From a virus: 31,468 bases of DNA. Both the position numbers and the translations under genes were made by a program. Location: IMG/VR virus record IMGVR_UViG_3300040806_002487, positions 1-31,468 of that record, one strand, 5' to 3'. Position 1 is the first letter of the stretch; each line of letters opens with the position of its first letter. This document shows positions 1 to 31,468 of this stretch, in pieces. The notes below the pieces were generated by a model. The model was not told the DNA's origin. It saw only the letters and a list, made by a program, of their open reading frames with translations, and ran no database searches.

Positions 1-359
1 ACGATAAAATTGTTGGCATAAGTGGTTTACACGAATTTAAAGATGGTTATAGAGCTTTATATCGTGGTGCACAGCTATATTCAAGACCTGGTGGATTAAC
101 TCGTAATCATATGAATTGTTGGATGTTTTATTACCATCTTCCAATAGCTATTGATTTAGTTAATGGAGAACCAATTTATATCACGACCAATACTGATAAT
201 GATGCAAGCGGAAGCATGTTAAGATTAAATAAGTTATACTATATACTCGAAAAGAATGGTCTTGTTGAGCATATAAGTAATGAAGAAGTATTTGGCGTTA
301 ACCAAAATATATGGAAATTAAATAAAGAAAGATATCTTGAAGTAAGAGGTGAAGAATGA
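1..359 (+). CDS. GNAT-like acyltransferase, C-terminal fragment
   Basis: The reading frame is open from the left edge (first full codon at 3) to the TGA at 357-359, so only the C-terminal 118 or so residues are present. The fragment starts in a beta-strand-like VGISGLHEF, then a basic stretch (RALYRGAQLYSRPGG), and ends with TNTDNDASGSML and a final strand. This resembles the C-terminal half of GNAT-type N-acyltransferases, but no acetyl-CoA loop can be checked because the N-terminus is missing. Its stop overlaps the next start as ATGA (356-359), so it is translationally coupled to the halogenase-like gene and probably part of the same operon. The coding call is firm; the family call is tentative. 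Confidence 0.6.
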   Translation, partial: DKIVGISGLHEFKDGYRALYRGAQLYSRPGGLTRNHMNCWMFYYHLPIAIDLVNGEPIYITTNTDNDASGSMLRLNKLYYILEKNGLVEHISNEEVFGVNQNIWKLNKERYLEVRGEE

Positions 360-1525
360 AGATTGCAGTACTAGGAGCAGGAAGCGCAGGCATACTAACA
401 ACAGGCTGTATTCTTAAAGATTTCAAAAACCGTGGGATTGATATTGAAATGACCCACGTTTTTGATCCAACCATTCCAATTCTTGGAGTAGGAGAAAGCA
501 CAACGTCAGAAGTAACTTTTGCGATTGGGCAAGCGTTTGACTTTATATTTGCCACAGAGGCTGAGGAATTAAATAGCACAACAAAATATGGTACACACTA
601 TATTGATTGGCGTGAAAAGGACATTATCTTTCCATTTCAAACTGGTTATCATGCCGTTCATTTTGATGCTCGTGACTTTGCAAAAATGGGATTGGATAGA
701 TTAAAAAAATTATATCCAAACTATACTTTATTGGAAGGTACAGTTGGTGAGCAACCTATGTGGGATCATTCTGGAGTAGCACTTACAATCAATAAAGAAC
801 TAAATGTTTTTGACTATGTGATTGATTGCCGTGGCAGACCTGAAGACTTTACTGATTATAAAGAATGCAATTTAATTCTGAACTCTGCGTTAGTATACGA
901 CGATCCTGAGCCATCTGATTTTGGATTTACAAGACACGTTGCTCATAAATATGGGTGGATGTTTGTGATTCCGTTACAGCATCGCACCTCGCACGGATTA
1001 CTGTATAACAACAATTTTGCCGATAAGCAAATGGCAATTGAAGAGCTTATTCGTATTACGAATGCAACCGAGGATGATATTGAGGACTTCAGAACATTTC
1101 CAATCAAACCATATTATTGTAAAAAGACAGTCAATGGGCGTATGCTCAAGAATGGTAATCGTGCGGTATTCTTCGAGCCTATGAGTGCTAACTCACTTTA
1201 TATGGCTGTTAAAAATACTCAGATTTTGTCGGATTACATTAGAGGCGAAATTAATGAAGATGAAGCAAACGAGTTGTGCATATTAAATTACCGCGCAGTT
1301 GAAGATCTTATTAACTTAATTTATCACGGCGGTTCTATTTACGAAAATGCGTTTTGGGATTGGGCAAAAGACCGAGCCTCAAATAATTTAAAAGAAACCG
1401 ACGTATTGCAAAGATATGTAGCAGATCAGGAAGATCAGATGTTTAAAACAATAACCGAAAGATTTATGGGACATCACGTATTACGATACGTAGACCGTGA
1501 GTTTGGTTTTAATTACTTTGGGTGA
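356..1525 (+). CDS. Flavin-dependent (tryptophan-type) halogenase-like protein
   Basis: A 389-aa protein with an N-terminal Rossmann FAD motif GAGSAG (residues 7-12), followed by GVGEST (44-49), which is typical of FADH2-dependent tryptophan halogenases. Lys77 in STTKYGTHYIDW sits where the catalytic lysine of PrnA and RebH (Lys79) is found. WMFVIPLQHR (201-210) matches the WxWxIP halogenase signature with Phe for the second Trp, and FFEPMSANSLYMA (272-284) fits the later FEP flavin/substrate segment. Family members usually have about 500-540 residues, so the C-terminal substrate region is short. Such enzymes use a flavin reductase, chloride, bromide or iodide and O2 to make HOX. The cyanophage enzyme VirX1 shows that phage halogenases can be active. 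The gene overlaps its upstream neighbour by ATGA and is followed after 3 nt by the AMP-ligase gene. The substrate is unknown, and a non-halogenating monooxygenase is the alternative. Confidence 0.85.
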   Translation: MKIAVLGAGSAGILTTGCILKDFKNRGIDIEMTHVFDPTIPILGVGESTTSEVTFAIGQAFDFIFATEAEELNSTTKYGTHYIDWREKDIIFPFQTGYHAVHFDARDFAKMGLDRLKKLYPNYTLLEGTVGEQPMWDHSGVALTINKELNVFDYVIDCRGRPEDFTDYKECNLILNSALVYDDPEPSDFGFTRHVAHKYGWMFVIPLQHRTSHGLLYNNNFADKQMAIEELIRITNATEDDIEDFRTFPIKPYYCKKTVNGRMLKNGNRAVFFEPMSANSLYMAVKNTQILSDYIRGEINEDEANELCILNYRAVEDLINLIYHGGSIYENAFWDWAKDRASNNLKETDVLQRYVADQEDQMFKTITERFMGHHVLRYVDREFGFNYFG

Positions 1526-1528
1526 TAC

Positions 1529-2299
1529 ATGCCGCTAAGAACTTGGTACGATAATTATGATGAGGATTATTTCCGTGATGCTGCTGAGAAAGGCATTATA
1601 ATTAAAACAAGCGGTTCATCTGGAGAACCAAAGGAAATATTTCAACCTCCGTATAAATCAATATCAAATTCTCACGCTGCTATTGAGACACAAGGTATTA
1701 CTGGCGATTCAGTAATCTATACTTGTTTGAATCCACAAAGAGCAGGTGCGTTGTTTGCTCAAACAATTCCAGGCTTAATGGTCGGAGCAACTATTGACCT
1801 TGAAAAATTTAATCCATATCGCTATGTGCAGATAGCCCATAAATATACACATACGCACTTAACACCAAAGCAAGCGTTAGCTGTGATGAAAACAAAAGGT
1901 TTTAAAGATCTTAATTTAAAAGATAAAGTATTTTTAGTTGGATCTGAACCAGTTACGTGGGATATAATTGAAGCGTTTGTAGAACGTGGAGCTACTGTAA
2001 TTACTATTTGGGGAATGACTGAAATTGGAGTAAATGCAATATTACACAAATTTCGAAGTGTGTTCGATGTAATTGCAGCAAAAACAAAATGCCCTTCAAA
2101 TTCTACTATTCTTGGAAATATATTCCATTGCGAATGGAAAGTAGATGAAAACAATTGTCTTTGGGTAAAAGGTGATTCTTGTGTGTATGAGGATTGGTTC
2201 AATACAAAGGATCAAGTTGTTGTTGACTATTTTGGATGCCTTTGGTATACTGGCCGCGCCGGCACTCCTGTAGATTTTAGTAATCCAAGAAAAGGTTAA
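1529..2299 (+). CDS. Truncated AMP-forming ligase (adenylation domain core)
   Basis: This 256-aa protein carries the core motifs of ANL adenylating enzymes: A3 P-loop TSGSSGEPK at 27-35, a GSEP segment at 138-141, A5 WGMTEIG at 161-167, and an A7/A8-like end (WFNTKDQ near 223-229 and YTGR at 240-243). The family normally has 500 or more residues. Here the N-terminal subdomain before A3 is missing, and so is the mobile C-terminal domain with the A10 lysine. It could adenylate a carboxylate weakly, need a partner for the second half-reaction, or have another role. No carrier protein is visible nearby. It lies 3 nt after the halogenase-like gene and 1 nt before the radical SAM gene, which implies co-translation. 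There is no frameshift inside the ORF, so this looks like a compact form rather than decay. Confidence 0.8.
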   Translation: MPLRTWYDNYDEDYFRDAAEKGIIIKTSGSSGEPKEIFQPPYKSISNSHAAIETQGITGDSVIYTCLNPQRAGALFAQTIPGLMVGATIDLEKFNPYRYVQIAHKYTHTHLTPKQALAVMKTKGFKDLNLKDKVFLVGSEPVTWDIIEAFVERGATVITIWGMTEIGVNAILHKFRSVFDVIAAKTKCPSNSTILGNIFHCEWKVDENNCLWVKGDSCVYEDWFNTKDQVVVDYFGCLWYTGRAGTPVDFSNPRKG

Positions 2300-2300
2300 A

Positions 2301-3818
2301 ATGAAAACATACGATATTATAATTATGACCGAAGGTAGCGATCCCGTGTTTAATGTAGCACGTGCTGTTGGCGGTTATAAGATTGCGTCTCATATGAGAA
2401 ACCTTGGATACAGTGTGTTTGTACTAAACAACTTTACTCATTGGATCAAAAAAGGTATGATAAACGAAGTCCTTGATAAATTGATGGGACCAAATACTTT
2501 ATGGGTTGGGTTTAGTTCAACTCTGTTTATGAGAAGGTCAGATGACGTCTATACCAAACGTCATACACGCGACGGTGCTCGAATGAATATTCTATGGCAC
2601 TGGCCAACTCAGGATGAAGATATTAAATCTATGACAGATCATATTCGTTCAAAAGGTGCTAAAACAGTATACGGTGGTATGATGGATACTCGTCGTAGAC
2701 CACAAGTTCAAGAATGTATTGATTATTATGTCGTTGGTATGGGTGAAGCAATGGCGGAGCATATTACCAACCATCTTGTAAACGATACAAAATTAAACTA
2801 TAATATTGCGTATGGATCTCAATGTAAAGTAATTGACTTTGACCAAAAGGGTAATCAGTTCGACTTCCGTAACTCATATATCAATTATGTTCCCGAGGAT
2901 TTTTGGAATCCGCAAGATGCAATGGGAATTGAGTTCGGACGCGGTTGTATATTTAAGTGCAAGTTTTGCGCCTATCCTTTGATTGGTAAACGTAAAGGCG
3001 ACGACTCGTTCTTACGAGAAAAGGAACGGATAAAGCACGAACTCAAACAAAATTACGATCTATACGGTACAACGAAATATGTTATTATTGATGATACGTT
3101 TAATGAGCAAACAGTTAAACTTCAAGCGATTGCTGATGCTATTGACGAATTGGCATTACCTGAACAATTACAGTTCTCGGCATTCATACGTATTGATTTA
3201 ATTGCTCGCTTTCCTGAGCAAATTGATTTATTAAGAAGAATTAATTGTTGTGCATGGTTCCTTGGTATTGAATCCTTGAACTATGAAGCGGCAAAAGGAA
3301 TTGGTAAAAGCTGTCCTAAAGAAAAGATCTTTGAAACAATTGCGGCAAGCAAAGAAGCCTTTAACGATTCACTAAGCGTATACGGTAGTTTTATTGCAGG
3401 TCTTCCGCACGATAACGAAGATACAATGAACGAATGGACTCAGGACTTATTTGCTCACAACCATTTGTTTGATTCGTATTCCTTTAGCCCGCTTGAACTT
3501 GGCACGGCGTCTGAGTTGTCTCGTAATGCCGAACAGTTTGGATATCAAGTTGATACTGCAACAAACCAATGGATCAGCGATGATTGGTCTAGTAAAGAAG
3601 CGGTTGAATACGTAAAGAACCTACAAGAAAACTTTATTGATGATATTAAGGTTGCAACGTTCTTCCTTATGTTTTATCAATGTTTAGGCTTTGAATTTGA
3701 AGAGCTTAGAAAAATGACGTTCACAGAATTGTTTATAGATCCAGCAATTAAAGAGCGTGCTCACGCCTATATGCAAAAAAATTATTATGATAAAGTAGAA
3801 AGATTTTTAGAATTATGA
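2301..3818 (+). CDS. B12-binding-like radical SAM enzyme
   Basis: A 505-aa protein. Residues about 1-165 form a Rossmann-like region (MKTYDIIIMTEGSDP at the start, YYVVGMGEAM at 142-151) resembling the cobalamin-binding domain of class B radical SAM enzymes. The radical SAM cluster motif CIFKCKFC has C216, C220 and C223 in CxxxCxxC spacing and would bind a [4Fe-4S] cluster and SAM. Further typical elements are VIIDDTFNE and FLGIES (strands beta3 and beta4 of the TIM barrel) and FIAGLPHD. No canonical DxHxxG cobalamin motif was seen in the N-terminal part, so cobalamin use is uncertain. The start is 1 nt after the AMP-ligase stop, and its stop overlaps the following oxygenase gene by ATGA (3815-3818). 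The reaction is unknown; methylation, or ring or C-C bond chemistry on the cluster product, are possibilities. Confidence 0.88.
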   Translation: MKTYDIIIMTEGSDPVFNVARAVGGYKIASHMRNLGYSVFVLNNFTHWIKKGMINEVLDKLMGPNTLWVGFSSTLFMRRSDDVYTKRHTRDGARMNILWHWPTQDEDIKSMTDHIRSKGAKTVYGGMMDTRRRPQVQECIDYYVVGMGEAMAEHITNHLVNDTKLNYNIAYGSQCKVIDFDQKGNQFDFRNSYINYVPEDFWNPQDAMGIEFGRGCIFKCKFCAYPLIGKRKGDDSFLREKERIKHELKQNYDLYGTTKYVIIDDTFNEQTVKLQAIADAIDELALPEQLQFSAFIRIDLIARFPEQIDLLRRINCCAWFLGIESLNYEAAKGIGKSCPKEKIFETIAASKEAFNDSLSVYGSFIAGLPHDNEDTMNEWTQDLFAHNHLFDSYSFSPLELGTASELSRNAEQFGYQVDTATNQWISDDWSSKEAVEYVKNLQENFIDDIKVATFFLMFYQCLGFEFEELRKMTFTELFIDPAIKERAHAYMQKNYYDKVERFLEL

Positions 3819-4399
3819 AATATTTTGAAAAAATACTATTACCACGATTTCACGGATTGTTAGATGAATTAAATATGCTAGAAGCTTCTGAAGAAGTTAC
3901 ATGGTTGCAACCATCGCATCCTTTAAGCTCAGCACAAATATGTTTAAACGCCGCGCCGGGTTATACACATGACGTAAATTTTGGTGCTGGTTATTTTGCC
4001 GATAAGGGTAATAGCGATTTCTTTATTCGACACACTCCTGAGGGTGATATCCGCATTCCAATGAAGCCAAGTAGTGTTTATGATTGGGAACTATGTGATG
4101 TCTTTGTTGATACTGGTTTTGATAATATCTTTAACACGCTTAAAACAAAATTTAATGTAGGAAGAGCACGACTTCTTAAATCAGCTCCTCGTACTTGCAT
4201 GAATTGGCATATAGATCCAATTCCAAGAGTTCATTATCCATTGCAAACTGCAGATGGTTGTTTAATGATTATTGAAGACGAATCATATCATCTTCCATTA
4301 GAACAATGGACTTTTGCGCATACTAACAAAGGTTACCATACTGCGCTAAATGCGAGTGATATAGAACGTATTCATTTTGTTGTAGATATATTGCCATGA
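3815..4399 (+). CDS. Aspartyl/asparaginyl beta-hydroxylase-like Fe(II)/2OG oxygenase
   Basis: A 194-aa protein whose C-terminal half matches the double-stranded beta-helix of the Asp/Asn beta-hydroxylase family. H132-x-D134 lies in NWHIDPIPRVHYPL, with R138 next to it. The distal histidine is H175 in YHTALNAS, and R185 in ERIHFVVD would bind the 2-oxoglutarate carboxylate. All ligands of the facial triad are therefore present. The size is close to single-domain bacterial members. Such enzymes hydroxylate free amino acids, peptides or small molecules using O2 and 2-oxoglutarate. The gene is coupled on both sides by 4-nt ATGA overlaps with the radical SAM gene and the next oxygenase gene. The substrate is unknown. 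Confidence 0.82.
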   Translation: MKYFEKILLPRFHGLLDELNMLEASEEVTWLQPSHPLSSAQICLNAAPGYTHDVNFGAGYFADKGNSDFFIRHTPEGDIRIPMKPSSVYDWELCDVFVDTGFDNIFNTLKTKFNVGRARLLKSAPRTCMNWHIDPIPRVHYPLQTADGCLMIIEDESYHLPLEQWTFAHTNKGYHTALNASDIERIHFVVDILP

Positions 4400-4905
4400 A
4401 TAAGTACTTAACCCATCTACCAGTTTCTGAATATGTTGTTGAAAAATTAATTAAAGAGTTTTATGATAATGTCCATAAGGCAAAAATATATACTGCATCA
4501 AATGGAGTTATAACAAGATCTCTTGATGAAATGGAAGTGATTCGTTTAGCAGATGCCGAAGATTGTGTATTAGCGCATAAGATAGCAAAAAACTTATCAT
4601 ATATGATTGCTGCAGAAGTAAAGCCAAGATATTATAGACAAGCAGCGGGATCAGATTTAAATAAACATAAAGATGTTGGCGCTACTATCGCACTTAATAT
4701 TGTATTAGAAGGTTCAGGCCCAATATGTTTTGATGACGACATATATATAAACTACAAATGCGCATTACTTGATGTAACGCAATATCACTCTGTAAAAACT
4801 GAAGACACTAGAGTTTTATTTAGACTTACTGCAAACGACATTTCATACGAAGAAGTTTTAGATTGCATTGAAGGTAAAGAACATGACATATTTGATATTA
4901 ATTAG
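4396..4905 (+). CDS. Second putative Fe(II)/2OG oxygenase
   Basis: A 169-aa protein with little overall resemblance to its upstream neighbour but a plausible double-stranded beta-helix iron site. H91-x-D93 is in LNKHKDVGATIALNIVL, H131 is in TQYHSVKTEDTR, and R139 or R143 is suitably placed after the distal histidine for 2-oxoglutarate binding. The pattern of alternating strands between the two motifs (ALNIVLEGSGPICF, CALLDVTQYHSV) supports the fold. It is coupled to the previous oxygenase by ATGA (4396-4399) and overlaps the start of the next small ORF. Product and substrate are unknown. The family call rests on the motifs alone. Confidence 0.68.
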   Translation: MNKYLTHLPVSEYVVEKLIKEFYDNVHKAKIYTASNGVITRSLDEMEVIRLADAEDCVLAHKIAKNLSYMIAAEVKPRYYRQAAGSDLNKHKDVGATIALNIVLEGSGPICFDDDIYINYKCALLDVTQYHSVKTEDTRVLFRLTANDISYEEVLDCIEGKEHDIFDIN

Positions 4906-5128
4906 TTTTGTGATAAAAGCATACGTACTCGAGAAAGAAAGAATTGCTAATCCATTAGGATGTATTGGTGGTGCTATAAATAGATGTAATATTGTTGAAA
5001 GATATGTGTTTTATTTTATGCCGTTTGTGAGCGATCTTTATCTTGTATTATTATTTCTTGAAAGAAAGTATTCAAGTGCATTCCCTGATATGAAATGGAA
5101 AGATCTCCAACCAGGGGTTTTATGGTAA
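4883..5128 (+). CDS. Small hydrophobic protein, function unknown
   Basis: An 81-aa ORF that starts inside the end of the preceding oxygenase gene. I chose ATG 4883 because AAGG at 4871-4874 lies about 8 nt upstream; a TTG at 4868 is an in-frame alternative. It has a hydrophobic N-terminus (TYLILISFVIKAYV) and a second hydrophobic stretch (YVFYFMPFVSDLYLVLLFL), so one or two membrane segments are likely. The stop at 5126-5128 abuts the methyltransferase ATG at 5129, which fits an operon gene. Overlap of 23 nt with a neighbour in another frame and lack of recognisable homology make this a moderate call. Confidence 0.55.
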   Translation: MTYLILISFVIKAYVLEKERIANPLGCIGGAINRCNIVERYVFYFMPFVSDLYLVLLFLERKYSSAFPDMKWKDLQPGVLW

Positions 5129-5878
5129 ATGAATCAATATGATATATTCAAACGAGTTAACACATTTAAAATATTTACTCAGTTTGTTGATTACAAAAAT
5201 GAAACGATATTAGACTTCGGTGGCAACAGGGGTAACCTTATTCACTTTAGTGATGGAAAAATCCTACCCGAAAAATATACCTCAATGGATGTTAGCAAAA
5301 ATGCTTTAAACGAATTGCTTGAAGAATTTCCAAATGCTAATACGATTTACTGGAATCGCCACCATCAAACATACAATCCTCAAGGAAATAAAAACGAACA
5401 GTTTCCAGGTTTCAATGGATTCCTTGGCGCTCTTACAATTAATTCTTTATCATATGACATGTCGTTCGCAAATAGTGTATTCACTCACATGGATCTAAGA
5501 GAAATACTGTTTTGTATCCGCGGTCTGCAAATAATATCAAACGAAATTAACTTTACTTATATAGATCCTGAAAACACTAGAATCTTTGAGGTATTACGTA
5601 AGAGGCATAACGCTATTGATTTGACTGATGAAGAAATAACCAATTTGTCAGACCACAATATCTCATATATATTAAATAGAAACAAAGTCGTTAACCAAGT
5701 CCAAGAACCTTACAAAGATATTTGGACTGTGATTAAAACTGATTTTCTAAAGGAGGCGATAATAAATAGTTCGCCATTTGCTATTTCAATTGAGAGCGGT
5801 ATGACAACTGGGTTCAATTGGATGAAAATAAAAGTCAGAGACCGCTTGCCTGCTAACGTGGGCATAATCGGATACTAA
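5129..5878 (+). CDS. Class I SAM-dependent methyltransferase
   Basis: A 249-aa protein with a class I methyltransferase core. Motif I is ILDFGGNRGN (residues 27-36), the acidic end of strand beta2 is YTSMDVSKNAL, and the motif IV region is DMSFANSVFTHMD, an arrangement typical of Methyltransf_11/25-type small-molecule methyltransferases. The start directly follows the previous stop, and it is the last gene of the tight plus-strand array that begins with the GNAT-like fragment. A role as tailoring methyltransferase for the cluster product is the simplest reading. A protein, lipid or RNA target cannot be excluded. Confidence 0.78.
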   Translation: MNQYDIFKRVNTFKIFTQFVDYKNETILDFGGNRGNLIHFSDGKILPEKYTSMDVSKNALNELLEEFPNANTIYWNRHHQTYNPQGNKNEQFPGFNGFLGALTINSLSYDMSFANSVFTHMDLREILFCIRGLQIISNEINFTYIDPENTRIFEVLRKRHNAIDLTDEEITNLSDHNISYILNRNKVVNQVQEPYKDIWTVIKTDFLKEAIINSSPFAISIESGMTTGFNWMKIKVRDRLPANVGIIGY

Positions 5879-5895
5879 AACAAAGGAGAAAATAT

Positions 5896-6114
5896 ATGAC
5901 TACATTAACTACACATTTACATAAAGAAGGTGCTGGCGGCGGATACTTCGGCCACATTAAGATTGGACTTAACATGGTCGTTTGGTCAGTCGCAGTATTT
6001 GTAACAAGCTCAATCCATGCCATTTTCCCATTTGCTTTAGAGAAAGCATCTATGAATGCGGCGAAGAAACTGGCGAGCTTGGTTGAGGAAACCTTCGCAC
6101 ACCACGAGGCTTGA
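5896..6114 (+). CDS. DUF6356-type small membrane protein A
   Basis: A 72-aa protein starting HLHKEGAGGGYFGHIKIG and running into one hydrophobic segment (about residues 28-50), then a charged helix. The pattern HLHE-x-YF-H, a membrane helix and HA-FPF is that of DUF6356 proteins found in phages and proteobacteria. A clear Shine-Dalgarno (AAAGGAG at 5882-5888) precedes the ATG. The next gene encodes a second, longer member, so this is a tandem paralogous pair. No biochemical role is known to me. Confidence 0.7.
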   Translation: MTTLTTHLHKEGAGGGYFGHIKIGLNMVVWSVAVFVTSSIHAIFPFALEKASMNAAKKLASLVEETFAHHEA

Positions 6115-6115
6115 T

Positions 6116-6400
6116 ATGAAATTTGGTAATTTGGGCAGATATGGGTATTTGATTAATACTGAGCATTTGCATGAAGTAAGGTCTGGGTATTTTCAGCATA
6201 TGTGGTTTGCTATAAAATTGAGCACATTTGGTTTAGTTAACGCAATCACTGGATATACCCACGCATTTTTACCGTTTCTGTTTCCTAACACTCCGCATAG
6301 AATTACGTTAAGGCAGGTTGAGCTCGCGGAAGAACTTATTGCTGAACTCAAAGGTGTAATTGAGAAAGAAGATGCGGAACGTGAAAAAAATATGAAATAA
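6116..6400 (+). CDS. DUF6356-type small membrane protein B
   Basis: A 94-aa protein containing TEHLHEVRSGYFQHMWFAIK and THAFLPFLFP, the two landmarks of DUF6356, separated by a hydrophobic helix, and ending in a charged coiled-coil-like tail (QVELAEELIAELKGVIEKED). The ATG at 6116 has GAGG at 6106-6109 upstream and begins 1 nt after the stop of the first paralogue; an upstream in-frame start would overlap that gene without a better ribosome site. It ends just before a strong promoter. Confidence 0.72.
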   Translation: MKFGNLGRYGYLINTEHLHEVRSGYFQHMWFAIKLSTFGLVNAITGYTHAFLPFLFPNTPHRITLRQVELAEELIAELKGVIEKEDAEREKNMK

Positions 6401-6424
6401 TTTCACAAAAACTGAAAAAAGTTG

Positions 6425-6453
6425 TTGACATTTGGTTTCAATCTTGTTAGAAT
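6425..6453 (+). promoter_or_regulatory. Sigma70-type promoter P1
   Basis: TTGACA at 6425-6430 and TAGAAT at 6448-6453 with a 17-nt spacer. The block just upstream (AACTGAAAAAAGTTG) and the leader after the -10 (ATATCAAATAGGAAA) recur almost unchanged at P2 (8124) and P3 (8936). It should drive the 117-aa gene and the following ketoacyl synthase, using host RNA polymerase, so early expression is likely. Confidence 0.85.
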
Positions 6454-6485
6454 AGATATATCAAATAGGAAAACAGGAATACATT

Positions 6486-6839
6486 ATGAAAATCGTTGTT
6501 GAACATCAGAACCTTAACGAAAAAACCGGCAACCTTGAAGGTTTCGCATCAGTTGCAGAAGTTAATGCTTCACATATCCATAACCTTGATGAGGCGCTTG
6601 AATATGCTTGGCGTTATACCAACAATGTTGATGGTTCTTGGTCAATGAAAATTGGCAGTGATGCGAATGATAATGTAACTGTATTAGCGGATCTCCCAGT
6701 GTCCAAGCGCACAGGCAATCCAATGGGCTTGCGTAGTTCAATGGTGGGAGACCGGTTTATTGTTGAAGATATCTTTGGCACTTCGGTCCACAAAGTTATG
6801 CCGTTTGGTTTTAAAAGAATTGATAGTGAGGTAGCATAA
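6486..6839 (+). CDS. Hypothetical protein (117 aa)
   Basis: A soluble 117-aa protein with no motif I recognise. It has an acidic, mixed alpha/beta composition, with KIVVEHQNLNEKTG at the start and a strand-rich C-terminus (VGDRFIVEDIFGTSVHKV). It is the first gene after promoter P1, with an AGGAAAACAGGAA purine-rich leader before the ATG. It ends 1 nt before the TTG start of the ketoacyl synthase gene, so the two are probably co-transcribed. Confidence 0.7.
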   Translation: MKIVVEHQNLNEKTGNLEGFASVAEVNASHIHNLDEALEYAWRYTNNVDGSWSMKIGSDANDNVTVLADLPVSKRTGNPMGLRSSMVGDRFIVEDIFGTSVHKVMPFGFKRIDSEVA

Positions 6840-6840
6840 T

Positions 6841-8064
6841 TTGAATAGAGTAGTCGTGACAGGGATGGGCATTCGCTCTCCCATCGGAAACGATCTTGAA
6901 ACTGTTACAAAAAACCTAAGAGAAGGCAACTCAGGAATTAAGTATAATTCTGACTATGCCGCTATAGGATTGAAATGTCATGTCTCAGGTAGTCTAGACT
7001 TTCATCCCGCCGATCTTGTACATCCAAAAGATTATAGATGGATGGGTCCTACTGCGGCATTAGGTTACTTATCTTGTGTATCAGCAATTGAAGACGCTGG
7101 GTTAAAACCTAATGAAGTAAGTAATCCTGACACTGGGTGTTACTTTGGATCTGGTGCAGCATCTCCTGATTGGCAGCAACATGCTGAAGACGTAGTTGTT
7201 CGTAAAGGTCCTGCGCGGGATCCTACCATTGTATTTAAAACAATGAACTCAACAACGTCAGCAAATATTACTAAGGCACTGAGAATTTATGGCGAAGGAT
7301 TTACCATTTCTTCAGCGTGTTCTTCAAGTCTTCATTGCATCGGAGAAGCATACCGAACAATTGCTCACGGTTATCAAAAGCGAATGATTGTAGGTGGTTC
7401 TGATAACGATCATTATGCAATGGTTGGTATGCTTGACGCATTGCGTGCGCTTTCTTCAAAATACAACGATAACCCATCAAAAGCATCTCGGGCATATGAT
7501 AAAGACCGTGATGGATTTGTTGTAGGAGAAGGTAGTGGTGCTTTAATCCTTGAGGATTATGATACTGCAATTGCTCGTGGTGCAAAGATTTACGCTGAGA
7601 TTGCAGGATATGGTGCTACGTCAGATGGATACGATATGGCTCATCCTTCAGGAGAAGGTGCAGTTCGATGTATGAGTAATGCTATGAGCGATGCTCGACG
7701 TAAAGGTTATACTAAATTGCCTGACTATATGAATGCCCATGGAACATCAACTCCAGTGGGCGATATAACTGAATTGAACGCTATTAAAGCGGCATTCCAC
7801 GGCGCTGATATACCGCCAATAAGCTCAACTAAATCGTTGACAGGACACGGTTTGGGTTCTGCGGGGGTTTGGGAGTCAATTTTCTCTATTTTGATGATGA
7901 ATCAAAGCTTCATTGCAGGATCGGCAAACATTGACGAAATCGACCCACGCGCCGCGGAGTTCCCTATTGCCCGCGAATCATTTGATGCCGAACTAGACTC
8001 GGTTATAACGAATTCCTTTGGATTTGGAGGAGCTAACGCAACTGTTATCTACAAAAAAGTCTAA
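6841..8064 (+). CDS. Beta-ketoacyl-ACP synthase (FabB/FabF family)
   Basis: A 407-aa protein covering the entire ketoacyl synthase fold, starting with VVVTGMGIRSPIG. The nucleophile C160 lies in SSACSSSLHCIG, and the catalytic histidines are H300 (NAHGTSTPVGD) and H336 (KSLTGHGLG), with K331. NSFGFGGANA closes the thiolase fold. All catalytic residues of decarboxylating Claisen condensation are present, and length and spacing are closest to E. coli FabB (406 aa). The start is TTG at 6841, because the family normally begins at this point (xRVVVTGMG); GAGG lies upstream at 6827-6830. It lies downstream of promoter P1 and a 117-aa gene. No acyl carrier protein or malonyl transferase was found in the window, so it would have to use host ACP. 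A role in altering host fatty-acid synthesis or in making a specialised acyl chain is possible. Confidence 0.95.
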   Translation: MNRVVVTGMGIRSPIGNDLETVTKNLREGNSGIKYNSDYAAIGLKCHVSGSLDFHPADLVHPKDYRWMGPTAALGYLSCVSAIEDAGLKPNEVSNPDTGCYFGSGAASPDWQQHAEDVVVRKGPARDPTIVFKTMNSTTSANITKALRIYGEGFTISSACSSSLHCIGEAYRTIAHGYQKRMIVGGSDNDHYAMVGMLDALRALSSKYNDNPSKASRAYDKDRDGFVVGEGSGALILEDYDTAIARGAKIYAEIAGYGATSDGYDMAHPSGEGAVRCMSNAMSDARRKGYTKLPDYMNAHGTSTPVGDITELNAIKAAFHGADIPPISSTKSLTGHGLGSAGVWESIFSILMMNQSFIAGSANIDEIDPRAAEFPIARESFDAELDSVITNSFGFGGANATVIYKKV

Positions 8065-8123
8065 CGATATAACAAAAAGTTCTAAAAAATATGAAATTAA
8101 ATGAAAATAACTGAAAAAAGTTG

Positions 8124-8152
8124 TTGACATTCCTTTTCGTTTCAATTATAAT
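8124..8152 (+). promoter_or_regulatory. Sigma70-type promoter P2, perfect consensus
   Basis: TTGACA at 8124-8129 and TATAAT at 8147-8152, 17-nt spacer. It is preceded by the same ACTGAAAAAAG block and followed by the same TATATCAAATAGGAAA leader as P1 and P3. It drives the 87-aa and 151-aa genes. Confidence 0.9.
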
Positions 8153-8184
8153 AGTTATATCAAATAGGAAATAGGAATAACATT

Positions 8185-8448
8185 ATGAAAAGCTACTACG
8201 ATCCATCATCATCTGAACTTGCTCTTGCTCGTATCGGCCGTCGTCTAATGGACATCTCTGCAACCGCGCCTATGAAAGGTTTAAAGGATGCTGAAATCGG
8301 ACGTTATAACCGCATGGCATCTTTTGGCGATTGTCTGACTCGTGTAGGTACTCTTTTCGGTCCGTCCGATCTAAAGAATATCTTAAGTCAGTCAGGTTGT
8401 ACTCAAGAAGAAGCAACTGAATTCTTTAACCTTGGCCAAGGAGCCTAA
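8185..8448 (+). CDS. Hypothetical protein (87 aa)
   Basis: A small, mostly helical soluble protein without a recognisable domain. It begins MKSYYDPSSSELALARIG and has a central basic helix and a C-terminal SGCTQEEATEFFNLG. It was checked as a possible carrier protein for the nearby ketoacyl synthase, but it lacks the DSL phosphopantetheine motif. It follows the strong promoter P2 and is 2 nt upstream of the next gene, so it is probably an early-expressed accessory gene. Confidence 0.7.
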   Translation: MKSYYDPSSSELALARIGRRLMDISATAPMKGLKDAEIGRYNRMASFGDCLTRVGTLFGPSDLKNILSQSGCTQEEATEFFNLGQGA

Positions 8449-8450
8449 AC

Positions 8451-8906
8451 ATGAAACTTGTTATCCAAACTCAAATCCGCGAAAACTATGCAGCTCACAA
8501 TGGCTTCAACGGTGAGTACTATTGGAAAATGAAAGGCGGCAACACTTACGTTGTTCGTGACCTTTCTCCTCGCCAATCTGCGCGTGCCAAAGACGGCATT
8601 CCAACTCTTACTAAACTCATTGAGGAAAAGAACGATTACTACGAGGAGTATATCCTTGGCTTTGGAGTCGTAGAAGACGACTCTTATGAGTGCGAAGAGT
8701 GGGAAACTCCTATTGAGTTTTCTTGGGCAATAGATCGTTGGCTTGCAGATCGGACAATCAAAAATGAAGAGTACGGCTACATGCGCCGTGATATTCTTGC
8801 AAAGCGTGAAGAATGGATTCCGCTCGATGGTGGTGAGCGTGCTCACTATAAATGTGAATACTTAACAGATGCTGGATGGTCTGCCGAAGTTCCAGCGGCG
8901 GCATAA
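8451..8906 (+). CDS. Hypothetical acidic protein (151 aa)
   Basis: A 151-aa protein that begins MKLVIQTQIRENYAAH and is rich in acidic and aromatic residues, especially Trp and Tyr (YYEEYILGF, YECEEWETP, SWAIDRW). No catalytic motif is visible. The N-terminal strand followed by an N-Y-A-A-H segment is reminiscent of conserved phage proteins of unknown function. The gene is 2 nt after the 87-aa gene and shares promoter P2. Confidence 0.72.
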   Translation: MKLVIQTQIRENYAAHNGFNGEYYWKMKGGNTYVVRDLSPRQSARAKDGIPTLTKLIEEKNDYYEEYILGFGVVEDDSYECEEWETPIEFSWAIDRWLADRTIKNEEYGYMRRDILAKREEWIPLDGGERAHYKCEYLTDAGWSAEVPAAA

Positions 8907-8935
8907 ATTAATTTCACAATAACTGAAAAAAGTTG

Positions 8936-8964
8936 TTGACATTCTAAATGATTTGATATATTAT
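8936..8964 (+). promoter_or_regulatory. Sigma70-type promoter P3
   Basis: TTGACA at 8936-8941 and TATTAT at 8959-8964 with a 17-nt spacer. The upstream ACTGAAAAAAG block and downstream ATATCAAATAGGAAA leader are shared with P1 and P2. It drives the 100-aa gene and probably the GIY-YIG nuclease and the nucleotide genes beyond. Confidence 0.87.
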
Positions 8965-8996
8965 AGTTATATCAAATAGGAAATAGGAAAACACAC

Positions 8997-9299
8997 ATGA
9001 AAATCACATCACAAAATCGCACTTCAACTGCTTACCGTTTCACTGTTAAAATGGTCGATGGTCAGATCGCACCTGAAGATCAAGAATACGTATCTGAACT
9101 TCGTGCTATTATCAAGAAAAGCAATGCTACATATTCTAATTTCAGCTCATATACACCACTTCGTGTAAAACTTCAAGGTCGTGGTCCTCGTGCTGCGCAG
9201 TCTCGTCGTGATTATGGAGGACGCTCACGCTGTTATGACCAAGGTTTGCCACTAAGTCTTGCTACAACTGCTGACGTTTACGTTTACGATCGTACTTAA
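8997..9299 (+). CDS. Hypothetical basic protein (100 aa)
   Basis: A 100-aa protein, strongly basic in its second half (LRVKLQGRGPRAAQSRRDYG), with an N-terminal part likely to form strands (TAYRFTVKMVDGQI). The composition would suit nucleic-acid binding, but no family is recognised. It lies directly after promoter P3 and 20 nt before the GIY-YIG gene. Confidence 0.68.
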   Translation: MKITSQNRTSTAYRFTVKMVDGQIAPEDQEYVSELRAIIKKSNATYSNFSSYTPLRVKLQGRGPRAAQSRRDYGGRSRCYDQGLPLSLATTADVYVYDRT

Positions 9300-9319
9300 T
9301 AGAAAACAGGATATTCACA

Positions 9320-9835
9320 ATGTCTAAGTTGCAATCACTTGCCGCTATTATAGAACAGACTGTCTTTAACGAGATTGAAGACTATTGGGCTGAAGCGAAA
9401 TCCTATGGAGAAATCCGTCTTTCAAAAACCGACTCGGGTTTTGAAACTGAGCTTTTAACTCCACACATTAAAGATGGAAACCGCATTGCTGCAAACTACG
9501 CAAAGGGTATCTATCGTTGGGTTGAAAAGGAAACAGGAAAAATCCTGTATGTCGGTAAGACGGATGGAAAGTCAAGCTCTATTCATCTGCGGCAAGGTAA
9601 CCATACTCGTTCGTTCCGCCGTCCTGATGAACAGCATGAATCTTCAGGTCGTAAATATCGGGAATATCTAAAACAAAATGGTTTACATTCTATGGATGTT
9701 GTGATACAATATATTAATACGGTCGAATATGGTGATCTGAGCATTGCTCCTATTATTGAGGACGCATCAATCCAACATTTTCAACCTATAATGAATAACG
9801 AAATTAAAGGTAGAGGTTCTCGTAATGAAGTATGA
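9320..9835 (+). CDS. GIY-YIG domain endonuclease
   Basis: A 171-aa protein with a GIY-YIG nuclease domain in its central and C-terminal parts: GIYRW (63-67), LYVGKT (76-81), the conserved arginine R91 (HLRQGNH), a candidate catalytic glutamate E147 (PIIEDAS) and a terminal N159/N160. The first 60 residues are an extra helical region. T4 EndoII (DenA) is also a GIY-YIG enzyme and cuts unmodified cytosine-containing host DNA. The dCMP hydroxymethylase gene two positions downstream makes a similar host-DNA-degrading role plausible, although a homing-type nuclease is an alternative. The gene overlaps the next one by 11 nt. Confidence 0.82.
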   Translation: MSKLQSLAAIIEQTVFNEIEDYWAEAKSYGEIRLSKTDSGFETELLTPHIKDGNRIAANYAKGIYRWVEKETGKILYVGKTDGKSSSIHLRQGNHTRSFRRPDEQHESSGRKYREYLKQNGLHSMDVVIQYINTVEYGDLSIAPIIEDASIQHFQPIMNNEIKGRGSRNEV

Positions 9836-10142
9836 CGAAGGCAAACCAAAGATCCATTTGGTTCCACCCGAAGCAATCATCGAAGCGGCACGCGTGTTTG
9901 GTTTCGGTGCTGAAAAGTACGGTGAAAACAATTGGCGGCAGGATATCCATAAGTTTCCTGTCTCTCGTCATTACTCATCTATTCAGCGCCACCTAATGGC
10001 ATATATGATGGGTGAGGATGACGATCCCGAGTCTGGTTTGCCTCACTTGTCGCACGCTTTGACTCAGATGATGATTCTTGTAATGACAACTCAAGAAGGC
10101 AATCCCGAAACAACTGATGATAGATTTAAAGGAGACGACTGA
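9825..10142 (+). CDS. dATP/dGTP diphosphohydrolase-like protein
   Basis: A 105-aa protein with the typical pattern of the short phage dATP/dGTP diphosphohydrolase N-terminal family (formerly DUF5664). It starts YDEGKPKIHLVPPEAI, followed by FGAEKYGENNW, RHLMAYMMGEDDDPESG and LPHLSHALTQ. The acidic and histidine residues in the last two segments are the probable metal-binding site. A role in trimming the dNTP pool fits its place between a nuclease and the dCMP hydroxymethylase gene. The start at 9825 overlaps the nuclease gene, and its stop overlaps the next start (TGATG, 10140-10144). Confidence 0.78.
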   Translation: MKYDEGKPKIHLVPPEAIIEAARVFGFGAEKYGENNWRQDIHKFPVSRHYSSIQRHLMAYMMGEDDDPESGLPHLSHALTQMMILVMTTQEGNPETTDDRFKGDD

Positions 10143-10834
10143 TGCGAATGAATACAATTGATGATATCCGTAAATACTTTATTGACGAGTTGGCAAATGA
10201 ACGGTTTACAATTGACAGGACAGGTTCCAAAACAATTGAGCTTATCGGCGCATCATTTATTGCAAATGGTCCTGCTATCTTTGGTACTCCTAATCAAGAA
10301 TACATTCGTGCCGAAATTGAATGGTACGAAACTCAGTCTACAAACATTAACACACTTGCCGATATTTACGGCAAATCACCACAAGCATGGCAATATTCTG
10401 CAAACGAACATGGTGAAATCAATTCAAACTATGGTACTCTAATTTATGCCGATAAGTATTTCAATCAGTATGATAGTGTATTAACTGAACTATTGGAGAA
10501 TCCTGATGGCCGACGCGCTACTTGTGTTTATAATCGTCCTAACATTTGGGTTGATTTTGAAGATAATGGCAAAAATGATTTCATTTGCACCAATGCTGTC
10601 ACTTACTATATTCGTGACGGCCTGCTTCATGCTGTGGTTCAAATGCGTTCAAATGATGTAGTCTTTGGATATAGAAATGATTATGCTTGGCAGAAATATG
10701 TTCAAGAAAAACTTTGTAACGATTTTACGAATGAAGATCGTTATGATAATGGTCGTGTAATTGAACCTGGTAGTATTGTTTGGCAAGTTCAAAACTTACA
10801 CGTATATAGTCGCCATTTTGATATGGTAAAATAA
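10142..10834 (+). CDS. 42: dCMP hydroxymethylase (T4 gp42 homologue)
   Basis: A 230-aa protein of the thymidylate synthase superfamily that aligns with T4 gp42 almost without gaps. Shared segments include IELIGASF, GEINSNYG, MRSNDVVFG, RNDYAWQKYV and LHVYSRHF. C149 (FICTNAV) is the nucleophile, corresponding to T4 Cys148. D180 occupies the position of T4 Asp179, which in thymidylate synthases is an asparagine that recognises uracil, so the substrate is dCMP rather than dUMP. The product would be 5-hydroxymethyl-dCMP, made with methylene-tetrahydrofolate. A strong GGAG at 10131-10134 precedes ATG 10142. The phage DNA should therefore contain 5-hydroxymethylcytosine, with the sugar and glycosyltransferase genes downstream as candidates for further modification. 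Confidence 0.95.
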   Translation: MRMNTIDDIRKYFIDELANERFTIDRTGSKTIELIGASFIANGPAIFGTPNQEYIRAEIEWYETQSTNINTLADIYGKSPQAWQYSANEHGEINSNYGTLIYADKYFNQYDSVLTELLENPDGRRATCVYNRPNIWVDFEDNGKNDFICTNAVTYYIRDGLLHAVVQMRSNDVVFGYRNDYAWQKYVQEKLCNDFTNEDRYDNGRVIEPGSIVWQVQNLHVYSRHFDMVK

Positions 10835-10851
10835 ACCCTTAGGAGTAAATT

Positions 10852-11403
10852 ATGATTGAAGGATTCCGTCCACCAAATGTTACGTTTCAAACTCGAGTTC
10901 GTGACGAATCTATTGAAGGACCTAACCCTTTTCGATGGGAACAGGTAACAAGTAATGAAATGTTTGCAGGCCGGCGTGTAGTACTGTTTAGTCTACCAGG
11001 CGCGTTTACACCAACTTGTTCAACCTATCAGTTGCCAGGATTTGAAAAAAACTATAACCGCATTCGTAACGCAGGAATTGATGAAGTATATTGCATTAGT
11101 GTAAACGATGCTTTTGTAATGAATGCTTGGTCTAAACAGCAAGGACTCGAAAATGTAAAAGTAATCCCAGACGGTTCAGGTAACTTTACTCGCTTTATGG
11201 GAATGCTTATTGGTAAAAACCATTTAGGATTTGGCAACCGTTCTTGGCGTTACATGTGTGTACTAAATGATGGCGTTGTTGAGCAATGGTGGCAAGAACC
11301 TGGCATCAACAACGATGGCACAGACGAAGATCCATATGTTGAAACCACACCAGAAAGTATGGTTAAATATCTTGAAAGTAAAGTAGAAGGAGTAGCAGCA
11401 TGA
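10852..11403 (+). CDS. Peroxiredoxin, Prx5 type
   Basis: A 183-aa protein with the Prx5-type active site PGAFTPTCS, including the peroxidatic cysteine and the upstream Thr. It is followed by the helix leading to VYCISVNDAFVMNAW and PDGSGNFTRFMG, all characteristic of AhpC/TSA Prx5 enzymes. The family reduces H2O2 and alkyl hydroperoxides with thiol donors. The second cysteine is not at the classical resolving position, so it may use glutathione or glutaredoxin. It has an AGGAG ribosome site (10841-10845) and overlaps the following gene by ATGA (11400-11403). In a phage it may limit oxidative damage during infection, possibly linked to the alternative oxidase further on. Confidence 0.9.
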   Translation: MIEGFRPPNVTFQTRVRDESIEGPNPFRWEQVTSNEMFAGRRVVLFSLPGAFTPTCSTYQLPGFEKNYNRIRNAGIDEVYCISVNDAFVMNAWSKQQGLENVKVIPDGSGNFTRFMGMLIGKNHLGFGNRSWRYMCVLNDGVVEQWWQEPGINNDGTDEDPYVETTPESMVKYLESKVEGVAA

Positions 11404-11672
11404 CAACCGACGCATCTGCAATTAAAGCTGAAGTAAAAGAATCTTTGAAGAAAGGTTTAGTTGAAATTACGTTTAAAAAATTAAACGGTGACGAACGAGT
11501 AATGGTTTGCACATTAAATGAAGACCTTACCCCACCTGCCAAGAAAGAAGATCCTTTGTCTCAGAAAAAGGTCCGCGCTGTAAACGAAGAAGTTCAAGTC
11601 GTTTATGATGTAGAAAAAGACGGATGGCGTTCTTTCCGTTGGGACCATTTGTTAGGATTTAACGTTGCTTAA
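11400..11672 (+). CDS. WYL_2 / SH3-fold phage protein (DUF2693-like)
   Basis: A 90-aa protein with the pattern GLVEITFKKLNGDERVMVCTL, then a polar insert, then VQVVYDVEKDGWRSFRWD. This matches the small Sm-like SH3 beta-barrel family common in phages (WYL_2, DUF2693). Members are often nucleic-acid associated, but no precise role is known. It is coupled to the peroxiredoxin by ATGA and overlaps the deaminase start by 8 nt. Confidence 0.72.
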   Translation: MTTDASAIKAEVKESLKKGLVEITFKKLNGDERVMVCTLNEDLTPPAKKEDPLSQKKVRAVNEEVQVVYDVEKDGWRSFRWDHLLGFNVA

Positions 11673-12108
11673 GTGGGATAAACGTTTTATGGAAATGGCT
11701 GAGGTCATTTCAAACTGGAGTAAGGATCCGTCTAGTAAGATTGGCGCTGTTATAGTCAATGATGAACGGCGGATCCTTGCTACCGGTTACAACGGGTTTC
11801 CTCGTGGGATTGACGATACCGAAGATCGCCTGAACGACCGTAGTGAAAAACATCCTCGTATCATTCATGCTGAAATGAACGCACTTATGAATGCGTTATA
11901 TAATGGCGTGTCTGTAAAAGGATCTACCTTATATGTTTACGGTCTTCCTATTTGTCCTAGTTGCGCCAAGTGTGTAATCCAAGCAGGCGTATCTCGGATC
12001 GTCATCCCACAAGGAAAAACTGATAAAGGAAATTGGCAAGAGGTATGGGATACTCAATCATTACCAATGTTCAAGGAAGCTGGCGTAGAAGTTTCATTTA
12101 TTGGTTGA
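11665..12108 (+). CDS. cd: dCMP deaminase
   Basis: A 147-aa zinc-dependent deaminase: HAEMNAL carries the metal-binding histidine and catalytic glutamate, and PICPSCAKC supplies the two cysteine ligands of the PCxxC motif. SKDPSSKIGAVIV and NGFPRG are characteristic of dCMP deaminases such as T4 Cd. The enzyme converts dCMP to dUMP, feeding dTMP synthesis, and competes with gp42 for dCMP. I take TTG 11665 as the start because the family begins about 10 residues before the first internal Met and AGGA lies 8 nt upstream; ATG 11689 would remove that segment. Confidence 0.9.
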   Translation: MLKWDKRFMEMAEVISNWSKDPSSKIGAVIVNDERRILATGYNGFPRGIDDTEDRLNDRSEKHPRIIHAEMNALMNALYNGVSVKGSTLYVYGLPICPSCAKCVIQAGVSRIVIPQGKTDKGNWQEVWDTQSLPMFKEAGVEVSFIG

Positions 12109-12133
12109 CATAATATCATATATAGTATATACT
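12105..12133 (+). promoter_or_regulatory. Sigma70-type promoter of the sugar/glycosyltransferase block
   Basis: TTGACA at 12105-12110 and TATACT at 12128-12133 with a 17-nt spacer. The -35 lies over the stop codon of the deaminase gene. It is followed by a short leader with GGAGA (12147-12151) before ATG 12162. It lacks the ACTGAAAAAAG block of P1-P3. Confidence 0.82.
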
Positions 12134-12161
12134 ATTATTTGTAATGGAGAAAATGTGAAGT

Positions 12162-13697
12162 ATGATTAACGTCGTAATACCAGCCGCAGGTGAAGCAACT
12201 CGCCTTAAACCTTTAACGTCAAATTGCTCAAAGGCAATGGTACGTGTACACGGTAAACCTACAATTGAATATATTATTGAGTCCATTTATAAGAATACAT
12301 CTGACGTCGGTGAAATCGTTATTGTAGATGGTAAACACAATGATATACGAGATTGGGTAGAAAAATCCAAATGGAATAACATTACCTGCGTCAAACAAGG
12401 ATCACTCGATGGTCCTCGTGATGCTATTCGTGTAGGTATTAACGAAATACAAAATGCTGACCTCCCTCTTGTTGTTTGGCTTGGTGATGCGATTATCCTT
12501 GAAGAAGATTTGCCGTTAGGTACAGATTTTTTGTTGACCAAAGAAGTTGATGACCACTTTGCTTGGTGTATGTGGGACGGTAATAAATTCTATAATAAAC
12601 CAAATGAAACCGTTGAAAACGCAGTTGCTCTTGTTGGACTATATAGTTTTGCTAATGGTCTTCAGGCGGAAGATGCGTTTAATTGCACACAAGGTTACGA
12701 TATTTCTGATGCCTTGGAGCTGTATTCTAAAAACTACGATTGTATCAACGATATTTCTGATACCTTGGAGCTGTATTCTAAAAACTACGATCGTATCAAT
12801 ACATTGCAATGGTACGACATCGGTGACATTTCAACATACCATAAAACTTGTGCTCAATTCCTTACCTTTAAGGCACGTGAGTTCAATTCTTTTGAGTACC
12901 ATTCGGATCTTAATGCTATTACAAAGATTCCTAAACAGCACGACTCTTTTGCAGTTAAAACGATTATGAACGAAAAGAACTGGTACGATTCTTTGAATCC
13001 TTTACAGAAAATGTTTGTCCCTAAAGTACTTGATGACGATTATGCTTTAAGTATGTCGTATGAGTCTGGTGTCTTATTGTCTGATTTGTTTATGCACGAA
13101 GATATATCTAAAAGCACAATTGATTATCTGATTGAAAAGGTAATCGTTGCAATGCAAAAGTATTTCCATAATAAAGCAACACTTGAATTCACGGCTAATT
13201 TTTATGATAACGCAAAGAAGATGTGGATTGATAAATCAGAAGAACGATTTGAAGGCAATGCTGATAGCTTCTATCGGAATGTTGCAAAACGTTGCTTAGA
13301 CAAATCCATTCCTGTCTCGGCAATGCACGGTGATCTTCACTTTGGCAACATATTATATAATCCATATAACGATAGTATTACTCTGCTCGACCCACGAGGA
13401 TCCTATGGCGATCATGTAGGTTGTGGTGGAGATTATATGTATGATCTCTGCAAGCTGTCGCATGATTTGTATCACGGCTATAATGAAATTGTTTCTGGAC
13501 ATAAATATCCTTCGTACGTTCAGGAAAGTTTCACTAAACTTATTATGAAACATTACCCTGATGAGTATAAAGAGATTATTGATGGTGGTGCGTTGTTAAT
13601 TGCGACTTGTATTAAACTGCACTATGATTGCCCTGAAAGACAACAGCGAATGAGAGATTATGTTAATGGATACGCAAACACTAGTGATGGATCTTGA
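12162..13697 (+). CDS. Nucleotidyltransferase-kinase fusion (NDP-sugar type)
   Basis: A 511-aa two-domain protein. Residues 1-235 or so are a sugar-nucleotidyltransferase domain: IPAAGEATRLKPLT with K24 (SKAM), a VVWLGDAI segment, and WYDIGDISTY at its end. Residues about 260-511 are an aminoglycoside phosphotransferase/choline kinase-like domain, with HGDLHFGNIL (389-398) as catalytic loop and LLDPRGSYGDH as metal-binding segment. The fusion could phosphorylate a sugar or small alcohol and then activate it with a nucleotide, as FKP-type enzymes do with a different kinase. The neighbours (HAD phosphatase and two glycosyltransferases) suggest it supplies the donor for DNA or surface glycosylation. 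A 51-bp in-frame duplication lies within the first domain. It overlaps the HAD gene by 38 nt. Confidence 0.85.
   Translation: MINVVIPAAGEATRLKPLTSNCSKAMVRVHGKPTIEYIIESIYKNTSDVGEIVIVDGKHNDIRDWVEKSKWNNITCVKQGSLDGPRDAIRVGINEIQNADLPLVVWLGDAIILEEDLPLGTDFLLTKEVDDHFAWCMWDGNKFYNKPNETVENAVALVGLYSFANGLQAEDAFNCTQGYDISDALELYSKNYDCINDISDTLELYSKNYDRINTLQWYDIGDISTYHKTCAQFLTFKAREFNSFEYHSDLNAITKIPKQHDSFAVKTIMNEKNWYDSLNPLQKMFVPKVLDDDYALSMSYESGVLLSDLFMHEDISKSTIDYLIEKVIVAMQKYFHNKATLEFTANFYDNAKKMWIDKSEERFEGNADSFYRNVAKRCLDKSIPVSAMHGDLHFGNILYNPYNDSITLLDPRGSYGDHVGCGGDYMYDLCKLSHDLYHGYNEIVSGHKYPSYVQESFTKLIMKHYPDEYKEIIDGGALLIATCIKLHYDCPERQQRMRDYVNGYANTSDGS
12699..12800 (+). repeat. 51-bp tandem duplication inside the fusion gene
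   Basis: Two adjacent 51-bp units (12699-12749 and 12750-12800) differ at only three bases and encode two 17-residue copies, DISDALELYSKNYDCIN and DISDTLELYSKNYDRIN. The duplication keeps the frame. It lies just before the WYDIGD segment that closes the nucleotidyltransferase domain. The near identity suggests a recent event. Confidence 0.95.
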
Positions 13698-14031
13698 CGA
13701 TACCATTTGTTTTACTAACCATGAAGGTAAAACCACTGAAACAAAATACGGAATAAACCATGCACAGCCTGCTGTAGAAATGATTGCTTCTCTGCAGAAG
13801 GCAAAAAAGCAAGGTTACCGTATTGTTATTCATACCGCTCGTCGAATGTTGACTCATGGCGGGGACATAAATAAAATCATTGAAGATGTCGGACCATTGA
13901 CTGAAAAATGGCTTAAACATTACGAAGTACCGTATGATGAGATCGTTTGGGGTAAACCATATGGTGTTTACTATGTTGATGATAAGGCAATGAGACCAGA
14001 AGAATTCATTAAGTTTATGGAATGGAATTGA
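13660..14031 (+). CDS. HAD-family phosphatase, capsule-phosphatase-like
   Basis: A 123-aa HAD phosphatase with all four motifs: DLDDT (11-15) with the nucleophile and acid/base aspartates, HTAR (58-61) with the motif II threonine, K99 in GKPYG, and VDDKA (106-110) with the metal-binding aspartates. The small size without a cap resembles phosphatases found in polysaccharide loci, which remove a phosphate from sugar phosphates. The ATG at 13660 lies inside the end of the fusion gene, implying translational coupling. It probably works on the same sugar pathway. Confidence 0.85.
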   Translation: MLMDTQTLVMDLDDTICFTNHEGKTTETKYGINHAQPAVEMIASLQKAKKQGYRIVIHTARRMLTHGGDINKIIEDVGPLTEKWLKHYEVPYDEIVWGKPYGVYYVDDKAMRPEEFIKFMEWN

Positions 14032-14033
14032 TT

Positions 14034-15287
14034 ATGAAAAACATTGGCTTTGCAAAGATTGGCAAATCAATCAAATTTAGAAAGAATAAGTATTCTCCTA
14101 TTGGTGGAGATAATGAAGCAAGCTGTACTATACGTGCGTTGGCAAATCGTAATCCTGATAAAACCTTTTATCTTATCGGTAGATCAGACTTTGCTCAATT
14201 GAATGAAAAAGAAATCCACGAAATCTTTCCCTATAATAACGTTGTAGATATTTGGAACGGCGAAAAGTTGCGTCCAGGTAATTATGACGATACTTATTAT
14301 CGTTGGGTCATTGATTACTTTGAAGAAAAAGGTATTGAATTAGATACCACGGTCATGATGATGGGACAGATAGGCACTGTTACAATTCCTGGCAAAACCC
14401 GTAAAGTAAACGACGATGACGGAAAGCCTGCTGCAGTAATTGACATGACTAAAGGTTATGCTACTCCTCTTGCGGTTTGGCTAAACGAAAAGAAACCTCA
14501 TTATGTTGAAATCGTTAACGACCCACGATACGTTATGAATCAAGCACGAGATATGTTTCACCTACCGCCTCTTTCTTTAGGGCAGTACGATTATTCATAT
14601 AGCGCAAACACTATTAAGTCATACGAAGATCAAGAACGTATTATTCGTGAAGTGCCATCTACGTACGCAGGTATGGAAACAGCATTCTGTTTGGATTATG
14701 AATATCCTGAAACCGTAAGCACCGACCGTAAAACAGATTTCATGGTCGTGCTAAACGAAGGTAAACCTTCTCGTTATAAAATGCTAAAAGAATGGGTACT
14801 CGACCATAACCCTGATGTTGAAGTATACGGTAAATGGTCTGATGCAGTTGAAGGTGATCACCGCTTTAAAGGTTCTTTGCGCATTGATGAATTACAAACA
14901 AAGCTGCAAGATGTTAAGTTTACTTTCATCATTCCAATTAAAAAAGGTTGGGTAACATCAAAGTATATTGAGATGATCCATGCAGGTGTCATTCCTTTCC
15001 TACACCCAACGTATGACGAACAAAACCATTTAAATATACCAAAGTATTTGCGGCCAAAAACTCCACAAGAGTTAGCTGAAAGAATTAAAGCGTTGTCCGA
15101 GGATCCTGAGAAGTACCGTGTTGTATTGGAAGGAATTCGTAAGGCTATTCTAAAACCTGAATACTACGATGGCTCATTTTTAAATAAAACAATTATGACA
15201 GCATTGGACTCAAATTATGTTGAACCAAACCTAAATGAGTTTGCAATTCCTGAAGAGCCGCAAATTGGACTAGAATCGTTTTTCTGA
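14034..15287 (+). CDS. GT-B-like glycosyltransferase 1, candidate DNA glycosyltransferase
   Basis: A 417-aa protein with a likely GT-B two-domain layout. The C-terminal half contains DFMVVLNEGKPSRYKML, VEVYGKW, FKGSLRIDELQTKL, FIIPIKKGWVTSKYIEMI and AGVIPFLH, the order expected for a donor-binding domain (nucleotide loop, then an acidic or basic donor site, then a glycine-proline turn). The layout resembles T4 beta-glucosyltransferase, where a FFG-N..., TGKIP, ITLRVWETMA pattern occurs, but identity looks low. I prefer ATG 14034 over the in-frame 14022, which lies inside the preceding gene. The stop overlaps the next start (TGATG). Given gp42 nearby, transfer of a sugar to hydroxymethylcytosine is the leading hypothesis. 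A cell-surface target is possible. Confidence 0.7.
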   Translation: MKNIGFAKIGKSIKFRKNKYSPIGGDNEASCTIRALANRNPDKTFYLIGRSDFAQLNEKEIHEIFPYNNVVDIWNGEKLRPGNYDDTYYRWVIDYFEEKGIELDTTVMMMGQIGTVTIPGKTRKVNDDDGKPAAVIDMTKGYATPLAVWLNEKKPHYVEIVNDPRYVMNQARDMFHLPPLSLGQYDYSYSANTIKSYEDQERIIREVPSTYAGMETAFCLDYEYPETVSTDRKTDFMVVLNEGKPSRYKMLKEWVLDHNPDVEVYGKWSDAVEGDHRFKGSLRIDELQTKLQDVKFTFIIPIKKGWVTSKYIEMIHAGVIPFLHPTYDEQNHLNIPKYLRPKTPQELAERIKALSEDPEKYRVVLEGIRKAILKPEYYDGSFLNKTIMTALDSNYVEPNLNEFAIPEEPQIGLESFF

Positions 15288-16414
15288 TGGCAAATATTAT
15301 TTTATTCACAACCCGGCCTATCACATCAAAGTATACGAAATCTTTGATTGAGCAGATGTGTATTATGAAAGAATACACTGATAAAGGTCACGACATTATA
15401 CTATTTACTTGTAAACGTAAAGAGGAAAACGTCCGCTATATTGAAGAGGTTGCAGGAATCAACATTAGTAAAATGATTTCTTATGCTGATGATTACGATA
15501 GGGTTGCGAGAGACCCTAAACCAATATATGATTCTTGGTACGAGTTCATTGAAAAGGAAGATTGGATTACTCAACTTGGCGACGTTGCCGAAATTGTCGT
15601 GTTTGGAGCACTTCAATCTGACGCAGGCAAGTTAACTCGAGAATGGGCAGGTTTAAATCGTATGATGACTACGAGAAACCAAATGAACTTTGTTGCCAAC
15701 GGTACTTATATGACTGGTCTGTTTCAATTAGTTAAATTATCTCGAGAAAGAAAAGTGCCAATTCACGAGATTTGTTATGATCCAACTGAGCACAGCTTAT
15801 CTTTGTTGACTGATTATCTACCACACGAACTTCATTGTTATCATGGATACGATTGGCCTGACTACGATTTAGAAAGACTTGATTCTCTTCAGGAATATCT
15901 AAATAAAGAAGAAGGGTTTTGGTCATTCTTTCAAGATAAGGAAAAATCGGTTGATTTATGTTTTGGGTTTACAGCATTAACGGCGCACCGCGAACAACAG
16001 TATGACCAATTAATAGCAAGTCTAAACGCAAATGAAGTTAATGCAAAATTGTTTATTCGTCACAAGCGTTTAGGTATTGATACTTTCGTTAAGCGTGATG
16101 AGTATTTAGATGGCATTCGCAAAGCAAGATATACTTTAATCATTCCACCGTATGATCTGAAACATTTTTCTGTTTATCGCTTTCTGGAATCAATCCATAA
16201 CGAATGTTTGCCGCTGATTACAAGCGATGTACACGTTGAAGATTTTGTCAAGAGTTTCGAGCTCAGTCCAGAATACATAAATAAAATCACGGTTGACTAT
16301 CTAACAATAGGAAATAAGATCAACGAGCTGTCTGAAAGCGAGCGTTTAGAAATTCTCGAGTACTTTAAAGACAAATGTTTGCAAACTGAACGAAAATTGA
16401 AAATAGGATTATAA
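15287..16414 (+). CDS. GT-B-like glycosyltransferase 2
   Basis: A 375-aa protein that looks like a divergent glycosyltransferase. An N-terminal Rossmann-type start (IILFTTRPITSKYTKSLIEQM, then KGHDIILFTCKRKE) is followed by a C-terminal domain with NAKLFIRHKRLGID, RKARYTLIIPPYDLKHFSVYRFLESIHNECLPLI. The last segment parallels FIIPIKKGWVTSKYIEMIHAGVIPFL of the preceding protein, so the two are probably distant relatives with the same donor-domain layout. T4 also has two DNA glucosyltransferases (alpha and beta). It is coupled to the first by TGATG and precedes the C5-methyltransferase gene by 1 nt. Confidence 0.62.
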   Translation: MANIILFTTRPITSKYTKSLIEQMCIMKEYTDKGHDIILFTCKRKEENVRYIEEVAGINISKMISYADDYDRVARDPKPIYDSWYEFIEKEDWITQLGDVAEIVVFGALQSDAGKLTREWAGLNRMMTTRNQMNFVANGTYMTGLFQLVKLSRERKVPIHEICYDPTEHSLSLLTDYLPHELHCYHGYDWPDYDLERLDSLQEYLNKEEGFWSFFQDKEKSVDLCFGFTALTAHREQQYDQLIASLNANEVNAKLFIRHKRLGIDTFVKRDEYLDGIRKARYTLIIPPYDLKHFSVYRFLESIHNECLPLITSDVHVEDFVKSFELSPEYINKITVDYLTIGNKINELSESERLEILEYFKDKCLQTERKLKIGL

Positions 16415-16415
16415 T

Positions 16416-17633
16416 ATGACAGAGATTACTTGGGCACCGATTATCCCGTTGATTGGCGGACAAATGTTAGGAGCTGAAAAGGCATTCGGCAAACCACCAG
16501 AAGCAATTTATTCTTTCCACGATTCTTTTGCTGCTAATGATGGACACTACGTCAACTATCAGCAGAACACAAAAGGCCGAGATATTAAATACGTTGACCT
16601 GAACGAAGGTCCTCCTAATCGTCAAATTGATGTTATCTCAGGCACTCCTCCCTGTGCAGCATTGTCTCAATTGAATACCGGTACAAGCGTAGAATCAAAA
16701 GGTGCAGGTTGTGCAAAGAACGAATGGATGTATGAAGTATTCCAACGTGGTATTGATGACTTTCAAGCAAAAGCTGTTGTAGTTGAGAATGCTCCTGCTT
16801 TATTTACAAACAAAGGTAGACCCGTTGCGGAAAACCTATATCGTATTTGCAAAGAACGTGGGTACAGCTTATCTCTTTATAAAACTTCAACTAAATATCA
16901 TGGCATTCCACAGGCACGAGACCGTACCTTTGCAATTGGTTGGAAAAGCGAAACCGCCCCAATTATGAATTGGTATAACCGCCAGAAAAAGACATTTACT
17001 GAATACCTTGCTGAAATCCCAGATGATGCTTTGCAGCACGATCTTATCATCCATCAGAATCTATCACAAGAACCTTACTATCAGTATATTCAAAGCACAA
17101 CGAATGAAGATGCTCGTAAGGTAATGATTGATGCAGGTCGTATTACTGCGTTCAATTATATTATGAAAAACGATAAACTTGAAAACGCACTTGATTGGTT
17201 CCGTAAAACAAACAACGAAAAAGGAATCAAACTTGCAGAACATGCGTTGGCAAAATTCGCTATGAATAAAGGTATTTGGGATGGTTCAGTCCACGTATTT
17301 AATGATACGATGAATGCCGTTATTGGGCGTAATATGAACGACACAATCCATCCAACTGAAGACCGTTCTCTTACGATCCGTGAAGCATTACATATGATGG
17401 GATTCCCTGAAGACTTTGAACTCGTTGGTGGATTACCAAAATGTAATCACATTGCTCAAAACGTGCCTGTTCCAACAAGCCGAGATATTCATTCTGAGAT
17501 TCAAAAGTTTATCCGCGGTGAATTGGAAATGTCAGATGGAGATTTTTTACGCCAAAACAATCATAAACAGTTGACAGAATACGATAACTATGGTAATATT
17601 AATATATCAACACTTGAGGAGTTTATGGCGTGA
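16416..17633 (+). CDS. C5-cytosine DNA methyltransferase
   Basis: A 405-aa protein with motif IV GTPPCAALSQ (catalytic C80), motif VI VVVENAPAL (E124, N125), motif VIII HGIPQARDRTFAIG (Q166, R168, R170), and a C-terminal LTIREALHMMGFPEDF like motif IX-X. The SAM-binding motif I region at the N-terminus (PLIGGQMLGAE) departs from the usual FxGxGG. It would methylate cytosine C5 in DNA. This is odd in a phage predicted to replace cytosine with 5-hydroxymethylcytosine, where C5 is already occupied. It ends with a GTGA overlap to dexA and contains a candidate promoter near its end. Confidence 0.88.
   Translation: MTEITWAPIIPLIGGQMLGAEKAFGKPPEAIYSFHDSFAANDGHYVNYQQNTKGRDIKYVDLNEGPPNRQIDVISGTPPCAALSQLNTGTSVESKGAGCAKNEWMYEVFQRGIDDFQAKAVVVENAPALFTNKGRPVAENLYRICKERGYSLSLYKTSTKYHGIPQARDRTFAIGWKSETAPIMNWYNRQKKTFTEYLAEIPDDALQHDLIIHQNLSQEPYYQYIQSTTNEDARKVMIDAGRITAFNYIMKNDKLENALDWFRKTNNEKGIKLAEHALAKFAMNKGIWDGSVHVFNDTMNAVIGRNMNDTIHPTEDRSLTIREALHMMGFPEDFELVGGLPKCNHIAQNVPVPTSRDIHSEIQKFIRGELEMSDGDFLRQNNHKQLTEYDNYGNINISTLEEFMA
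17571..17599 (+). promoter_or_regulatory. Candidate sigma70 promoter for dexA, inside the methyltransferase gene
   Basis: TTGACA at 17571-17576 and TAATAT at 17594-17599 with a 17-nt spacer, ending 30 nt before the dexA GTG start. It lies inside coding sequence, so it could be fortuitous, but the -35 is perfect and the spacing optimal. Confidence 0.55.
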
Positions 17634-18259
17634 GGCACGATTTAATACTTGACTTTGAGACATTCGGTAAGGATGCTTCAAAATGTGCTGTGATTGATGT
17701 ATCAGCAATGGTGTTTAGTTGGGACAAAATGGTTTCTGACGATCCATATACAATGGCGAACATTACTGACTGTAGGCGATTCAAGCTATCAGTTACAGAC
17801 CAAGTCAAGAACCATGGTTTTGAAATTGAAAAAGATACCGTTGCGTTTTGGGAAGAGCAATCTCCTGAAGTAAAGCGGCATATTAAACCACAGCAGAATG
17901 ACCTAACGGTCGAAGCATTTTGTAAAGAGTTCCATAACTATTTAATCAATAGCCCTAAAATTGATTTCTGGTGGAGCCGTTCAAATACATACGATCCTAT
18001 TATTCTTGGGCGTCTATTTGATACTCAAGGTAAGCGATTACATATGGAAGAGTATTTGAAATATTGGAGGGTACGTGATACTCGTACCTTCATTGACGCA
18101 AAACTAAATTTCCCGAAAAAGAATGGATTCAATCCGTTAGCTGATGAAGCAAAATGGGAACAAAACTTTAAAGCACACGATAGCTCGTGGGATATCCTTG
18201 CCGATGTATTACGTATGCAAGCAATTACTCGAGCTGAAAATGATATGGAGCAAATTTAA
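17630..18259 (+). CDS. dexA: DexA-type 3'-5' exonuclease
   Basis: A 209-aa DEDD exonuclease. Motif I is DFETFG (D8, E10). Motif II lies in NTYDPIIL (D122). Motif III is HDSSWD (H183, D188), of the DEDDh type. The gene organisation and sequence recall T4 exonuclease A, which shares the N-terminal IDFET, the FWxxQSPE segment and the HDS motif. It uses GTG 17630 as start, overlapping the methyltransferase TGA as GTGA, with GAGGAG at 17615-17620. The role is digestion or trimming of DNA ends, possibly host DNA. The stop overlaps the next ATG as TAATG. Confidence 0.93.
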   Translation: MRHDLILDFETFGKDASKCAVIDVSAMVFSWDKMVSDDPYTMANITDCRRFKLSVTDQVKNHGFEIEKDTVAFWEEQSPEVKRHIKPQQNDLTVEAFCKEFHNYLINSPKIDFWWSRSNTYDPIILGRLFDTQGKRLHMEEYLKYWRVRDTRTFIDAKLNFPKKNGFNPLADEAKWEQNFKAHDSSWDILADVLRMQAITRAENDMEQI

Positions 18260-19179
18260 TGAGTGCAGAACCAAATGTCCAAAAGACTGAAGTAAAGATT
18301 GAAGAAATCCGAAAGCAGTCAATCTTTGTAGGAACACCGATGTATGGCGGTCAATGCGCAGGTACATTTACTAAATCTTGTACTGATTTGGCAATGCTTT
18401 GCGCCGCAAACGGCATTCCTTTAAAGTTCTATTATCTGTTTAACGAAAGCCTTGTCCAACGAGCACGTAACTATATTGTTGATGAGTTTCTTCGTTCAGA
18501 TTGTTCTCACCTAATGTTTATTGATTCTGATATTGGTTTCAACCCACGTGATATTCTATCGATGTTGGCATTAAACATTACAAACCCTGATACGATGGAA
18601 ATCATTACAGGACCATACCCAAAGAAAACAATTGCATGGGAAAAGATTTCGCAAGCAAGTAAACAAGGTCGTGGTGATGATAACCCGTTTGAACTTGAAG
18701 CATATTCTGCTGACTATGTGTTCAATCCGGTATCAGGTCAAACAAGTTTTAATTTAGGTTCACCACTTGAAATTGCTGAAGGTGGTACAGGATTTATGCT
18801 AATCCCACGTAAGACACTTGAGAAATACGCCGAGGCATATCCTGAGTTTAAATACAAACCTGACCACGTACGTACTGACGCATTTGATGGCAGCCGCGAT
18901 ATTACTGCATTCTTTGATTGCATAATTGACCCAACCACAAAACGTTATCTATCGGAAGATTACTTCTTCTGTAAAAAGGCACGAGAGATTGGCATTCGAG
19001 TTTGGATGTGCCCATGGATTAACTTGCAACACGTAGGTACGTATATCTTCAAAGGTTCACTTGGTGCTATTGGTCAGTTAGGTATGTCTGCAACTGCAAA
19101 TGCTTCGAGCAATAAAAAAGCATATGGCAAGAAAAAACCATTGACAAAAAAGAAAAACCGTAATACAATAAACAAATAG
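18259..19179 (+). CDS. GT-A (GT2-like) glycosyltransferase
   Basis: A 306-aa protein with a GT-A nucleotide-diphospho-sugar transferase fold. A first strand SIFVGTPMYGG, an N-terminal arginine-containing segment (ESLVQRARN) and the DSD metal-binding triad D89-S-D91 in LMFIDSDIGF are present. Later, GTGFMLIPRKTLE and SEDYFFCKKARE match the acceptor and catalytic regions of GT2 enzymes. The C-terminus is a Lys-rich tail (KKAYGKKKPLTKKKNR), unusual for the family and able to bind nucleic acid or anionic surfaces. It sits between dexA and the sliding clamp gene, and the end of its coding sequence holds a good promoter for the latter. The acceptor is unknown; modified DNA bases are possible. Confidence 0.8.
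   Translation: MSAEPNVQKTEVKIEEIRKQSIFVGTPMYGGQCAGTFTKSCTDLAMLCAANGIPLKFYYLFNESLVQRARNYIVDEFLRSDCSHLMFIDSDIGFNPRDILSMLALNITNPDTMEIITGPYPKKTIAWEKISQASKQGRGDDNPFELEAYSADYVFNPVSGQTSFNLGSPLEIAEGGTGFMLIPRKTLEKYAEAYPEFKYKPDHVRTDAFDGSRDITAFFDCIIDPTTKRYLSEDYFFCKKAREIGIRVWMCPWINLQHVGTYIFKGSLGAIGQLGMSATANASSNKKAYGKKKPLTKKKNRNTINK
19141..19169 (+). promoter_or_regulatory. Candidate sigma70 promoter for the sliding clamp gene
   Basis: TTGACA at 19141-19146 and TACAAT at 19164-19169, spacer 17 nt, inside the Lys-rich end of the glycosyltransferase gene. It is followed by AAATAGGA, also seen after P1-P3, and by AAAGGAG before ATG 19205. Confidence 0.65.
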
Positions 19180-19204
19180 GATTAACTAAAGGAGTTCTTA
19201 TATA

Positions 19205-19867
19205 ATGCATTTCTCTGAACAAACTCTTACAATTTTGAAGAGTTTCTCCCAAATCAACAAATCTATTCTGATGTCTGAAGGTAATGTCCTAAAGACTATT
19301 ACTCCCGAGAAAACTCTCGTGGCATCAGCAACAATCCCAGATCAAATCCCTGGTAATGCTTGTGTGTATGATTTATCAAGATTTTTGTCAATTTTGTCTC
19401 TCCACAACAATCCAGACGTGGAATTCGGAGATAAATATTTCGTGATTACCGAAGGTAAGCGACGTACTAAGTACGCTTTTGCAGACGTTTCCATGATCCA
19501 TACACCACCGGATAAGGAGATTACGATTCCTTCTGCGGATGTGCAGGTGAATGTGACTTGGGACGACTTGCAGTCTGTTTTAAAAGCAGCAGGTGTACTT
19601 CAGTTTACTGAAATTGCGTTCGTTGGTCAGGATGGGAAAGTCTTTCTCAAAGCTGTAGATACATCATCGTCTAACGCTGATGATTATGGTATTGAGATTG
19701 GCGAAACTGCTGATGAGTTTTCAATTGTTATCAAGACTGATAACTTGAAGCTTCTCCCGCAGGATTATCAGGTTACTCTTTGCGCGAAGGGTATCTCTGA
19801 GTTTAAAGGTGATAGTGCGAAATACTTCGTTGCTATTGATACAAAGTCGACTTATAAGAAAGGATAA
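19205..19867 (+). CDS. 45: DNA polymerase sliding clamp (gp45)
   Basis: A 220-aa protein of the T4 gp45 family (T4: 228 aa). Conserved features are the N-terminal LSxxTLxILKxFxxIN pattern, VYDLSRFLSILSL, the central DDLQSVLKAAGVLQ, and the C-terminal KLLPQDYQVTLCAKG and KYFVAIDTKST. It forms a trimeric ring that tethers the polymerase and, in T4, also activates late transcription with gp33 and gp55, which fits the TATAAATA promoters in this window. AAAGGAG at 19189-19195 precedes the ATG. It is followed by a 91-aa gene and then the clamp loader genes. Confidence 0.95.
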   Translation: MHFSEQTLTILKSFSQINKSILMSEGNVLKTITPEKTLVASATIPDQIPGNACVYDLSRFLSILSLHNNPDVEFGDKYFVITEGKRRTKYAFADVSMIHTPPDKEITIPSADVQVNVTWDDLQSVLKAAGVLQFTEIAFVGQDGKVFLKAVDTSSSNADDYGIEIGETADEFSIVIKTDNLKLLPQDYQVTLCAKGISEFKGDSAKYFVAIDTKSTYKKG

Positions 19868-19873
19868 TTATCC

Positions 19874-20149
19874 ATGAATGAAGAAAATCAAAACCAAGAG
19901 CAGCAAGAACCAGTTCAGCTGTCTCTTAATGATATTGCAACTTTCGTACAGATTGTAGATATCGCTTCCCGCCGCGGTGCCTTTGAGGGCCGTGAACTTC
20001 AAGGTGTTGGTACCCTACGTAATAAAGTAGAGGTATTCCTTAATCAGCAGGCTGAGGCACAAGGCCAGTCTGCTCAAGGTCAAATGGCACCAGCTGACGT
20101 TCCTGCCGACGCACCAATGGCTGATAAGGTTGTTGAAAAAGTTAACTAG
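19874..20149 (+). CDS. Conserved hypothetical protein downstream of gp45 (91 aa)
   Basis: A 91-aa protein with an acidic Gln/Glu-rich N-terminus (NEENQNQEQQEP), a central helical region (LNDIATFVQIVDIASRRGAFEGREL) and an Ala/Gln/Pro-rich low-complexity tail. The gene starts 6 nt after the gp45 stop. No catalytic motif is visible. The central part resembles small proteins found next to the clamp gene in other T4-like phages, but no function is known to me. Confidence 0.72.
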   Translation: MNEENQNQEQQEPVQLSLNDIATFVQIVDIASRRGAFEGRELQGVGTLRNKVEVFLNQQAEAQGQSAQGQMAPADVPADAPMADKVVEKVN

Positions 20150-20201
20150 GCGCTACCTAGGACCGAACGATGCGGGCTCTCGTTGCTAAATTAAACCCGC
20201 A
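20146..20201 (+). promoter_or_regulatory. Structured leader with alternative hairpins before gp44
   Basis: The 82-nt gap before gp44 can fold in several ways. CTAGG (20146-20150) pairs with CCTAG (20156-20160). TGCGGG (20171-20176) pairs with CCCGCA (20196-20201) around a 19-nt loop and is followed by TTATTTTAT. AACGA (20166-20170) pairs with TCGTT (20180-20184), and that helix encloses TGCGGG. The last two helices interlock, so forming one would hinder the other. It may be an attenuator, a translational control site or a terminator. There is no clean uridine tract, so termination is uncertain. Confidence 0.4.
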
Positions 20202-20231
20202 CTTATTTTATATTATGAAAATGGTGAATAC

Positions 20232-21182
20232 ATGCTTGATGCAAAATCAAATGAAGTACTATACGTTGAAAAGTACCGTCCTCAAAAAATTGATGACACA
20301 ATTCTCCCAGAAAAAACAAAAACAATGTTTAAGAAGTTTGTTGCTGACGACAGCATTCCAAACTTGTTACTTACAGGTGGTCCAGGCGTAGGTAAGACCA
20401 CAATCGCAAAAGCAATGCTCGAAGAGATGGGCTGCGATTATAAAATTATGAACGGATCTTTGAATGTTAACATTGATTCCATTCGTTACGATATCTCAAC
20501 CTACGCATCTTCAGTCTCATTACAAGGTGGCCGAAAATACGTTATCTTTGATGAAGCTGATTATCTAAATGCCGCAAACGTTCAGCCTGCTTTACGTAAC
20601 TTTATTGAAGAATACTCTTCAAACTGTGGCTTTATCTTTACTTGTAACTTTAAGAATCGTATCATTGCTCCATTACGTTCGCGACTGTCAGAAGTTGACT
20701 TCACGATTGAGCAACAGGATCGCCCAAAGATGGCGGCAGCATTCTATAAACGAGTTCGTGCAATCCTAGACCAAGAAAACGTTGAATACGATGCTAAGGT
20801 TGTTGCTAAAGTAATTGAAAAGCACTTCCCTGATTTCCGACGTGTACTTACTGAACTGCAATCTTATGCAGCATCAGGTCGTATTGATGAAGGTATCTTT
20901 GTTAACCTGAAGCAAGAAAGCGTTGACGAACTGTTTCGTTTGTTGAAATCAAAAGATTTTACTAATATGCGCAAATGGGTTGCAAAGAATTCAGATCAAG
21001 ATATGAATGAGTTGTTCCGTCGTATCTATGATATGTCAACTGATACGGTTGAACTCAGATCCCAACCAGGATTTGTTGTAACTCTTGCAGACTATATGTA
21101 CAAAGCAAACTTTGTTGCTGACCTTGAGGTTAACATGGTAGCTTTCCTTACAGAAGTTATGATGGAGGCAAGCTTTAAATGA
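20232..21182 (+). CDS. 44: Sliding clamp loader large subunit (gp44)
   Basis: A 316-aa AAA+ ATPase of the clamp-loader family (T4 gp44: 319 aa). It begins with the VEKYRPQKIDDTILP signature, then Walker A GGPGVGKTT (49-57), Walker B VIFDEADYL near 107, and the sensor 1 and arginine-finger regions FTCNFKNRI and PLRSR. It loads gp45 onto primer-template DNA together with gp62. The following small ORF starts at 21179, overlapping by ATGA. The ribosome site is weak (GGTGA), in keeping with the structured leader upstream and possible RegA control, as known for T4 gene 44. Confidence 0.96.
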   Translation: MLDAKSNEVLYVEKYRPQKIDDTILPEKTKTMFKKFVADDSIPNLLLTGGPGVGKTTIAKAMLEEMGCDYKIMNGSLNVNIDSIRYDISTYASSVSLQGGRKYVIFDEADYLNAANVQPALRNFIEEYSSNCGFIFTCNFKNRIIAPLRSRLSEVDFTIEQQDRPKMAAAFYKRVRAILDQENVEYDAKVVAKVIEKHFPDFRRVLTELQSYAASGRIDEGIFVNLKQESVDELFRLLKSKDFTNMRKWVAKNSDQDMNELFRRIYDMSTDTVELRSQPGFVVTLADYMYKANFVADLEVNMVAFLTEVMMEASFK

Positions 21183-21376
21183 GCAAATGGATGCAGAAAC
21201 TTATTAGTAGTCATACTTGTAGGTTTTGTGACAAGAAGCTTAATAAGAAAGAAATCTATACAGTAAGTATGGATACTCTTGAAGGCCCTCACACTATGGT
21301 GTTGTGTGAACTATGTGCCAAAGATTTTGATGATGTACTTAAAAATATTGAGGAAGCACGTAATGAGTCAATATAA
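21179..21376 (+). CDS. Small zinc-ribbon-like protein (65 aa)
   Basis: A 65-aa protein with two CxxC knuckles, CRFC and CELC, 29 residues apart, in a SHTCRFCDKKL...LCELCAKDF context, likely binding one zinc. The rest is charged and helical. The ATG is coupled to the gp44 stop by ATGA. Such small zinc proteins are frequent between T4-like replication genes; the target is unknown. Confidence 0.7.
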   Translation: MSKWMQKLISSHTCRFCDKKLNKKEIYTVSMDTLEGPHTMVLCELCAKDFDDVLKNIEEARNESI

Positions 21377-21680
21377 TCCTGATAAATGGTTGTTAATTAA
21401 AATTGGTGGAACTGATCCTCATTATAGAGTTTTCGGTTCTTGGTCTGGTGGCTATCTTGACGGCGATTCTTGGCGTATGAATAGCGGTATTACTCGCGTT
21501 GAAGAAGACGGCGATTACTATAAGTTCTTTGGATCTTCAGGTTCTTGTTACCGTTGCCATAAAGAAATGTATGGCGCAACAGCTTATGGATGGGGCGTTG
21601 CTACAGGATACATTGATGATGACCGGTTGACAATTATGGAAAAACCTGATAATATAATGGATATGGATTGGATCATATGA
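21363..21680 (+). CDS. Conserved phage hypothetical protein (105 aa)
   Basis: A 105-aa protein with the pattern WLLIKIGGTDPHYRVFGSW, GGYLDGDSWRMNSG and SGSCYRCHKEMYG. The repeated Gly/Trp/Tyr spacing recurs in phage hypothetical proteins I recall. I chose ATG 21363 because GAGG lies about 10 nt upstream; the longer in-frame extension to 21279 would lie within the zinc-protein gene. It overlaps that gene by 14 nt. No enzymatic motif is seen. Confidence 0.7.
   Translation: MSQYNPDKWLLIKIGGTDPHYRVFGSWSGGYLDGDSWRMNSGITRVEEDGDYYKFFGSSGSCYRCHKEMYGATAYGWGVATGYIDDDRLTIMEKPDNIMDMDWII
21627..21655 (+). promoter_or_regulatory. Candidate sigma70 promoter before the BPSL0761-like gene
   Basis: TTGACA at 21627-21632 and TAATAT at 21650-21655, spacer 17 nt, inside the 105-aa gene and 21 nt upstream of ATG 21677. 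A TATAAT at 21653-21658 is also present but with a 20-nt spacer. It could give extra transcripts of the gp62 and regA block. Confidence 0.5.
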
Positions 21681-21925
21681 CATTACCTATTGAAAGAACT
21701 AATGCAGTACTTAAAACTGAAAAGTTTTTACTTAAGCTTTGTATTCCAAAAGAATCTCCTCGTGTACCTAAGGAAATTCGTAAAGAAGCAGCAAGGCTTT
21801 TACGTCATTATCCATCTCAGTATAACATGCGTTATATTGCAGATAGCTTTGAAGAAATTAAAGATGAACGAGCTGATGCCTTAGATGAGTTAGCTAAATT
21901 AGGACAGGAAATGAACAATGGCTAA
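21677..21925 (+). CDS. BPSL0761-like small protein (82 aa)
   Basis: An 82-aa protein beginning MTLPIERTNAVLKTEKFLLKL with RKEAARLLRHYPSQYNM, matching the BPSL0761 family pattern (ERTRAL...FL, then A-LLRHYPS). The ATG overlaps the previous stop (ATGA at 21677-21680), and the stop overlaps the gp62 start by 8 nt. It is helical and probably soluble; its function is unknown. Confidence 0.72.
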   Translation: MTLPIERTNAVLKTEKFLLKLCIPKESPRVPKEIRKEAARLLRHYPSQYNMRYIADSFEEIKDERADALDELAKLGQEMNNG

Positions 21926-22313
21926 AGAGTATACCCCTTTTGACTTTATGAATGCCGTTTCATTTAGTAAACAAGATCTTATTGGTGATGCCGAAAATCC
22001 TGAAATGACTGAAAAGGAATTTATTCCTTATATGGTTAACCGTGGGTTTGCAAACTTTGAAGATACAATCTTGCATGCCAACGAAATGAATCAACGTGCC
22101 CATCTATTCAATCGTGCTCAGTTTGATTATTATCGTGGTGCTTTGCGTAAACGTAAACGCTTTTCTAAATGGCCAAAGGCCGATAAGAATAAAGACCTTG
22201 ACGCAATTCAACAGGTCTATTCTTGTAACCGCACCGTAGCTAAAATGTATTTAAAAGCATTGTCTGCGGATCAATTAAAACAAGTACATAGTAAGTTGTT
22301 CACAGGTGGCTAA
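21918..22313 (+). CDS. 62: Clamp loader small subunit (gp62)
   Basis: A 131-aa protein corresponding to T4 gp62 (187 aa), which forms the collar of the clamp loader with four gp44 copies. The family landmarks YMVNRGFANFEDTILHANEMN, QFDYYRGALRKRKRFSKW and the helical C-terminus are present. It is shorter than the T4 protein. It follows gp44 after three small genes, whereas T4 has gp62 directly before gp44, so the block has been rearranged. The start overlaps the previous stop by 8 nt. Confidence 0.88.
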   Translation: MAKEYTPFDFMNAVSFSKQDLIGDAENPEMTEKEFIPYMVNRGFANFEDTILHANEMNQRAHLFNRAQFDYYRGALRKRKRFSKWPKADKNKDLDAIQQVYSCNRTVAKMYLKALSADQLKQVHSKLFTGG

Positions 22314-22432
22314 GATCAGAATTTTAATAAATATTCTCTGATGGTCATGGTGGACATACAGCATGAAAATAATAACTATAAACAAAGGTGCTGCTTATTA
22401 TGCAAACTGAAGATATATTTAAAGGAGTCGGT

Positions 22433-22804
22433 GTGGAGATTAGATTACCAACGCCGGACAGTTTCTTAAAAGTAAAAGAAACTTTGACTCGTATTGGCAT
22501 TTCCTCTCGAAAGGAAAAGAAACTATACCAATCTTGTCATATTCTACACAAACAAGGAAAGTACTCAATTCTACACTTTAAAGAATTGTTTATCCTTGAC
22601 GGCAAAAACAATACTTTTACAGATGAAGATCGTGCACGACGTAATACGATTGTGAATCTACTTGAAGAGTGGGATTTAATTGAAGTTGTAGACCCTAACA
22701 AGTCGCAAGATCCAGTTGCTCCACTTAACCAAATCAAGATCCTATCACATAAAGAAAAAGGTAATTGGATTTTAGAGGCGAAATATAACATTGGAAAAAA
22801 GTGA
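22433..22804 (+). CDS. regA: RegA translational repressor
   Basis: A 123-aa homologue of T4 RegA (122 aa), with FLKVKETLTRIGI, LYQSCHIL and HFKEL near the N-terminus and a conserved LLEEWDLIEVV. RegA binds ribosome sites of early mRNAs and represses translation, including genes 44 and 45 in T4. I chose GTG 22433: AAAGGAG (22421-22427) lies 5 nt upstream, and translation from here gives MEIRLPTPDSFLKVKET, colinear with the T4 N-terminus. Longer in-frame starts at 22388 or 22400 lack such support and would add residues absent from T4. A 119-nt leader precedes the gene. Confidence 0.93.
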   Translation: MEIRLPTPDSFLKVKETLTRIGISSRKEKKLYQSCHILHKQGKYSILHFKELFILDGKNNTFTDEDRARRNTIVNLLEEWDLIEVVDPNKSQDPVAPLNQIKILSHKEKGNWILEAKYNIGKK

Positions 22805-22812
22805 GTTAAATT

Positions 22813-23325
22813 ATGAAAATCTACAAAGCGAACGAGAACGCTACGCTACCTGCGTACGCAACTGAAGGTTCGGCCTGCTTTGATATTAGAGCCTGCATTA
22901 AAGCAGGACAATACTTAAAAGCATATAATTCCTGGAACAAAGAACAAAAGCTTGTTGTTAAGGCAAGTGTCGGGCAAGATTCTAACGCGTTTCAATTACC
23001 ACCAGGAATTCGAGTTCTTGTTCCGACTGGATTGATTTTTGATATTCCAGAAGGCCAAGTTATGAAAATGTATATTCGCTCAAGCGTGGCTTTGAAAAAA
23101 GGTCTTGTTATGGCAAATGGCACAGGCATTATTGATTCTGATTATGTAGAAGAATCGTTTATGATGCTTCAGAATATTACCGATAGTTTAGTTACAATTG
23201 CAAACGGCGACCGTTTATCACAATGTATGTTGGTTCCTGTAGAACAGCATGAACTTGTAGAAACAACAGACCGTCCTGAACAAAAGACCGACCGTAATGG
23301 TGGTTTTGGATCTACAGGAAATTAA
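22813..23325 (+). CDS. dut: dUTP diphosphatase
   Basis: A 170-aa trimeric-type dUTPase with all five motifs: GSACFDIRA (1), YIRSSVALKKG (2), GIIDSDY (3), NGDRLSQ (4) and RNGGFGSTG (5). A roughly 20-residue insert lies between motifs 1 and 2 (AYNSWNKEQKLVV). The enzyme hydrolyses dUTP to dUMP, protecting DNA from uracil and feeding thymidylate synthesis alongside dCMP deaminase. It lies 8 nt after regA and is the last gene before a promoter and hairpin. Confidence 0.94.
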   Translation: MKIYKANENATLPAYATEGSACFDIRACIKAGQYLKAYNSWNKEQKLVVKASVGQDSNAFQLPPGIRVLVPTGLIFDIPEGQVMKMYIRSSVALKKGLVMANGTGIIDSDYVEESFMMLQNITDSLVTIANGDRLSQCMLVPVEQHELVETTDRPEQKTDRNGGFGSTGN

Positions 23326-23333
23326 AAAATTTA

Positions 23334-23364
23334 TTGACACGTTCATAGAACTGTGTTATAAATA
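23334..23364 (+). promoter_or_regulatory. Dual sigma70/late promoter for hsp20-AOX
   Basis: TTGACA at 23334-23339 and TATAAA at 23357-23362 with a 17-nt spacer form a host-type promoter. The same -10 is the exact T4 late motif TATAAATA (23357-23364). Both modes would start near 23369-23370. Confidence 0.7.
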
Positions 23365-23367
23365 ATA

Positions 23368-23396
23368 ATAGGAATGCCAAACGGGTTCCTATTTTT
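23368..23396 (+). terminator. Hairpin with T-tract at the promoter start site
   Basis: ATAGGAA (23368-23374) pairs with TTCCTAT (23386-23392) and is followed by TTTTT, an intrinsic-terminator shape. It could end the dut transcript. It begins at about +1 of the following promoter, so it also forms a 5-prime stem-loop on the hsp20-AOX mRNA. Confidence 0.55.
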
Positions 23397-23428
23397 AAAA
23401 TCTTGCTTAAACAAAAGGAGATAGCAAA

Positions 23429-23875
23429 ATGAATGCACGCAGAATTACTGCCGACCTATTAAATGACCCTTTCTTTATTGGTTTCGATCGCGTATTGGAT
23501 CGTATGCACCAACAAACTCCGGGTCAAACAAATTACCCTCCATACAACATCGTAAAAGTTAATGACGACAACTATCATATTGAGATTGCTGTCGCCGGAT
23601 TTACACGTGATGAATTGGATGTTGAATTGAAAGAAGGTGTTCTTTCAGTGGAAGGAAAAAAAGAAGACAAAGAGACAGATGGAAGTTATCTACATCGTGG
23701 AATTTCCGCTCGTCAATTCCGTCGTACCTTTACACTTTCAGACACAATTGTAGTTCGTGGTGCCGAGTTCCTTGACGGCATTCTTACAATTGAACTTGAG
23801 AACGTTATTCCCGAGGAAAAGAAACCACGTAAAATTGCCATTGGCAGCGAGGATAAAAAACTCCTTAAGGGATAA
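23429..23875 (+). CDS. Small heat-shock protein (Hsp20/IbpA family)
   Basis: A 148-aa protein with an alpha-crystallin domain: PYNIVKVNDDNYHIEIAVAGF, DVELKEGVLSVEGKK, an arginine-rich segment RGISARQFRRTFTL, and AEFLDGILTIELEN, which holds the conserved GxLxI segment. It is an ATP-independent holdase; marine T4-like phages often carry one, thought to help virion or host protein folding. AAAGGAG (23416-23422) precedes the ATG. It is followed after 51 nt by the alternative oxidase gene and probably shares its transcript. Confidence 0.93.
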   Translation: MNARRITADLLNDPFFIGFDRVLDRMHQQTPGQTNYPPYNIVKVNDDNYHIEIAVAGFTRDELDVELKEGVLSVEGKKEDKETDGSYLHRGISARQFRRTFTLSDTIVVRGAEFLDGILTIELENVIPEEKKPRKIAIGSEDKKLLKG

Positions 23876-23885
23876 ATAAAAAGCA

Positions 23886-23904
23886 GGAGGGTGAAAGCCC
23901 CTCC
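23886..23904 (+). other. Short mRNA hairpin between hsp20 and AOX
   Basis: GGAGGG (23886-23891) pairs with CCCTCC (23899-23904) around a 7-nt loop. No uridine tract follows, so read-through into the oxidase gene is likely. It also sequesters a GGAGGG that would otherwise act as a ribosome site for a GTG at 23891. Confidence 0.45.
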
Positions 23905-23926
23905 ACTTCTAAACCAAAGGATTCCA

Positions 23927-24520
23927 ATGTTACGTAAACCAAACGGTATGTCAGATCATATCGCATATTTTCTTACTATGTTGTTTAGATGGCTTGCAGA
24001 TACTTTCTTTGCAAAGCGATATGGGCATAGAGCAGTTGTATTAGAAACTGTGGCAGGTGTGCCAGGAATGGTAGCAGGAATGTGGAATCACTTGCGGTCT
24101 TTAAGAAAAATGGAACCCGATGATCGCGGTTGGATAAAAACATTGTTAGAAGAAGCTGAAAATGAGCGTATGCACTTGATGATATTCATCGAGATTGCTA
24201 AACCTAACTGGCTCGAGCGTGGACTAATTCTGCTAGCTCAGGCAATCTTTTGGCACTTTTATTTGGTTCTATATGTATTCTTCCCAACAACGGCGCACCG
24301 TATGGTAGGATACTTTGAGGATCAGGCTGTAATCAGTTACACTCAATATTTAGAAAGAATTGAGAGAGGCGATATTCCAAACATTGCCGCTCCGCAAATT
24401 GCAATTGACTACTATGGACTAGAGTCAAATGCAAAACTTGATGACGTTGTTAAAGCGGTTCGTCTAGACGAGCAAGGCCACGCTGACGTTAATCATAAAA
24501 TGGCCGATGAACTAAAATGA
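23927..24520 (+). CDS. Alternative oxidase (ubiquinol oxidase)
   Basis: A 197-aa di-iron membrane-associated oxidase of the AOX/PTOX family. All six predicted ligands are present: E40 in LETVAG, E80 and H83 in NERMHL, E131 in FEDQAV, and E182 and H185 in RLDEQGHADVNH. It is short at the N-terminus, lacking the eukaryotic targeting region, and hydrophobic stretches (ILLAQAIFWHFYLVLYVFF) suit interfacial membrane binding. It would oxidise quinol and reduce O2 to water without pumping protons. ATG 23927 has AAAGG at 23916-23920; an in-frame GTG at 23891 lies in a hairpin and is less likely. Cyanophages carry plastoquinol oxidase genes, but here no photosynthesis genes are visible, so a respiratory target is likely. 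Confidence 0.95.
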   Translation: MLRKPNGMSDHIAYFLTMLFRWLADTFFAKRYGHRAVVLETVAGVPGMVAGMWNHLRSLRKMEPDDRGWIKTLLEEAENERMHLMIFIEIAKPNWLERGLILLAQAIFWHFYLVLYVFFPTTAHRMVGYFEDQAVISYTQYLERIERGDIPNIAAPQIAIDYYGLESNAKLDDVVKAVRLDEQGHADVNHKMADELK

Positions 24521-24585
24521 ATATTTGCAACCCATATGATATACATCCAGCCTGGATGAATCACACATACACAAAGGAGACTATT

Positions 24586-24813
24586 ATGTCTAACAAAAAC
24601 CCATTCGAAATTCGCTCAGATATGCTTCAATTGGCAAAAGAATATATGGATCAACAGTACCATATGAATATTTCTTTCGCTGAAAAAATGTTTGACGCTG
24701 GTAAAAAGTCAGCAGAAGAAATGCAAGCCGAATACAAAATGTATTCAATGGAAGATCTTATGGCAAAAGCCAAAGAGATGTATTCCTTCGTTTCTGATAA
24801 AGGCGACAAATAA
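24586..24813 (+). CDS. Conserved small phage protein (75 aa)
   Basis: A 75-aa acidic helical protein beginning MSNKNPFEIRSDMLQLAKEY, a type found in marine T4-like phages without known function. I chose ATG 24586 because AAAGGAGA (24573-24580) lies just upstream. An in-frame ATG at 24517 overlaps the oxidase stop (ATGA) and would add 23 residues of different composition. It is the last plus-strand gene before the convergent late operon, whose stop is 1 nt away. Confidence 0.75.
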   Translation: MSNKNPFEIRSDMLQLAKEYMDQQYHMNISFAEKMFDAGKKSAEEMQAEYKMYSMEDLMAKAKEMYSFVSDKGDK

Positions 24814-24814
24814 T

Positions 24815-26740
24815 TTATTGAATAGTGCCTGGCAATCCGAAAGGGTTGCCAGTTCTATCCGACGCTCCCCCACTACCAAATACGGCTGCTTGGTTTTCAG
24901 TTTTATTAGAAACGTTAGCACCACCTTGAACTACGTTGTTCGTTGTTCTATTATCGTTATAAGTTCCTGAACCACTTCCGCCGGCCGCCGCTCGTGCTGC
25001 TCGTGCTGCTAAGTTAGCAGGACTTCCTGCGTAATTTTCACCTTGTCTCATTTCCTCAAAAAATGCCGCGTTATCTGATGCGCTTGGGTAACCTCCAAAG
25101 AATCCTGGTCTTGCTGTTCTTACTGTAACACCACCTACCCTTGCCATTCCCGCGGTAATCCCACCTGGACCCATCTGCGCTATTTCCGCTTGTGACATGA
25201 ATGCCGCGCGTGTTTCTGCATCAGCATTGTCATATGCAGTTCTTCTATCTGCATCGCGTTCGTTTTTATATTTTTCCATTTCTTGTTCAATCATTTCGCC
25301 AATCGCTTTCATCATTTCACGATGTTCAGGGTTTGACGGATCATATGTTTCGCCATAAACGTCAAAGAATACCCCAGTTGCAATTGCAAGAAGATCGACA
25401 GGTGCTCCTGAAAGAGATGGTAAGAATATTGATGTTCCTTCGAGCGCAGCAGTTGTTGTATCGCCTCTTGCCAAACTTGTTATTGCAAACCAAGCACCAA
25501 CGGCTGCGCCAACAACAGGAATTGCTTTAAGCATTGCTGCGCCAACCTTTTTAGCTACAGATTTTGCAACCTTTCCTGCGGATCTTTTTGCGATTTCTTT
25601 ACCAAGATCTCCAGGTTTTGGACCACCTCTGCCGAGACTTCGGCCAACTTGTTGTGCTTTAGGGGTTACTGTAGTATCAACGACTGGGGCTTTGTCTGGT
25701 ACGGCAGCCTGTGCCAATTTTGCCTGGTCAGCATTATAAGTTCTTTGTGCATTTGATAATGCCGCACCTTTAAGCTCTTTCCCGTCACTGCCATAGAATT
25801 TACCGTTAGCGTCAACTGTAAATTTACGTTGTTTAGGTTGGTCAACCTCGGTTTGAACTGATGGGCCTTTTGGTTTGCCGTCAGGACCTAGTTGTGTCTT
25901 TCCTCTAGGGTCAAGATCGTCTGGGCCGGGAGTTGGTGTTTTGTTAGGAGTGAGGTCAGATGCTTTAGGCGGCTTTAGACCAAATGCAGTTGCCAAACCA
26001 GCAATTCCACCGGCAATAAGGCGACCGCTCATTCTCATCAGCCCTCTTGTTAAAAATCTTGTCGCACCTCTAAGTGCTACCATTCCTCCAACAACCAAGC
26101 CCATACTTAATAGCGGATTTTCTAATAGAAAATTGGTAACTTTGGTAAGTGAATCTATAAAATTGTTTACAGATACATTTAAATCTCCACCCGGTGCCAA
26201 ACGGAGTGCAAAGGTTGCTAATTTATTCATTCCATCGCTAAAACCGTACGATCCGTTATCAAGGTTTTCTCTAATGCCTGCCCAGTCACCACCAAAAATA
26301 TCTTTAGTAAACTTGGTAAACCCGCCTCCTGTTAACGAATCAAATACTCCAGTTGCTAATCCGGCAAATGCAGTTAATGCCACACCACCAATTGCAATAT
26401 TAGTAAGAGTATTTAATAAACCCTTAAACATTTCTCCTGAGGTGTTCTTAACTGTTTTTAACAGATTAACTCTTTCTTTCTTTGCTTCATTTGTAACTTT
26501 GCTGGTTTCTTCGTTTTGTTTTACTGATGCCTTTTCGTTAGCAACTTTTTGTTGCTCCATTGCTTCAGCCGCTACTTCAACTTGGCCTGTAAGGATTTGT
26601 GTTTGCATAGCAATATTGTTTGAAACGGTCGATAGAATCCCTTCCAAACGTTCAAGCTTTACGTTGACTACCGCCCGGGTTGCTTCACCTTCAACCGTGA
26701 GGGTGTCCATAATTGCTTGAGTTTCTGCTGATACAGCCAT
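24815..26740 (-). CDS. Tape-measure-like tail protein
   Basis: A 641-aa minus-strand protein. The N-terminal 120 residues are charged and coiled-coil-like (AAEAMEQQKVANEKASVKQ). They are followed by hydrophobic segments (IAIGGVALTAFAGLATGVF, PLLSMGLVVGGMVAL, IAGGIAGLATAF, AIPVVGAAVGAWFAITSLA), a Pro/Lys/Asp-rich linker, and a Gly/Asn-rich end. This mix is typical of tail tape-measure proteins; T4 gp29 has 590 aa. At about 0.15 nm per residue it would span close to 96 nm, a T4-like tail. It follows the 54-aa ORF by 2 nt and is the last gene of the late operon. The identification rests on composition and gene order; a baseplate hub component is the alternative. Confidence 0.7.
   Translation of the reverse strand: MAVSAETQAIMDTLTVEGEATRAVVNVKLERLEGILSTVSNNIAMQTQILTGQVEVAAEAMEQQKVANEKASVKQNEETSKVTNEAKKERVNLLKTVKNTSGEMFKGLLNTLTNIAIGGVALTAFAGLATGVFDSLTGGGFTKFTKDIFGGDWAGIRENLDNGSYGFSDGMNKLATFALRLAPGGDLNVSVNNFIDSLTKVTNFLLENPLLSMGLVVGGMVALRGATRFLTRGLMRMSGRLIAGGIAGLATAFGLKPPKASDLTPNKTPTPGPDDLDPRGKTQLGPDGKPKGPSVQTEVDQPKQRKFTVDANGKFYGSDGKELKGAALSNAQRTYNADQAKLAQAAVPDKAPVVDTTVTPKAQQVGRSLGRGGPKPGDLGKEIAKRSAGKVAKSVAKKVGAAMLKAIPVVGAAVGAWFAITSLARGDTTTAALEGTSIFLPSLSGAPVDLLAIATGVFFDVYGETYDPSNPEHREMMKAIGEMIEQEMEKYKNERDADRRTAYDNADAETRAAFMSQAEIAQMGPGGITAGMARVGGVTVRTARPGFFGGYPSASDNAAFFEEMRQGENYAGSPANLAARAARAAAGGSGSGTYNDNRTTNNVVQGGANVSNKTENQAAVFGSGGASDRTGNPFGLPGTIQ
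24829..24852 (+). terminator. GAAA-tetraloop hairpin at the convergent gene ends
   Basis: CTGGCAATCC (24829-24838) and GGGTTGCCAG (24843-24852) form a 10-bp stem with one G-U wobble, closed by GAAA. It lies 16 nt past the last plus-strand gene, inside the 3-prime end of the minus-strand gene. No uridine tract follows on the plus strand, so it may be a 3-prime-end stabiliser, a factor-dependent terminator or both. Confidence 0.5.
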
Positions 26741-26742
26741 CT

Positions 26743-26907
26743 TTAATTACCTTCGTTTTGTTTTTCTATAAAATCGAGCAACATTCCAAAATACAAATCT
26801 CTTTCATACGGCATCATATTCTCTAGTTCGGTTATACTATATTTATGGTGCTGCGCCATTGCAAATATCATTTTATAATAATCTTGAAGATTAATATGAC
26901 ACAGCAT
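26743..26907 (-). CDS. 54-aa ORF, probable frameshift extension of the gp26-like protein
   Basis: A 54-codon ORF beginning MLCHINLQDYYKMIFAM and ending FIEKQNEGN. Its ATG overlaps the gp26-like stop as TAATG (26909-26905), and it lies in the -1 frame relative to that gene. It reads openly upstream through the T8 run at 26912-26919, so it can be translated either by reinitiation or as a -1 frameshift fusion. It is helical and rich in aromatic and Met residues. Its position between the chaperone-like gene and the tape-measure-like gene parallels gpT of lambda. Confidence 0.75.
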   Translation of the reverse strand: MLCHINLQDYYKMIFAMAQHHKYSITELENMMPYERDLYFGMLLDFIEKQNEGN

Positions 26908-27608
26908 TAGGAAAAAAAACTGTTCAGTCCCACCACATCAAATGTTTTTTCTGTTCCATCTTTTAAAGTATATGGAATTTCATATTTGAGCTGAGGCATA
27001 GTTTCAAAGAACTTCTCAATTCCTCGAATAACCTCGCCTGATATATCTTCCATAAATTTATCAACTTCTTCACTACTATAATCTTTAAATGCAAAGACTT
27101 CATCGTCAGAAGCAACTTTATCCAAACAGGATATAAGCATAAAGTAACTTGTCAGCGGATCATCAGGATCGCCTTCTGCAATCTGAATAAACTGGTCAAT
27201 TGTCGGATACTTTAAGAATAGTGTATAAGTTTCATTAATTGAAACCTTGTTCGTGTGCCCGTCGGATTCAATAAGCTGAATATTGTTTAAGTCCATTTCA
27301 AGCTCAACGATCTCTTCAGTATCGGCGTCTTTAATTTGGAACTTAATGCTATTATCAACCGACTTGGCACGCAATGCTAACATCATATATTCAAGGTCAA
27401 ACATTGCAAGTTCAGATACGTCTTTTTCTATTAAACAGTTATTCACAACTTGTTTAACTGCCATTACCTGCTGCGCCGCTTCACCTGCTTCTTGCGCCAC
27501 CAACATAATCTTTTCTTCTTTTACCGTAAATCCGCGGTATTTAATCTTTTCTTTTGTCGAAGGAAGTACCGTTTCAAAAATAGGTAGCTCAATCTTTGGT
27601 AATGCCAT
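26907..27608 (-). CDS. 26: Baseplate hub/tail assembly protein, T4 gp26 family
   Basis: A 233-aa protein beginning MALPKIELPIFETVLPSTKEKIKYRGFTVKEEKIML, the hallmark of the T4 gp26 baseplate family (Pfam T4_baseplate); T4 gp26 has 208 aa. The C-terminal ETMPQLKYEIPYTLKDG fits as well. I prefer ATG 27608, with GGAGA about 8 nt upstream, over an in-frame TTG at 27614. The gene lies between the tube-like gene and the tape-measure-like gene and ends at a T8 slippery run, so it may act as the chaperone G equivalent. The TAA overlaps the next ATG. Confidence 0.86.
   Translation of the reverse strand: MALPKIELPIFETVLPSTKEKIKYRGFTVKEEKIMLVAQEAGEAAQQVMAVKQVVNNCLIEKDVSELAMFDLEYMMLALRAKSVDNSIKFQIKDADTEEIVELEMDLNNIQLIESDGHTNKVSINETYTLFLKYPTIDQFIQIAEGDPDDPLTSYFMLISCLDKVASDDEVFAFKDYSSEEVDKFMEDISGEVIRGIEKFFETMPQLKYEIPYTLKDGTEKTFDVVGLNSFFS
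26913..26919 (-). other. Slippery heptamer T_TTT_TTT
   Basis: On the minus strand the gp26-like frame reads AGT TTT TTT TCC TAA. The seven T residues at 26919-26913 match X_XXY_YYZ in the correct phase for a -1 slip. Reading would then continue TTC CTA ATG into the 54-aa ORF, giving a fusion of about 288 aa. The downstream stimulator, if any, was not identified. Confidence 0.6.
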
Positions 27609-27621
27609 ATTCAATTCTCCA

Positions 27622-28377
27622 TTATAATCCGAGTGTATTCACTGCATTGTTAAATCTATTTAGTTTATTTATTGCATCTTGGATGCCTTGTGGTTTAAAA
27701 TTCGTATTCACAAGCTGGGATATAACTCCAACTGTTGTTAGCAAATCAAGTAAACCAGATCCACGAGACAATCTTGATGTTGGGAAACCAACCTGTTCTC
27801 CATCGTAATATATTTTGTCATATGCAAAAGATACACCCATAATTGCAGGAGAGTTATTATTTGACCATCCTAGTTCAGTTGGTGAAATGATTGTAGGAAA
27901 TGCGTTGTCAAGAATTACTTCATAGTATTTTCCGCCTGTATTATTATATGTGCTATAATGGCGAATAATCATACGACAGGCATACTCATCTTTAAATCCA
28001 ACCTCATAAGGAAGCATTCCATTTACTTCTGAAAGGTTACCGCCCGCTTGACTATAGTTAACAACCTTTTGCATCCACCCGTGTAGGAATCGTTGAATTT
28101 GATGGTCTGAATCTAACATGAACACTGCGGATACAGGTTCCGAACCCATACCAGTTACAAACGTCTGTGGTCTTCCACCTACAGCTTGATACTCTGCAGT
28201 TTGTGCGTTCATACCTGGAATTGATGCCGATTGGCAAAAGAATGTTAGATCTCTTTCTCGAGCATTAGTCCCAAATAAAAATGGTGCTCCGACAAACTGT
28301 ACTTGAAATAGACTGGTTTGCGCAGGACCGCCAAAGCGGTTCATTTGAGATTTAAATTCGTTTATATTAAATGGCAT
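27622..28377 (-). CDS. Tail tube-like protein (gp19/gp54 fold family)
   Basis: A 251-aa protein with the recurring tail-tube pattern: TSLFQVQFVG near the N-terminus, FFCQSASIPGMNAQTAEYQAVGG, a strand-rich middle with MLDSDHQIQRFLHGWMQKV, and ILDNAFPTIISPTELGWSNN. The CQSASIPG turn followed by an ethylene-like strand is typical of gp19-family proteins and of the baseplate tube initiator gp54. It could be the main tube or a tube-initiation protein. It sits 4 nt after the gp2-like gene and directly upstream of the gp26-like gene. Confidence 0.75.
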   Translation of the reverse strand: MPFNINEFKSQMNRFGGPAQTSLFQVQFVGAPFLFGTNARERDLTFFCQSASIPGMNAQTAEYQAVGGRPQTFVTGMGSEPVSAVFMLDSDHQIQRFLHGWMQKVVNYSQAGGNLSEVNGMLPYEVGFKDEYACRMIIRHYSTYNNTGGKYYEVILDNAFPTIISPTELGWSNNNSPAIMGVSFAYDKIYYDGEQVGFPTSRLSRGSGLLDLLTTVGVISQLVNTNFKPQGIQDAINKLNRFNNAVNTLGL

Positions 28378-28381
28378 AGGT

Positions 28382-28981
28382 TTATCCGTTTATAATTTTT
28401 CTTGAGTCGGAATAAACTTTGTTCTTACTTGCACCAACGAACTGTGCGGTTGGTAAGAATAAAGCAATGTCCCATTCTGATGGAGCAACATATACAAAAT
28501 CTGTTCTTACTTGTTTTGACAAGTAATGTTTGATTGTTGGTTTAAATAATTTAAACTTAGAAGCACCTTTTAAAATATCGTATGATATTCTTAGCTTTGT
28601 TGAACTATCAAGCTTATCGTTTGATACCGTGCTATATAATGCGTCCATCAGTTGTGCGCGTAATCTTGGTGGTAAATAGTGAAGGTTGATTCCTAGAAAC
28701 CCTCCTGGTGCTGGACCAATTGGGAAGATTAATGGAAATCTATCATAATATGGTAATTTATCTTTGTGCTTTGCATCGTAACCAAAGAAATACATACTAC
28801 CAGGACCAGCAGATTTTTCTCTGCGAGATTTATCTTTAGTTAACGACTCTTCGCCAACTCGACCGTTTTTAATCTTTCCTGCTTGTTGGCGATACCATTC
28901 GCGGCTTGCTTTTGTGCGGCCAGGTAATTCACCAGCACGAACACCTCTAAGCAGTATATTGTCAAAAACTTTAGCGCTCAT
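28382..28981 (-). CDS. Virion protein, possibly DNA end protector gp2-like
   Basis: A 199-aa protein with a strongly basic N-terminal third (RTKASREWYRQQAGKIKNGR) and a conserved core PYYDRFPLIFPIGPAPGGFLGINLHYLPPRLRAQLMDALY. That core is widespread in marine T4-like phages and, as I recall, is annotated there as a DNA end protector. T4 gene 2 is adjacent to gene 4, and here this gene is coupled by TAATG to the gp4 homologue, which supports that reading. The sequence link to T4 gp2 itself was not verified. Other minor virion roles are possible. Confidence 0.6.
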   Translation of the reverse strand: MSAKVFDNILLRGVRAGELPGRTKASREWYRQQAGKIKNGRVGEESLTKDKSRREKSAGPGSMYFFGYDAKHKDKLPYYDRFPLIFPIGPAPGGFLGINLHYLPPRLRAQLMDALYSTVSNDKLDSSTKLRISYDILKGASKFKLFKPTIKHYLSKQVRTDFVYVAPSEWDIALFLPTAQFVGASKNKVYSDSRKIING

Positions 28982-29439
28982 TATTTCGCTCCTGGAATAT
29001 GGTCTTCAGTCCATATTTGGAATTCCCAACCACGGTCAGCGCAATAATTTTTTGCAGCTTTCCATTTTGCTTCGTTAATTCCATATGTTTTTACCTCGTT
29101 TAAAAACCGTCTTGAAACCCGGCCTTTTACTGTTTTCTTATTACGAATATCAGGCGGCCTAGTCTGCGCCTTAGGTTTAATTTCAATCATAATCGTTTTA
29201 CGTTTACCATCTGTTGTTTTTACATGTGCAATCACATCAGGAAAGTAACGATGACGGCGGCCGTCAATTGGAGATACATACGGCACGATCACTTCTTCAG
29301 ATTGCCACCAAATAACATCAGGGTGAACATCCATATCTCTAAATACTCTCATCTCCCACCACGAGCGATAAATAATACGAGTAGGATCTCCCTTATATTT
29401 TTTAGGGTTTTTTGGACGGAATCTACCCTTATGCGCCAA
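28981..29439 (-). CDS. 4: Head completion protein gp4
   Basis: A 152-aa protein matching T4 gp4: a basic N-terminus GRFRPKNPKKYKGDPTRIIYRS, then WWEMRVFRDMD, WWQSEEVIVPYVSP, RHRYFPDVIAH and IMIEIKPKAQTRPP. The D-x-n-E-x-K arrangement is that of a TnsA/nuclease-like fold. gp4 works late in head maturation at the portal or neck. The start is TTG 29439, with GGAG about 7 nt upstream and no better ATG. It is the first gene of the minus-strand late operon, driven by the late promoter at 29486-29479. Confidence 0.9.
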   Translation of the reverse strand: MAHKGRFRPKNPKKYKGDPTRIIYRSWWEMRVFRDMDVHPDVIWWQSEEVIVPYVSPIDGRRHRYFPDVIAHVKTTDGKRKTIMIEIKPKAQTRPPDIRNKKTVKGRVSRRFLNEVKTYGINEAKWKAAKNYCADRGWEFQIWTEDHIPGAK

Positions 29440-29459
29440 TTTTCACTCCACTGTTTCAG

Positions 29460-29467
29460 TATAAATA
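29460..29467 (+). promoter_or_regulatory. T4-type late promoter, plus strand
   Basis: Exact TATAAATA. It would start transcription near 29473-29474 and drive gp48, gp53 and following genes. It lies 11 nt from a mirror-image late promoter on the other strand. Confidence 0.8.
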
Positions 29468-29478
29468 ATCCATAGAGA

Positions 29479-29486
29479 TATTTATA
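29479..29486 (-). promoter_or_regulatory. T4-type late promoter, minus strand
   Basis: TATTTATA on the plus strand, reading TATAAATA on the minus strand, 40 nt before the gp4 start. Transcription would begin near 29472-29473 and cover the six-gene late operon down to 24815. Confidence 0.8.
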
Positions 29487-29504
29487 TAAAAAAGGTAAGC
29501 TTTA

Positions 29505-30623
29505 ATGGCTGAGAATAATGAAGTAAATAAAAATTCGGTTGAAGCCGCCAGACGTAAGTCTGTAAGCGGTAAAAGTAGTAATTTGTTGGTGTTTCCAACA
29601 AAAGAAATGCCGCATTCTATTTTACTTATTTTCAAAAGATACAAATACGAAAAGTGGGCAGACAGCCGTCGTGCACTATTATCAGAGCCTACTAAAGGGC
29701 GAGCAACAGGTCGGCAAATTGAACTTGATGGATCTATTGGTATTCAGTTACCATTTCCTAAACAGCTTGTAGACACAAATAGTATACAGATCTCGGCGTT
29801 TGAAAGAAACGCATTAATCGAAGGCGCCTTGGCAATGCCAGGAGTTGAAGACTTTTTGCGTGGTAAAGGTGGTAGCGGTGGAGATACTTTAACCGGGATG
29901 ATGATGGATGCTGGTAAAGGTATTTTTAACGCGGCAAAAGGTGTTGGTGAATATGTTGCTGGTACTTCAGGTGCAGACGCGCTTGGAGACATGGCGCAAA
30001 TGTTTGGTAACATTGGTGGTATTGATGCCCGAGATGGTTCAACCGCATTGGCATATCTATTAAGAAGTCAGTTAGGTAATATTCCTGGTATGGGTGGTAC
30101 TGCGGTAAGTACATTGAACTCGGCGTTAGGTCAAGTTGTTAACCCAAGACAAACTTTAACGTTTGAAGGTGTTGGATTAAAAAGCCATTCGTTTGACTGG
30201 GAATTATATCCAAGCAACAGATCAGATTCTGAAATGATTAAGAAAATTGTTCATACCGTAAAACGAAATACTTTGCCATCTACTGAAGAGTTTGTTGGAA
30301 TTCCAAGAGTGTTGTTAAACTTTCCAAGTACAGTTGATATGTATTTGTTAGGCGTTAATCAAAGCCACTTTATGAAATTTAAAACTTGTATGGTATCAAA
30401 CGTAAGTGTAAATTATAGCGCCGGTGGTATTACATCAATTGCCAAAGGTGGTGTTCCTGCAACCGTTAGTCTTAGTATGTCCTTTAGCGAACTTGATATT
30501 GAAACTGCAGATGATTATCCAGAAGGATTGTTACCTCCTGAAGTGACAGGCGAAAACGATACCGTAGATGAATCGCAGCAAGGTGCTGGAACAACAGATG
30601 CGGCGAGTGGAGGAGCAGGATAA
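29505..30623 (+). CDS. 48: Baseplate tail tube cap gp48
   Basis: A 372-aa protein of the T4 gp48 family (364 aa). IQLPFPKQL, NPRQTLTFEGVGLKSHSFDWELYPSNRSDSEMI and the C-terminal strand-rich VSLSMSFSELDIET are the conserved landmarks. The middle carries a Gly-rich helical insert (GKGIFNAAKGVGEYVAG), and the tail is acidic and low-complexity. gp48 caps the baseplate and starts tail tube growth with gp54. The ATG follows AAAGGT in the leader from the late promoter at 29460, and the stop overlaps the next start as TAATG. Confidence 0.88.
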   Translation: MAENNEVNKNSVEAARRKSVSGKSSNLLVFPTKEMPHSILLIFKRYKYEKWADSRRALLSEPTKGRATGRQIELDGSIGIQLPFPKQLVDTNSIQISAFERNALIEGALAMPGVEDFLRGKGGSGGDTLTGMMMDAGKGIFNAAKGVGEYVAGTSGADALGDMAQMFGNIGGIDARDGSTALAYLLRSQLGNIPGMGGTAVSTLNSALGQVVNPRQTLTFEGVGLKSHSFDWELYPSNRSDSEMIKKIVHTVKRNTLPSTEEFVGIPRVLLNFPSTVDMYLLGVNQSHFMKFKTCMVSNVSVNYSAGGITSIAKGGVPATVSLSMSFSELDIETADDYPEGLLPPEVTGENDTVDESQQGAGTTDAASGGAG

Positions 30624-31135
30624 TGGCAACTAAATATTTTGAAAACTTTCCAATTGTAACATACGACGGACAAAAGATTCGAGACATTACAAGAAGAAAT
30701 ACTTTTATTAAAAACGTGAGTACTAACCCATTAGCATTTCAACCTTATACTGTGCACGAAGGTGAAAGACCTGAAGATATTGCGCATTATTACTACGGTA
30801 GTACAGATTATACATGGCTTGTTTATTTGAGTAATAACATTGTGGATCCATACCACGAATGGCCAAAGGCAACTGAAGATTTTAATAATTATCTAATTGA
30901 CAAGTACAGAGAAGTTAGCGGTAAAAAAGGAAACGATATTCTCGAGTGGACTCGTGAAGAAAGTGACGAAAATATTATTTACTATTACCGAGAAATCAAT
31001 CCTGTCTTTGATGCGAATGTTCTTTCAGTTGATGATTCAGAAAACCAAAGCGTCGAAGTTGATTTAAGTAAAGAAGTTACAGAATCGGAAGCAGAAGCAG
31101 GCGATGACGGCACAGGTGGAGGTATTATTTACTAA
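30623..31135 (+). CDS. 53: Baseplate wedge protein gp53
   Basis: A 170-aa protein with the gp53 signature: YFENFPIVTYDGQKIRDITRR, a LysM-like HEGERPEDIAHYYYGSTDYTWLVYLSNNIVDPYHEWP, then an acidic, probably disordered C-terminus. gp53 joins baseplate wedges around the hub. The T4 protein is 196 aa. It is coupled by TAATG at both ends to gp48 and to the small gene that follows. Confidence 0.93.
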   Translation: MATKYFENFPIVTYDGQKIRDITRRNTFIKNVSTNPLAFQPYTVHEGERPEDIAHYYYGSTDYTWLVYLSNNIVDPYHEWPKATEDFNNYLIDKYREVSGKKGNDILEWTREESDENIIYYYREINPVFDANVLSVDDSENQSVEVDLSKEVTESEAEAGDDGTGGGIIY

Positions 31136-31398
31136 TGGCTATTGATATTATCAGACTAGCCCCGGAATCGTTTCGTACGATTTACTTGCGAGCTGAAGAT
31201 AGAGTAATCTTACGTACCGAAACAGGTCAAAAGATTATTATTAAACGAATCATTCCTGACGAATGGAAGGCATGGCGCATCTACGAAGATGAAGAAGCGA
31301 AAAACGACAATAAGAAAGAGATCTTTTTAATTGATAAAAGATTCTTACCTTTTGTGGTTGAAGAATTTAAAAATAAGATAAGAAACCAGAATGAGTGA
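31135..31398 (+). CDS. Small protein between gp53 and next late gene (87 aa)
   Basis: An 87-aa, strongly charged protein: FRTIYLRAEDRVILRTETGQKIIIKRI in the first half, DKRFLPFVVEEFKNKIRNQ near the end. The alternating hydrophobic pattern suggests a small beta-sheet followed by a helix. It is coupled by TAATG to gp53 and overlaps the next start by 8 nt, so it is part of the late operon. Its function is unknown. Confidence 0.72.
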   Translation: MAIDIIRLAPESFRTIYLRAEDRVILRTETGQKIIIKRIIPDEWKAWRIYEDEEAKNDNKKEIFLIDKRFLPFVVEEFKNKIRNQNE

Positions 31399-31468
31399 TA
31401 CTGACTATAGCCCATCAGCTTATACTATTGAAAAGGCTGTGCTTTCTCCGCACTTGCCTCCGGATGGT
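31391..31468 (+). CDS. Late gene, N-terminal fragment cut by the window end
   Basis: ATG at 31391, inside the end of the previous gene, opens a frame that stays open for 26 codons to the window edge (MSDTDYSPSAYTIEKAVLSP). In T4 the gene after 53 is gene 5 (baseplate lysozyme), but this short piece is not enough to recognise a family. Confidence 0.5.
   Translation, partial: MSDTDYSPSAYTIEKAVLSPHLPPDG

Follow-up and report, generated by a model that had tools for sequence, protein, structure and literature searches.

A conserved operon in T4-like phages with P450, radical SAM and 2-oxoglutarate oxygenase genes that may act on a single product

Gene content and layout of the operon

We analyzed a stretch of phage DNA of 31,468 nucleotides (IMG/VR record IMGVR_UViG_3300040806_002487), here called the window. 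All eight plus-strand reading frames that a first-pass annotation had placed at positions 1-5878 were recovered. The gene families proposed for them were supported by Pfam for the halogenase-like protein, the AMP-binding protein, the radical SAM enzyme and the first oxygenase (OX1), and by structure models for the second oxygenase (OX2) and the GNAT protein; the methyltransferase stayed below the Pfam cut-off. The operon extends beyond this description (Table 1). A cytochrome P450 gene lies upstream, just outside the window, and two DUF6356-type genes follow the methyltransferase gene. The conserved row thereby comes to some ten genes, and eight of these encode enzymes, the P450 included. The upstream part was read from an IMG/VR contig (L002) that is 100% identical to the window over the operon genes and completes the truncated first gene.

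Table 1. Genes of the operon and an adjoining gene. Positions refer to the window except where contig L002 is given.
Feature	Position	Strand or placement	Evidence
Cytochrome P450, 415 aa	L002:6245-7492 (outside window)	precedes GNAT, 4-nt overlap	Pfam 5.4e-12, PDB 2.2e-20
GNAT-fold acyltransferase, C-terminal 118 aa	3..359	+	structure model
Tryptophan-halogenase superfamily flavoprotein (HAL)	356..1525	+	Pfam Trp_halogenase 5.4e-30, PHROG 2928 7.7e-63, PrnA alignment
ANL adenylating enzyme core, 256 aa	1529..2299	+	Pfam AMP-binding 1.2e-12, profile 167-355 of 384; PDB feruloyl-CoA synthetase 7.5e-8
B12-type radical SAM enzyme	2301..3818	+	Pfam Radical_SAM 6.8e-14; CxxxCxxC at 216/220/223
OX1, 2OG/Fe(II) oxygenase, Asp/Arg-hydroxylase type	3815..4399	+	Pfam Asp_Arg_Hydrox 1.5e-5
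OX2, 2OG/Fe(II) oxygenase, prolyl-hydroxylase-like fold	4396..4905	+	model pLDDT 89.0; PDB folds Z up to 13.6
Small hydrophobic protein	4868..5128 (possible ATG start 4883)	+	ORF list
SAM-dependent methyltransferase-like protein	5129..5878	+	Methyltransf_12 1.3e-4, below Pfam cut-off
Small protein aligning with next DUF6356 protein (26%)	5896..6114	+	alignment
DUF6356 protein	6116..6400 (start from relatives; listed ORF 6056-6400)	+	Pfam DUF6356 7e-10
FabB-type beta-ketoacyl-ACP synthase, adjoins operon	6841..8064	+	NCBIfam 1.3e-148, below its cut-off

Distances between genes were measured on L002. Gaps of 1-4 nt or ATGA overlaps, as first annotated throughout, were confirmed for five of the seven junctions: GNAT to HAL (-4 nt), HAL to ANL core (+3 nt), ANL core to radical SAM (+1 nt), radical SAM to OX1 (-4 nt) and OX1 to OX2 (-4 nt). 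The other two differ. OX2 and the hydrophobic protein overlap by 38 nt from a TTG start, or by 23 nt from the internal ATG, and the hydrophobic protein and methyltransferase genes abut (0 nt). The 4-nt overlap between the P450 and GNAT genes was present in 8/8 contigs measured, which counts for a shared pathway.

Neither GNAT nor OX2 matched a Pfam family, so that both were assigned through structure models. The full GNAT gene encodes 171 aa (L002:7489-8004), and the "GNAT-like fragment" of the first annotation is a fragment because the window edge cuts the gene. Its model (pLDDT 91.7) matches GNAT chains at Z 13.2, indicating that the fold is present, while a Pfam scan of 21 GNAT sequences returned no GNAT family. 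For OX2, Pfam and PDB-sequence searches gave no match and PHROG a single one at 0.045.

The small hydrophobic protein had no Pfam match; it has a clear relative in contig L006 (54%), and five others align at just 18-28%. The methyltransferase DFGG-N-x-GNL region is conserved in 12 alignment rows, and a profile of the small protein encoded next (5896..6114) found matches in 10 of the 12 distinct contigs reaching that far. By eye, DUF6356 proteins resemble small membrane proteins. A ribosomally made peptide was also considered as a product: c11, a gene for 100 aa, stands ahead of the P450 gene in some contigs only and was hence not taken to encode a precursor peptide. The FabB-like gene occurs in only 2 of the 12 distinct contigs that reach it and is therefore probably not part of the core. 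At E 1e-110 it had matches in 133 of 398 genomes, with 53% as the highest identity, and all four matches of a nucleotide search of positions 1-7990 against phage records fell within it (7493-7627), in unannotated records labelled "Listeria phage".

Conservation among phages

In all 14 distinct contigs (19 before near-identical ones were removed), the P450, GNAT, ANL core and radical SAM genes were collinear. The two oxygenase genes were present in 12 of the 13 distinct contigs that reach them (L006 has neither), the methyltransferase gene in 12/12 that extend to it and the HAL gene in 11/14. The operon genes are under purifying selection, with dN/dS of 0.03-0.23 where measurable; other comparisons were saturated at synonymous sites. 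The initial view of a compact cassette of tailoring-type families was strengthened by both the collinearity and this constraint, and independent occurrence of the genes in related phages, which would have spoken against a joint pathway, was not what the contigs showed. Moreover, 8 of 12 distinct relatives with both the radical SAM enzyme and OX2 carry them as a fusion, again counting for a shared pathway.

Linkage also recurs at a distance. Among 64 loci with radical SAM enzymes about 28-35% identical to ours, a halogenase homolog directly precedes the radical SAM gene in 3 and an OX1-like gene does so in 6, which collapse to 3 at 80% identity; in L155 and L197 a 2OG-like gene follows it, with a match just below the cut-off. 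A scan of 147 neighbours of distant radical SAM genes identified 7 Radical_SAM, 5 2OG-family and 3 Trp_halogenase members. The same set held 4 DnaB and 4 SMC-type ATPase families, a mixture that speaks against a shared pathway.

The P450 gave only two weak matches to phage records (23.5%, in unannotated records labelled Listeria phage) and no PHROG family match, the ANL core one weak match, and the radical SAM enzyme none. In plasmids the latter matched 12 records, at about 24-26% identity for the ten listed, which we judged generic. In a species-genome collection it gave 81 pattern matches and no relative, in a scan that missed a 30% relative (L099) retrieved from the same collection via the ANL core. 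It matched 0 of 398 Pseudomonadota genomes at E 1e-35, in a search without positive control. These limited searches of the species-genome collection and the 398 genomes found no bacterial copy of the operon.

Active sites of the encoded enzymes

Most active-site motifs are kept, but losses were found in HAL, the ANL core and the OX2 copies of contigs L004 and L016. Loss of active-site residues, named in the first-pass annotation as a sign against a joint pathway, thus does occur for some genes in some members.

In the P450, the ExxR motif and cysteine heme ligand (E293, R296, C364 in AYGPHHCTG) and also Pro256 and Thr257 are invariant in 14/14 sequences. The usual I-helix acid-alcohol pair is absent: VVIPTF stands opposite AGHDTT of p450tol in a single pairwise alignment. 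By analogy to CYP152 enzymes, the P450 might be peroxide-driven.

HAL retains the flavin site GxGxxG (GAGSAG) and Lys77 (PrnA Lys79) in 11/11 aligned copies. In the same 11 copies, WxWxIP reads WxFxIP (WMFVIP), Ser277 occupies the position of PrnA Glu346, and the sequence fits neither the Fx.Px.Sx.G tunnel motif nor the charged form of it: F and P are kept, but S is changed to A and G to S (FFEPMSANS; register fixed by the PrnA alignment). A review describes halogenases with variant or absent WxWxIP and phenol halogenases without the active-site Glu (PMC8407142). With the Glu position and tunnel motif altered and the HAL gene missing from 3/14 contigs, halogenation is not supported as an expectation, and a halogen in the product is doubtful.

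The ANL core has motifs A3 and A5 (alignment of 21 sequences) in common with acyl-CoA synthetases and adenylation domains. Unlike these enzymes, it has neither an N-terminal subdomain nor the C-terminal domain with the A10 lysine. The proteins measure 223-267 aa (mechanical starts) and end at the hinge region, and by alignment they are incomplete ANL enzymes. Short relatives in genome assemblies are paired with DUF6356.

The radical SAM CxxxCxxC motif is kept in 13/13 aligned copies. The best NCBIfam matches are B12-type families, headed by the PhpK family of B12 radical SAM P-methyltransferases (1.6e-22); the cut-off of that family is 600 bits and the enzyme scores 79.6, so it is not a PhpK-family member. 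As to an N-terminal cobalamin-binding domain, Pfam B12-binding gave a match in L008 (5e-5, below cut-off) and none was reported for the window protein. In OX1, HxD...H...R is invariant in 12/12 alignment rows. The OX2 triad HxD...H and the arginine are present in the window and in 10 of 12 other rows, the HxD being lost in L004 and L016.

Relation to known systems

In its general kind, the operon falls among phage-borne biosynthetic or auxiliary metabolic genes. Like HAL, VirX1 of cyanophage Syn10 and the cyanophage "tryptophan halogenases" are phage-borne members of the same superfamily with a retained catalytic lysine (PMC8407142). HAL differs by its altered Glu and tunnel motif and sits inside an operon, whereas the halogenase genes of S-SSM5 and S-SSM7 do not; its best-scoring matches in phage records are 35-36% identical, and all 55 are below 60%. 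P450 genes occur in giant viruses and Mycobacterium phage Adler (PMC9405906), whereas the P450 gene here stands first in a conserved operon. Phage-encoded biosynthetic gene clusters likewise unite several biosynthetic genes; according to PMC10452541, citing Dragos et al. (2021), they are rare and found mainly in temperate phages. Compared with those clusters, the present operon is found in T4-like phages and no scaffold synthase was identified. Among the papers listed by the literature searches, which took in short sections of two long result lists, none described a phage operon of such make-up.

Proposed pathway and alternative explanations

A shared pathway for the operon genes is well supported, because of gene order, overlaps, the radical SAM-OX2 fusion, constraint and recurring linkage in distant phages. 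We think it rather likely that one operon, shared by a family of uncultured T4-like phages, serves to build or tailor a single product in the course of infection. We infer the roles of activation, acyl transfer, oxidation and methylation from the enzyme families. In the order P450, GNAT, (halogenase-like flavoenzyme), ANL core, B12-type radical SAM enzyme, two 2OG oxygenases, small hydrophobic protein, methyltransferase and DUF6356, the ANL core would activate a carboxylate and GNAT would transfer an acyl group to an amine. At an unactivated position, the radical SAM enzyme could add methyl or some other carbon, and the P450, flavoenzyme and 2OG oxygenases would oxidise the scaffold, which the methyltransferase, as the last enzyme, would methylate. 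The small proteins might tether the chemistry or the product to the membrane. The host would supply electrons, cobalamin and any carrier. Several results count against a shared pathway: among 14 fragmentary records (11 distinct), PP-binding matched in 0 (a control matched in 11/14 genomes) and ferredoxin or flavodoxin families in 0; the ANL core is incomplete; and HAL, both oxygenases or the HxD of OX2 are missing in some contigs. The contiguity of the genes can also stem from a shared mobile block. The product would most likely be a small molecule, or a conjugate resembling a lipid or an amino acid, with an effect on the infected cell or on its competitors, with a small molecule as our best guess; a surface or DNA modification is possible.

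It is unlikely that the cassette modifies a glycan or lipid of the host surface or virion, for instance to prevent superinfection or to shield the tail fibres. Such a role would fit a three-gene block (c8, methyltransferase-like; c12, glycosyltransferase-like in L002; c14) that accompanies the operon in 6/14 distinct contigs, lying upstream in L002, L003 and L006 and downstream, inverted, in L007, L009 and L011; c8 by itself also occurs in L004 and L016. The membrane-type look of DUF6356 proteins and the position of a DUF6356 gene directly before the ANL core in 33 of 49 genome-collection loci would fit as well. However, the core remains where the block is not near the operon (L008, L015, L030, L033 and L035, partly short contigs), and P450 and halogenase-type enzymes would be unusual on glycans. 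Hypermodification of phage DNA, in which a base or base-attached amino acid is decorated to evade host nucleases, seems somewhat less probable still. An amino acid:DNA transferase (ADDT) gene lies directly beside distant radical SAM relatives in L154, L175 and L178 and elsewhere on the contig of L198 (4/32 records in total), and the window encodes thymidylate-synthase-family, dCMP deaminase, C5 cytosine methylase and dATP/dGTP diphosphohydrolase-domain proteins. Against this, ADDT was found in 0/14 P450-type records, all fragments, phages of this sort may ordinarily carry the nucleotide genes, and P450, halogenase-like and ANL enzymes are not known from described DNA hypermodification pathways.

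That host-derived auxiliary genes were gathered in one variable slot, each acting alone, is very improbable. The S-SSM5 and S-SSM7 halogenase genes do lack such neighbours, 22 phage contigs have the ANL core but no cassette, and HAL or the oxygenases are missing from some contigs (3/14 and 1/13). Collinearity in 14/14 contigs, the overlaps, the fusion and the pairs that recur in distant phages argue otherwise, as does the P450, found in 21 contigs and accompanied by the cassette in all 19 long enough for testing.

A bolder reading, less likely than not, is a phage-only pathway that evolved in T4-like phages without a bacterial counterpart and yields an infection-specific compound or novel surface or DNA modification. 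It would combine a P450 with altered I-helix, a B12-type radical SAM enzyme, a halogenase-derived flavoenzyme with new chemistry and a carrier-free ANL core with GNAT.

If the operon works as one pathway, T4-like phages would run complex oxidative and radical reactions themselves, beyond boosting host metabolism, with a natural-product-like output. It would also place the orphan "halogenase" genes found in many phages in a context and offer unusual enzymes: a phage P450 that lacks the I-helix acid typical of such enzymes, a fusion of radical SAM and 2OG oxygenase, and an enzyme of halogenase fold whose active site has been rebuilt. At least 422 viral stretches matched a broader radical SAM profile, so the question extends well past a single phage.

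Layout and conservation of the operon

The window covers part of a T4-like phage genome. Of the 10 proteins tested in its later part, nine match PHROGs (Table), forming a replication and virion gene set that we take to be T4-like. At its start, all eight genes that the first-pass annotation had listed as an operon likely to act on one product are open frames on the + strand. The tight coupling claimed for them applied to five of the seven junctions (4-nt overlaps or 1-3 nt gaps) and failed at the two around the hydrophobic gene, which overlaps the preceding gene and directly abuts the following one. An identical contig (L002, IMGVR_UViG_3300040751_004487; 100% match to the window genes) reaches further upstream. 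It contains the first gene whole (171 aa), preceded with a 4-nt overlap by a 415-aa cytochrome P450 gene that had not been listed.

Pattern-based scans of IMG/VR, which pick up close relatives, identified the halogenase-like gene in 15 contigs, the close radical SAM family in 19 and the P450 in 21, the two extra P450 contigs (L133, L144) stopping short of the remaining operon genes. The 19 contigs included near-identical groups (L003/L014; L004/L005/L013; L011/L012; L030/L034), leaving 14 distinct ones. The check suggested with the first-pass annotation, a search for the gene set in the same order in other phages, was positive for the core of P450, GNAT, AMP core (a short ANL adenylating protein) and radical SAM enzyme, found in 14/14. 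The halogenase-like gene lies between GNAT and AMP core in 11 of these and is missing from L030, L033 and L035. The oxygenase-type genes OX1 and OX2 were present in 12 of the 13 contigs reaching that far (L006 lacks both), with OX1 inverted in L030 and L033; radical SAM enzyme and OX2 form a single ORF in 8 of the 12 contigs having both. The methyltransferase was found in all 12 contigs extending to its place, DUF6356 in 10 of 12 distinct contigs, and a FabB-like gene in 2 of the 12 that reach its position.

Comparison of L002 with L003, L006, L008, L009 and L033 gave dN/dS values of 0.03-0.23 (Nei-Gojobori) wherever synonymous sites were unsaturated. Between window and L003, synonymous pS was lower in the halogenase-like (0.41) and AMP core (0.38) genes than in their neighbours (0.66-0.75), suggesting that this segment was exchanged recently.

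Coordinates of features in the window and in compared contigs (L-numbers)
Contig	Position	Feature	Remarks
Window	1-5878	Eight listed operon genes	+ strand
Window	356-2299	Halogenase-like and AMP core segment	Lower pS against L003
Window	6841-8064	FabB-type ketoacyl synthase	Best match 53% among 398 sampled Pseudomonadota genomes
Window	19205-31135	PHROG matches	Polymerase clamp, clamp loader, translation repressor, baseplate hub, tail tube, DNA end protector, head closure, tube cap, baseplate wedge
Window	23891-24520	Alternative oxidase	Pfam AOX, 1.1e-77
L002	1781-2929	Additional radical SAM-type gene 5' of P450	SPASM Pfam match
L008	1139-2335	Additional radical SAM-type gene 5' of P450	Assigned by eye
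L004	6852-7346	OX2 part of fusion	Sub-group that has lost the HxD metal motif
L016	11474-11962	OX2 part of fusion	Same sub-group
L091	7793-8678	DUF6356 and short ANL core	Example of two-gene unit
L154	6973-7989	Amino acid:DNA transferase	Adjoins radical SAM gene
L175	4953-5969	Amino acid:DNA transferase	Adjoins radical SAM gene
L178	5862-6881	Amino acid:DNA transferase	Adjoins radical SAM gene

Identity of the encoded enzymes

The P450 was recognized by Pfam (5.4e-12) and by its top PDB match, p450tol monooxygenase (2.2e-20). All 14 aligned copies share ExxR, the heme cysteine, Pro256 and Thr257 without exception; in a pairwise alignment the I-helix reads VVIPTF opposite AGHDTT of p450tol. Several contigs carry additional radical SAM-type genes 5' of the P450. 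The GNAT protein had no Pfam GNAT match and OX2 no sequence match in Pfam or PDB. The predicted structure of the GNAT protein (pLDDT 91.7) aligned with GNAT chains (Z 13.2, rmsd 3.0, 153 aligned). That of OX2 (pLDDT 89.0) aligned with 2OG oxygenases, prolyl hydroxylases among them (Z 13.6, rmsd 2.8, 148 aligned). The radical SAM enzyme is nearest to B12-type families, the best being PhpK (1.6e-22, far under the cut-off).

A halogenated product, one of the options raised earlier, found no backing in the halogenase-like protein, which only partly retains the flavin-dependent halogenase motifs reported in PMC8407142. In 11/11 aligned copies the lysine is retained, WxFxIP replaces WxWxIP, the S and G of Fx.Px.Sx.G are gone, and Ser occupies the PrnA Glu346 position (column set via the PrnA E346D entry 2jkc). 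Since PMC8407142 describes phenol halogenases as lacking this Glu, the protein may still halogenate phenols. Proteins of cyanophages S-SSM5 and S-SSM7 (34 and 33% identical) both have WMFGIP, with EPIEA and EPIQA. Seven homologs near distant radical SAM genes all have Glu at the equivalent place, 5 with WxWxIP and EPLEATS. As these proteins differ, the Ser is special to the window's group among the sequences compared.

Relatives outside the cassette

In phage records the radical SAM enzyme had no match, the AMP core one weak match and the P450 two; the halogenase-like protein matched 55, the best-scoring at 35-36%. A radical SAM pattern scan of the genome collection found no relative, and was non-exhaustive because it missed a 30% relative in L099. 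AMP core relatives occurred at 49 genome-collection loci, many in SAR11, SAR116, Methylophilaceae and gammaproteobacterial assemblies, with DUF6356 directly 5' in 33 and GNAT within 2 kb in none. DUF6356 and the short ANL core form a two-gene unit there (L076-L123), in many SAR11 with an SDR gene in front. Among 22 phage contigs with the AMP core and without the cassette, DUF6356 lay upstream in 8 and a GNAT was close by in 8.

L099 looks by eye like a phage contig placed in a bacterial assembly, and L119 and L122 may be such contigs too. These three, with GNAT at greater distance from the AMP core, show a second phage-like island type with a class IV aminotransferase, a GMP-reductase/IMPDH-like gene and, by eye, 2OG-oxygenase-like genes; DUF6356 occurs in L099 and L122, radical SAM genes in L099.

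With a broader radical SAM profile, at least 422 viral stretches matched; 80 were retained, including 61 not found before (about 28-35% identity), and all 61 have CxxxCxxC. Of the 64 loci made up of these 61 plus L099, L119 and L122, 7 have a halogenase homolog and 9 an OX1-like gene. In L155, L197 and L205 the former sits immediately before the radical SAM gene, as does the latter in L152, L156, L157, L158, L165 and L167 (3 after 80%-identity merging). L155 and L197 have a 2OG-oxygenase-like gene, scoring slightly under the cut-off, after it. The majority of the 64 loci have none of these partners, and among 147 neighbours scanned DnaB, SMC-type ATPases and fatty-acid desaturase were also common (4 members each). 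The repeated pairing is suggestive but falls short of proof.

Proposed pathway and alternatives

The sequences show which genes are present, how they are ordered, which motifs are conserved and that the genes are under constraint. We consider that the operon probably encodes one pathway making or tailoring a single product during infection. From family knowledge, the ANL core would activate a substrate, GNAT would transfer an acyl group, the radical SAM enzyme would methylate or rearrange at carbon, the P450, flavoenzyme and 2OG enzymes would carry out oxidations, and methylation would come last. Fer2, PP-binding and flavodoxin had no match in 14 records (11 distinct), which is weak evidence because all are fragments; positive controls were seen in 12, 11 and 10 of 14 genomes. 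The host would have to supply electrons, cobalamin and any carrier.

The neighbourhood also bears on other targets. A block of three genes, c8 (methyltransferase-like, under the cut-off), c12 (in L002 a match to a glycosyltransferase PHROG) and c14, is found close to the operon, on either side, in 6 of the 14 distinct contigs, and because of it we keep modification of the host surface or virion as an unlikely alternative. DNA modification by the cassette is also an unlikely alternative, suggested by amino acid:DNA transferase genes directly adjoining three distant radical SAM relatives.

We group the operon with phage-borne biosynthetic or auxiliary metabolic genes; that it is a phage-only pathway is less likely than not, yet a serious possibility. 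Halogenases already described from viruses include VirX1 and the tryptophan halogenases of cyanophages (PMC8407142, PMC10452541, PMC3037559), and P450s have been described from giant viruses and one Mycobacterium phage (PMC9405906). Among the papers listed by the literature searches, none reported this set of enzymes. Phage biosynthetic clusters are reported as rare and chiefly from temperate phages (PMC10452541).
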